DNA from: Nautilus pompilius
Taxonomy: Eukaryota; Mollusca; Cephalopoda; Nautilida; Nautilidae
Length of the DNA stretch: 64,000 nucleotides
Assembly (NCBI GenBank): GCA_018389105.1
Contig: JACATO010000591.1
Coordinates: 3,071,001 to 3,135,000 of the forward strand
Direction of reading: 5' to 3'
Shown one piece after another: positions 1 through 64,000 of the stretch; the first letter of the stretch is position 1, and every line of letters begins with the position of its first letter. Position numbers and translations under genes: made by a program. The notes under the pieces are model-generated. The model saw nothing but the letters and a program-made list of their open reading frames with translations. It was not told where the DNA came from and did not search any database.

Positions 1-3000
1 AGTTAACACATTTTTAAGTGAGGTTACATCCAACCCTGGATATTAAGAAAACTGCATTTTCAATACAACAAAAGTTCATTTATCTGAACACTAAACATCC
101 GGAAAACCTGATTATCTGAATTTACTCGTGCTCCAATCAGTGTTAAACTCAAATGTCCAAATGAGCCAAAATTTTTTGGATCATTGCTTTGATTGTTTAC
201 AGTTGTTGCTGCATGGCCTCCATTGTTTTCAGAGCATGTGGATGCAAAGCTATAGCTGCTCTTAATTTTTGCATTTACACTCAGTCTGCCAAGCCCACGG
301 TAACAGAATTTAAGTGTTTTACTTAATATGTAGCAAATGGTAGATATTATTTGCCAAGTAGATGTGGTCTTGCAAGCTGATTATGAATGAATTAAATGCT
401 GGTGAATCTACCATGCATGGTATTCTGGCACAGAAAAATAAACTATTCAAGTTTTGTATTGATACTGAAATGAACAAAGAAGTAATAGAAAACTGAAACA
501 TCCAGATAGTGTCTTTTATCTTAAATCATTCAAGTCCCAAGCATTTAGGATAAATGACTTATGGTAATACTCCTATTCAGAAAGACTAAATGTAATGTAG
601 GTATTGCTCAGTGAAGCATTTATTCGGATTACACAAATGCAACAAAAATGGATCCGTCCAAACATGTTTACCAAATCTAATATTTGTAGGAACTGAAACT
701 GAATGACCAAAAGTAAATAGTATTATTGCTTTATTTTCTTTAATAATAGTTTACATAATTTAAACTTGTTTGCAGAACTGGATGATTTTTTGTTGCAATT
801 TAGTCCAAACAAAATTGAGTCTGGTGAGTGGGTATTTTTGGAGACTGTGGAAATAGCTGTATAGATTTGTAATCTTGTGTTCATGACTGGCTGCTAGCAG
901 ACATAATTATGTAATAAAAGTCACTGATCTGTACTTTCCACTGTTAGAAGCATGTTTTTGCCTAAATTAAAGGAAAAAAATATTTTTGTTAATGTGAATC
1001 CTATTAATCTAAAAAATATTTGCTACCTTAAAAATTGGCACACAAGTAAAGAATTTTGCAGAGCTATTTTCTAACTTAATTTTAAATAGCAAAAAAAAAA
1101 AAAAAATGTTACTGCTATTTTAAAATTTTGATTAATATAATTTTAAATGATCCACTATGGCAATGCTATTTAAGCTTGTTTCAGTCAGTTGATCTCCAGT
1201 AAATTAAGTTTGCATATATATATAATTATATACAATTGAATCTGTGGAATGGTATGATGTAGCTGAGCCTAAGTCTTTTGTTAGATCTGAAGTGGATTGA
1301 TATGTGGCTAGAATAGATGACTATAGCTTATGCTGTAATAATAATAAAAAAATAGCTTTTGAATCTCAATAAATCAATATTTTGGAGATGTTTCCATCAC
1401 AAAATCACTTTGTGACTAATCAAGCACTATCTAAACATTTTTTCTGGCAATTGGCTGTCAGGGTTGTCTAGATCTGATCATATTTAGGCCATTGTCAATA
1501 AAATGTTTTGGGATCTTGTTGAAAGGTAGTGTCAAGGAATTAAGAAATATCTGTAGGAGACAAAAAAATCTTTCAGCTCATAGCTACAGATTTGATTAAA
1601 CCATCAAATATTTCTCCCAACAAAAAAAACAACCTGCAAGCTGTCTTATTTTACCCAGTTTTACAAAATCACTAAAGATGCACTGATATTATATTATATT
1701 TAGTTCTTTTAAGCAATTTTTTAATTTTTATTACTTCATTTTCTAATTTCAAAATCCTTGACAACAATGCACATTAATAATGTTCATCTATAGTTGTATC
1801 ATCATAGAAGTTGGTTATGGTCAAAATGGCATTTTACCATTAAAATTTTCAAATACAATGCTAAAAACAAACAGCAGATGACAGTGAAAGAAATTATAGC
1901 ATTTATTTTACAGAAAGTGCATATTTCCATCACCTTACTACTACATAGGTAAGTCTGAGGGCAGAGTTGATGTAATCAACCATGCCTACATCCTGGGTGC
2001 TGGCTGACCATCTGTGGATTAGTCTTTGCAATAACTGATTCTAGATAGAAGTTAAATTCAAAAAGTAATGGTGGAAATGGCTCGAATAAATCCTTCCATT
2101 TCTATAAATAAATTATTTTTTGATTTTATCTGAATTACTTTTTACGTTTATATTTATTTACTAAAGTTATTTGGTAAGTTCAGAATGTAGATTAAATTAA
2201 ATTTTAATAAAATTGCAGTCATACAGTTTGCAAAAAATGTATATCTGCCTAAAAATGTTACACACACGCTCTCTCTCTCTCATATCTTTTTATATTTCAA
2301 TAGGGAAATTAATTTTTACTGTTACATCCTTGTTTGTTTTTTTTTTCCATTAAATTTCAAACTGGATTTTATATAATTTTGTCATAGAAGGTATGATTGA
2401 ACAACCAATTAAATTTACAGATTTGGTTTTCTTATACTGTAATTAATTACTCTAGCCTGCAAGTTAAAATTGCATTCTTGTGGAACTTGCCGTCCTGACT
2501 TTATGGGCATCTCTCGCAGTGAGGTAGAGGTGTGTGAGGCTAAGTAAGTTAACTAGTTACAGTTGAGGGCTCGGGGAAAACCCTACCACTATAACTTTTC
2601 ATTTTTAGATTGGAGAGGTAATCCGCATAGACAACTGGTAACGAAGAGTGAAAAGAAACCGTGCCAGGAATGTACTCCAGAATACAGAATTCTTCATAAG
2701 CATTATTCAGAGAGAGAGAGAGAGAAATCATAAATCATGAAAAGCTTTGATTAGAGTAGTTTAATGCACTAGTGGACATTGTCTCAATATCAGCATTTCT
2801 CTCATGAAGCTAGCAGATGTTGATATTTCATTAAGAACTAAACCTTTACTTTGATTTGTACAAAATGCCAGTTGAAGGAAAAAGGATTAATGAAATATTT
2901 TCTTAATATCAAAATTATTTCATGTAATTATGAATTGTAGCTGTATAGTTTCGACTTATATATATATTTGCATACATGTATTAAAATAATTTTTAAATAC

Positions 3001-4121
3001 ATTAAATTTGTATAAATAGTCATACCATTTTAACTATACTAGGGGCAATCAACAGAAATCTGGCTGAAATAGCATCACTGTAATGGCATCTGGCTGGATT
3101 TTATTTGAACATCCCTAGAATGTGTATGTTTATACAAAAGATACACTGTAAAAACGTAACTCAAGCAGTTAGCATAATAAATTGCGACATCACAAATTCC
3201 AATGCTGCACTAGAAAATAATCAGTTCCAAAAATATTTTATCATTGATCTTTGTAAAATTGATTGGATGGTTCATGTATTTTTTGCACTTATAATGGAAA
3301 GAAAAAGTACCTAAAATTTTAAATTATTTTAATACAATTTAAAAATCTTTATAAATGTACTGTTTAAGATTAACGTTTCCTGAGTTATGTTGAATACATT
3401 TAAAATGTGAAACAGCATAAAGCTAAGTATTTTAATTGAAAGTCTATAATCTTTGTAATTTAAATGCATTACACTAGTTATTACTGTGAAAATGGTTTTA
3501 TATAAAGTGAATACCATTTTACTTATGTATTCAGGTTAAAGTGCAGCTGTGTCCATACCTGCTATTTTTAGTTTACTATGAATCATAATAATACTCTATT
3601 CAAAGAGTTTATTTGTCTGTAATACTTTACACATCATCAGAGCTCCATCAACAAACATGCCCTAGATCTGGAGCAAAGTATGAGATCTGTTACCTAATGG
3701 AGAGGTTTAAAAAACAATTTTAATTATAATTAAGTAAACTTTGAAATAGAAAACAGACTGGTCTATATTAAATCTGAGCATTTTACACTGAAATCTTTTT
3801 TGAAGCACCCCATATTTTGTAATATTTGTGGTGTTACCTCGACCAGCCAACGCTCAGGGTCCCAAGGTTTGGTGAAGGGAGAAGATATAAATTTTTCAAT
3901 ACAAAAATATATATAAATTTGCAGAAATTGAAAGAGTTTTGAAAATTTATATTTCTACTAGTAGTTGAAAAAATTGTGTTGTACATTTTAGGCTTAGTAT
4001 ATGTGAACTTATGGATGATTATTTCAAGCCATGGAAATACTAATAATTTTTTTTATATGTATGTATCACAGAAACCGATAAATTGCTTCTTGGAATATTT
4101 TTTGAGAGTTTGCCTCAAAAT
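1..4121. other. Non-coding AT-rich sequence, no gene seen
   Basis: I see no coding exon. The open stretches are short, lack recognisable domains and lack paired splice signals. The stretch holds simple-sequence tracts, such as a CT run near 2266-2282 and an A run near 1090-1106. It probably is intergenic sequence or the 5' intron of the Kelch gene downstream. Confidence 0.5.
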
Positions 4122-4223
4122 TTGTCAATATGGTTTTCAAACACAGAGTCTGCCTGTCAGAGTTAGGGTTGGTTATCTCAAGTCTGTGTTTGCAGCAAGA
4201 TTTCTGACCATACTGGCCTGACA
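4122..4223. repeat. Imperfect inverted repeat (MITE-like foldback)
   Basis: The stretch begins TGTCAATATGG and ends CCATACTGGCCTGACA. The ends are imperfect inverted copies, and the inner arms carry AAACACAGAGT and its complement-like AAGTCTGTGTTT. A palindromic 100-bp unit with TGTCA/TGACA ends resembles a small non-autonomous DNA transposon. No flanking target duplication was established. Confidence 0.4.
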
Positions 4224-5065
4224 ACAATTTCATAGCATATGAATAAAAATAACTCAAATTTTAAAAAATTTTTTTCTTTTTTCATAATAAACATAAATGA
4301 ACACTTAATATAATGTCAGGTATTTTTCAAAAGGGCATAAAAGTACCCAACTTGAGATGTCAAAAAATGTTTGCTTTATTTTAATTTTTATCAGATAAAG
4401 AGTTGCTATTATTTCTATTTCCTCTGTAATAGATAATTTAAAATTGATTCCATTTTATTTAGTGGGATCATTATATTCTGGTTTGTGCTTAGCCAGCATT
4501 AATTTAAATTATTTTATTTTGATATAGTTGGATGAAACTTCAATGAAAACCTTTGTTTTGCAGTTTTGTTCTTATTGGTGGGTGGCATGGAACGGTTTTT
4601 GAGAAATAGCAAACGACTTCACTCTTTTGTCTTTCATCAGCTGATACCTTCACGTGTAGGGAGCACAGCATTCAAAGCATTAGAGTTTCTACTAGAAACT
4701 GTTAAGGCCGAAAGAATAAATTGCCCTGCATATAATTTGGTACTTTTTTTGCAGTATACCTTATTCATATAGTAGTAAAGGTTTTATCAGATACAGGAAA
4801 AGTTCAGTCACTGCTTCTTATATTGCCATAAAAATTGAATTTAAATTATCCTATGGTAAATATTTCATTCCTATTTGCAAGTTTTGCACACTTGAAGTAC
4901 ACATTTTTGGAAGACCATTCTGTCACATTATTTTGTATATTTATTTACTTTCCAGAGGTGTACATGGCCACCACTTTTTTTTTTTTAGGTTTGGTGTAAT
5001 GTTTTGGCTTAATAATAATAATAATATGATATACCATTTCTTTATAGGTGATTCATCAATTAAAA

Positions 5066-6847
5066 ATGAGTTCAGAACTGCAAATTCAAAATACTCCACA
5101 GCCAGAAATGGAAGTAATGAAGATAGCTGAGAACAAAGTTAAATATATCAACAAAGGCTATAAAAAATTATCTCATAAGATCTATGATTCAAAATGTGAT
5201 GTCAAATTATCAGTTTGTGGAACAAGCTTCAAAGTACACAAGGAAGTGATGGCAGAAGCTTGTGACTATTTTTCAGCCATGTTCAGCCATGATATGAAAG
5301 AAAAAGGGCAGGATGCAATAGAAATCAAGGACATAAGCCCCAATGGATTTTCAGCTATTTTGGATTATTTTTATCATGGGAACATAACATTAACTCCTGA
5401 AAATATTGAAGATGTATTAGAAGTGGCAAGATTTTTCCATGCTAACTGGATTGTAAATGTGTGTTCTAATTTTTTAGCAAACCAACTGAATTTGGACAAT
5501 TTTAATACTGTGCTTGCTCTGGCAGACAAATATTGGCTTGGGGACTTGCAGCAGGTTTTCTTCCATTTTCTTGGTAAAAACCTTGTTGATTTAACTGAGC
5601 ATCCAAAATTTTTATCAAATTTTTCAGAGAACCTTTTGTATACTTTTCTTGAAGAAAATGTATATGTGGACACCAGTGAAACTTTTGTTCTTAAACTCGT
5701 TCTAAATTGGGTTAATCAGGATCCATGCACTCGCAAACAGCATTTACTTCCGCTTCTGAAGAATATTCGCTTTCCATTGATGGATCTTGATGAATTAGAA
5801 CAGATTCCTGAGCAGGTTCTTGATTTTGATGAAATAAAAGAGGAAGTAGAAAAGGCAAAAACTTACTGTTATTGTATTTCAGAACAGTGCTTGTACAATG
5901 AGGAAAAATTTCTTCAGCGGGGAGCTAGAAAAGTGCTAGCCATGATTTTTTTCACTGATGATCGCAGTACTACAAACATTGCCTACACATCTTTAGATCA
6001 ACCAGGAATTTGTTTGGAAGAGTTGGCTACAACTTTAGACGTTTTGTATGAGTTTACTAGTCAGTGTGTTCTGGGAAATTTCTTGTTTACAGCTGGTGGA
6101 TATGATACTAACTATTGTAGTTGCAATAGAGTTTATCGATTTGATCCTCATTTCCGCATATGGATTGAAATTGCATCAATGTTAGAACCCAGGGTGTCTT
6201 TTTCCATGTGCAGCTCAAAGGATAGATTATTTGTGTTTGGAGGCATTAATCATACTGTAACAGATATGGGCGAATCTGAACTTATTCTTAGTAACTGTGA
6301 AATGTATGTCCCTGAACATAATGTTTGGTTGGAAATGCCTTCTTTACCATCAGGAAGTTTTGACCAAGCTGCTGCATTCTGGGATAACTGTTTGTATGTG
6401 AGTGGAGGCATTAGTGCCAATACTGAAGATCCAGTACCAACGCAATACCTGTTATGTCATAAGCTTGATACAGACTTCTGGGATACCAAAGCATCCATGT
6501 TATATTATCACCAGGGCCATAGCATGACTGCGATAGATGGAAAACTTTATGTTCTTGGAGGATACACTTCATTGGCCACTGTTTCATTTACTGACTGCCT
6601 TCAGAATGAAATGTATGATGTTGAGACAAATCAGTGGACAGAAATATTCTCTACTCTTAAAGACTATGGACATCTGCATCGAACTGTTGCCTTGCTGGAT
6701 AAAACAATATATGTAATTGGTGGGCAAATTAATAGCATGTATCTGTATGCATTTAATATAAAGGAAGAAACGATGAAGGAAGTAGAGATTCTAGCTGCTC
6801 ATATTCAAAAGGTAGCTGCCCTTCAAGTGGCATATCCTAATGAGTAA
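5066..6847 (+). CDS. BTB-BACK-Kelch (KLHL-family) protein, complete single coding exon
   Basis: The gene encodes a 593-aa KLHL protein, the class that acts as substrate adaptor of cullin-3 ubiquitin ligases. A BTB domain lies at about residues 42-145 (CDVKLSVCGTSFKVHKEVM, with aromatic-rich YFSAMF), followed by a BACK domain at about 150-250. A Kelch propeller follows from about 340, with diglycines in FTAGGYD, VFGGINH, YVSGGIS, YVLGGYT and YVIGGQI. A splice acceptor (TTTCTTTATAG) ends at 5047, so a 5' non-coding exon lies upstream. I start at the ATG at 5066. The open frame extends to 5048 only by reading a GTG created at the splice junction. The CDS has no introns, which is unusual for KLHL genes and allows an old retrocopy origin, although it is fully intact. 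I cannot assign the KLHL number; KLHL26/36-like is a guess. Confidence 0.9.
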   Translation: MSSELQIQNTPQPEMEVMKIAENKVKYINKGYKKLSHKIYDSKCDVKLSVCGTSFKVHKEVMAEACDYFSAMFSHDMKEKGQDAIEIKDISPNGFSAILDYFYHGNITLTPENIEDVLEVARFFHANWIVNVCSNFLANQLNLDNFNTVLALADKYWLGDLQQVFFHFLGKNLVDLTEHPKFLSNFSENLLYTFLEENVYVDTSETFVLKLVLNWVNQDPCTRKQHLLPLLKNIRFPLMDLDELEQIPEQVLDFDEIKEEVEKAKTYCYCISEQCLYNEEKFLQRGARKVLAMIFFTDDRSTTNIAYTSLDQPGICLEELATTLDVLYEFTSQCVLGNFLFTAGGYDTNYCSCNRVYRFDPHFRIWIEIASMLEPRVSFSMCSSKDRLFVFGGINHTVTDMGESELILSNCEMYVPEHNVWLEMPSLPSGSFDQAAAFWDNCLYVSGGISANTEDPVPTQYLLCHKLDTDFWDTKASMLYYHQGHSMTAIDGKLYVLGGYTSLATVSFTDCLQNEMYDVETNQWTEIFSTLKDYGHLHRTVALLDKTIYVIGGQINSMYLYAFNIKEETMKEVEILAAHIQKVAALQVAYPNE

Positions 6848-6964
6848 TTTGAAAAGTTCAGCAACACGCTTAAAATGGACTCTAGGGAAAAATGAGTTTT
6901 AAAAAAATGTTTTTGAATAATTTTAAATCTGCAAGTAAACTATTGTCTCATAAAGTAATATTTT

Positions 6965-7840
6965 ATTTGAAAAATGTGCTTTATTTGCATTAGCTGGAGG
7001 GAAGTGCTGTTATACTAAATTAGCACTATTTAACTAGCCTATTGATATATAAGTAGGCATTATGAATTTCTTGTTTTTACTTTATTGTATTGTTACATTT
7101 GAAATGAAATGGTAATAACAATATCATAATGTCACACCCAACTAGTATGCCGGGCATCAGTATTTTCCCAAATACAGAATGTCAAAACAAAAATTTTAAT
7201 CCAGTTAAAGATAAAGGAAACGAATTCTGCTGGTATATACTTGTATTATGATATATTTCATATCATTTTTCAGCAGACACCCTTAAAGATCAAGAAGTCT
7301 TAGAAAGAATTGGAATTTCATGAAATTTTACTGTTTGTAATAGTAAAATTATACTTTATATTTTTTAATGCTAATTTGTCACCATAAAAATTCTCCCTCT
7401 TCATTTTTTTAGTGTTTCACTGTGTATATTTTTGCAGATTTTATTAATATTATTTTTGTGACAAATTAGTTTGAATTAAGCTTGAATGCTTTATAAAGTT
7501 GGACAGGACAAAGGTTTGAGTTTTCTTTTAAATGACAATTATTTGGTGATAGAAGTTGCTATTTATAATGTATCTAATGCTTTTCTTGGTGGCTCAAATT
7601 TTGAATAAATTTTAATTCAAGCTTGAATAAGAAAGCAGCACACACCACAGGTTAATAAAAATGGTTTAAAAAAATTTACAGCACTTATTTTGAATTTTCT
7701 GACAAATAATACTTACATAGATAAAAAAAAAAAAAAAAAATTTTTTTTTTTTTTTATCTATTTGAAAAATGTCCTTTATTTCTATCATCTGGAGGGAAAT
7801 GCTATTGTAATAAATTAGCAATTATTCCTTTGGCAGTAAA
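6965..7840 (+). repeat. Diverged direct duplication downstream of the Kelch gene
   Basis: Sequence at about 6965-7040 recurs at about 7766-7840. Both copies share TATTTGAAAAATGT, then CTTTATTT, then CTGGAGGGAA and TAAATTAGCA, with scattered substitutions. The second copy begins right after the A/T palindrome at 7718-7760. The copies are about 800 bp apart. This may be a segmental duplication or two copies of an interspersed repeat. Confidence 0.55.
7718..7760. repeat. Oligo-A/oligo-T perfect palindrome
   Basis: TAGAT is followed by 18 A, then 15 T, then ATCTA, making an almost perfect hairpin with no loop. Such a site is prone to slippage and cruciform formation. Confidence 0.85.
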
Positions 7841-8921
7841 TGCCATGCATTAAAGAAAATTACTAAATTGAAATTTAGCATTAACTGTTGACACATGAAA
7901 AAAGACAGTTTGGCTGATTAATACTGGAATGAGAAACTTGAGCACCACATTTCTGTATCAGTATATCTTGGCATTTGAGTTTGATGATATTAAAGTATTG
8001 CACAACATCAAAAGGAGTCTGGTCATTTTTATGGGATAAATAAGCCAGGAAGTTAAAGTGTTGTTTGTCTTTTATTTGAATGTGAACTTTTAAAATTTTT
8101 ATTCCAGCACTCTTAGCAGTGCCACCTGATAGTCATCCTGAATATGGATGTGGTGCTGCCTGGAATGTAACACAACACTTTCTCAACTTTAACTTAACTT
8201 TTTCCAAGACAACTGATGATACTTGAGCACCTGGACAGTTCCATAGATAACAGAATACACTTTCAGCATTTTCATATTAGTTGAATTATCCCCATATCCT
8301 AACACATCTAGTTTCAGCACAAGAAGTCGTTGAATAAAACTACATGTAAAAATTTGGAATTCTGTTCTTACCTCAAGAAATGAAAGATTGTGACAATTGT
8401 GCAGCTAGACGGTGAGACCCAATAGAATTGGTGTTTACATATATTAGCTACAGAATTTACAAATGTAGGACCTTTCTTCCCCCATACTGGTAGACTTCAA
8501 AATGCCTTTGATTATCATCATCTAAGGGTAAATTTAAAATATATTCTCAGTATTCTGAAACTAATTTATTCTTGAATCTTAATTAGATTCAAGGTTAGAA
8601 ACTGTAAAATACTGGCAAACCTATCAAAAGAAGCTGGAAAGAAATTTTGATAACATTGCAGAATCTTCAAAATCAAATTCTTACCATAAAGTTGTTATGT
8701 AACCTTGATTGACACTTAATTTCCTGAATTAAATAGCCTTACTTTTTTAATATGTGATACTGTCATTTTATTTATTTGAGTTCCATTGCATAGATAAGTA
8801 AACTTTGCTGTGTACATGGAGAAGGAGCCTATGATCAGTGGTTAAATTGGAAATCTGGAGCTGGTTGGAGTCTGTATCTAATATAACATTGTGTGAGCAG
8901 CTGGAGTTGGATGGCTAGGTA

Positions 8922-8929
8922 ATCTAGAG
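8922..8929. repeat. Left target-site duplication of hAT copy 1
   Basis: ATCTAGAG directly precedes the element's CAGTGG terminus. The right partner at 11387-11394 reads ATCCAGAG (7 of 8 identical). Eight-bp duplications are diagnostic of hAT insertion. Confidence 0.85.
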
Positions 8930-11386
8930 CAGTGGTTCTCAAACCTTTTGGACTACTGCCCCCTTCATGAGCGCGCAGTACCCATAGCGCCCCCCCCCCT
9001 AACCAAAGAGACCAGTCCACACACACACACACACACACAAAATTGATGAATCAATAAAGGCTAAAATTCATATTGGAGAAGGCAACAGCATATGATAAAA
9101 AAAGTGTTGGTAGCTTAATTTTAAACAGTTAGTCCAGGTTATCAATGAGAAGGATGTGCTTGGTGTCGTGACAGTAGCCTCTCTATCTCAGGCTGAATGG
9201 TACTGAGAACAAGTCTGAGGTCTCCACGCTCAGTGATTCCAAGTTTGTACCGCTGCTTTGAAAGAAATCGAGTGACTGTACTGAATCCCCTCTCAACTAA
9301 ATATGATGTCAGGAAGGCACTGAAGAGCATTCTAACCTTCCACAGCAAAGGGTAGCGTTGGGTGATTTCCTTTTGAAGCCAAAATTCTTGATAGGAATTT
9401 TTGAATTTGGGCTTCAACTCAATGTGGGTAATGAGCTCCTCTTCCACATCTCCCTCTTCACCAGCGATGTCATTGAACGGGTTGATGATCCATTCAGGGA
9501 TACGAAGAGAGAGCAGATCTTGAAACCTTCGATCCATATCTATGTGCAGTTCATTGAGATTGGAGCAATAGACTTGGAAACTGGAACATTTCCCTGCTTC
9601 CAGTGTTGTGTTTGAACATGATGAGTTTTGCGTGAAACGTGGAAATAGCAGATTTCACTTTAATGAGGTTGATCCCATATCCTTGCAATTGCAAATTCAC
9701 TTCATTGAATTTTGTGAATATATCTGACAGGTATGCTATGTCTCTCTCAATGTTTTTTTTAGTTTTTCACAGAGCTCAGGGTTGGAGGTTTCAAGGAACT
9801 CAATCACTGAATTAAACAGCATAGAAGCGATTCAAGCTGTTTCCCTTTGACAACCACTTCACCTCTGTGTGGAGCAGCAAGCATTGAAAGTCTTCATTTT
9901 GAATGCACAGTTGAAACAATCAAGAGTTGAGAGCATGTGCTTTGATTTTATTCACTGTTGTGATGACAGTGTTCAGAGAATCATGCAGTCAATTGCTCAG
10001 GTTTTGCACTACCAGATGTCGGTGAATCACACAATGCATGGTGAAGGCATCGGTTACAGCTGCTTTGAGATAACTTTTAAAACCTCGATGACAGCCAACC
10101 ATCGATGGTGCACCGTCAGTTGCACAGGCTACGATATTAGCCAGTGAGATATCCTTTTCATAAAAGAAGTTCCTGACCACATTGAAAATGGATTCACCCT
10201 TGGTATCGGTTTCCAATAGTGTCACAAATAGCAGTTCTTGGAATAACCTTTCGTCTTTCATGAAACTGACATATGCAATGAGGAGGGATTCTTTGCCTGG
10301 TAAAGTGGACTTGTCTAACTGCAAACTGAATTGTTTTCAAAATTGTGCAGAGTTGTTCTTCGACGCCTTCTGCCATTTCATCAACCCTCCTCTGGACAGA
10401 GCTATTACTCATAGGGATAACTTTGATGATTGGTTCTGGTGCCTTGTGTAGCACTGTCTGAATGACTTCCTTCACTGACGGTAAAATCAGGTCTCCTCCT
10501 ATTGTGTGATGTTTACCAGACTTCGTGATGAGGAATGATATATTGTAGGCGGCACGCAAGCCGTCATTAGACTGATAGCATGAACTGCCAAGCAAGCCTC
10601 CAATTGTTTTTCTCTTTTGAAAATTCTCTCGAAGGGTTTGAAAATAAGTCAAATTCTTATCTGTTCGATCAGGGTGCATCTTGTTCAAGTGTTCAAGAAG
10701 CCTTGAAGGTTTCACAAATCAGACATAGTGGTTGCTGTTGATTATGTGGAGCTGCAATAAACCCATACTTAAGATAATCGACATTATACTGCCTACACTT
10801 CTTTTTAGACTGATTTGCTGCAGACATAGTTTTGCTCTGAAAAATAAGATTTAAAATGGTAATTAAATTTTAAAAGATGCGTTGTAATCAAATCAAGCGA
10901 AAAGAGACAAAATATTCAATTAGTCTTACCAGATCTAATAGATGCGAATTCTGATTCCAAATACAATGATGTGCAAATGCGACATTGCCCACGCACAGCC
11001 AGCCGGTGGGGTCCTTCATGCGTCATGCGCTCATGGCCAATGATACTGATTGGTCATCCACCGGCCAATCGGGGATGTCAACAAGGAATGCCATGTATTC
11101 AACTGGTCACTTCCCATCTTCTCCATTGTACTTTAACACGTTGAGTTGTCTATACTTAGAACACAGCACTTACGGGTATAAGGCTTTTGGGACCAGCACA
11201 ATAACGCCTAAATCTTGTTTTTCTAGTACTAAGCACAATGAGAAGACACTTTTCATTGTAAGACTCATTACAACCACTCCTTTCCTTCCGCCGCCCACTT
11301 TTGCCCCAACGGCCCCCTGCTGTCCCTTTTCGCCCCAACGCCCCCTGGGGGGGTGGGGGAGGTAGCATCCACTTTGAGAATCACTG
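8930..11386 (-). mobile_element. hAT DNA transposon, ZBED-type, near full length (2,457 bp)
   Basis: The left end reads CAGTGGTTCTCAAA. The right end, read inward, is CAGTGATTCTCAAA, so the 14-bp terminal inverted repeats differ at one base. They are flanked by an 8-bp target duplication with one mismatch. C-rich and G-rich stretches lie just inside the two ends. The transposase runs on the minus strand and is frameshifted. All these traits are those of hAT elements of the ZBED/FAM200-like group. Fairly good TIR and TSD preservation suggests a moderately young insertion. Confidence 0.9.
9142..10827 (-). pseudogene. hAT transposase (BED finger to hATC), broken by frameshifts
   Basis: Reading on the minus strand, an ATG at 10827-10825 opens a BED zinc finger: PLCLIC, then after a frameshift LLEHLNKMHP supplies the two histidines. 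The body follows in several frames. The catalytic segments are recognisable: QLDKST (first Asp), CATDGAPSM (second Asp) and SYLVERGFSTV (Glu, in the hATC dimerisation region). The protein ends with HQAHPSH and a stop at the low end. All three acidic residues survive, but at least three frameshifts break the frame, so no active transposase is made from this copy. A TTTTTCAG acceptor-like site lies just before the ATG on this strand. Confidence 0.85.
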
Positions 11387-11394
11387 ATCCAGAG
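11387..11394. repeat. Right target-site duplication of hAT copy 1
   Basis: ATCCAGAG follows the element's CACTG terminus and pairs with 8922-8929. Confidence 0.85.
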
Positions 11395-12869
11395 GGATGC
11401 ACATCATCTGCCCCAAATGATTTACAAGACCTGCACCACTTCTAATTGCTTCTTACATGTATTAGCCATATTTGTGATCAGTAGTATTACTGAGTTATGT
11501 TCTTGGTTTGTAGCTCTCTCTGCCACTCCCACTCATTCTCATCACTCTCTATCTACCACTGAGATAGGCTGTCCTAAACATTAGGTTTTTTCCCAGTTAT
11601 GCTGGACTAACTAATTTCCACAAACTGGATTTCAAATGCACTGTATGCATATTAATAAATTTTAATTTGTGGAGGAGTTTATGGTTTATTTTATGCTACA
11701 TACTTTATCCAAAAAAGAAAGAAAAAACCCTAGTATCACTTAAATAATATACATCAAAACATTGTAATACTCCAAGAACAATGAACTTCAGGGAGCAAAT
11801 GGAAAAAAGTGCATTTCTATTACTGGAGAATACATGCTGTACATAGGGGGTGTTAAAGTCAAGTGTAAGGTTACTTAGAAATTGCTGCTTATGTATGCAA
11901 AATGGAAACGTTTTTTACTTTGCTTTTAAATTATGAAGTAAAAGACTGAGTTTAGAAATTAACTGAAGACTTTAAACTACAACCTTATGTTAATATTCAG
12001 AATTCTGTAGGCATTGCATATTTTTGTGTTAAGTGTGAGAAAGGATACTTGAGTCTACAATGACTAACCATTTTAAAATTCTGCATATTAGCCTTCATAA
12101 GCTGCTTGCAAGTGAAAATTGCTTAAATAAAATATATATATATATATTGTGCTATCTGTAAGCATTTTCAGTATCTCAAGATACTGAAAAAACACATAAT
12201 CATCATTCTACTTCAGTTATGGATATTGCAGTGAGTTCTTAGCAAAACATCTGCATATATTGCGCTATTGAAAATGTTTTAAACACAAATAAGCATTGTT
12301 CAGTGAAAATTCAGGATAGTCAACTGACCAATTTTGTTCAAAATTTATTTACTTTTTAACTTGCATTAAGTACACCTATGTTATATCCTTCTGATAAGTG
12401 AATGATAGATTGAAAAGTCTAAATTATTCAAAAAAAAAAGAAATAAAGTAATTACATTTATGCCTCTTTTCTTTCAAAATGAGTTAGGTCATTATCATTT
12501 AACTTTTTAAAATATTTTTCAAATAAGATTCATTTTCTGATGTTGCATCTGTGAGATGTAATAATGAATATGATAAGATTACACTAGGTAACAAAAATTT
12601 AGTTAACTTGATTTTTTACATTTTCCATGGCATTCTTGTATGTTAAATACAGTTATAGCATTGTTTTTTTGGTTAATGTCAAGTATATTAGAAATAATTA
12701 TACTATTAAAGTTGATAGAATGAGTGCATAATACAGAACACCCTAAAAATTCCTAGATTTTTGTAGAACATTCTAGCACTTTCATCCATAAACCAAAGTA
12801 TATAAACCCTGTGCACACTCAGCCCAGTATGAAATAAAAGCATTTAATTTTAAAATTCTGTTATTAGAT
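11395..12869. other. Intergenic AT-rich sequence, nothing recognised
   Basis: No coding exon, RNA gene or clear repeat unit was recognised. A TA microsatellite lies near 12130-12147. Confidence 0.5.
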
Positions 12870-14487
12870 AATAATCGCTACAAATGGAAAATGCAAGCTC
12901 TCTGCAGACTCGTTTTGTTATGTTTGTGGATTCTATATTGGCCCAAAGCAGGACATGATCACTGAACAATAAATTTTCAATGGCCTATGAATCATACTTT
13001 GGAATGAAGATTTGAGATCAAGATAAAGCATGGGCACACACCATGTGGCTTGTGGAACATGCAGGTCAGCACTATAAGAATGGCTAAAAGGAGATCGTAA
13101 AGCAATGACAGTTGCAATCCCTTTTATTTGGCAAGATCTTAAGAATTAAATAGATGACTGTTACTTTTGTCTAGTGAATGTATCAAGATTCAGGAACCCC
13201 AAAAACTGACATGATATTGTGTATTCAAATATTCCATCATCCATTGCACCAGTTCCACACAATGATGACCTTTCAGTGCCACAGCCACAACCCAAATCCA
13301 AAGAAACAGATTCATCATCAGAAAGTGAAAATTCACCTGTAGATGAAAACTATGATTCTGGCTTAAATTTAAAGCAGCCTCATTTTCCAAATTAGCAAGA
13401 ACTGGATGACTTAGTACAAGATTTAGGTTTAACAAAATCTAATGCTGAACTTATATCAAGGCTGAAAGAATGGAATCTCTTGGATAGCAGTTGTAAAAGT
13501 ACATTTTCTAGAAAGAGGCATGAAAGATTCTCAAGATACTTCTCAGTGAATGGCAAATTGTGCTTCTGCAATGACATTAATAACTTGTTTTACGAAATGG
13601 GTATTGTGCACAATCCTACTGAGTGGTGTCTCTTCATTGACAGTTCGATGAGAAGTCTCAAAACAGTCCTTCACAATGGAAACAAGTATCCCTTGATACC
13701 CATTTTCCATTCTGTACATATGAAGGAGGATTATGAAAATGTTAAGTTTCTGCTGGAGACAATTGACTACAAAAAATATAACTAGGATTTGTGTTGAAAT
13801 TTTAAGATTGGTTTTTTGAAATGACTGCAAGGATGATTCACAAAATACTTGTGCTTTCTCTGTCTTTGAGATAGTTGTGCCGCACCACAGCATTACAGAT
13901 GAAGAGTGTAGCCAGCCAGAGATCAGTTTATTTCTGGGACACAAAATGTTAAATATGAGCCCTTAGTGAGATCAGAAAAAATCCTCATGTCTCCACTGCA
14001 CATAAAACTGGGGCTTGTGAAGCAGTTCATTAAAGCTCTTAACACAAAGTGAAGCATTCCAACGCATTCGTGAATTGTTTCCAAATCTTTCAAAAGTAAA
14101 AGTAAAAGGTGGGATTGTTGTTGTGCTGCAAGTTCCTCAAATCAAAAGAATTAGAAGAAAAGATGTCGGAACAAGAAAAAAGAGCATGGAAGGCATTTTG
14201 TTTAGTTTTTGAAGATTTCCTGGGAAACAAAAGAAGTGAAAACTATATACAATGAGTATGAAAAGCTTGGATGCAGAATGTCTCTCAAGCTTCACTTCCT
14301 ATATTCTCATCTAGATTTCTTCAAAGACAACATGGGAAGTTTCAGTGAAGAGCATGGTGAGAGATTTCACCAAAATATCCTAACAATGGAAAAGAGATAT
14401 CAGGGAAGATGGGATGTCAGAATGATGGGTGAATATATTTGGGGTCTAATTTGTGACGATATTTCAATGCTTAGAAGGAAAGCCTGA
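12870..14487 (+). pseudogene. Decayed transposon-like gene of the DSFCYVCG / LFIDSS family
   Basis: A multi-copy protein family I know from arthropod genomes can be traced across several frames. In order: KCKLSADSFCYVCG (12889 on), DQDKAWA, HHVACGTCRSAL, AIPFIWQDLKN, DDCYFC, YSNIPSSIAPVPH, an acidic serine-rich stretch, LDDLVQDLGLTKSNAELISR, CLFIDSSMRSLKTVLHNGN, then SPLHIKLGLVKQFIKAL and HGERFHQNILTMEKRYQGRW near the end. CxxC pairs suggest zinc binding. At least three in-frame stops and several frameshifts mark it as dead. The family's high copy number suggests a mobile origin. I do not know its transposon superfamily and saw no terminal repeats. Confidence 0.8.
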
Positions 14488-14972
14488 AAAATTGTGCATT
14501 TTTGATTTTTGCAACTGCAATTTAGATTTTTACTGTACTTAAGAATGAAATAAATGTAATGAATAAACATTTTTCATGAGTTAAAATGATAGTTTCTTTT
14601 TGGTTTGGGAAAAGTTAGTAAGTTGTACTGTATTATCAGTAATGATGTGTTAAAATGTTTAAAGCAATATTCTGAGTGAAAAACTGACACTTTAGAAAAA
14701 CCAGTGCTATGTTAGTAATCATCTCACCAAACCTGACCATAACCAATTGAAAATTCGGGATTACTGAGAACTTTTTGAAAATTTGTTACACTGTGTTATT
14801 TAGCTTCAATGCTAGTGAATTTATTATGCTTTATAAATGATGTGAAATCCAGTTAGCTTGAAGATAAAAACTATTTTGTGAGCACAAACACTTTCTGTAA
14901 AGGTTAGCAAATGAATAAAGCAAGTTGGAACTGGTAAATTAACCAATTTAGGAGTATGCCCATATATTTACA
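14488..14972. other. Intergenic sequence, nothing recognised
   Basis: AT-rich spacer between the decayed element and the foldback. Polyadenylation-like AATAAA signals near 14550-14566 may belong to the dead element. Confidence 0.4.
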
Positions 14973-15113
14973 GGGATTGGGTATTGATCTTGAAAGGGTA
15001 ATCTTACAAATATATATTTCCAAGGTTATGCAGGCTGTAGGAACTTGTACAGCCCTCAAAACCTTGGAAATGTATATTTACTGGATTACTCTGTCAGGAT
15101 CAATATCCCTCTC
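14973..15113. repeat. 140-bp foldback with about 65-bp arms and an 8-base loop
   Basis: The left arm runs from 14973 to 15039 and the right arm from 15048 to about 15113. The matched blocks are TATTGATC, GTAATC, TTTCCAAGGTT and GGCTGTA against their complements. The loop is GGAACTTG. Pairing is long with scattered mismatches, as in a MITE or a hairpin RNA precursor. It lies just upstream of a SINE-like copy. Function is not shown. Confidence 0.75.
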
Positions 15114-15179
15114 ACCATTCATAAATACACAGGCGTACTCAAAGGGCTAATGAAAGATAGTTTAGGATTGCTCAGATCT

Positions 15180-15555
15180 ATGTAGTGAGTGAGAACACTA
15201 GTTAGTTACAGAATCAAAACAAAACTTAGAAAAAGGAATATGAGGTTGATTCACAGGAAAATGTGTGACATCCACCTTGGTGACTAAGCTAATTATCCAG
15301 GTATGGTTGGGGTCTTTTATGTGGTGGTCATGGTGCAAGCCAGAACTTATACTGTGAGTACCTAGAAAATCCCTATTAGAACACTTCATATTTTAGATGT
15401 GGGAGGAAACCCATGTGGCTGGATTAAGATGAGTGGGACTAAACCATGCTAGGGGAGTAAGCCAAATTGAGCTGGTCCTCCAAAAGTATTCAGCCTTAGC
15501 AGTCTAGTTGTACAACTGGCCACCCAACAATCTAGCTAAGCCACATAGCCACAAG
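15180..15555 (+). repeat. SINE-like interspersed repeat, copy A
   Basis: It shares with copies at 26640 and 45065 the block GTGGGAGGAAACCCATGTGG (GTGG in copy C reads GTGGAAG), then an AAACCATGCT-like block, GCCAAATTGAGCTGGTCCT, and CAGCCTTAGCAGTCTAGT. The last resembles the 3' end of SINE/LINE tails seen across animals. No protein is encoded. Confidence 0.7.
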
Positions 15556-16690
15556 TTATTTCAAACATTCAGAACATTTTTGATTTTTTTAGTTTGTTTA
15601 TTTTACATTTTCAAAATTTAGTTTTCCACAATATCTAGAAAATTGGGAGGCTTGGTACCTTGTTTTCCATGGGTGTGTTACTGCAAATCAGCCTTCGCAA
15701 CCCAAACAACTGGAACAGTTTGGTGCAGACTGGTTTCAAACAGGTCAGATCTGATTTACAACTACTCCAGAAAGATACTAATGGACCTATTCTGAGGTAA
15801 AAGTGTTTACTTACATTATTTTCTCCATTAATCATGTTTTTATCATTTTTTTCTCTGACTAAAATGTAAGTGCCCTTGAATTTTGCACTTGTTTAAATCT
15901 GAAAAATAATACCAAGCTGTATTGCTCATCATCTAGCTTGTTGAAATCAAATGTAATTTGAGCAGCTTATTCCAACCTGTATACTGCACATGGAAGTGTT
16001 ATTTATCTGATAAATACTTTTTAATATGTAGATTTGTTAAATGTTTGGAATCTGGTGCCATTGAGATTAAATAACTGCTCTAAATAGACATAAAATTGCT
16101 ATGGATTCATATAGATGCATGGAGAATTCTATACAGTTGCAAACACAAAGGGTACCATTTCCACAATAAACATTGTTATTAAAATTGTAATATATGGCAG
16201 GCAGTTATTCAGCGCCTCTGTGTATCGGCTTTCCTATATGTATCTGTATTTATCACATACAATGCATTTTGTGAATTGAATGCTGTTATGGCTCCAAAAA
16301 AAGGGATATGAACTTTGATTTAATGAGAGAGAGAGAGAGAGAGACAGGTGGATTGCGACCCCTGCATCAGATCTGCTTCCAGACCAATTGTGTTCCTTCT
16401 CTTCATCTAAAGTCCTTCTGCTTTACTTCGGAGGTATTTTGCCACAGTCAGGCAGACCCACTTAACCCCCTCCCAACAGACCCATTTCGGTCCCTTTTCA
16501 GTTTCCCGCCGACTAAACACTTTAAACTTAAAAAGTGTTACACCTTTTTTTGTTTGTTTTATTCTCCTCCCCCCCAACAAATAGATTCGTAATTTAAAAA
16601 AAAAAACAACAACAACATTAACCTGGCTTTAGAAGCAGACGGAAAGGAAAGTTAAGATTAATATGTATGTATCTGATCAGCGCTAGGAAT
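15556..16690. other. Intergenic spacer before the ERICH3-like promoter
   Basis: No coding exon seen. GC content rises from about 16340, after a GA microsatellite at about 16325-16345. The open frame across 16308-16592 is low-complexity and has no recognisable domain. Confidence 0.45.
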
Positions 16691-17075
16691 ATGGCTGCTC
16701 ACAGCCAGCCCAACGCCGTTAAGGTCGAGGCGGCTCCGGCTCCGTTGGTCGTCACGTGACGTGGCCGCGTCTGACGGAAGGAGTTTGGTTGGTCGTCTGC
16801 TTGACATTTGAAAACTCCTCGTCGATGAAATTCTAACTCGAGGAAAAAAAACCATGCCCTGCCTTGTTAAGGGGTGAGTCGCCAAGTTGCTCAGCACCCT
16901 CGGCTCCCTGACCCGAGCTTAGAGAAAGCCGTTTCGTTGAGATCTTCCCGACGAATGGCGGAGAAGATGGCGGCCGAGTTTCCGGAAAACCTTCTCTGGC
17001 AGGTTCAGGGCGAAAACGGTGGCGGCTTCGGGAGTCCGTTGTTGTAAGGGTCGGTCAGGGGGTTCGACCCTCCTC
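16690..17075. promoter_or_regulatory. CpG-rich promoter island of the ERICH3-like gene
   Basis: CpG dinucleotides are dense here against a CpG-poor background. A palindromic E-box GTCACGTGAC lies at 16751-16760 (bHLH-Zip type site). A YY1-type motif AAGATGGCGGC lies at 16964-16974, in the position downstream of the start typical for YY1-driven promoters. The first coding exon (16854-16873) lies within the island. The transcription start itself is not visible. Confidence 0.7.
16854..16873 (+). CDS. ERICH3: ERICH3-like exon 1 (six codons plus two bases)
   Basis: ATG at 16854 in the context AAAACCATGC encodes MPCLVK, followed by GG before the donor GTGAGT at 16874. Joined to exon 2 it gives MPCLVKGLLPSYNSL, which aligns with the start of vertebrate ERICH3 including the G-L-L. 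That alignment chose this start over the MAEKMAAEF frame at 16955, whose donor phase does not fit. Confidence 0.75.
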
Positions 17076-20000
17076 CCGAGTGGGTTTTTAGATTAGATTA
17101 GGAGTGATGATGGTACTAATACTTGTGATGCTAGCGGTAGTCGTAGTATCGAGTAATTCCACACCTCATTTACGTATTAATATGTTGTACACAGATGTTA
17201 CAGATATGGAAATTTCTTGGTCCAGAATCGCTAAAAGGTGCACATCTTATGGGAAACGGGAAGGTTTTGATTTATGTACTATGTTCTGGTACTGTCAGTT
17301 GTTACATGAGTGTCACAGACTTTATGAAACATTCATCAGTTGATTTTCACCAGAACATTTGCTGGAAATGTGTTCCTTAGTCAATGATCAGTAGTATCAG
17401 ACAATCAGCAGAACTCTAGATGAGCAATGATGAGATGTTTATTGTGAACAGAAGCATAAGAAACGGATTTATTATGACCACAACAGCAACACATGTAAGG
17501 GATACTAAAGGTTTTCCTTCAAACTAGAGGTCCTATATTACTTCGCAGATGAGAGAGAGAGAACTGAAATAACTGTCGTAAGAGAATGTGTAACAGTAGG
17601 TGTGGTCAAATCAATTACAGTGCCATCTTCACTTTAAGGCCAGGAACCTATATACCTACCATTGTTGTGAGGGATTTGATTTAGCTCATTGTAATTATTT
17701 CTTTGCCATGGCCTAACATGTTGATGAATTTCTCTACAATCAAACGTTTTTTGAGATGCTCTTGGGAGATCCATCCTTAAATGTCAAAATGTACAAAGCA
17801 TGCTTGATGATCTGTAAGCTTCAGTTTTGAAAAATTGGTGCTAGATCCTCCAGCATGAAGAGAAACTTTGGGTTGTATACAACACTGGGGCGACCAAACA
17901 AATTTCCACTTTGGGTATTTGACCCCTATATGGTTTTGGATAGTGTGATGTCATGTAACAATGAACAGTCAGTGAATTCATCAAATGTATTTCTTTCTTT
18001 TCTTTTTTTATTTTTAGGTTATTGCCATCATATAACAGCCTTACTGATAGGCATCTTTCGGACTATTTTTGCAGGCCCCGCATAAGGCGTCATCTTATCA
18101 GGGCTGGACTGGTATGGTGTAAATTTATTTAATAAGCCCTCACCAAAAATAAAAGATTGAACTAAAATTATTTAGAATTGTTTAAAAAGTGTAAAAAAAT
18201 ACTTTTGTCGACTTATTTTTGAATTATGTTATTGTAAATATTAACTGGCATAATGCTTCAAGAAGAAGAATTTTTTAAAGATTAGTATATTTCTAATACT
18301 GAACAAAAAATGAAGAATTTGTTTAATGTAATTTCAGATCAACAGACACCATGAAATAATTTCTGAGGCAGCTTATAAAATGAACATGGTGAGGAAAGAA
18401 CACAAGAGACGCATAAAGCAGATGTTGACAGATGCAGTTGTAACTAAATCAGTAGACTTGGCAAGATGTAAAGAGATGAAACTTCAACGCCGTCTAGAAG
18501 AGATTTCCAAGATTGAGGCAGTAAAGAAAGTCAAGGCAAGAAATAGGTTGAAATTATTTGATACAATTTTTTTACATCGTATGTGGTTGATATATGCAGC
18601 TATCTTGGCTGCATGTGTCTAATACACGCTGTAGATGAAATGTGATGTAACACAGTTATGCAAACAGCATCTTATATTTATCAATTTTTTAAAAAATTTT
18701 TTTTTTCTTCACAGAGTTACTAGATACAAGTTTTAGAGTACAGAACAGTTATGAATGTTTGGACAGAAAAAAGTTGCAAAATTAAATTAAAAGTACTTAT
18801 TCATTTTGGAAAAAATCCAGCCAAGATGATTTTGATCACTTAGGTATCTGTGATGGCTGATAGGAAAATAAATATGTTTGGAATTTTTATTCAGACACTC
18901 CTACCATTAATCTACAGTATATGAAAACTATAATGCTAATGTACTTAGCAGTTTACATAGTTTTGTTCCAATTTTTAAAAAAATTGTATAACTGCAGTTA
19001 AAAATTTTTTTTCTACATGATTCATCTATTAACGTGTCATCTGGTGTTTTTGGTATCTAGTTCTTCTTTATAAGGGTGGTTTTAATTTTAGAAATTGTCA
19101 GTTTTCTAAAGGCTATTTTTAAGTGAGTGGCAGGATGGATCATGTAACTGTTAAATAAAAAACACTACAAATATAATAAAATTATTTCTTGTTTGTTTCA
19201 AAATAATTTGTTTTTGGTGGAAATCAAATTATTGCTCACACCAGGAAATTTTCAACTCTTCAAATAGAATGTATGGGATTTAATGTACAATGTTATTATA
19301 CAAAATTGGAAATTTTCATTGTGTTTTAAACAGTAATATCTTCTATTGTATGAAGCTGAAAAAATATAGAGGATAACTATTTAATGAAGTACACCTATAA
19401 TTTATGTATACAAGCTTTTGTTTAGTTTAGCTCCCAAGAAAAATAACTGCTTATTTATTTGGTTTCTAAACTATTTTAAACTAGCATTTGTAATGTACTC
19501 CATTCATTTACTACTAAAAAGTTTTTTTTATAACATCAAGCCCTGCTGATATTTTAGGCAATTTATGTTGTAGTTATCACCCCTAAATAATTAATTGCTG
19601 TTCTCTGCATGCCTAAGAAATGCTTAATCAGTTGAAAATCTCTCTTAAGTTGTTCAAATGTTCATTTAAAATTCTAGGTAAATGTACTGTTTATCCTTAA
19701 GTGTCTATTCTGGAATCTGGGTTAGTTTAATGGTTCATTTTTTTACCATTCTGTATACTTTAAATGCTTAAAACCTGCATTCTAGAGAATCTGTGCTCAG
19801 CTCTTTCCATGGTGTCTGCAGCGGAGTGGAGAAAGAGAGGACAACTAACCCTCCCTCTGGAAAGTTTATGGTGATAATGTAATGTTGAATAAAAATGTAT
19901 TTTTTTCTAGGTTTTGTTATTGTGAGCTTTGATGGAGTAGCACAATAGCAAAGGAAGTATACTAACATTTAAAAAATTCTAAAGGAATCACAAGAAATAT

Positions 20001-23000
20001 TTCTAAATAAAAATTATCGATCAATCAAATGTCTCTGATAGAAAAAAAACAACAAATTAGTATCTTTTTATTTTTTGATGTTAGTATGCTTTCATCACTA
20101 GGCACATTTCTCACACTTGATATTATTTTACCAATTCCCCCCATAATTTATCCTGCAGATGCCCATGGCTCTTTCTATTATTTAACTATTTTTTCAAAAA
20201 TAATTCCATGCCTGCCCAGCATTTACAAGATTTATCACCAATTTTAAAAAAAATACTGCAGATGTAACATTTGCCACATTAATCTGAGAGAAAACAACTT
20301 TACTTTAAAGTTTACAAGTTTACAAATAATGTGAGGTTTGTTTTATATTCTTCATGTTCATCTTTATAATTAATATATTTACATTATTCTAATTAATTCT
20401 GGATGAATTTTTGTTGTACTTGTCAAACAGGATTTTTTAAAATACTGATGTTTTAGCAGTTTATAATTTGAAAGTAATCTTGCTTTTTTACCCTGTGCTC
20501 TGACATTGTCAAGCTACTAGTAAGGTAGAGCAGTAAATGCAAATGGTACTGTTTATAGTTTTGTCATGTTTTCTGTAGGATTTTAGTCTTACAACAGATA
20601 AAAACAATAACTGAAATCTTTGATTTCTTTGTTCCAAAAAAAGAAGAAAAAATGCTGACTAAATATCTGTTTTTTTGCAAGATTTATATGTCAGCTGATT
20701 GTAGAAAAAAATGTAACGCTATAGCTAGCAGTTGAAAAAAAGGTAATTGTATAGATAGATAGCTTATATGGTTCTGTACCATCTGTTTTTGATTGTGTGA
20801 AAAACAAAATTTTTTAACCCAGAAACTATAAATGTAAGGGAAATTTTTGAAATTATGTGAGTTGGAACTTTAAATAAAATACTCTTTTATTTGAAGACAA
20901 TGCATATGACCTTTAAGTAACTTCAGCTTATATAATGACTATAGCAATTCTTTCCATTTTTCTCAGTGTAACTTCATTAACAAAGTGACAAAATTGTACA
21001 ACCCTAAGTTCCAGTATCAAAGTTCTTCTTGAATATTTTGAAAAAAAAAGAAAATGGCGGAATAATGCCATTCCTGCATTGTAGGTCATTGAATAACTGT
21101 ATCAGAACTACTTATGTTTTTTTTTATCAGTTTGTGTACAAATGATGCAACAAAAACTTGCCATAAGCTATTTCTTTAGGTCAGTCTGTAGAACCTGAAG
21201 TGTTCTTTAAAGCAGCCAATAGGATGCTGGCAATCTGTATTGCAATAGTAAACAAGAATATGACAAACTGCCACCCATCAAAATGACAAGCTCCATACTG
21301 TAGTTCTCCAGTAACTACACCATTGATCATTAACAAGGTATTGCATTGAAATTTTGCATCATGAATAATTATTACCTCATCCTACATCATGTTTAACTGA
21401 ACCACTGACACAGCCTCGAAGTTTGATTTTGTAGTAGAGATGGCTCACCACATTTCTGAAGTGGCATCAAAAGTAGAACTGATAGCAGGGATGATGAAAA
21501 CTATACTACTGAATCCTGCTTCACGCAAATAAATTGTGGCAAAAGGCACAACGACCTTGAGTGCACGTTGACAAGGAAGGATATTCATCATTCATGCTAA
21601 ACCAGTTGATAGGTAGAGAGCAAATGAAGCTTGAAGAATAATCACCAAAAATTTCAGTGAGCTGCTCTACTTTAGTTAACAGTAGGTTTGTTACAACACC
21701 TAAGTCTGCAAAGAATGATCCCCAAGATAACTGAGGTAACCAACCGTGACACGTGTGTGTGTGTGTGTGCGCGCACATGCGTGCACTTTTTTTTTCATTC
21801 AGAGAGTTGCATAAGTTAGGGAATAATTAGTAGTTCATCATCTTGTGGTTATTTCTCCAAATGTGATTTCTTTCATGAATCTGTGATGCAGTCACTCAGC
21901 ATGGAGAATGTTCTTTTTCTGCAGACTAGCATTTAGTTCATTCAGTTTGTTAAAGATGTTGCTGGGGTAAACCACAACACAACATCTGTTCATAGAGGAA
22001 ATCAGCAAATTCTTGTTTGTTGTAGTCCATTGTGTATGGATTTAACTTGTTTCTGAGTTCAAAGAAGTATTTAAGTACTTTTCTGTTTGAGCTTCTGGAC
22101 TTTTGGGGAATTGCAGTACATTATGTTCATTCTATTTCTTCACACAGTTTAGAAAAAAAGATGTTTGCAAAGTAGTTGAGTCTTGATATAGTTCAATATA
22201 AATGGCAGTCTGCACCACTTTACTTAGATCCTTTGATACCAGTTGTTTTTGAGGAATTACACAGTGTGTAACCACATTACAGATGGTGTAACATTTTTTA
22301 CAAAGGTAATGCAAACATGCTTTATACTCAGGAGAGTCTTGTAGCACATAAAAAATTTATTGTGCTGTCTTTTTGGGGGGAAAGAGGGAATCAAAATAGT
22401 ATGTTTTCAAGAGTATCTATTTTCCAGATGTAGCTCACATAGGCTAAGAAATTTGCATCATGGTTTTTAGTGCAGTTGTCAGCTTGAAAAGCAAAAGCCC
22501 TGGTGTTTTGCAGATACTTGACCAGTGTATCTTAATTTGTTGAAATCATCTTAATCTTCTGCTTTGCACGGTATACAATTTTTTCATTTTGGCTTTTATT
22601 CTTTGTTCACTTCAACACTTGCAAACTCAAATTTAAAAATGACTTTGTCATATTTCCAATTTCATTTCTTGTAGCCTTTTTGTTTGAAGCAGATTGTCTT
22701 ATGAAAGATAAAATCCATGGTGTTGCTTGCCTCTTGCAAAATAATAATAAATCACTGTGCATGAAGGCTGTGACAACCTAATTCACAGTACAACTCTCTC
22801 AGCTGTAGGAAGTATGTCTCTCTGATGTTAGATCCAGCAGTGGAGAGCCAGAGCCACAAGTGATGTCATTCCTCAGCCAACAACAAATGTTACATGGTGC
22901 CATCTGGGTATCCTCTACAGAGACCAGTTCAATTGGGCTGCTTGAGAGAGCAGTGTCAAAAAGCAGAGTATATATATATATATGTCAACGGCTGTCAAAA

Positions 23001-26000
23001 GATTAAATATCACTTAAAAATAATTATGATAAGCAAGTTTGCAATCAACTTGAGTTCATGACTCCTAGTCTGGAAATCACTGGATTGTAGCATCTAATCT
23101 TTTTATACACAACTACTGTATTATTGGTTCTACTCCTGTGGATTTCTATTCCAATAATTGTGGAAACTTTCCCACATTTTGATACTTTCAGTAAGCTGAA
23201 CTATTATATATGTGACTGTAATAGTTTCTTGAATAAATGAAATCTAGTACAATTTAATAAATTAATTACACTGGCATCACTGATAAAATAATAGGTAACA
23301 AATCTAGAGAAGTAACTAATATAAATCAATCAAAGGTAATATTTTCTTCAGTATCAGCACAAAACACTAACTGACAACTGTTTACTTTGGTTATTTCACC
23401 ATCTGGAGCAAAACTGATATTCAAAAAGCTTTTCAGTGCATATTGCATGTTTAAAAGACATTGTATATATGGAAACCATATGATTTGATGTTATTTGTAT
23501 GCAATTTTAAGTACTAGAGTGGTTTTATCAGCAAAATTCTAAAAAAGGGTGCTGGAAAACCTTTTCAACATTTTTTCTTAGGATATTATTGGCTAATCTG
23601 AATTAAAAGCATACGCTTTGATATTTTGGAACACCATATGCTATGTTTTTTACTCAAATATTATTAATCTTTTGCAGGATGATAATATGAAAACATCAGA
23701 CTATCAAAATACATATCTGTCATCCCAGGCTGCACATGGCATCTTGGACACTCAGAATTCTCGTCCAGTTAGTGCACCTGAACCTCCCAGTAGTAGTAAA
23801 AAATTTCTGCATTTAGAAGGTTCAAAGGTAAACTCTGCAGGATATTATCATGTTTTTCAACATGAAGTAAAATGGATTTTTTCTTAATAATTGTTATTTT
23901 TAATTCTTATTGCCAGATTTTCACCTTTGCTTAGGAACTGTTCACACACATTTATATATACTCATTCCATATCTTTTTATTTAAAAGCAGACTGATCCAG
24001 TTTTTACTTAAATGCACAATTAAATAATGAATAAAAATACATTGTTATATAATTACTTTGCAAACAAAGACCAAATTTTATTGAATATGTTATTTCTTAA
24101 TTAACAGTTAATGAACTTTGGTATAATGTAGAAAAACATGACATCTATTGACCATACTAAAATAACTAAGCAGAAAAAAATACAGCATAAATTTCTCATT
24201 ATTATTTCACATTCTGAGAAAGTACATTAGTAACTTAAGATATGAACACAATTTTTATATATGCAGGCATGCGCACAGGCACAAAGGAGGAACACCCTTT
24301 TATACTGTAAAAGAATAGGGTTTTCTATTTATGAATTTGTATTAGAAAAGAAAATTTTTTGAAGCAGTTAAAGCCAAAGTTAATGCATTTCTTTTTAAAC
24401 TTTTAATAGCCTAAGCATGGCAGAAAGTTGAAGAAACGAATATTACCGCAATATGTAGTTCGACCAAAGTCTGCTGCAATGCCACAAACACATCCCTATG
24501 GTTATCATCCAGCTAACCTAGCTTTTACACCTCATCCACCAGATTTTCTCAAACCAGTTTATGATAAAGAGGTAAGAAAGACTACAGAGATATGTTTGAA
24601 TTAAAAGTCATCTGGAGATCTATAAAGGGTCTATTTTCATAGTATTGATGCATGTGTGTAGGGCACTGCATTTGGATGAAATCATCAGTCTAAGCCTGGT
24701 ATTGCAGCCTATTTTTATTGAAATACTTGTTTTAAGGTTTTCCTGAAGATAGGTTTACATTTGGTAATTGGGTAGGTTATAGGAGAATTTTAATGCTATG
24801 TCTATTTTTTTTCATTTTTTGTTGCAAAAGCAGTGTTAGTGCACTGTTTTATATGAAAGCACATTTTAATAAGAACCCTAAGCATGGGTGGCATCACAAT
24901 TAGACACATTTTCTGCCTGATAAATTGGAGAATTTTGACTCAAAAGAAAGTTAGTATCCAAAAATCAAAGGTTCTTGCAAATCTCTAATTTAAAATAATG
25001 TGTAACCGTTATTTTGTACCTATCAATGTAACATCTAATTGTTTTGCTGGACCAAAGAGATTAGTTTCAACAGTGTTTGGCTTTGGATAACTATTATGGG
25101 CCTGGCTGGTTTGAAACTAGACTGTTTTTCTGTTGACAATAGATTGTCAATGTAAGTAGTTAAGACTTTACTGAAGGCAACTCTTTTGTATTATGTAATT
25201 AACATAGTAAAAAGACATGTATAAAATTTGCATTCACGTTAAGCTTGTCAGGTTGTCAAAAACGTTTGGGTAATATTATTCAGCTGACTTGATAAACCTA
25301 TAAAAATGATACTCTTCATACTGTAGGATATTAAGATATACAAGTAGCCACTTTGCTCTATTATATATTGATTTGTCATTTGGCAAAGTTTTAATGCAAG
25401 GGAGATAATTTTTAAAATTTGTTTATTTCAAATTAATAATTTCTCTACACTATTTTTAGTAAAGCTAAAAGTTTTTGAAATAAAGAAAATTATAATGTTA
25501 AAACATTTGCTTAGTTTTGGGAGTTATTCATATAACAGCTGGCACAAAAGACTCAACTATAATCTTTAGATAAAAGAAAATCTTCATGAGAAATAATTTA
25601 AAGAATGTTATGATATTATATATACTGTAAATGAAATAGGAGTTTAAAAGAAAAAGTAAGACTATGCTTAAGTGCAAAAAATGATGATTAAAATGGATAT
25701 CCACTAAAATGCTTTTTCATTATAACTTGTATTTATTTGTAATGGTGCTTATTTGAAATTATTATTATTTCTTTAAATCTCTGTGACTGGTGCAATTTTA
25801 ATACATGCTCCAAAATCAAATTGAAAAATTTTATTTTTTTTGCTATAATTTTATTTAACTTATCTAAAACAATTTGATGCAACCAACTTGTATACATTTT
25901 ATTAGAAAGAATATAACTGGTCTTCATAAATCTTTGGACAGGTAGCATGCAGTTCTCAGATTGGATTTTATATAATGTTTCTTGTACATTTGCAATGCCT

Positions 26001-27004
26001 CTATTTATGCAAAAATAAACCTTAACCTTTAATAATTTTTTAGATTTTAAAGGGGTGACACTCTTCTTCCTCTCATTTCATCCTATAAGAACTTTATTAA
26101 AGCCTTTCATAAGTTAAGAAAATAATTCCAAGAGATATAGACATACAATAATTTTAAATATGAAGAAAGACTGAATACTTAGACAGTACATACTGTAACT
26201 ATTTAATTAGAAGTAATAAAGATCTTATGCATTAAAGGTTGCTTGTTAAGAAAAAATACATTTTATTATATTGCTAACTTTATTTTTATCTTTTAAAAAT
26301 TTTATTTCAGATGGACCCAGTGCCTGTTGGAAAAGATGGTACAGCAATTGTAAAAATGAATAATGTTGACACACAAGTTTATCCATATTTATTGGCACCA
26401 ACACCACCCACCTCTCCACCACCAGACACACCACCATATACATCTACTTCACCTAAAAGAACTGTCAGGTCAATGCAGGTTTGTCTTTTCTTATTTTTTA
26501 AAATGTATTTAGTATGTGTATGCATATACTGTGAAAAGAAAGTGACATAAATTTAAAAGCAGTAAATATGTACAATTTTTTTTTTCTTTGTGAACTTTTT
26601 CTTAACTTTGAAGTTTTGAGAACATCTCACAACAGTGAGTTAGAAGTTGGAGATATAGGGCATCAGCCTTGCCTAAAAAGTTACCTGCATATAGTTGGAG
26701 TCTCTTGAGTGGTGATTAAGGTGCAAATCATCCAGGGATTACCTGCAGAATCTCCATCACAAGTTCCCAGTTATCTGTCTATTTAATTGTGGGAGGAAAC
26801 TCACACAAATGGACTGATACAGAGGGCAAGAAGAAACCATGCTGCATGAGGTTGCCAAACCAAGTTGGATCCTGGTAGAAACTGAATTCAGGCCTTTATT
26901 CATGGAAGGCTGATATGCTATGCACATGGGCATCTGCCACCTTTGGTTTATAAAATTTCTAAGAAAAACAAATAAACAAAACAAACAAACACACACACAG
27001 ACAG

Positions 27005-27039
<35 letters not shown>

Positions 27040-30000
27040 AGGATTTGCAAAAATGATCCATTTTTACATAAAAATATTTCAAAATGTTTAATGAAAAGTA
27101 GATAAAAGCTTATATTGTTTTATATAGCATTTGCAGACCCATTTTTTACAAGTAATGAAGGAACTCAATTTGTTTTACTTCTGCAAATGATTATATTTGA
27201 ATCAACATGAGTGGACAACATGCTGGAAGCCTTCCATTGGATAATGGATTTTTTTTAGTAACTTTTAGGTTAGCCGATTAAAGGAAACATCATCAGTCAT
27301 ATATTGAACCTACTTTGATCATGTTTGTACTGTTATCTGTTGTTATGCTGTATATTTGCTGCACACTGATATCATAGTTGTATGTAGTTCAAAAAGCATG
27401 TTCTTGAGATGCTGGGATGCATGTCTTTTGTGGTACACACTGCATTTGCACCATCTTTCAGAAACTGGATGATAGTAGTCAAATAGGGTGATCCAAATGT
27501 GTTGCACAATCAAATTTAAAAGGAAAAGATTACCTTTTACTATGATAGACTGGAAAATGTTATTGGTGACATGTGACTCTTTCTTCCTGATACCATTAAC
27601 ATTAATACACACATTATGACATAAACCTTCAAGAATTGTTCAATTATCTTTCTAAAGCCAGAGTCTTTCATTAATCTGAAAGGTATTTCAAACAGAAGCA
27701 GTTGAACTGTGAACTAGTCATATTTTTAATTGGTTCAGTTATGTTTTGGCTCTATTGGATTATTTTTCTTCCATTCTGATTCAGTTTCAGTTTAGAAAAA
27801 AAAAAGGTTCAAACTGATACATGGGGTTGGTTTGATTTCCTGCTTTTTAATCCAAGCAAAACGTCTTCTGTCTTGGATGATCCTGTGCTGCAATCTTTAC
27901 TTCCTTCCATTTACATTCCATGATTGTTTGTCCTATTGGTTTCTATTTCATCTTTCTCCATTTCTTGGCATTCATAATTTTATACGGCCATCTGATTTTG
28001 AGGATTTGTCAGAGACAGCTGTTTATGGAAACTTGCAGTATAGCTAGGAAGGTTGGTATGTGCCCAAGTTTCAGTCCCATACAATAAGTCACTTTATTTA
28101 CATAAATGTTAGATATTCAAAGTTTTGTTTGAAGGATGAGGGTTTCTTTTTAATTTATTTTTCTATAATAATGCATAAAGTTGCTATTTTTTCAGTTTTT
28201 AAATTTTTCTGTTTAAACCTTGTCTGTTCATATCATAATCTTGAGTCTGTTGCTTCCTTAAATCTGTCCTAGCAAGCACATTCTTGGTATAGACAGCAAT
28301 TAAATGCCCCTCACTGTATGAAGTTCCCTTTCTTCGGTAGTTTTACAACAATATTTTTACCAACTTCTTTCCTCTTTACCCTAACTTGAGATTAGTTAAG
28401 GACATGTAAAGTTGACAATGAAAGTATTCAAAAGTTGTACTGTTGATTTTAAATGTGTGCTAGAATTTCATTTTTTTCTTGAAAATTTATAAGGAAAACC
28501 TTTTAGCATGTCCTTTCAGTATAATTACTTTATGGTAAATTCTTCTGCTTGGAAACTTCTTTTTGAATTTGGATAAACAACTTCTCAAAGAAAAATTGTG
28601 TAGAAAATGAATGTGTTTACCTAAGTCTGAAAGTAGTAAAAGAAGTAAACACTAGTCATGCACATTATTTAGAGAACTGAAAAAAGAAACAACTACAACT
28701 GGTAAAAGTGATGGTCTTGTCATAGAATGCAGAGACAGACTATTTATTCATTTGTGTATGGATTCAGGGACTCAACTAAAAATCACAGAGCTATCTATCA
28801 TTGGGAGAGATAGAGCTCGCGTGCACACACACACGTTTAGAAGTAACGTACTTAAACTGATGGATTTTGAAGCATCTATTTTCAAATTGCTAAAATCTTA
28901 TTATTTATTATTTTGTTATAATAATTTATAAGAATAAATTTTAATGCTTTTGGTTCATAAATAGCTGTAGCTTTGTTGGTATAATCACATATTCTCTAAT
29001 TATTATTTTTAAAGGGATCTATAAATATACAGAAGTACCTTTAGTGTACAAAATATATGAAAGTGGATCCTCTCCAAATATTTAACTGATATTTTTACAT
29101 TCTCTTGTTATTCTATTAGCACTACTATCACAGAGACAAATGCTATTTCTTCAAAGAAAGATTATTTTACAATTAATTTTGTCTGTATTTATATATCTTC
29201 AGAATTTCAAACTTAAAGTTTCTTGAACTATCTTTATTGCTTTGCTTTAAATCCCTATTTTACAGTTTAAGAGAGGTTGTGTATTTATTTATTTTTTTTT
29301 TTTTTCAGGGTCTTCCACTTTCTGACAGACCAGGTGAAAATGATCAAGACTCTGGGTATTTACTTCATCTATAAAAAGATTTGTTTTTAACTAAAAATTT
29401 AGGCTACAAGACTGCTAAGGTTAGAGGCCCAAGTTTGATTCTTGGTTGCCTCAGTTTAGTGTACCTCCTAAGCACTGTTTCTTTTTTGCTCTTCTGCATC
29501 AGCTGCTCTTTTTTTGGCACAGGATACACAATGCTCTCTAGCAACTGATCACAGTACTACACTCCTTCACCAGGGTTGTCTTCAATGTAGAGAAATTATC
29601 TCCAGTGTAGAGTTTGATGTACGACATAACACAATAACAAAATGAAAATGAAAATGACATACATTATTAATAAAGATAAATATACCATAATTATAGCAAA
29701 ACATTTGAGAAAAAAAATCTAAGCACATAAAACATATCATGTTTGCATATACTTTTGTAGGTACACAGTGTACTTATATAATATAATGTACTATAATCTG
29801 GTAATCTGGCTGTAACATACTAATTCTTATGGAGTGATCTTATAGAGGATATCGATATCTAATTCTGTATCTATTAGACTCGTATAGAGTATTTGAAATG
29901 TTCATGTGTTACAAAATTAACTGGTTCAATAATTTAACAAATGACCATATTAGAAGTATATTTGCATATGATATATTATAGACTATTGTGAATGAATAAT

Positions 30001-33000
30001 AAACAAATCAATTTTTTTATTTTTAAAGTTTATTTGTGTTAACAGTTAATGTGTCTATCTTTTTATTTCAGTCTTCTCTTCTCCCCCCCCCACCAAAATA
30101 AGACATACTTTTCATTTCATTTGGTACTGTTGCTAGCTTCTTTCCAGAATATTACTATATTGACTGGTAGTTGGTCACAAAATTTTTTTAACATTCTAAG
30201 AAATTTTCATTTTTTAAAATGAAAGTTAGTTAGTTATGAAAATTGCAGTTTGTATTTTCTCATCTGATGGAAATGCAAGTTTGTCTACATTTTCTAAAGC
30301 AGTGTGACAGTTAAATCTGTACACTGGCAGTACAGTATATTTTTTGGTTTAAAAAAATGGAAAGTTCTTATATTAGAACCATAGTGATAATTGTAAATGA
30401 TATACAAACAAATGTTGCATGAAGAGAATACCCACAATGGCTTAATATTAAAATAATATTTCTTTAGTATCAGAATTAGTAAGTGATTTAAATAGAATTA
30501 ATAATAATAGTTTTTAACGGTATTAACTAGTTTAGTTACTGCATCAGTATGCTGGAAGGCTTGCTTTATTTGTATTAATTAAAATAATAAACTAAACTAA
30601 GGTTTATTACTGTAGGTGACTACTACACTTTAATATTTTATTTTCTTTGGATAACACAACTGAATTTATACTTAGCGTATAGCTGTTGTTTCAAATACAG
30701 ATAGTATATTTTTAGAGAATGACATGTCTATTCTTTTCTGATAATCCTGGCTTTTAGTATTTCACATCTGGAAGTCACATTTGGGTTTGAAAAAGTCCTA
30801 ATGAAGACCTTTTACTGCAGTATTGTCAGTTCATGGTTGAGTTTGGAAGCAGGAGTGTTATGGCATGGTGGATGAATTGGTATTTATTGCAGAACTTCTT
30901 AATTCTGATGGGTACATTGCCACTTAAAAGGGCACATCTCCTACCCCTGTACCAACAAAATACACTGAAATTTGATGCAAATATTTTCAGGAGGATGGTG
31001 CTGCATACTACTAGAAAAGGAAACAAGGCATTCGACTTCTTCCCTGACTACTACACTAGACCCTTAATATGAATCTGATGGAGCACCTGCGAGAGCATCT
31101 GGATTGTCAGCTTAGAGCAACCCATTAATATCCCTCTAATATGATAGAATTAAGGAAAGCTCTCACATGAATATGGTGGAATCTGCCAGAGTGCAATACA
31201 ATGCTAAACATGGTAGAGACTTTTCATATTGTAAACAATGGCTTAACCAAATACTAGCATCAGGAAATTAGCTCTATTGCTCGTCTTTATTTGCTGCTTT
31301 CCAAAACAACTAGCATAATGTAATAACAACAAGTTACCAAGTTATTATGATAAGGCACTGTATAATGCTACTGACTTATTTGATATGATTTTGTTTATTC
31401 CCAGCATTATTAGTTAGCAGTTGAAATATATTTTTCTTCACATTTTGGATTTTTGTTAATAGTGATTCCCATTTTTTTTCTAGTTTAAATTTTCTTATTT
31501 AGTATATGCCATATAATAGTGATTATGATTTACTCACTTTTTGCTTAAATTATTTTACATTTTTACATTTTGAATTCTATTTTTCACTTTTCTGACAATC
31601 TAATAGGTTTTGGTTTGTCTTAAAATTCTCTCTCTTTTTTGTAATAAGTTTAGCATAAATTTCAATTTTAATGTAAACTTTTAAATATTTACATATAACA
31701 CTTTATCAATATCATTTATGCAATCAAGGACAAGAGAGGACCCAAAACTAAACTGTGACACACCATAAGTGACTTTTGCTGTGTATTTTCTAATAAATTC
31801 TTTATCTAAAGTTGGACTGCTGATGCCTATTTCCATATTTTTTTTGTCTTCTATTTGGAACTCAAGAGTTATTTCAGACTTTTTTCCATCACATTAGTAA
31901 TATAACTAGCAATAAACTATTGTTTTGGTATTCATTCTCTATTATTACCAGGATTCTTGATATCTAGATATTATGTTGATTTGATTTGATGTTGACAATA
32001 ACTATTTATTTTGAAATTTTTAGGTTTATTTGTGCTACCTGTAAATCAAGGAATCTAGCATTAGTGAACAAAGGTGTAAACACATACCATTCACAACAGA
32101 AGCCCTTTTCTGATGACCATGATGAAGGTACATATATGTTCAGCAATTGACCAAAAATGTTTCTGAATGAACAATGTTTATTTTTGATTGGCTTTTAAAA
32201 TTATTGTTTTTGTTCTAAAAAAACAGCATCAGTGTTTTATTTTGTTAATCAGTGAAATGTAATTTGAGCAAGATTTTGTTTAAATAACAATATTTTCACT
32301 TTAAATTAAAGCTTTACAGTTTTTTAAATATACTTTATTCCAGTTAGTACTTGAGGAAATGCATGAATAATTTGATCATGTTATTGCATGCTTAAATATA
32401 AATTCCATTGAAAATAGAGCATTACTTAGTGTTCGACAAAAATATGGCAACACCTGTTTAGCAGGCAAAATATGTCATTGAAGTTCATGTTGACAATGGC
32501 TTTCTTCCTGTTTACATATTTAAAGCCTTAATGAGTTCAAGCTAAATGTAAAAATTTAAAATACATGTGCAAAAATGTGATTTCAGTACATAACAATTTA
32601 GTTTTTAGAGAGAAATGGAAAATAAGTGTATCTCAATTCTTCATCATAGTGGAGTTTGTCTCTCTCATATATTTTTTGAACAAGCATTTTGAATTTTGTC
32701 TACCCTGAACAATGAATTGTGGGATTGTTTTGAAAAAGAATTGAAAGTGTAAAAAAAAGATATCTGTTTTGGGTTCGCTGGATGGTTCTATTGGTCTGCA
32801 AGTTGGATGTATTAGTATATTTGTACATGTCCTTTCAGTGAACTGGAGCAATATATTGCTTGAGAACAAATTGTAAAATGTTGTTTATTTTACAGCTAAA
32901 ACTAATATATTCAAAACAAAAGTAATATGAAATTCATTTTACTGATAATATATTTAAAATGGTTTTTGACAGTTTTTTGTGATATGTTAATTTGGTAAAT

Positions 33001-36000
33001 TAAAGCAGGTTTTTTTATATTATTTAATGGTTAAGTAAACAGTTAGGCAAATTTGTAGTGGTTAAGTGTATTATCTTACCATTAGAAGATTTTAAATTGT
33101 TTTGAGTAGTTAAATATTTCTTTATATTAATTATTCAGTACTTCAAGTGATTGAAAGCAAATACTAACTGTCTCTTAGTGAAATAAATTTACTGTTCTGC
33201 TGCATTTTTTTTTTCTTTCTAGAATCATTTCCAAAATCAGCAAGTACTCTTACTGAACAGAATCTTAAAATAATAGACCCTGGAGGAATGCATGATAAAA
33301 AACAACAGACTGATAATGAAATTAAAGCTGAATTGGAAATACTAGGTTCAACAATGGATTTTCAACAGCAAACTGATGAAAATGTGCTTCATACAGCACA
33401 GCAAACTGACAAAGAAACTACAAAAGACATATTAATTATAACACACGATTCTACACAACAAACTGATGGTGATGTTGAAGCAGATAGTGGTGAGGTCCCT
33501 TGCAGTACTGATGATGTATCTTCAGAAAATATACAGTCCAAGCATGAAAAGCACAGTATAGAGAAAGAGATTCTTGGGGTTTGTGATCAAGTGGTTGATA
33601 AAGTATTTAAAGAAATAGTGGCTAAAAAAGAACAGCTTAGTGATTCATCCTATCTGCTACTAAATGACGACAATTTCACTGCTACCATGAGTGCTAAAAA
33701 AATATATGACATTACCCCATGTATTTTTGATAAAAATAAGATATGTGTCAGAACTACCCAGCATATTTATTCTATATCCAATAAAGAGCAATATTCAAAG
33801 TATGCAAAAATCAAAAAGAATGGTGAGTTACATTCAGACTTTCACAGTGATAATTTATATCTCATTCAAGATTCAGGAGATTTACCAGTAGAATTAAATA
33901 CTGTTGTGCAAAAGAAAATAACTGGACCAATCAGTCAGAAAACCATTGTAGGAAAGTCTGTGGAGAATCTGCAGAATGTAATGAAGCGAAGTAGTGATGA
34001 TGACAATTTACAAAATCAACCAATATTAAAACTTACAGCCATTTTGAAACAAACCTCTTTAGAACATTCATATATTCCTCAAAACGAATTCCGCAAACCT
34101 GCTGAAACTATGATGAATAAAGACAAAAGAGAAGAGTCTAAGGAAATGAATATTGATAAAGATTCTGCAGCTTATTTTGATGAAGTAAACTCTGACAAAA
34201 ATATTGATGCAATGTGTGATAGAGGTAGAATTTCAGCTATTTTGAAAAAATCTGATGAAAGCATAGAAATTCCAGTGAGAAAATTCTCAGGTACTGTAGA
34301 GACTATTCCAAACACAAAAAAAAAGAGATTGGTATATACTAATAAAAATTTATTAGAAAATGATGATAAAGCTATATCAGGGTTAAAAAAGGAAGCGACG
34401 ACAAAAGACAGAGACAGTGATGCCATCATCTTAACACAGGAAAAATACTACCAAAATGAAGATGAAATGCAAAAAATACAAAATGTGCCTAATAAATATT
34501 CTAAGCTGGAGTCAACTGATAAAGCAGTAACAAAAGATAATATTAGAGAGATTCCAATTAATCAGATAGACACATTTTCTAATATAGTGGCAAAAGATAA
34601 TATTAGAGAGATTCCAATTAATCAGATAGACACATTTTCTAATATAGTGGCAAAAGATAATATTAGAGAGGTTCCAATTAATCAGATAGACACATTTTCT
34701 AATGTAGTGGCAAAAGATAATATTAGAGAGGTTCCAATTAATCAGATAGACTCTGAAAAGATGCCATTAATGACAGAAAATGTAGATTCTAACAAAATAC
34801 CATTTCAAGATTCTGAGTCTTATCTGAAGCTGGTTTATGATAATCAATATTTATCTGAAGCTGCTGATAAGGAAGTAAGTGTATTACATAGCAATGGATC
34901 AAAATTAGGGACAAAAAATAAAAAAGATGACATTAGTAAAGATGTAGTTGATACATCTTGGAAAGAAAATAATTTAGAGGAACAGCTAATTTATGGTGAA
35001 ACAGATTCAGAGAAGGAAATTCACAGAATTATTCCAATTCAGCAGATAGAAGAGACAAATATTAATATAGATGATGATAATTTGAATTTACCTAAGAAAA
35101 CAGTGAAAACGTTGGATGCCAAAAATAAGCCTCTGGTAAAAGTTACAACTATTTTAAAAAATGTTGATCTTGCAGATATTCCTCAAAATAAGATTGAAAT
35201 GGATAGAGATAAAATGAAATTTGATAAGAGCATGCCTGAAAGTAAAGTAAGTGATAATAGTGAATACAAGTCAGTAAAAGATATCCCTGATTCACAATCA
35301 GAGTTTTTTACTGGTGACCAAGATCTAACAGATGGATGCTATAGGGTGGTTCCAATACATCAGATAAATACAACTGAACTAGAAAGTAATTTAGAAATGA
35401 AGGATTTTCAGGATTTTGAAAAGAAACCTGAGACACAAACAGATGTAGGCAGTAAAGTAGATCTAATACAAGAAAATGGTTTTAAAGTTGAAAAAAAAAC
35501 AACTAAACAACCCACAATGAAAGTTACAGCTAATTTGAAAAAAAAACCTGAAGAAAAGAGTTCAATAAAAGATTCTTTTACCAATGGGCAAAGTGTTACA
35601 AAGGGAATGCATAGAATCATTCCAATTCAAGATGTGGATGGTGAAAAAACTGGAATAATGGACAAATCAGAAATGAAGCCTCTCACTGGTGATCGAGGTG
35701 GTGTTAGAAAAGGAATCTGTAGAGTCATTCCAATTCGAGATGGGGAAGGTATTGTTAGAGATTATATAGTGATCAAAGATGAGTATGAGCTAACAAAACC
35801 AATGTACAGCAATAGTCCAATAGATAATGACTATGAAACAATTGAGGATAAAGTCACAAATTCTGACATAGAATCTATTACTGATACCAATAAAAAGACA
35901 TCTTTTCAAAGTATAGAGTCTTATCTGAAGGAAGTTTATAGTGATCATTGTTTTTTTGGACATAAATATGGTGCAACAATTGGAAAAAATTCCAAGATGA

Positions 36001-39000
36001 ATACTGACATAAGCAGTGATGAAAATATTTCTGATAGCAAGTGTGAGAATAAGCAACACACAATGAAAATCTCATCAGTTCTGAAGAAAACTACAAATGA
36101 TTATGAAGAAATTTTTCAAGTGGCACCTATCAGAGATAGAGAAAATAGCACAGTTAGTGAGGATGAAAAGAAAAATATCAAAGAAAGATGTCAGAAGAAA
36201 GGCAGCAATGAAATACAAGAAACACGGTATTCTGATTCACAAGTTATACAACAACATTCAGAAGACTATGACAAGGGTGACACTAAAAATTCAGTGGTAA
36301 TAATTACATCTGTTTTAAAGAAAAATGATAATGCTGAAGAAATTAGTGGCACCAATTTTAGGGATGAAAAAAAATATGGCAGTGAAGTAGACAGAAGTAT
36401 TCAGATAAAACAGATCTCAGAACTAACTGACGCACAGTATCAAACTGGTAAAGAAAAATCCTCTGAATTTGATACAGCTAAGAATACAACTGTTATACAC
36501 TCATCTATTAGAGACATTCTGATAGAGCAGCCAGGAGCTATATATGAAAAGAGTCAATCATTAGTTGGTTCTGGAAAAAATGCCTTGTATAAGGATCTGG
36601 ATTCACAACAGAACCAACTTGTAGAAATTAAGAAAACTATGAACATTAAAGATGCAGAAATATTGACAACAGAAGACAATGAACCATTTGTACAGAAAGA
36701 TTCACAGATATCTTCAGAAAGTGTAGAATCATATATAAAGCACACTTACAGTAATGTGATTTTATCTAGGATGAAAGATGATGTGAATGAGACAAGTGAC
36801 ATATATAGTAGTGAACCACTGAAAAACAAAGAAAGCGAAAATTCTAAAAAAAAACACCTCAACAGACAGTTTATACCCCAGGATCAATACACTATGCAAA
36901 TTACATCTAATTTGAAGAAAAAACATAGTATTCCTGGAGAAGTCTTTCATCTAGATCCTCCTACAGCTTCAGAAAGAAAACCTGAAGTTATTAACAGTGA
37001 TTTGAAGGATGTAAAGGAAAAAATTCAGCTAAAAGATAGCAAATTACATCAACTTGATCAAAAGGGTCTAAATGGAGTTTCCTCTGATGCAAAAGATGTT
37101 GTGGAGCAATCACCATTGATTAAAATTACATCAATTTTACAGAGAGCTGGAGACATTTCTCAGAATGAAATAAAAGATGTAGAACTTGTTAAAGATACAG
37201 ATAAAAGCAAAAACGTTAGTGGTACTCATTTTGAGGATGAAAAAAAGCATTGCAATAAGGTAGAGAGAAGGATTCAGATAAAACAGATCTCAGAACTAAC
37301 TGATGCACAGTATCAGGCTGGTAAAGAAAAACCCTCTGAATTTGATACAGCTAAGAATACAACTGTTGTACACTCATCTGTTAGAGACATTCTGATAGAG
37401 CAGCCAGGAGCTATATATGAAAAGAGTCAATCATTAGTTGGTTCTGGAAAAAATGCCTTGTATAAGGATCTGGATTCACAACAGAACCAATTTGTAGAAA
37501 TTAAGAAAACTATGAACATTAAAGATGCAGAAATATTGACAACAGAAGACAGTGAACCATTTGTACAGAAAGATGCAGAAAAACAGATATCTTCAGAAAG
37601 TGTAGAATTACATATGAAGCATGTTTACAATAATGTCTTTTTATCTAGGATGACAGAGGATGTGAATGAGGAAAGTGACATATATAGTAGTGAATCAAAT
37701 TTGAAAAACAAAGAAAGCAAAAATTCTAAAAAAAAAATTCTTTACAGTGAATCTGTACCCCAGGATCAATCTGTTATGAAAATTACATCTGTTTTGAAGA
37801 AAAAACGCAGTATTTCTGGAGAAATCCTTAATGTAGAACCTGCTACAGTTTCAGAAGTAAACAGAGAAGTTATTAACAGTGATTTGAAAGATGTAAAAGA
37901 AGAGAGTCAGCTGAAAAGCAGTGAATTACATCATCTAGATCAAGAAGATCCAAAAGCTGTTTTCTCTGATACAAAAGATGATGTGGAGCAATTACCATTG
38001 ATTAAAATTACATCAATTTTACAGAGAGCTGGAGACATTTCTCAGAATGAAATAAAAGATGTAGAACTTGTTAAAGATACAGATAAAAGCAAAAACGTTA
38101 GTGGTACTCATTTTGAGGATGAAAAAAAGCATTGCAATAAGGTAGAGAGAAGGATTCAGATAAAACAGATCTCAGAACTAACTGATGCACAGTATCAGGC
38201 TGGTAAAGAAAAATCCTCTGAATTTGATACAGCTAAGAATACAACTGTTATACACTCATCTATTAGAGACATTCTGATAGAGCAGCCAGGAGCTATATAT
38301 GAAAAGAGTCAATCATTAGTTGGTTCTGGAAAAAATGCCTTGTATAAGGATCTGGATTCACAACAGAACCAATTTGTAGAAATTAAGAAAACTATGAACA
38401 TTAAAGATGCAGAAATATTGACAACAGAAGACAGTGAACCATTTGTACAGAAAGATGCAGAAAAACAGATATCTTCAGAAAGTGTAGAATTACATATGAA
38501 GCATGTTTACAATAATGTCTTTTTATCTAGGATGACAGAGGATGTGAATGAGGCAAGTGACATATATAGTAGTGAATCAAATTTGAAAAACAAAGAAAGC
38601 AAAAATTCTAAAAAAAAAATTCTTTACAGTGAATCTGTACCCCAGGATCAATCTGTTATGAAAATTACATCTGTTTTGAAGAAAAAACGCAGTATTTCTG
38701 GAGAAATCCTTAATGTAGAACCTGCTACAGTTTCAGAAGTAAACAGAGAAGTTATTAACAGTGATTTGAAAGATGTAAAAAAAGAGAGTCAGCTGAAAAG
38801 CAGTGAATTACATCATCTAGATCAAGAAGATCCAGAAGCTGTTTTCTCTGATACAAAATATGTTGTGGAGCAATCACCATTGATTAAAATTACATCGATT
38901 TTACAGAAAACTGGCAGTGACACTGAAGACATTTCTCAGAATGAAATAGAAAATGTAGAACCTGTTAAAGATACAGAAAGAAGCAAAGAATTTAAAGATC

Positions 39001-40970
39001 AATCTGCTATGAAAATTACATCTGTTTTGAAGAAAAAACACAGTATTTCTAGAGAAATCTCTCACCTAGAACCAGCTACATCTTCAGAAGAAAACAGTGA
39101 ATTGTATCAACTTGACCAAGAAGTTCCAGAACCTGTTTTCTCTGATACAAAAGATGTGGAACAATCATCAGTGATTAAAATTACATCAATTTTACAGAAA
39201 ACTGGCAGTGACTATCGAGATGTTTCTCAGAAGAAAATAGTGCTGCAGCCAGAAGCTATATTTGAAAAGAGTGAAACACTATTCAGTTCTAAACTTGATT
39301 CTGGAAGAGATGCCTCATACAGGGAACCAGATTCAGATATATTAACAACAGGTGTTGAAACATCTATAAAGGAAAACGTAGAAAAGATATCCCCACAGAG
39401 TGTAGAATCATATATAAAACATATTTACAGCAAAGTCTACTTATCTTTGTTGACAGAGAGTGAAAGTGAGAAAAGTGGATTATATAGTCATGAGTCAGAT
39501 TTTAAAAACAAAAACAGTGAATATTCTAAAGGAAATATTCTTTACAGTGAATCTGTACCCCAGGATCAATCTGTTATGAAAATTACATCTGTTTTGAAGA
39601 AAACACACAGTATTTCTAGAGAAATCCTTAATGTAGAACCAGCTACAGATTCAGACGTAAACACAGAAGGTATTAACAGTGATTTGAAGGATGTAAAAGA
39701 AGAGAGTCAGTTGAAAAGCAGTGAATTACATCATCTAGATCAAGAAGATCCAGAAGCTGTTTTCTCTGATACAAAATATGTTGTGGAGCAATCACCATTG
39801 ATTAAAATTACATCGATTTTACAGAAAACTGGCAGTGACACTGAAGACATTTCTCAGAATGAAATAGAAAATGTAGAACCTGTTAAAGATACAGAAAGAA
39901 GCAAAGAAGTTAGTGAGACTAATTTTGAGAGTAAAAAAAAGCATGACAGTGAGGTGGAGGGAGCGATTCAGATAAATCATATTTCAGAACTAACTGACAC
40001 ACAATATCAGGGTGATAAAGATAAATCCTCTGAATTTGATACAGCTGAGAATACAACTGTTTTAGACTCATCCAATAGAGATGTTCCATTAGAACAGCCA
40101 GAAGCTATATATGAGAAGAGTGAATCATTCAGTTCTAAACATGATTCTGGAGATGCCTCATCCAGTGATTTAGATTCACAAGATAACCAATTTGCAGGAA
40201 TTAAGGAAACTATGAATGCTAAAGACCCAGAAATATTAACAACAGAAGACATTGAACCATTTATACAGGAAGATGTAGAACAAACATCTCTACAAAATGT
40301 AGAACCATATGTAGAAGATAATGCTCGTAATAATGCCATTTTATTTATGCTGACAGATGGAAATGAGGCAAGTGACATACACAGCAGCGAGTCAAATTTG
40401 CAAGACAAAGAAAAGAAACATTTTAAAAGAAAGATCATCCACAGTGAGTCTGTACCCCATGACCAATCCGATATAAAAATTATATCTGTTTTGAGGAAAA
40501 CACAGAGTATTACTGATGAAATCCTTTATTCAGAACCTGTTATAACTTCAGTAGAAAACAATGAAGTTAGTAATAGTGAGTTGAAGGATATAAACAAAGA
40601 AAGTCAGTTAAAAGACAGTGAATTGCATCAAATTAACCAAAAATTGCCAGAAGTTTTCTCTGATACAAATGATGTGCAACAATCACCAGTGATTGACATT
40701 GCATCAACTTTACCAAAAACTGGCAGTGACTGTGGAGACATTTCTCAGAATGAAATAGAAAATGTAGAATTTGTTAAAGATACAGAAGAAAGCAAAAAAG
40801 TTAGTTTCACAAATTTTGAGGATGAAATGAAAAACAATATAGTCTTAAGTGAGTTGAAAGACAGCAGTGAACTAGATCAAACACACAATTATGAAGGTGA
40901 TGATAAACTCAATCATGAACTCTCTGATGACTCTACTTCTGCAGCTAATCCGGCTGTTCCAAACATCTAG
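16854..40970 (+). CDS. ERICH3: ERICH3-like gene (nine coding exons, predicted 2,896 aa)
   Basis: Coding exons: 16854-16873, 18018-18111, 18338-18535, 23678-23827, 24410-24571, 26311-26478, 29309-29355, 32024-32127, 33223-40970. Phases agree at every junction and the sum, 8,691 nt, divides by three. The identification rests on the N-terminus: GLLPSYNSLTDRHLSDYF and RIRRHLIRAGLI parallel the vertebrate ERICH3 start, and exon 3 continues the same helical, lysine-rich region. Vertebrate ERICH3 is a glutamate-rich protein linked to primary cilia. Residues from about 315 onward form a huge acidic and lysine-rich repetitive tail with no folded domain seen. The DUF4590 domain found in vertebrate ERICH3 is not visible. 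A CxxC pair (CATC) occurs in exon 8. Orthology is well supported at the N-terminus only; the tail is lineage-specific as far as I can tell. Confidence 0.85.
16874..18017 (+). other. Intron 1 of the ERICH3-like gene
   Basis: Begins inside the CpG island with GTGAGT and ends TTTATTTTTAG. No other gene seen. A short GA run lies near 17550-17562. Confidence 0.65.
18018..18111 (+). CDS. ERICH3: ERICH3-like exon 2, conserved N-terminal block
   Basis: Flanked by TTTTTAG and GTATGG. It encodes LLPSYNSLTDRHLSDYF then CRPRIRRHLIRAGL, the most conserved part of the ERICH3 family and the main basis of the gene call. Confidence 0.9.
18338..18535 (+). CDS. ERICH3: ERICH3-like exon 3, charged helical region
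   Basis: Acceptor AATTTCAG. It begins INRHHEIISEAAYKMN, matching the family's GLI-x-x-x-x-x-I-S-E-x-x-Y-K-x-N pattern. No GT donor follows the family-like end KKVK. The best donor there is GC (AAG then GCAAGA at 18536). A GT donor at 18521 (GCA then GTAAAG) also keeps phase 0 but drops five residues. Confidence 0.85.
18538..21381 (+). other. Intron 3, first part
   Basis: AT-rich with no exon recognised. The remaining part of the intron holds hAT copy 2. Confidence 0.55.
21382..23082 (-). mobile_element. hAT DNA transposon copy 2, heavily decayed, antisense in intron 3
   Basis: On the minus strand, in N-to-C order across several frames: FAFQADNCTKNHDANFLAYVS (first Asp region), VVTHCVIPQKQLVSKDLSKV (the HC-x-I-H-x-x-x-L-x-x-K-x-L region of ZBED hATs), LNELNA-like coil, then DEYPSLS and ALKVVVPFATIYLREAGFSS, the hATC block with its EAGFS. 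It ends AISTTKSNFEAV with a stop at 21384-21382. The right edge, read inward, is CAGTGATTTCCAGACTAGG, a typical ZBED-hAT terminus, followed by GATTGTAG at 23083-23090. The left terminus was not found. Many stops show it is long dead. Its terminus differs from copy 1, so it is a different subfamily. Confidence 0.8.
23091..23677 (+). other. Intron 3, last part
   Basis: AT-rich, ending TTAATCTTTTGCAG. Nothing else seen. Confidence 0.55.
23678..23827 (+). CDS. ERICH3: ERICH3-like exon 4
   Basis: Acceptor CTTTTGCAG, donor GTAAAC. Fifty codons, phase 0 at both ends. It encodes a serine/proline-rich linker containing SRPVSAPEPPSSSKK, comparable in composition to the linker at this place in vertebrate ERICH3. 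Confidence 0.85.
24410..24571 (+). CDS. ERICH3: ERICH3-like exon 5
   Basis: Acceptor TTTTAATAG, donor GTAAGA. Fifty-four codons, phase 0 at both ends. Basic then proline/aromatic-rich sequence (GRKLKKRILPQYVVRPKSA; HPYGYHPANLAFTPHPPDF). No known domain recognised. Confidence 0.85.
24572..26310 (+). other. Intron 5
   Basis: GT-AG intron, AT-rich, nothing recognised inside. Confidence 0.65.
26311..26478 (+). CDS. ERICH3: ERICH3-like exon 6, proline-rich
   Basis: Acceptor TTTTATTTCAG, donor GTTTGT. Fifty-six codons, phase 0 at both ends. It encodes GKDGTAIVKMNNVDTQVYPY followed by APTPPTSPPPDTPPYTS, resembling the proline-rich stretch that precedes DUF4590 in vertebrate ERICH3. Confidence 0.85.
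26640..27037 (+). repeat. SINE-like repeat copy B with simple-repeat tail, in intron 6
   Basis: Shares GTGGGAGGAAAC, AAGAAACCATGCTGCA and CCAAACCAAGTTGGATCCTG with copies A and C. The 3' side runs into CAAA, CA and AG microsatellites (AG run at 27009-27037), as expected of a SINE tail that seeded microsatellites. Confidence 0.65.
27038..29308 (+). other. Intron 6, remainder
   Basis: No exon recognised. I looked here for the missing DUF4590 segment and found no paired splice signals around a coding stretch. Confidence 0.5.
29309..29355 (+). CDS. ERICH3: ERICH3-like exon 7 (47 nt)
   Basis: Preceded by a long T tract and TTTTTCAG and followed by GTATTT. It encodes GLPLSDRPGENDQDS and two bases that join exon 8. 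The phase (0 in, 2 out) fits both neighbours, which supports this small exon. Confidence 0.75.
29395..29625 (-). repeat. SINE-like repeat copy D, reverse orientation, in intron 7
   Basis: Reverse complement of the family. AGACTGCTAAGG matches the copy-A 3' block, and GGTTGTC...AAATTATCTCC matches the GGGAGATAAT...GGCAACC block at the 5' side of copy C. Strongly diverged. Confidence 0.5.
30800..31240 (+). mobile_element. Tc1-like transposase remnant in intron 7
   Basis: Across three frames, in Tc1 order: FGSRSVMAW, LILMGTLPLKR, LKFDANIF, FQEDGAA, LNMNLMEHLREHL and MIELRKAL. These match the Tc1 blocks GGGSVMVWG, FQQDGARPH and SPDLNPIEHLWD-type. The frame is broken many times. No terminal repeats were sought successfully. 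Confidence 0.75.
32024..32127 (+). CDS. ERICH3: ERICH3-like exon 8
   Basis: Acceptor TTTTTAG, donor GTACAT. It enters with one base and leaves with one base. Encodes GFICATCKSRNLALVNKG and an acidic end. The CATC pair is the only CxxC in the protein I noticed. Confidence 0.8.
32128..33222 (+). other. Intron 8
   Basis: AT-rich, ending in a T-rich tract and TTTCTAG at 33222. Nothing recognised. Confidence 0.65.
33223..40970 (+). CDS. ERICH3: ERICH3-like giant terminal exon (2,582 codons)
   Basis: Acceptor TTTCTTTCTAG. The exon stays open for 7.7 kb and ends NPAVPNI with TAG. It codes for a hydrophilic protein rich in Lys, Glu, Asp, Ser and Ile, with no signal peptide, membrane segment or known domain. 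Three short modules recur: K-[IV]-T-[SAT]-x-L-K-K (about 18 copies), S-x-E-S-Y-[LI]-K-x-x-Y (about seven) and P-I-x-Q-I or I-Q-I-K-Q-I (about thirteen). Four QQTD motifs stand at codons 6-60 counted from the ATG at 33288, and a TQTD lies near 35436. From about 36377 the exon is a set of long in-frame duplications. Base use is as AT-rich as the flanks. A codon-preserving open frame this long shows selection for protein, whatever its function. Confidence 0.9.
33303..33467 (+). repeat. Cluster of four QQTD motifs (LC8-like sites)
   Basis: KKQQTDNE, FQQQTDEN, TAQQTDKE and STQQTDGD occur with their Thr at codons 8, 29, 40 and 59 from the ATG at 33288. The Q-T anchor followed by Asp resembles dynein light chain LC8 recognition motifs, which often come in tandem in disordered tails. 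Binding is inference. Confidence 0.5.
34530..34751 (+). repeat. 60-bp tandem repeat, 3.7 copies (20-aa unit)
   Basis: The 60-bp unit encodes KDNIREIPINQIDTFSNIVA. The copies differ at only a few bases (attcc/gttcc, aatata/aatgta), so they arose recently. The array stays in frame and multiplies the P-I-x-Q-I module. Confidence 0.95.
36377..40800 (+). repeat. Long in-frame duplications of about 291-306 codons
   Basis: The anchor TCAGATAAAACAGATCTCAG starts at 36401, 37274 and 38156, giving periods of 873 and 882 bp. A diverged form starts at 39968. A block of about 180 bp at 38811-38990 recurs without difference, 918 bp later, at 39729-39908. All periods are multiples of three. Unit order is IQIKQISELTD, EQPGAIYEKS, SYIK/HMKH, MKITSVLKK, SELHHLDQ, IKITSILQ, SQNEI. 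The unit between 38990 and 39967 is rearranged: a partial unit precedes a fuller one. Confidence 0.95.
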
Positions 40971-43600
40971 TTACTTAGCAGATTTGTTAAGAGTTATAGT
41001 TAAGAAAACGATATGGTGGAGAAAAAAATATTTGAAGTTAACACATCTATGAAGGTTGATATTCAGGACTATACAGGAAATTTCAGTTTTGAGGGACTGG
41101 AATGAAATTTAAAGTAAGAAAACATGTTTGAGCTCTGACATCCAAGTCTACTCAATGAAAAGTGAATCATCTGCATAGAAGAGAATCCACTCACAGGATT
41201 ATAAAATTATAAAAATTTACACCAGTGTACTAACTATGATGGAAAAACTTTTAAAAATTGTTGCAGATTATAACCAAGGACTGTTTTGTCTAGGGTAATG
41301 CCACAGCATGAACCTTATTATAAAAAAAAAAACTTTTCTGTTATCAATCAAATTTAAGGAAAAAATAACTTAAGCTTTTCCATGAAAAAGTCAGATTTAA
41401 ATTCACAGTGTGTATCAATCTGGAGTTTATAAGGCTACATTAGTTATTAAAAGAAAAACGTCTGAGATAAGAAACTCATCATATAAATATGGGAGGCCAG
41501 GTATTTTGGGTTTTTTCATTACATTTTTAAGATTTGTTTTACATTGCACAGACTTTTACAACTTCTCTGACTAATATTTCATTAAACCTTGAGACACTTG
41601 GATGATTTTAAAACATCATCATAATATACAAATGTTGAATTTTTCTTTTAATCAGTTGGGAAAACATTTTTCTCAGAACTCATAGTTTAAACCGGCATTT
41701 TAAAAATGAAAAGTCCCCATTATGTAACCCAGAACACAAGCAGCATGTCTGCTGACATAATAAAATGTATCATGCGAACTTTTCCTTTTCTTTTAAATGT
41801 TGCACTAATATATTCAAAACAAATTTTGTGTTGTTGTATTGATATGAGATCAGCAGTTGACTGGAAAACCAATAGTTTTGGAGAAAAGTATTTTTCCTTG
41901 TTAAACTGTTTTACTAATTTCTTTAGACATCAACTCAAAACAAACTGTGAACATGCTGCATGTGATGTATCATTTCTTGTGTGCAAAGTACTAATATGAC
42001 ATTGTATTTAGTTTGATTACATAAACCTTTAAAGAATACAAAATAGTTTGCTAAAATTATTTTTCTTGTATCAGTGTCATAATTAAAAGTCAAGGCATTA
42101 TTGCATAACTTAAAAATTTTGATTGAATTTGTGAGAAAGCATGCATCGACTGAACAAGAAGTAAAATGGAGGTATTTTACCAAAGACCAACTAATACGTA
42201 CTTTTACAGAAATGAATCACTTGTGAAGAAAGGTCTTTATTTATGGTTTTAGAAAGCAACTTTCACAAAATGGCAGGTTCCTCCCCCCAGATATTCAGTT
42301 AAAGAGAATGCTTTAATTAAAGAATGGTGTCCTGGCCTACTCTTCATGATGATAAACTTAGCTACACTTTTTTTGGATCTGTTTAGTTGTCATTGACTGC
42401 TGAGAAAATGAATTTATGCAGGACTGAGGAAGATGGATGAGGTTACTGAATGCATTAAACTAATTGGTGTATTCCTCCATTAACCTTGAAATTCAATGAT
42501 TAATATGGCATAAACTACTTATTAAAAAAATTGGGTGTCAGCTGTCATTAATTGAAATTTGAACTTTGTGGAATCAAATTTGATAAAATAGTAGTTTTTT
42601 GACTTTCTTAAATCCCAACAGAAAGTTAAATTCACAGTAATTTAGTGAAGCTGAGTTCCAAACTCGTAGACACTGATAACTTCTATATTTCCTAAAAGTT
42701 TCTGAGTGATATTGTAATTTATCCCTTCCCCCTTATGGGGATATAGCATAGTAATAAGTCAGGCAAAATAGTAGCTATATGAATTTGAAATGGTTTAGAA
42801 GTTATGTGAAAGTTCCTTAAGCAATTTTATCAAGATGAAAAAGATAAAGAATGTTTGAAAGTACTTTCATATATATGTGTGTGTGATACTGATGTTACAA
42901 ATTTCACAGAATATATATTTTGGGGAAGTTCATGCCTTTAGAGAAAGGTACTAAAATATATATACTGCACAAAGCAATTTAAAAATTGGACTTTTTCGGT
43001 GAAGCATTTTTAAAATCCCATAATTATACGTTTTCTAGTGTGAATATTGTATAGCCTATTTTGAATTAAATTGAGCAATTTATTTTGCTGTAAGTGGTCT
43101 GGAGGTGCAATTTCCATATTAGATGAGTTTATGTGCAGTGTGCACCAACAATGTGTGGTGGGGTCAGATGGGTTTTATGGATCATTCTGCATTCAATTTC
43201 AGTGTCAGGTCAATGACATTGAAAAGAAGAGACCATGTATTTAGCATGAGATGAGGGCTACACAGGCTAGTGGCTGGAAACGAGTATATCTCAGTTTGTA
43301 ATTAATTGATTATTGGCAGATTCCAGAGAAACAGATGCTTATGATGATAGCCTCATTGAAAACAGAAGCCAGTTTGATGGCTCATGGCTGATAGAAACCA
43401 TTGGTTCTTAACTCACAGATGGCCAGTGATGTTCATTCTAGACTTCGGGTAGAGTAGAATGTTCTTGTAGCACTGATGGATTCACAGTCAAAACTCTTGA
43501 CATCATGAAGTATGACACAACTGAGTCATTTTGCTGGTAACAACTGATATCTGTGCAGAAATCCATTCTCACTTTCCTGGGATGTTCCCTACAGTTATTA
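40971..43600 (+). other. 3' UTR of the ERICH3-like gene and intergenic sequence
   Basis: No further coding exon. AATAAA-type signals occur, for example near 41758, but which one ends the transcript cannot be told. The next gene is convergent. Confidence 0.5.
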
Positions 43601-43860
43601 ACCATTTCTATTAGGACATGCTATTTTATTGTCTGAAAGCAAGTATTAGTACTAAGCAATGTGATAATGCATGTCCCCATAATATTGACAGGACACTGCA
43701 AATCATTAGAGTTGGGGTTTGAGCTTCTTCAGCATCCAGCTTATAGTCCTGACCTCACCTAAAGATCGGACATTTTGACAGTAATGATGTCAAGGTGGCA
43801 GTGCAAAGGAAATCTGTGCATTAATTTCTTGTTGGCTGTGATGCATTAATAGGGAAGAGG
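43601..43860 (+). mobile_element. mariner-like transposase remnant
   Basis: QCDNACPHNIDRTLQII is followed, after one frameshift, by LGFELLQHPAYSPDLT. This is the second catalytic block of mariner transposases (DNARPH ... HPPYSPDLAP). Flanks out to about 43330 may also belong to it but are too decayed to read. Confidence 0.8.
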
Positions 43861-44362
43861 ACTGTAGAAATATAAGTAATCTATATCAACATTATTGATT
43901 CTATTTTAATTTTATAACCATTCTGGTTTTCATTCGATCTCCCAATAGATTCCTTAAAACACCTTGAAATCAATATGAATTACAGCACATCCAGATTTCA
44001 TACACACTGATCGAAACAATATAAAGGATATTGTGATATACTGTATACATCTATTGAAGATAAAACACACACAATTCAGTTTCACATATAGAATTCATTT
44101 TGTGCAATATCAATGCCCAAAGCAACTATAAATAGTTGTACAAGAGGCCTCATGCAAAACATCCCTATATTGTTTTGTTTAATGTATATAAGAGTTTTCT
44201 ATCTTCAATTTTATCAGTTAAATACTATGCAAACTGTATGAAGGAACCTGCAAGAAATGAAATTTTTTTCCCTTTTGTTTAATTTGTGTACAAGTTTCAT
44301 TAGCCATAGAATTATTTGGTTAACACAATTCAAAATCAGACATGAAAAATGTATTGGTATTT

Positions 44363-44368
44363 TTTATT
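44363..44368 (-). terminator. Polyadenylation signal of NOPCHAP1
   Basis: AATAAA on the minus strand, about 110 bases after the NOPCHAP1 stop codon. Confidence 0.6.
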
Positions 44369-44476
44369 CATAAAAGTAAAATTTTGACATGTATAGACAC
44401 AATCTAGTAAATAAGTTTCCTTTGTTTCTACAGGAAATGCATATTTTGAAATACATTTTTACCATTATAATTGATA

Positions 44477-44674
44477 TCAACTTGGAATTTTAGAATTTAC
44501 TGGATTAGTTTTAGGAGTTGTGATCTCTTCAATATGTGGTTTTGGTCTTTTTAGTAACTTTTGGATTTTGAAATTCCTTTCTGTAACTTCTCTGCAATAT
44601 TCACTGCCACTGTCTTCTGAACTGGATGAGTCCATCTCTGAAGAACTTGTGCTATACTCAAAGAGACCTAGATT
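44477..44674 (-). CDS. NOPCHAP1: NOPCHAP1 terminal exon
   Basis: Acceptor TTATTTTCAG. Sixty-five codons and TGA. A serine/acidic stretch (EMDSSSSEDSGSEY) is followed by a basic end (KIQKLLKRPKPH), the same layout as the vertebrate C-terminus. Confidence 0.85.
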   Translation of the reverse strand, partial: NLGLFEYSTSSSEMDSSSSEDSGSEYCREVTERNFKIQKLLKRPKPHIEEITTPKTNPVNSKIPS

Positions 44675-47600
44675 CTGAAAATAAATTTTAAAAAAAATTT
44701 TCTTTAGAAAATTAACGATCTTAGTTTCATATTTTAAAGATTCTAAAATATGATCTCTTTATCATAAACAAAAAAGCATTCCATATAAGCACCCACATTT
44801 GAATTAATGTGTATCATATGACTTTAATTTGTCCCAAAGATATCCAACAGTGAACAAATCAAGCATTCTTTGGTCCATAAATAGTTGATACATAACTCTG
44901 AAAAATGTTCTGAATAATGTAACATCTTACTTTAAAAATTCAATCTTTGGTCAAAAATGATACAATCCTAATGTTATGGAATGATGAAAAAATACCATAA
45001 TCTCCATTTTAGTGGATGTCTCCAATAGAACCCCTGTAAAACATTCCAAAACTATAACCTTTCCTCCTTGATGATCCACAAGGGAGATAATATCCTTACA
45101 AGAGAGGCAACCCCGGTAAGAGATGTGGTGGTGTAGTTATTCACTAGAAAGTGTTCTCATCCTTTGTCACGAGGGGTCCACAACTTTCCACTAGCAGGGA
45201 AATCTCTACTAAAACTCTTCATTTTAAGATGTGGAAGGAAACCCATGTGGCTGGTTAGTAGAGTGAGAAGAAACTACACCTGGCAGGTACCTCAAATCAA
45301 TTTGACCCTAATCAGGAATGAAATTTGGAACAAGGTCCATCAGCCTTGGCAGTCCAGTAGTCTAAACTGGCCCTCTGGTTGCCTCTCTGAAGTGTTTATT
45401 TTGATTTCAACAAACACATGCTCTCCATTTGGATATAAACAGTTCAAATGGATATCCATTTATCCACAGTACCAGACATGAACTTGACTCATTTTAGCCT
45501 TTATTTGTTTTAGTAGTAATTTGGGGCAACAACAAGACAAAAAATTCTGGTAAATGATACCTGATAGTAATAGAGGAGGAGCTATTAAGGCCTGCAATTA
45601 ACTGAGGAGTGAGGTGGTTTTGTTTTCTGAAAGTTGTTACTGCTGGTTTTTAACTGAAGTAATTTTTTCTTCAATTTCAATCCTCCCTATAGAAGAATTC
45701 ACCACTAATTCTCTCAGCTCAAATTCTAACTTAGGTCTCAGCCATAAGAGTCTCATCTAACTGTTATACTATAACAGAGATTTGTCAGCATCTAGCAGGC
45801 TACTCAGTCACATTAAAAATTCTGACATGTTCACACATGACCTCATTATTCCGAACAATGAAACAATAATAATAAATATATTGTAATTATTTTGTAATTT
45901 TGGTGGAAAATGTAAATAGACAAAACCCCAATATTATCATTACTATTGTTTTGAACATTATTAAATATGGTGATAACCGACAAATATACCATTGCCTAGC
46001 ATAGATATACAGTGCCCTGCCATAATTTTTTTGTAACCAGTTGCTATTACAATGTTAGTTTGTTGTAGGAAATAGCAAATGAAGACAAAAAATAGATAGA
46101 GTTTCCTTTAATTTTATTATATTGGTGTTTCTCTCCACTGATGATATTGGTGCTCAAAGAGGTGCTTGCTTTGTTGGATTCATATCAGGGCTTGGGGTAT
46201 TGAGGGAAGAAGTTGACTGTCCTGATTTCTCTTCCAGTGGCAGCATGTAGCACCATCCTTGTGAAGAATATTGACATCAAATCTTAGTATGTCTGTTAGT
46301 ACAATGATAAATGTATGCAGGCATACGTCTAGCAACGAAGTGGATATGTTCACAAAATCCACCTCATTCTTAGAAACTTTGGTGTCAGAGGTAGTTTCAA
46401 AACGAGGTGAATAGGAATAGGTTCCAGTCCTTTGCATACTGTACAAGATGTACAAGTCCAATAAATATAACATCATAAACTATTATTGTAGATACACAAC
46501 TTCAATAAAAAAGAAAAAAAAATACAATCACCAGTGATTTGCATCACTATGTTTACCTCCATTGCATATCTTTGCTTCGACTTGGCAACGGTGGATGAGT
46601 GTTGCTAACTGTGTGGTGAGCCGCCAGGATCCCAGTTTGATGGGCCTGGCTCTGGTTCTTGTAGTTGCTGAACAGAGGACTTCTTTTTGACCAATGCATC
46701 AAGTGTTGACTGTCTTGCCTTCTGCCACCTTTCTTGACAGCACTGCTGTATTCCCAGTCTGGGTCATGAGTCGAGAAGGCCTCTATTGCATACATCATGA
46801 TCTTTGCAATACTTTCAGACAAAAATTTTGTAGTTAACACTTTTTCTGGCATCTCATTGGCAACTGGGTCTTGTTCATCTTTCATTGGCTGTTCCTGTTG
46901 TGTTAGTTCTTGCAAATCTTCATTGGTAAGTAACTCCTCATCAATCAAGAAGCTCTTGCACATCATCAATGTCTACTTTATCGAATCCTACTTCCTTTGC
47001 TAGTTTAACATCATTTTTAATTGCTGGCATCTTGGTCTCAAAGCCAGCAAAGTCATTGACATTTATCCCGCTTGTCACCTCTTGCCAGGTGTCTTTGATG
47101 TTATCAATTGCTTTCATTATGTTATAAGATTTTCAAAAATCTTTGATTGTCTGCTGCTGTTCATCCATCACAGGCCTTGATAAGCTGAATAATGTGTGCT
47201 TCAGATAATATTTCAAGGTTGTAATGACATCTTGTTCCATGGGTTGTAGGATAGATGTTGTATTCGGAGGAAAAAAGACAATTTTCAGGGTGACCAGGGG
47301 CATTTTCTAAAAACCAACAATGCTTAGGTTCATGTCCCCTTTTGTGACAATAAAGTTTGACAGTTAGACAAAAGTGATGGATGAACCAGTCACGAAGAAC
47401 ATCCATCATTACCAAAGTCTTTATATTTGCCATCCAGATAATTAGCAAATTGTTTTTGGAGAGCACTTTCATCGCCCATGGTCTTTGAGAATGATAAATG
47501 AGAAGAGGCTTAATTTCAAATCACCTCAGGCATTTTTGCCCTGCACCAGGGTGAGATCTCTAGCAGCCATAAATCCAGGTGCATGTTTCTCTGCTCTGGC

Positions 47601-48907
47601 TATGAATCTTCTTGAGGGTATTCTCACCGGTGACCACATAGATCACTCAAACATCTTTTAAGAGGAAATTTATTTCAAGTTCAAAGTTTCAGCTTAAAAA
47701 GGGGTTTCTTAAATCAAATGTGTGAAAACCATACATACCATCTCAATCACAGGACCTTTGCAGTTGCTAGTGTTCTCTATGTTCAGCTCTTCTTCATCTG
47801 TCTGTCCTGACATTTCTGGCAGTTTTGAGTTAGCTTCTGCAATTTGGGGCAAAAATAATTTTGCTTTTTCTAAGACTAAAATTAAAAGAAAAACAATGTT
47901 GACCAACAATCATTGAAAAGTTTCAGCATTATTAAAACGTTTTTTTAAAAATAGAAAAACTACCCAGCAGATAATTAAAAAAAAGTAAAATCAAAAGTAG
48001 TATGGAAATTTTATTCCATACATCTACAGAAAATACTGTTTTCTTCTAAGTAACATTTTTCATACACCAGATTAGTTTTGATTTACCATCTAATGACATT
48101 TTTTGTATCTAATTTATTATACACAAGAAAAACATTTAATTCTTATAAAACAGAAAAACAAGCAATGTAATAATTTTTGTCTTGAATCCTTGTGATCTAT
48201 CTACATTGGAAATTTATTTTTTAAAAAAACCGGTGATCTTGAATTAAATATGACCTACAGAACACTTCATTTTTGAAACAAAAAACTTTTCTTAATTTAT
48301 TAGATATCTCAAATTAAAGCAAAAATAGTTCAATTACAGTCTCACGAGCAAAGACTTTTAGATATGCTAATATACAAAACGAAAGCCACCGCCCATCTCA
48401 CACTGTTTTTGCTGCACAACTTGAAACTGATAAACAAAACCAAAAGTTAAGTATTCATACAGCTTGTATTTTGGGTGATTATAGTTTAAAAAAGAAAAAA
48501 AAATCTGAAGAGGAAGAAAGAACTAACATTAAAGTGCTAACAAAAACATACAAAGCAAATTCTAAATAAATTTATTTTTGGATAATAAAAAATTGAAAGA
48601 AAAAGAACATGTAACTCAAAAGGAAGAGACAACATTTATTTATGTTGTTAAGTTGTAGTCTCCATAATATTTGTGGAAATAATTCTGATGTTTCATTTAA
48701 TTTCAAACCTTAAAAACATGCTTGTTTTCACTAGTACACTTTAAGGATTTTTAATTTTTTTCCGATGTAAACTTTATTATCTTTTCTTTAGAAAATTTTG
48801 AGGGAGTTCACTGGTATGCTTCTCACCAGAACTCTGTGGTAACTTGAATGTTTTCTTGCATGTAGTTTGTTCCATTTTCTTTGTAATGAGCAAAGTCTCA
48901 GGAAAAC
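44477..48907 (-). CDS. NOPCHAP1: NOPCHAP1 (C12orf45) orthologue
   Basis: Coding exons on the minus strand: 48907-48827 (visible ATG at 48875), 47875-47739, 44674-44477. From that ATG the product is 127 aa and phases agree. The core VLEKAKLFLPQIAEANSKL, then NIENTSNCKGPVIEM, matches human NOPCHAP1 (FLPQMARANEKL; FNIENIDGPHSKVIQM). The next exon gives LGLFEYSTSSSEMDSSSSED, matching ALFEMNQSDSKEVDSSEES. NOPCHAP1 is known as a nucleolar chaperone that links NOP58 to the R2TP complex in box C/D snoRNP assembly. The frame stays open upstream of the ATG in exon 2 (FPETLLITKK), so a further 5' coding exon may exist. A strong donor (CCG then GTAAGT) at 50671/50670 marks a likely first exon, but its frame has no ATG. 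Confidence 0.85.
45065..45425 (+). repeat. SINE-like repeat copy C, in the last NOPCHAP1 intron
   Basis: Contains GGGAGATAATATCCTTAC and GAGGCAACCCC on the 5' side, then AGGAAACCCATGTGGCTGG, AGAAGAAACTACACCTGGCA and CAGCCTTGGCAGTCCAGTAG. It is antisense to its host gene and is the most complete copy in the window. Confidence 0.7.
46555..47645 (-). mobile_element. Tigger/pogo transposase remnant
   Basis: Minus-strand fragments in order: ARAEKHAPGFMAARDLTLV, then LLIYHSQRPWAMK, LLIIWMANIKTLVMMDVLRD, CWFLENAPGHPEN (DNAPGHP catalytic block, Asp changed to Glu in this reading), QLIKACDG, and the acidic tail DEELLTNEDLQELTQQE. This is the DDE-domain order of TIGD/pogo proteins. Stops and frameshifts break it. 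It sits in the same orientation as NOPCHAP1. Confidence 0.85.
47739..47875 (-). CDS. NOPCHAP1: NOPCHAP1 middle exon, conserved core
   Basis: Acceptor TTTTAATTTTAG, donor GTATGT. It holds LFLPQIAEANSKL and NIENT...VIEM, the part that identifies the family. Confidence 0.9.
47876..48826 (-). other. NOPCHAP1 intron
   Basis: AT-rich intron with GT-AG borders; nothing else recognised. Confidence 0.6.
48827..48907 (-). CDS. NOPCHAP1: NOPCHAP1 upstream exon with visible ATG
   Basis: Acceptor TACTATTTTAG, donor GTGAGA. The exon has 81 nt. It reads FPETLLITKKMEQTTCKKTF then KLPQSS, and joins exon 3 as SSVLEKAK. LLITKK may correspond to the family's LLINSQPK, so translation could begin in an earlier exon rather than at the ATG here (48875). 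Confidence 0.7.
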
Positions 48908-49779
48908 CTAAAATAGTAAATGAAAGGTCCAGGTTTAGTTTTCAGCAGATCACTTAAGAGTAAAGAACAGAAAGCAAGTTAACTTAAAGATGTCAAAATA
49001 TCCATATCTAATTTTTGGTTAATGCTATAGAATTATTATTTAACCCTCTGCAAATCGCATCAGTTTTTACCTACTTCATACCACCCAAGTCTAGCACTAT
49101 TTAGTATTTATATTAACTAGCTGTATATTTAGTCAACACACCTGTAATGCAAAACACACTGAGTTGGAGTGATACAGTTTTGTCATTAAAAGGGGTTAAA
49201 TGCATCGCAATCCATACGGCTTAACTTGTGCTAAGTAAATCAGAACTGAAGAGTTATGCGATGTAAATACATCTCAGGTTAAGAACATGCAAAAAATTAG
49301 CTATTATTCATTACAAATATCTTAAAAATAAAAAAATTCTAAAAGGTTGAGCTAACAAATAAATGAAAACAACATGAAAGTGAGGGAGATATAAAATGCA
49401 TTCAATGCAGGTATGGCAGATCAAAATGTGATTTGTATGAAAATTATCCTACCTTAGCTAATAGTGGTTATTCTTAAATTAACAATGAACTTCCCATAAG
49501 GCTTCCTTTAGAAAATTACTCACTTAAATTTAATAAAATTCTACAAAATAGATTCATCATTATAACTTATCTGGTGAATTGTTTATTTATACCACACCAT
49601 TTCAGTAACAATGCTGCTGTTTACTAACAAATGCAGGTTTTGGAGACTCAATACACTATAGTTAAAGTGATGAGGACAATCTGAGAGTATTTCTCTGTTC
49701 ATGGATGCTTGCTTGCTTAGTGCTCCTCCTCATGTTTCAACATATTACTCTCATGACCCTCCCCACAGTAGACAGAAAA
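48908..49779. other. Upstream region of NOPCHAP1, probably intron
   Basis: No coding exon seen on either strand. Confidence 0.45.
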
Positions 49780-50345
49780 CCAGCTTTTAAAACTGTTGTT
49801 GTTGTTGGTTTAATGTTTTTGAAAAGAATCTCAACAGTGCTGGGAACAACTGCCCACCCCAAAAATGTGTTTTGGGTTCATCTTTGGTATTTACTGAGAT
49901 AGTGTTCAACAGTTTCAGCCATGTTGCAACTGGGGAATGTCTTTGAATCTTTGAAGTGGCCATTCATATCCTAAAAATTGGCATTTAGGAGGAAATAACC
50001 TGTATGTATTCTGCTAACCGGTAACTACAGACCTTTGGATAGCTTGTGAAAAATCTCTTCACACCTTTGTTGATACTAATGTGTTGTTTTCAGATTCAAG
50101 TCTGCATAGTTCCTTAATTTTTCTGTTGATATATGCACTTATGCCTGAGAAGTCAATTATGGCTGGACTCTAAGCTTATTTAGTGGCAACTTTGGCTACT
50201 TTTTCAATTTTTTCATTTCCTGGTAAACCAACATGTCCAGGTATTCATTGGGATATAAATGTGAAACCTCTTTGAGATAATGTGTTCACAGAGCTAGGTA
50301 TTCAATGCCATTACAACAGTTTTTACTGCATTCTTCGGAGAATGT
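49780..50345 (-). mobile_element. Non-LTR retrotransposon 3' fragment, copy 1
   Basis: On the minus strand, IPGHVGLPGNEKIEKVAKVAT is the last block of a retroelement RNase H domain (W-V-P-G-H-x-G-x-x-G-N-E-x-A-D). Further down it shares with copy 2 (58016) the sequence AGATAGTGTTCAACAGTTTC and TTGGGGAATGTCTTTGAA-type bases that encode the terminal Cys-His region. Stops break the frame. The presence of RNase H suggests the Jockey/R1/I group. Confidence 0.7.
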
Positions 50346-50670
50346 ATGAGGGGACTAATTTTCCTTTTTTTTTTACAATGTATGTAGAACCATTTTTAAC
50401 TATATGTTTTTAAGGGGAGACAATCTGATCAGTAAACAGGGGAGGGGATCCCAATCTTAAGTTATAGTAAAAGTTTCAACACAATATGTGATTCTATGAA
50501 TGAAATTTTACAAGAAATGAAAGAAAATGAAGTTGCAATCTGGTTTCAAAATAATATTTCTTAAAAAAAAAAGAAGACAAGTATTAATTTATTTAACTAG
50601 TCATGTTTTCCCTACTTCAAAATACATGTAATATTAACTTCTTCCATTTGTAAAAGATATGAGAACTTAC

Positions 50671-50700
50671 CGGCTAATATCAGTACCAAGAATCAATCCC
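50671..50700 (-). promoter_or_regulatory. Strong splice donor, candidate first-exon end of NOPCHAP1
   Basis: The minus strand reads GATATTAGCCG then GTAAGTTCTC. The single base after the last whole codon would fit the entry phase of the exon at 48907, but that frame has a stop and no ATG, so the exon would be mainly untranslated. Confidence 0.4.
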
Positions 50701-51036
50701 CTATTTACCAAGCAGAAAGTCAGGAAGCTGTTACGGGTTATAACATCAGGTTCAAAAAAGGTCCAACTTGAATTAATGCACACGGACTACTGGAGATAAT
50801 ATTCCGTCTCACTCCAGATCTGTCTTTGTTTTGTTGTCTTAAAATACGAACAACTTGGAATGTCCCTCCTCCTTACTCCACACACTTCCTCAAAGACCTG
50901 TGGTGTTCTGAATAGTGCCAAAGATGTAGCGTCGGACACTTTCTAACACCTGTTTGAACACAGCACACACAGTTCAAGATGTGGGCCGATCACCGATGTT
51001 TTGTCGTTGTTGTTTTAAATTCCTATGCTTTACGAA

Positions 51037-51057
51037 CTAACCTAACCTAACCTAACC
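51037..51057. repeat. Short TTAGG-type telomeric repeat
   Basis: CTAACCTAACCTAACCTAACC, nearly four copies of CCTAA (TTAGG on the other strand), the arthropod telomere unit. It lies next to the 112/88-bp array and may be an interstitial telomere trace. Confidence 0.7.
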
Positions 51058-51084
51058 GATTTGTGGTGGGGCGAAACACACCGA

Positions 51085-51490
51085 TCCTCACATTCCTTAA
51101 TCAGTCCATCCCGCCAGAATCACCTTCGTGGGGACCAGACGGGGGCCCATAACACACCCCTAGTGAGTGCCCTAGTTAAGTAAACACTAGGGGGAAATCT
51201 CACATTCCTTAATCAGTCCATCTCGCCAGAACCACCTTCGTGGGGACCAGACCGGGGGCCCATAACAGTAAACACTAGGGGGAAATCTCACATTCCTTAA
51301 TCAGTCCATCTCGCCAGAATCACCTTCGTGGGGACCAGACGGGGGCCCATAACACACCCCTAGTGAGTGCCCTAGTTAAGTAAACACTAGGGGGAAATCT
51401 CACATTCCTTAATCAGTCCATCTCGCCAGAATCACCTTCGTGGGGACCAGACCGGGGGCCCATAACAGTAAATAGTAGGGGGAAATCCCA
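51085..51490. repeat. Tandem array with alternating 112- and 88-bp units
   Basis: CATTCCTTAATCAGTCCATC starts at 51091, 51203, 51291 and 51403. Long units contain ACACCCCTAGTGAGTGCCCT; short units lack it. The long-short pair forms a 200-bp higher-order unit present about twice. The copies are nearly identical. It lies in the presumed promoter-proximal region between NOPCHAP1 and the SLC41 gene. Confidence 0.95.
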
Positions 51491-51886
51491 CAGAACCCTG
51501 GCAGGTGCGCGCGGAGACGACGGGTTCCCGCGGGTAAAGGCTGACCACGGTAATGGTAACCGCTGGACAGTCATCTTTTCCCCGTTTTTGTATAACTACT
51601 TAGAAAACGCAACAGCCAGAAATATAGGCATTCAGATGCCGAGAGACTGGCAGGGTTCGGAAATGAGTGCGGTATGGTTACGTACCTCCGCCGCTCTCCA
51701 CTTCCAACAGATCCCTCGAAGACATATTCCGACGGACGGTGCCACCCACCAACGTCCCGCTTTTCATACAAATACAATAAACAGTTGCCATACCTTTTTT
51801 ATTTTTCCAGTTTGCTTAATGAAATTAATTTTACTTACAATTTTTTTTTTAAATGTTAAAAACTAAAAGCCACGAAAGGACTTCCA

Positions 51887-51918
51887 GGGAGGGGAGGGGA
51901 GAGGGGAGAGGGGAGGGG
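51887..51918 (+). promoter_or_regulatory. G-quadruplex-capable G-run cluster
   Basis: Five runs of GGGG separated by A or AGA, preceded by GGGA. Short loops favour a stable four-stranded fold in the promoter island. Confidence 0.75.
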
Positions 51919-52235
51919 TCCGTCCGCTGGTAGGCGCGCAGCCGGTCGGCGACTGTTATTTAACGGGCGAAAAGTTCTCGCGACACCGGTTTTTGAAGGA
52001 GAGACGGAGAAGCACAACTACATTTTTAGTGCCTTCCTGTATTTTCTTTCCGGAAGGATTTAATAGAATCCAAGATATTCAGGCTCCCTTAGTAAACACC
52101 AGGTGAGAACCACGCGGGCTCGTTGGGGTTTCTTGGCGCTGGAACGAGATTTCGGGCGATGTCGCGAGATCCGCGTCTGACGTGTTCACCATTGGAGCAT
52201 GTGGCGGTGTTTGTACCTGTAAGTTGGAGGTTCTC

Positions 52236-52296
52236 TTCTCGCCTACCTGTCTGCCTGTCTGTCTACCCGTCTGTCTGTCTACCTGTCTGTCTGCCT
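52236..52296 (+). repeat. CTGT-rich microsatellite in the SLC41 upstream region
   Basis: Interrupted CTGT/CTGC/CTAC repeats run over about 60 bases. Confidence 0.8.
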
Positions 52297-52765
52297 GGTG
52301 CGAACTGTGACAATAGCTTGTCGAGGAGAAGGGGAGCGGTCGGGTCGGGCGAGTGTACCCCAGGGCCGGCCCCAGCCCAGGAGACCGATCCCGACCCCTG
52401 ATGATTGTTATTGTTTTTGTTATTGTTTTCAGGGGTTAATTAAAAAAAATATATACATAATATATAATATAATATATAACCATTACTTGACTTTCCTTCA
52501 CCCTGTTAAACTGGTTCCGAGAACTCGATCCCCAGTCCGGGTGGACACGACTCGGCGAAATGAACGGGGGACCCTAATCACCCTGACTGTGATTCCCTTT
52601 CTCGTCAGCTGCGACGCTGTCTCTATCCTTTAACAGGACCACCCCCCACCCCCTGGAGGGAGGGGATCAGTCTCTCGCTCGAGTCTATAGTCATCGCCGT
52701 GCCCCTCTGACCACTCACTCGGGCTTCCTCCGAGGGCACGCACTTGCCGACCTCTCTCATCTTTG

Positions 52766-55551
52766 TAAGAAAAGGGACTTTTTAAGTAACTGCTGGGATC
52801 CAAAATTTAAACCTTTTTTAAGTAGGACTTTGCATCTCTTAGGTAACTGCTGAATGTATACCTCTGCGTGCTGTTTGTATTATCTCTATTTACTAGAGAG
52901 AGATGTAAACCATATAAATAAGATTAACGAGTTATTTTCTGAAAACTTTGTTTAAAATTGAAGGAAAGTAAACAGAACTACATCTCATTACATTTCTGAA
53001 AGGAGAAATATAATTTGTTAAATGACAATGTCAATAGTATTAATGATACATGTTCCTGTTTGTTATAGGAAGGAAAATAAATGCTGTATGGGTTTGATAG
53101 AACCCTTATTATTTCATACTGATATAGTTCACTATTATTCTTTTTTAATGAATATCTCATCATTTTTATGAAAATTTTTTTAATTCCAGAATTCCTGTCT
53201 AGTTTGACATAATTAACATCCTATGATTAGAGTGCAAGGCTTAGCCTGTTTAGAGAAACTTTAATTAAGATTAATGCGTTTTTTAACAGTTAATTTGTTT
53301 TTCATTCATTGTCTCTGTGAAAATTTTTTTGTTGATACTAGTTTCCATTCCACATTTTGAAAATGAAAAGTTCTAGTAGAGACTATGCTTGTGACTTCCC
53401 ATCGTGAGAATGTCATGTTATGACTGGGCTCAGTATATCAACTCATGATCCCTCATCATCTAACCTAGATAGTGATTTGCAGCCCAGTAACTGGGTAAGT
53501 GGAGGATATGGCTCGTAGAAGAGCACAGCATAAGCAAATATCTGTTACAACTTTCTAATGAATTGACGCTGTTTTAAATACCTATTATTATTTATTCTAC
53601 ACACCTGTGGCTAAAAAGACCATTTTGTAACATCAAAGCTTACAGAGATTTGAGCAAATTGATAATTGTCACCAATTTTTAATATTGAACAAAAAATGTA
53701 TTAGTATTAATCAGTTTAACACCTTTGACAATCTTAAACATTTCCCACAGATTTCCTTAAAGCTAAACTAGATGGAAGCCAGCTGTTTAAACAATTTAAA
53801 TGATTGGTGAGAACTGGAAAGTTATTTACAGAAAGTAGAGGGTTGGTTCAAGTGTTTCCCATCACATCATTAGTAGTAACTAACTGAACTAATGAGTCTG
53901 TTTCAAGTATCTTTCCCTGATTTTATACAATTATAAAACTTCATGAAATTTTGGTATAAAATTGTTAAGCAGTTTTCAAAATAATTATAAGACAAATGGT
54001 TTTAGCTATTTATAGTTACTAATACAAGAGGTCATAATTTTGAATAAACTAAGATTCCAGCACTGTTAAATGTAGGAAAATATTATTTTGGTAATAGAAT
54101 TGCTAATGAGTGCAATAAATTACTGGCAAGTGTAACTGATAGTGATAATATTAATCAGTTGAGCAATCACATTAATTTCCATTTCTCTTCTCTGGGACCC
54201 CTTACATAAGCACTGATGGCCTGGACCCCTTGCAAATATTAAGATAAAGTAAAATTGGTGGCTGATATGTTTTGTAAAGATGTTATTTGCATGACAGTTA
54301 TTTCTGTTCATCTTTGTAGACAATTATTATTTTCTTTATTAGCCTATTATTATGAGTTTTGTGTTGAATGCTGCATTGATCAGTTTCCAGACCATGCGTG
54401 TGTCTGGTTGATGTTTTCATTGGTCAGTTTCTGGAACTATTCCTGTGCATGCACATGTGGCATGGATGTCTTGCATTACAACAGTAGTTGTATAATGGAC
54501 CATATCAGCTGATTGACTGGTTCCTGAGACTGGAGAATTTCAAAAGAAAGCATCTTGGCACCAGCCACTTGTCTGTATGGGGTAGTTTTAAATTAAAAAA
54601 TGTATTCTTGTTATGGTATTTTATTTTACACTGTAAAATCTAACCATTACTTTTAATATACAATAAAAGCTCTCTAAGGCAATCAGTCACCAGAAACAAC
54701 CAAAGTAATTGCCATACATAAGTTGAATACCAAATTCCTCAAACATGTGTCCAACTACAGCAGCATACATATTTAATTTTAGTTACCTAAATAATCTTAT
54801 TTAATGTTTAATTAATCAAGAAATTTTGATAAATACAGAATGGCTTATCTTTTATCATTGGATTTTGCTAAACCTTAAAACCACCTGTTTACATAAACAT
54901 ATGACGGTACATTACAGCAGATGCATACCATTGAAAGAAGGCAAGATTACATAAATGTAGATGTACAATAGTTATTTACACTGGATTAAAAATGAAAAAA
55001 TTAATTTTTTTCTTTTTTTTATGCACATATCTTTAAAGATTTTTCAAATAACTATATGCTTGATCCATTGTGCAAATAGATTTAGAGATGGATGTTTTGT
55101 GACATTTTGAATGTCCAGAGATACTGTCTTGATAGTTATGTTGAGAGCAAGCTTTTTAATGGAATCCTCTTGATGGATCTGTCTGGACCCCTACTTTCCA
55201 GCTGTCAATCCAGCAGAGCATAGAATCTCACATTTTCATACATACCAACTATGGGTTAATTTCTCAACTTGCATTCGCTGATGTGGTCAGTTGGTGTATT
55301 CATCTTGCTAGTTTAGACAATTACTTTTTGCTTGTTTGAAAATTTGGTCAGTTTTTGTGTCTGCTTGGCTTGGTTTTAAATCCCACCTGAGAATTTGATC
55401 TAACATTCTTCCTGTGAAGGTGGGTGACTGTAATGCATTCTAATCAAAAGAAGAAGATTACTAGTGCAACAATTGAATAAATGCATTAAAAAAAAAGGAA
55501 TAAACAACTTGTACTAGTATTTTAATTAATGATGATTGTTTATACTTTCAG
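52766..55551 (+). other. Presumed intron 1 of the SLC41 gene
   Basis: AT-rich, no coding exon recognised, ending TTTATACTTTCAG. Confidence 0.55.
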
Positions 55552-55660
55552 ATCCTGTTTTTCCACCCTCTTAAGATGTATGGTGTGCAAAAATTTGATT
55601 AACAAATAACTTTGCACACATCCAGTAATTTGCAATGTGCAAGTTTTTTCAAGAAACATC
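55552..55660 (+). promoter_or_regulatory. SLC41 5' leader with two upstream ORFs
   Basis: After the acceptor at 55551, an ATG at 55576 opens an eight-codon uORF that ends at 55602. A second ATG at 55635 opens a twelve-codon uORF ending at 55673, overlapping the main start at 55661 in another frame. Such uORFs usually lower translation of the main frame. Confidence 0.65.
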
Positions 55661-56080
55661 ATGTCTGTTATAAAAGGTAGTGACCATGGATTACGTTACC
55701 GGAAAATGGTTCCTCATATGAGAAATAGCAGCAGTGATGATGAAGTGGTGCTGTTAAAGTCAGTGCGCACAGCACATGGCCATCATCACCTAGTACCTGA
55801 AGAATGTCCCTTGAAGTCCCTGCAGAATGGGATGGTCAGCTCATTAGGCTTAGATTCTGACAGTGATGTTGACAGTCAGACAGACTTGCATACCCCATTG
55901 GTGCAACCTGAGTCTGGCCCAGTAGCCAGTGAGCCAACGGGTAAGAAAGAAAAGCCTCCTGAACTTAAAGCTGCAGAAAATGGAGAGAGTTCACTGAGTA
56001 TAACACTCCAGGTGTTTATTCCATATATCATTGCTGGTCTAGGAACAGTAGGAGCAGGAATGGTGCTAGATATTGTTCAG
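55661..56080 (+). CDS. SLC41 first coding exon
   Basis: Acidic N-terminus plus membrane helix 1. Ends MVLDIVQ before GTGAGT, phase 0. Confidence 0.9.
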
Positions 56081-59000
56081 GTGAGTAAGTGGCCTTAGCT
56101 CCAGATTGGAGGCTTCTTTAAATGACATCTCTGACTTGCAACTTTGAGCAGAATGTGGTTTGAGTTGTTATTTCTATATTTTCACCTTTCTGATCAAAAT
56201 ATATTCAAACCTCTGGAATTCTAGTTTATTGTGTTCTGCATTGTTTTCCCCTCAAATCTAACTCTGGTTTTTTAATGGTGGGATAGCGTGTAAAATTAGG
56301 TGATTTAATTTTAAGGATAAAATCACCTGACTTTTGTTTCCTTTGTGTTCAAAAAAAAACAAAATGAAAATCAGGCAGTTGGTTTAAAATGGAACCCATA
56401 GCATGTTCACTTATCAGCATGGTTTTAAATACTTCAAAGTCAGCAGCATGGCTTCTATTTTTCTCCTGTACCAGCTGCTTCCTTTAGGTACTTTCCACTT
56501 CTAAACAGAGCTCTGGTAGAGTTTTAAGGTGCATCATTGCCATTTCATCTGGCTACAGATTCTGAGTTTACAGGTTGTATCTACATTGACATCAGAAATA
56601 GGAACTCTATTTCCTGGTTACTGTCCATAAATACCTGGAGTAACAACTTATCAGAAACCATTAATTTCGTGTAAACCTGTAATGCATTTTTCTTTAAATT
56701 TGAACCCTTACCTTTTAATGAAAAATTGTTTTGTTTAAGGTGGACATCTATTGATGAATCTTAAAGTTTGTTATCCATGTGGAAAGTAAAGTATTATTTT
56801 TCTTTTGTTTAGTATTTACCAGAAATAAACTGTAAACAAGTTAAGAAAAAGTATTAACCAAGTAAACTCTTTATAATGAGTGCATGAGAAAAAAGGGGCC
56901 ACCAGGTGTAAGCAGAGGTTATAATGTTCTTGCTAGACGTGTGTGTGTGTGTGTGTGCATTACTTGTTTTTAAACATGATATTTTTGTTACAGGCTACAC
57001 TATATTTAAAATATTTGTCTGGATTCTTGTTTTTTTGTATGAGAAAAGTGTATAGCAACAGCCAATATGTTTATCCTTGGTGGTTATTGATTTTAGCAGC
57101 CTTCCAAGAACAGCCTACATCTAGTGTTTATCATGTGTGTTTTTTGTTTGATAAAACACAAAGCCTTGCTGAGCATTAATGAGTAAATCAGGCCTTTTGA
57201 TACAATAAACTTAATATGATACATATTTCCATATGTTTGTGCGTTTGTTTGACACACTTTCATGGCCAAACCATAGCACCCAGTACCTCAGAATCTGGAC
57301 ACCGCCAACAAACGCCACTTTTCAAAAGCCTTATAGATTACACTTAGTTCACTGCACTCATTTAACAATAGTACCTAATAGCCTCAAAGTATAAGGAAAG
57401 TACCTCAGGAACCAAGGGTACCAGGGCCTGGCCTCAAAGGCCAACAAATGCCACTTTTCATGGTTCATGGTTACTACAACTTCAGAGCACTCGTTCAACT
57501 TAGAAGTGACATAGATTTTAATTAGGCCATTTGAAAGCCATTGAGGACAGGTTTTGATATCATACATGATACATCTTTAAAAAACTAAGAATAAAAATTT
57601 ATTTAGTAGTTTGCTAAAGGTTTGCTATCTTAAAAGCTGGCCCCGTATCGGTCAGGTACTTTTTCAGACTTCTAAACAAGTCAGCTAAAACATAACTATT
57701 ATGCAATTTAAAAAAAAAAAACTGTTTTCTCATGATTCATTTTTTCAAGATGAATGTAAACTGGGCTCTTATGGAACAAAGTTAGATTTAAGTGTACAGC
57801 TTATATAGATGTCAAGAAATGTATCATTAGCATCAATTCGATGTTTATTTAAGAATTGTGTTTAAACAAACAAAATTTCTGTTTTTCAAATTAATGTAAA
57901 AGGTTTTTTATAAAAGCCATTTTTTTTCGTGCTGCATCAGGTACCCAGCTAGTGAAAATATATTTTTTGTGATCCCTTGACTCTCATGGCCCTTTAAAGA
58001 GATATCGATTCAACCTTAGAAATCTATTAATGGTTTAATGTTTTGTAAAAACATCTCAGCAGTGCTGCTCCAACAGATCTGTCTGTTTTGGGTATATTTT
58101 GGACATTGTCTGAGATAGTGTTCAACAGTTTCAGCCATATTGCAGTTGGGGAATGTCTTTGAAGTAGGCATTCTTATCCTATTAGCATGGGCATCTAGAC
58201 CTGTTGGCAAAATTTGTGAATTATAATTTCTTCAAATCAAGATATGTGTTGCTTTTAGCTCTAGCTTTTGAGTCTGAAATAATTAGTAGCAGTTCAGCAA
58301 TTTTGATAACTTTTTTATTGTCTGGTAGAATGAAGTGTCCTGGTAGCTATTGCAATATCAATGTAAAACTACTTTCACATAACTCATGTATTTGTTGCTC
58401 TTGTAATTCCAGACCAGTTTTTCCTGTGTTATTCAGAGATTGTAGGAGACAGTAACTGTCACTGAGGATATTTGCATAGCAGGTTACCTGAAGTGAAAGC
58501 AGGTATAGTTTTGAGTAGCTGATTATCTGTGTGTACTAACTTGTTTAAGAAGGGAAATTCTGAAAATAGTCAGCATTTGGTTTATATTTTTTTTACTGGG
58601 TTTCATTACTTAATGTAGTTGTTTTGAAAGTCATCAAGGGCATTAGAGACGAGTGGTGGTTCTGATTGCTGCTCACCCATGCTCCAATAAATGCTCATTT
58701 TTCACTCTCAGCAGCAAACATTATTTAAAAATTGCCCATTTGTCTGCATTTGCAAATATCCCTAATAAATTTCCACACGTGAATATTGTCTTTGTAGATA
58801 TGAAACCTGGTCATTGGATTTACAGATACTAGATCAATTCAACCACCATAGTTCAAATTGGTTGTAGCCTTGAAGTATCCATGATAGCTATAAACATCGA
58901 TTGTTTATTCATGATAATTGCTTATTTTTTGTGGATGCAACTCCCTACCTTTGTACTTACTTTGTGTTCTTATAGCATTCTCTGGACATCTCCATTTTAG

Positions 59001-62000
59001 GCATGTGTTTGTTACATCACTGATAACATGAGACTCTGTATTTAAATGCTGTGCACATGGTGATTTTTACAGATTATCATTTGCTGTGCTTTTACCATAT
59101 TTGGTCTTTCTACTATGCAAATTCCTTCTCTCACATTCACTGTTCATTTGAAACTCTTGCATTAAGAATTGTGTATTGTGTCTGTATAAGAGTTACACTA
59201 TCAAGTTCAAGCTAGATGCCGCAAACTATGCAAAATCTAAAACAATCAGTGAGACAGCAAAGAAACTTGGTGTGGACAGAGAACCAATTCAACAAGCTGA
59301 TTAGGAACAAAACAAATGATTATGGATCTGCCTGAGACAAAAAAGCAGCTATTGAGGGGGTTGAAAAACTCTAAAATGGAGTGGCATATCAATCAATCAC
59401 AGGAAAACAGATGAAACTGAAGGCATTGTGAGTGTATCTCTGCTGGCCACAGAAATTTCTTTGCAAGAGCAGTTGATTTGTGTCCATTCGTGTTTTATTT
59501 TCATGTTGATCAGCTGATATTATACTTGCTAATTTTCAGCACTGGGAAGTTTTCCAAGAAATCTCAGAGGTTTTCATCTTGGTTCCAGCCTTGCTTGGAC
59601 TCAAAGGGAACCTAGAGATGACCCTGGCTGCACGCCTTTCCACTCAGGTATGGCAATTATTTATTTTATTTTTTTCAGCTGTCTATCACATGCTCTGTTA
59701 AACTCTACAGCTGCTAGACAATGCCAGAACACTCGCTATGTTTATTGACTGCATGCCATTAAACAACAAAAACACCTGTGTACTGAAAATCTGTCAGTTT
59801 TGTGATCATAATTGCAAAGAGCAGCATTGAAGCTTTAATTGTTGTAAATATTCTTTAGAAAAAGGAAGAAGCCTAGTTTCCAGTAGAGTCAAATATGGTC
59901 TATAGACGCACCATTGTTGTTTTATCAGGCAAACCTAGGAAACATGGAAAAGCGGAGTGAGCAGTGGAAAATGATAGGTGGAAACTTGGCTCTAACTCAG
60001 GTAATGTGCTGTGGTATGACAGCCACTTGAGAGAGAGAGAGAGTGTGTGTGTTTTTTGAACTCTGTTGGTAAGGGTAGATCATGGGCAAGTAGGATTAAA
60101 AAATGGAAAAAAATAAAATTGATTAAATTTTGCAATCAGCCAGTAATGTGTGGAACAGTGCTATGATAATTTTGAGTTGCATTCAACAAGTTGTGAATGA
60201 AACATCTGCTGCTTAGGGTTTGAGCCACGGCTTGTGCAACACTAACTTCTGGCGTGTTGTGGAAAAACTAAATGAAGCTCAGATGAAAAAGAAATAAGTC
60301 TTTCTTTATGTGAGCCTTGAATGGCTGCAGAGCCAGGCTGCTTTAAGTGATGATGATTAAGGTGTGGAACAAGTTTTACGCTGCCATCAAATTGTATGTT
60401 TGGTCTTTTTTGCCACCTTTCTAACATGCACTGAATTTTTTTGAAGAATTAATAGAAAGAATTTATTTTCATTTAATAAAGGCTTAAAATCATAAATAAA
60501 CGGAAGATTCCATAACTTGCGGTTTGTAGAAAACTTGGTCATTATTTCCACAGAATTCTTAGCAATATGTTTAAGAAAGGCTAAATGTTTCCTACCCAAA
60601 AGATGTATGTCTGTGTTGTAGTTACAAAGAGACTGCAGGCTTAACAACACCATGTATAAATAACAGAAAATGGAAAACTCTTTTGAGTAAATAAATCTAA
60701 TAAATTTAACATCCTTATCAAATTCTGCATGAATGGAACAGATTCTGATAACCCCAAAGGTTAAAATAGATGCAAAGTTAATTTTATATAGCCTAGGAGG
60801 AAACTATTCCACTTTACTGTAAGACCAGTAAATGCTGGTTTCCTGAATTAGGAGACATTAAAAGCCACAGTATAAATAATTTGTCTGTTTAGTGTAACCT
60901 AAATTTAAATGTTTACTTGCCCTTATACACATTTTTGATGCAAAGTGTGAGTAGGCTTTAAATATTTCGTTGCTTCGGCATGGGAAGAGTAGGATTATGC
61001 AGGCTTGTAGTATTGATTGTATGCATACTTGTTTAAACTTTGATAAATCTGAGAATGGTGCACAAGCTAAATATTATAAATGACAACTGTACATTATATA
61101 TAAGTTATGCACATTAGTTTTAACTGAAAATGCTATTTTAAGTGGGACATTATCAGAAATATGAGTCCTACTCATGATAAAGGTTGGAATTCTGATAAGC
61201 CCACCTTCCCATAACCAATGTGAGTTGTTTTGTTTCCTCTGGGCTTATATTTTTAATGTTTTAGTATTTATTATCACTGTTTCATCTCTTTAGGTTTTAC
61301 TCAATAACACATATCTGCAACGTAACAGGACATACTTTACGAGGGCATAGCTGTTCTTTAGTTAAAAAAAAGGTGGTTAAATGTAATAATGCTGGTAACA
61401 TTTGCTGCTTTATCATCACCACCATTTTTCTGCTTCCTAGGCCCAGGCTATTGTGGTGGGTTTTTTAGCATCAGTAGCAGCAATGGTGATGGGCTGGATT
61501 CCAGAAGGAAAATTCAACTTGTCACACGGACTCTTGCTGTGTGCTAGCAGCATATTGACAGCATCAGTGGCAAGTTTGCTGTTAGGTAAGCGTGTACCTT
61601 TCTGGTTTTTGATCTTGTGACCATTTTCAGGTTATACATTGTTGTTTCTATTTTTCATTTTTTACTTGGCTAAGCTTTGCTAGTTTAGTTCACCAGAAAT
61701 CAGATTAATTTTAAAAAAGCATTGGGGGCAGAGAGGGGAGGAGAAATAAATCAGAGTTGCGTATATATTTGTTTGAAAAAGAAAAAAACTATTGTGCGTC
61801 AAGATGCTTTTGAATGCCGCGTTGTAATCAGATTCCATTCCGTATTTGCACAATTTTTGTGAAATACTGGTAAAAGATTGCTGTCAGTGTGGTACTAGAA
61901 ATAGGGATTACTATGTTCTAACTCCAGACAGATCTAAAATTCTGGTTATGGGTTTGAATAGAATTGTAATGGAGACAAGTCACCGCGGGATGTAGATTAT

Positions 62001-62049
62001 TGAATTTAAAAGAAATGGTATCAGAATAAAGCGAGTAAAACTGATGAAC

Positions 62050-62086
<37 letters not shown>

Positions 62087-62321
62087 GTTGAAGTTAACAT
62101 GTAAGTGAAACGACAGGTTAGGTGTTGGTTCAAACGAAACAAATTCTTCCTTCTTTTTTGGTTGGTTCTTTCAGGGTCTGTGATGGTGGCTGTGATATTT
62201 GCTTCCCGGAAGTGTAACATCAACCCAGACAATGTGGCCACTCCAATAGCTGCAAGCTTGGGAGACCTTGTGACACTCTCTCTGCTGGCAGCTATCAGTT
62301 CCTTTCTCTATGAAGCTATTA
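55661..62321 (+). CDS. SLC41A1/SLC41A2-like: SLC41-family Mg2+ transporter (MgtE-like), 3' end beyond window
   Basis: Coding exons: 55661-56080, 59540-59647, 59929-60000, 61441-61585, 62175-62321. Phases agree; 297 codons are visible. SLC41 proteins carry Mg2+ across membranes and hold two MgtE-type halves. Here the cytosolic N-terminus is long and acidic ([11 protein letters not shown]). The first membrane helix is [20 protein letters not shown]. The signature [20 protein letters not shown] follows, then [20 protein letters not shown] and [20 protein letters not shown], matching human SLC41A1/2 block by block. That is the first MgtE half; the second is off the window. I start at the ATG at 55661 ([10 protein letters not shown]); an upstream GTG frame extension has no ATG. 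Which vertebrate paralogue it matches best cannot be decided. Confidence 0.9.
56081..58015 (+). other. SLC41 intron after the first coding exon, first part
   Basis: No exon recognised. A GT microsatellite lies at about 56938-56957. Confidence 0.55.
58016..58465 (-). mobile_element. Non-LTR retrotransposon 3' fragment, copy 2, in SLC41 intron
   Basis: The minus strand reads [18 protein letters not shown] (RNase H end block), then after a break [20 protein letters not shown], the Cys/His terminal motif typical of Jockey/R1-type ORF2 ends. Same family as 49780-50345. Confidence 0.75.
59195..59440 (+). mobile_element. Pogo/Tigger-type N-terminal HTH remnant
   Basis: [20 protein letters not shown] then [14 protein letters not shown] resembles the psq-type helix-turn-helix at the start of pogo/Tigger transposases and [19 protein letters not shown] follows after a frameshift. 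It lies 100 bp before SLC41 exon 3 and has no splice borders of its own. Confidence 0.6.
59540..59647 (+). CDS. SLC41 exon with the MgtE signature
   Basis: Acceptor AATTTTCAG, donor GTATGG, 36 codons, phase 0. Encodes [20 protein letters not shown]. Confidence 0.95.
59929..60000 (+). CDS. SLC41 exon, 24 codons
   Basis: Acceptor TTTATCAG, donor GTAATG. Encodes [19 protein letters not shown], matching the family's loop ending SNLALIQ. Confidence 0.9.
60001..61440 (+). other. SLC41 intron
   Basis: Nothing recognised apart from a GA/GT microsatellite near 60031-60051. Confidence 0.6.
61441..61585 (+). CDS. SLC41 exon, membrane helices
   Basis: Acceptor CTTCCTAG, donor GTAAGC, leaves in phase 1. 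Encodes [19 protein letters not shown] and [18 protein letters not shown], two membrane segments of the MgtE half. Confidence 0.95.
62054..62082. repeat. CT microsatellite in SLC41 intron
   Basis: About 14 CT units, 92 bp before the next exon. Confidence 0.9.
62175..62321 (+). CDS. SLC41 exon with [14 protein letters not shown] motif (last visible)
   Basis: Acceptor TTCTTTCAG, donor GTGAGT, phase 2 in, 1 out. [20 protein letters not shown] is the family's most conserved ion-path motif. Confidence 0.95.
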
Positions 62322-64000
62322 GTGAGTAATGGCTCTCGTGGAATGTCTTTCTCATGTCTGCTTAGATTGCACTGACTTTAACAAATAGACTTCACACTTA
62401 CTACAAGGGACATGAATCTTTAATCGCTTTTTAAATTTTTTTTTGCCTGCTGGAAGAATGAGTTGCATCCAAACAATACTGTCCTAGTTATTTTCTGTCA
62501 GGTAGATGATTAGTCAGCAACATTGGCTGCATTTCTTTACGTCTAGATGTATTTCATTGATGACTACACTGTGTATGTCGTCCGCATCAGTTCTGTCTGT
62601 CTGTTACAGCAGCTTTTCTTAAATGAACACAATGTATAATTTTGAATCAAAAACTGGAGAGTAATGTCTGAACATTCCAACAACAGAAATTTAATCTGTA
62701 AAAGGAGAAAGCTTGGGTGGTGCTGGCTTGTTTATTCTATTTCTTCTAAATTAGTGTCAAACTCTCAGCATGGATGCTGAGGAAAAGTTTTAGGATGCAC
62801 TTGCTCGCTATGAGACAAACAATTGCCTCTCGTCCAAATAATAATAGAAGGTGCCTACAGCTGAAATGTTCAACATTTTATTTTACTTTCAGTAGGCTAA
62901 GAGTTAACACTTTAAAAAAATAGAAATTTAAAAAATAATACTTGTTTTTAATTTAATATTTGCATTAAACTATTTTGGATGATATCTAATATTTTGCATC
63001 TATTCTTTAAATGCCAAATTTTATGAGTAAAAAAGGGAAAAATGACTGGAATAAAATAAAAATAGATTTTAACTGATCAATATAAAAGAAAGGGAGGAGA
63101 GTGAGAAAGAAAGCTAAGTTCTAAAATAATTATGAGTATCGAGTAAATATATATACAGAAAAGTTAAACTTGTTAACTTCAAATAATTGAGAGGCAGTTA
63201 GAAGAATGTAAAGAGATTAGGTAATTTCCAGTTGAAATGCTATAGAGAGTTTTTGTTCTACTAGTGGATGCACTTTGTTAAACCATATCTAACAATTAAA
63301 ACATGAATTTTATACCTAATAAGTTGTTTGTAACTTTCTAATAGCATGATGCTTCAGCCATATTTATCAGTACCTGCTTTCCATTAAAACATATTCCTAA
63401 TGGTTAATTGTATTTGCTGCTTCTAAATGTTAAGATACTAAGTGTTCTTGATTTGAAATTGCATTGTATCAGTTATGGTATATTATATATGTCCAAGTAG
63501 TCAGTTTTTTGCATACTGTACTTTTTATCTTTCAGAAGAATGATTAATACAGATTCCTGGTCAGTAGTCTTTTAGTGTTGTTGACTGTGTAGTTGGTATG
63601 CAAGTCAAGTGAAAAGATTCTGTTAATCTTTTTAAGAAGGGAGTTTGACTCTAGAAAACAACAACAAACAAACAAACAAACACTTCATGGCCACTTTGGC
63701 TTTGTATTTGCCTTTAAGATAAACTCTTACTATGAGGTCTGAAAATGTCATCAAAAATGGTGTATCCCTGATACTTTACAAGTTACCAAAGGTAGAAGGG
63801 GAAAAAGTGGAAACCTGGCTGATCCCTGTGAATTCTATTGTCACAGGTACTACAGGAGTGGGCCTAAGGTTCAGATGTTATGTAGTGAGACATTTCACAA
63901 TTGGTTTCTTTACTTCTGAAACCTGCTAGGAACAGCTCAAGTTGCTGAATAACAATCAGCAAATCCAATCTTGGTTTCTATCTGATTTTTGCATTTTAGC
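62322..64000 (+). other. SLC41 intron running to the window end
   Basis: No exon seen. The last bases, TTTTTGCATTTTAG then C, form a good acceptor, so the next exon probably begins at 64000. Confidence 0.6.

Follow-up and report, generated by a model that had tools for sequence, protein, structure and literature searches.

A giant exon encoding a modular, probably disordered repeat tail in an ERICH3-related gene of Nautilus pompilius

A single exon that holds thousands of codons open raises the questions of whether it is real, to which protein it belongs and what role, if any, its repeats play. Such an exon lies on the plus strand of the stretch of Nautilus pompilius DNA analysed here (64,000 nucleotides, hereafter the window), and an earlier note on this DNA described it as a modular repeat tail on an ERICH3-like protein. 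The reading that we favour, with some but by no means full confidence, is that it codes for the extended and probably disordered C-terminus of an ERICH3 paralogue without DUF4590, a tail with a multivalent docking role and grown by in-frame duplication.

The existence of the exon is clear. The plus frame is uninterrupted from 33168 to 40970 (2,600 codons) and, because a pyrimidine-rich splice acceptor has its last base at 33222, the start of the exon was placed inside a codon, at 33223. The giant last exon (33223..40970, +) thus opens with two bases of a split codon, continues with 2,581 codons up to the stop TAG, and is followed on its 3' side by an AATAAA poly-A signal at 41759. Base composition gives a chance of about 10^-99 for 2,581 open codons, and the other two plus frames contain 204 and 368 stops across the exon. 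The open frame, the acceptor and the chance estimate together bear out the original description of 33223..40970 as long and open. The tail is rich in S (11.4 percent), K (11.2), E (10.0), D (8.9) and I (8.3), has no tryptophan and carries a net charge of about -142. Glutamate ranks after S and K, although the glutamate-rich criterion of ERICH3 has no defined threshold.

The link to ERICH3 comes from two exons farther upstream, which match a second locus in the same genome, C294. Exon A (18018..18111, +), which has AG/GT boundaries and reads LLPSYNSLTDRHLSDYFCRPRIRRHLIRAGL from 18019, is identical to the matching C294 exon at 17 of 28 residues (tblastn E 1.6e-5 within 27 kb, for a query differing from the true sequence at one residue). 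Exon B (18338..18535, +; INRHHEIISEAAYKMNMVRKEHKRR...), preceded by an AG acceptor, shares 37 of 66 residues, its 198-base length and its phase with C294:205484-205681, and at E <= 0.1 it is found in only two places in the genome, the window and C294. The donor of exon B at 18535/18536 is likely GC (AAG/GCAAGA) and that of the C294 copy is GT. We take the stretch encoded by exons A and B to resemble human ERICH3.

C294:180315-206800 (minus strand, loci L004-L008) also belongs to the ERICH3 family; two of its exons hold DUF4590, an acidic stretch lies farther on, and the locus has the look of this genome's canonical ERICH3. Both matches to DUF4590 (PF15257), the Pfam domain characteristic of ERICH3, in the 727.6-Mb genome lie there (81 and 27.8 bits; seven candidates scored). 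In the window, a Pfam scan of 16000-33223 in the three plus frames, with stops read through, did not find this domain, while a comparable scan recovers half of it at C294 (23.5 bits). With DUF4590 undetected in the window, the gene there is best regarded as an ERICH3 paralogue, seemingly devoid of that domain, rather than as canonical ERICH3; kinship through exons A and B is thus upheld, but not identity with the canonical gene. Conversely, no tail module was found at C294 with module and unit profiles in 1,104 frames of at least 25 amino acids on one strand of 90 kb, where the lowest E values were 0.37 and 0.78.

Four probable plus-strand exons lie between exon B and the giant exon. Exon C (23678..23827, phase 0-0) is open, is in phase with D-G and was placed by splice-site and codon score; exon D (24410..24571, phase 0-0) and the proline-rich exon E (26311..26478, phase 0-0) have splice sites, are open and are in phase; and the 25-base exon F (29309..29333; GLPLSDRP), which has a strong acceptor score and a GT donor, has a phase that suits the codon split at the start of the giant exon. 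Joined to the latter, C-F give 2,750 codons interrupted by the final stop only. Exon E bears a weak by-eye likeness to a C294 exon, for which tblastn gave no support. As tblastn finds no counterpart at C294 for any of C-F, these exons are assigned to the gene by splice sites and phase. The gene model may miss exons between B and C, and we infer from splice phase alone that the giant exon and exons A and B are in one transcript.

The gene has varied neighbours. A single-exon BTB-BACK-Kelch (KLHL-type) gene of 599 open codons occupies 5048-6847 (+), with Pfam Kelch, BTB and BACK all above cut-off, and broken frames at 9142-10718 (-) resemble, on visual inspection, the remains of a hAT/ZBED transposase, three pieces of which have no Pfam match at E <= 0.01. 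On the other side, a relic at 47164-47520 (-), whose resemblance to DDE_1 is weak (0.00021, 21.3 bits, cut-off 22), is probably a transposon of pogo/Tigger type, to which 46553-46972 (-) may also belong, and a 162-codon frame at 55610-56098 (+) resembles by eye the initial coding exon of a transporter of SLC41 type, with no Pfam match. Elsewhere in the genome, which comprises 727,640,739 bases in 2,558 contigs, two loci have seven matches each to mollusc haemocyanin (14 in all), which makes an arthropod origin unlikely; seven units per subunit are typical of Nautilus and Octopus.

Within the tail, three short modules recur, counted in the earlier note as about 18 copies of K-[IV]-T-x-x-L-K-K, about seven of S-x-E-S-Y-[LI]-K-x-x-Y and about thirteen of P-I-x-Q-I / I-Q-I-K-Q-I (hereafter KITS, SESY and PIxQI modules). 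These numbers hold for relaxed consensuses but not for the motifs as written, which occur 5, 3 and 10 times. Over the 2,581-aa tail, compared with 200 shuffles, the strict K[IV]TxxLKK count of 5 stands against a shuffle maximum of 0, and a relaxed KITSxLKK pattern matches 15 times (shuffle mean 0.03). Once three degenerate copies are added by hand, there are 18 KITSxLKK-like cores spanning 34029-40718 (+), at tail residues 269, 335, 639, 766, 948, 1026, 1225, 1300, 1519, 1594, 1813, 1888, 1930, 1985, 2119, 2194, 2418 and 2491, in which L is invariant (18/18) and is followed by K-K in most copies. By-eye sorting gives two recurring flavours, ...QSVMKITSVLKKK..SI..EI and ..QSPLIKITSILQKT...DISQNEI. 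For SxESY[LI]KxxY, a looser pattern raises the strict count to six, and a profile search adds a seventh SxESYxK-like copy, SESYLKLVY, near 34810; the ten strict matches of the third module are six PIxQI and four IQIx[QH]I, and a looser pattern finds 13. Same-composition shuffles yield hardly any of these modules, and the description as a modular repeat tail is correct. The tail also has four copies of QQTD within its first 81 residues (27, 48, 59 and 78; 33303..33467, +; shuffle mean 0.04), each in surroundings unlike those of the others and absent from the earlier note.

Repeat finding, which that note had suggested, revealed much of the architecture behind these counts. A tandem array with a period of 60 bp (20 codons; 3.7 copies) at 34531..34751 (+) encodes REIPINQIDTFSNIVAKDNI, and long repeats farther on are spaced 873, 882, 918 and 897 bp, each of these five values being a multiple of three. 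The long repeats form a recent array (36387..40868, +) of five long units and a partial one, all on the plus strand: U1 (36387-37259), U2 (37260-38141), U3 (38142-38990), the partial U3b (38991-39236), U4 (39237-39953) and U5 (39954-40868). The unit profile scores the long units at 379-562 bits and U3b at 83. Only 20 of 837 aligned bases are different between U2 and U3, and U3 and U4 show no difference over their final 159 aligned bases, a near-identity such as might be seen after recent unequal exchange or conversion. The recent array grew through duplications with multiple-of-three spacings, and its copies have recently been homogenised.

How far back this organization goes is less simple. 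An older unit, U0 (35826..36386, +), recognized by profile match and containing SIESYLKEVY, KISSVLKK and IITSVLKK, aligns in module order to the recent unit within tail residues 877-1045 (24 bits, 1.1e-9) and has 28-34% identical residues with the recent units. With S for SESY, K for KITS and P for PIxQI, the modules in the 5' part of the tail run KKPPPPSPKPKPPSKPK, which contains one S-K-P against 0.41 expected, a number equalled in 37% of 5,000 shuffles. The claim that the order SYLK, KITS, PIxQI repeats even in this diverged part is therefore not confirmed, there being no excess over chance, and of the ancestral composite unit that was deduced from it there remains one older unit in order, U0, but no repeating order in the 5' part.

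The tail is probably disordered, since an AlphaFold model of U2 with six aligned units has a mean pLDDT of 43.4 and a pTM of 0.13, with no residue at or above 70, and 208 of 254 tail windows fall on the disordered side in a charge-hydropathy analysis. Vertebrate ERICH3 (C1orf173) has been reported to be ciliary and tied to retrograde IFT, its loss leading to shorter cilia with IFT proteins piled at the tip (PMC6848114), and has been linked to clathrin and vesicles as well (PMC8141066). The Nautilus protein would, like vertebrate ERICH3, be located in or near cilia, and its short hydrophobic-basic modules may be peptide docking sites; if they are, the tail would therefore act as a multivalent tether or scaffold, in which the number and spacing of docking sites would outweigh their exact sequence.

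The main competitor, to which we give appreciably less credence, is neutral lengthening, in which a disordered tail tolerates in-frame duplication and the modules are functionless relics of recent shared ancestry. Comparison of dN/dS between copies, as the earlier note had proposed, was run on the units (Nei-Gojobori, 21 pairs) and gave 0.50-0.98 in 19 pairs, the remaining two having values of 1.55 and 2.24; constraint is therefore weak throughout, which suits this explanation. So does the finding that modules in the recent units are conserved no better than linkers (1.69 vs 1.76 different residues per column for 58 module vs 235 linker columns, permutation p 0.31), as well as the decay of the last unit (DIASTLPK, NVEPYVEDNA). 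Against it stand the frame open across 2,581 codons, the L of the KITS core kept in 18 of 18 copies and the six KITS copies outside the recent array (residues 269-1026), which retain the core in mostly unlike surroundings, their flanks having little in common. U0 has kept 17/38, 16/38, 19/38 and 12/38 module residues with respect to U1, U2, U4 and U5, vs 35/137, 38/139, 34/127 and 41/141 linker residues, although its better-kept modules are partly circular evidence because modules were defined by recurrence. That the giant exon is instead a separate gene outside the ERICH3-like gene, starting for example at ATG 33288, is unlikely: the first ATG of the tail is indeed at codon 22 and the exons are joined by no direct evidence, but there is a good splice acceptor at 33222 and the phases fit from 23678 to 40970.

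If the modules are docking sites, calcineurin is the one partner that we would put first for the PLIKITSIL-type copies, although this is a lead only. KITS copies beginning P-x-hydrophobic-K-hydrophobic-T would then be PxIxIT docking sites and the tail a calcineurin scaffold, a multi-site anchor in a cilium-related protein, which we nevertheless consider improbable. In its favour, a strict PxIxIT pattern matches five times (shuffle mean 0.88, maximum 4 of 300), QSPLIKITSIL has 7 of 11 residues in common with the NFATC1 peptide ESPRIEITSCL, and the top 13-residue tail stretch scores 28 against that peptide, a value reached in 1 of 200 shuffles. In addition, P1, I3 and I5 are reported as the buried residues of the motif (PMC6728138), and calcineurin has been described to bind the PxIxIT site of the centriole protein POC5, its inhibition resulting in longer cilia (PMC10163345). 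However, recent copying of one ancestor accounts for four of the five strict matches, only 8 of the 18 KITS copies have P and the most constant residues (L, K, K) fall outside the PxIxIT core. Moreover, a relaxed pattern is equalled by shuffles (7 matches; mean 2.54, maximum 7), there is no enrichment of calcineurin's second motif, LxVP (2; mean 1.41), and the top four places of the POC5 peptide in the tail contain no KITS copy. As for NFATC1, its own peptide was reported near the detection limit in one binding assay (PMC6728138) and the comparison with it was post hoc, chosen once the motif was seen. Slightly more doubtful still is a scenario in which a cephalopod ERICH3 paralogue dropped DUF4590 and became a many-site calcineurin anchor; NFATC1-like PxIxIT peptides, multiplied in-frame within one giant exon, would concentrate the Ca2+-controlled phosphatase at cilia, and the number of copies would set the affinity. 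A PP1 docking array, in which S-[IV]-L-K would serve as a SILK-like site and KKVSF, close to the end, as an RVxF site, is the least credible of these proposals. A loose [GSAT][IV]L[KR] pattern matches the tail ten times (maximum 4 of 300 shuffles, mean 0.67), and KKVSF is present once, in the last unit only (tail residues 2524-2528, about 40794-40808), but strict SILK ([GS]IL[KR]) has 0 matches and the RVxF pattern gives two overlapping matches on that single KKVSF site vs 1.68 in shuffles. Candidate peptides for docking of calcineurin or PP1 include SPLIKITSILQK and SVMKITSVLKKK.

Several other partners were considered and discarded. LC8 (DYNLL) uses a TQT anchor and deviations such as RQT are reported not to bind (PMC6607443), and binding by the QQTD cluster was therefore rejected because its anchor is QQT; true TQT occurs once in the tail (residue 735; 0.53 expected). 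An AKAP-like amphipathic helix for SxESYxK was ruled out by the hydrophobic moment of six copies (permutation p 0.078-0.85); the best-scored helix in the AlphaFold model does sit at a SESY module (U2 residues 112-135, block pLDDT 56-58). The clathrin box, AP2 DPF/DPW, NPF, SxIP and LxxIxE motifs are not enriched in the tail vs shuffles, and a WH2/thymosin likeness of LKK found no such Pfam match for the tail at E <= 1.

The assertion that no described family has this module set was tested in part and agrees with everything searched. The tail matched no Pfam family above cut-off, Pox_P21 (0.012) and Yos9_DD (0.25) being weak matches below their cut-offs that we take as chance, and found nothing in PDB sequences at E <= 1. 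With a module peptide, a designed repeat protein in PDB was matched through TGS-D-DIS (0.00064 for the whole sequence, with no single stretch significant), which we regard as compositional, and the two PDB matches of the N-terminal exons (0.046 and 0.85) are at chance level. In its own genome, the whole frame matched only itself at E <= 0.01 and an 88-residue piece gave 10 matches at E <= 10, all within the giant-exon frame; among viral contigs, none of 46 pattern matches was confirmed. Literature on ERICH3, among the matches listed, and on DUF4590 yielded no description of the tail, and no mollusc literature on 'glutamate-rich protein 3' was found. As far as searched, the module set is new, while in-frame expansion of a disordered tail is ordinary in kind.

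If the model of a docking tail on an ERICH3 paralogue holds, a branch of a little-studied ciliary family has lost the one domain that bears a name and gained in exchange a tail grown from repeats, with a canonical copy persisting elsewhere in the genome. The array offers differently aged copies within one gene, useful for understanding how docking motifs arise and decay and, were the calcineurin lead true, nature would here have provided a PxIxIT scaffold with many sites, tying Ca2+ signalling to ERICH3-type proteins.

Judged through C294, the window gene is like ERICH3 in two N-terminal exons with matching boundaries (17/28 and 37/66 identities) and in a large tail rich in charged residues, and unlike it in that this tail is a single giant exon with modules not found at C294. 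The likeness of QSPLIKITSIL to the NFATC1 PxIxIT peptide amounts to the 7/11 residues given above, whereas, unlike the NFATC1 and POC5 peptides, the window modules have P in 8/18 copies only and a conserved L-K-K beyond the core. Giant exons encoding repeat-expanded disordered tails are familiar from the ankyrin giant exons and RPGR ORF15. The modules of the window tail are unmatched by sequence in PDB or in Pfam above cut-off, but in general terms the tail would share with such exons one long exon, low complexity, in-frame repeats and multivalency.
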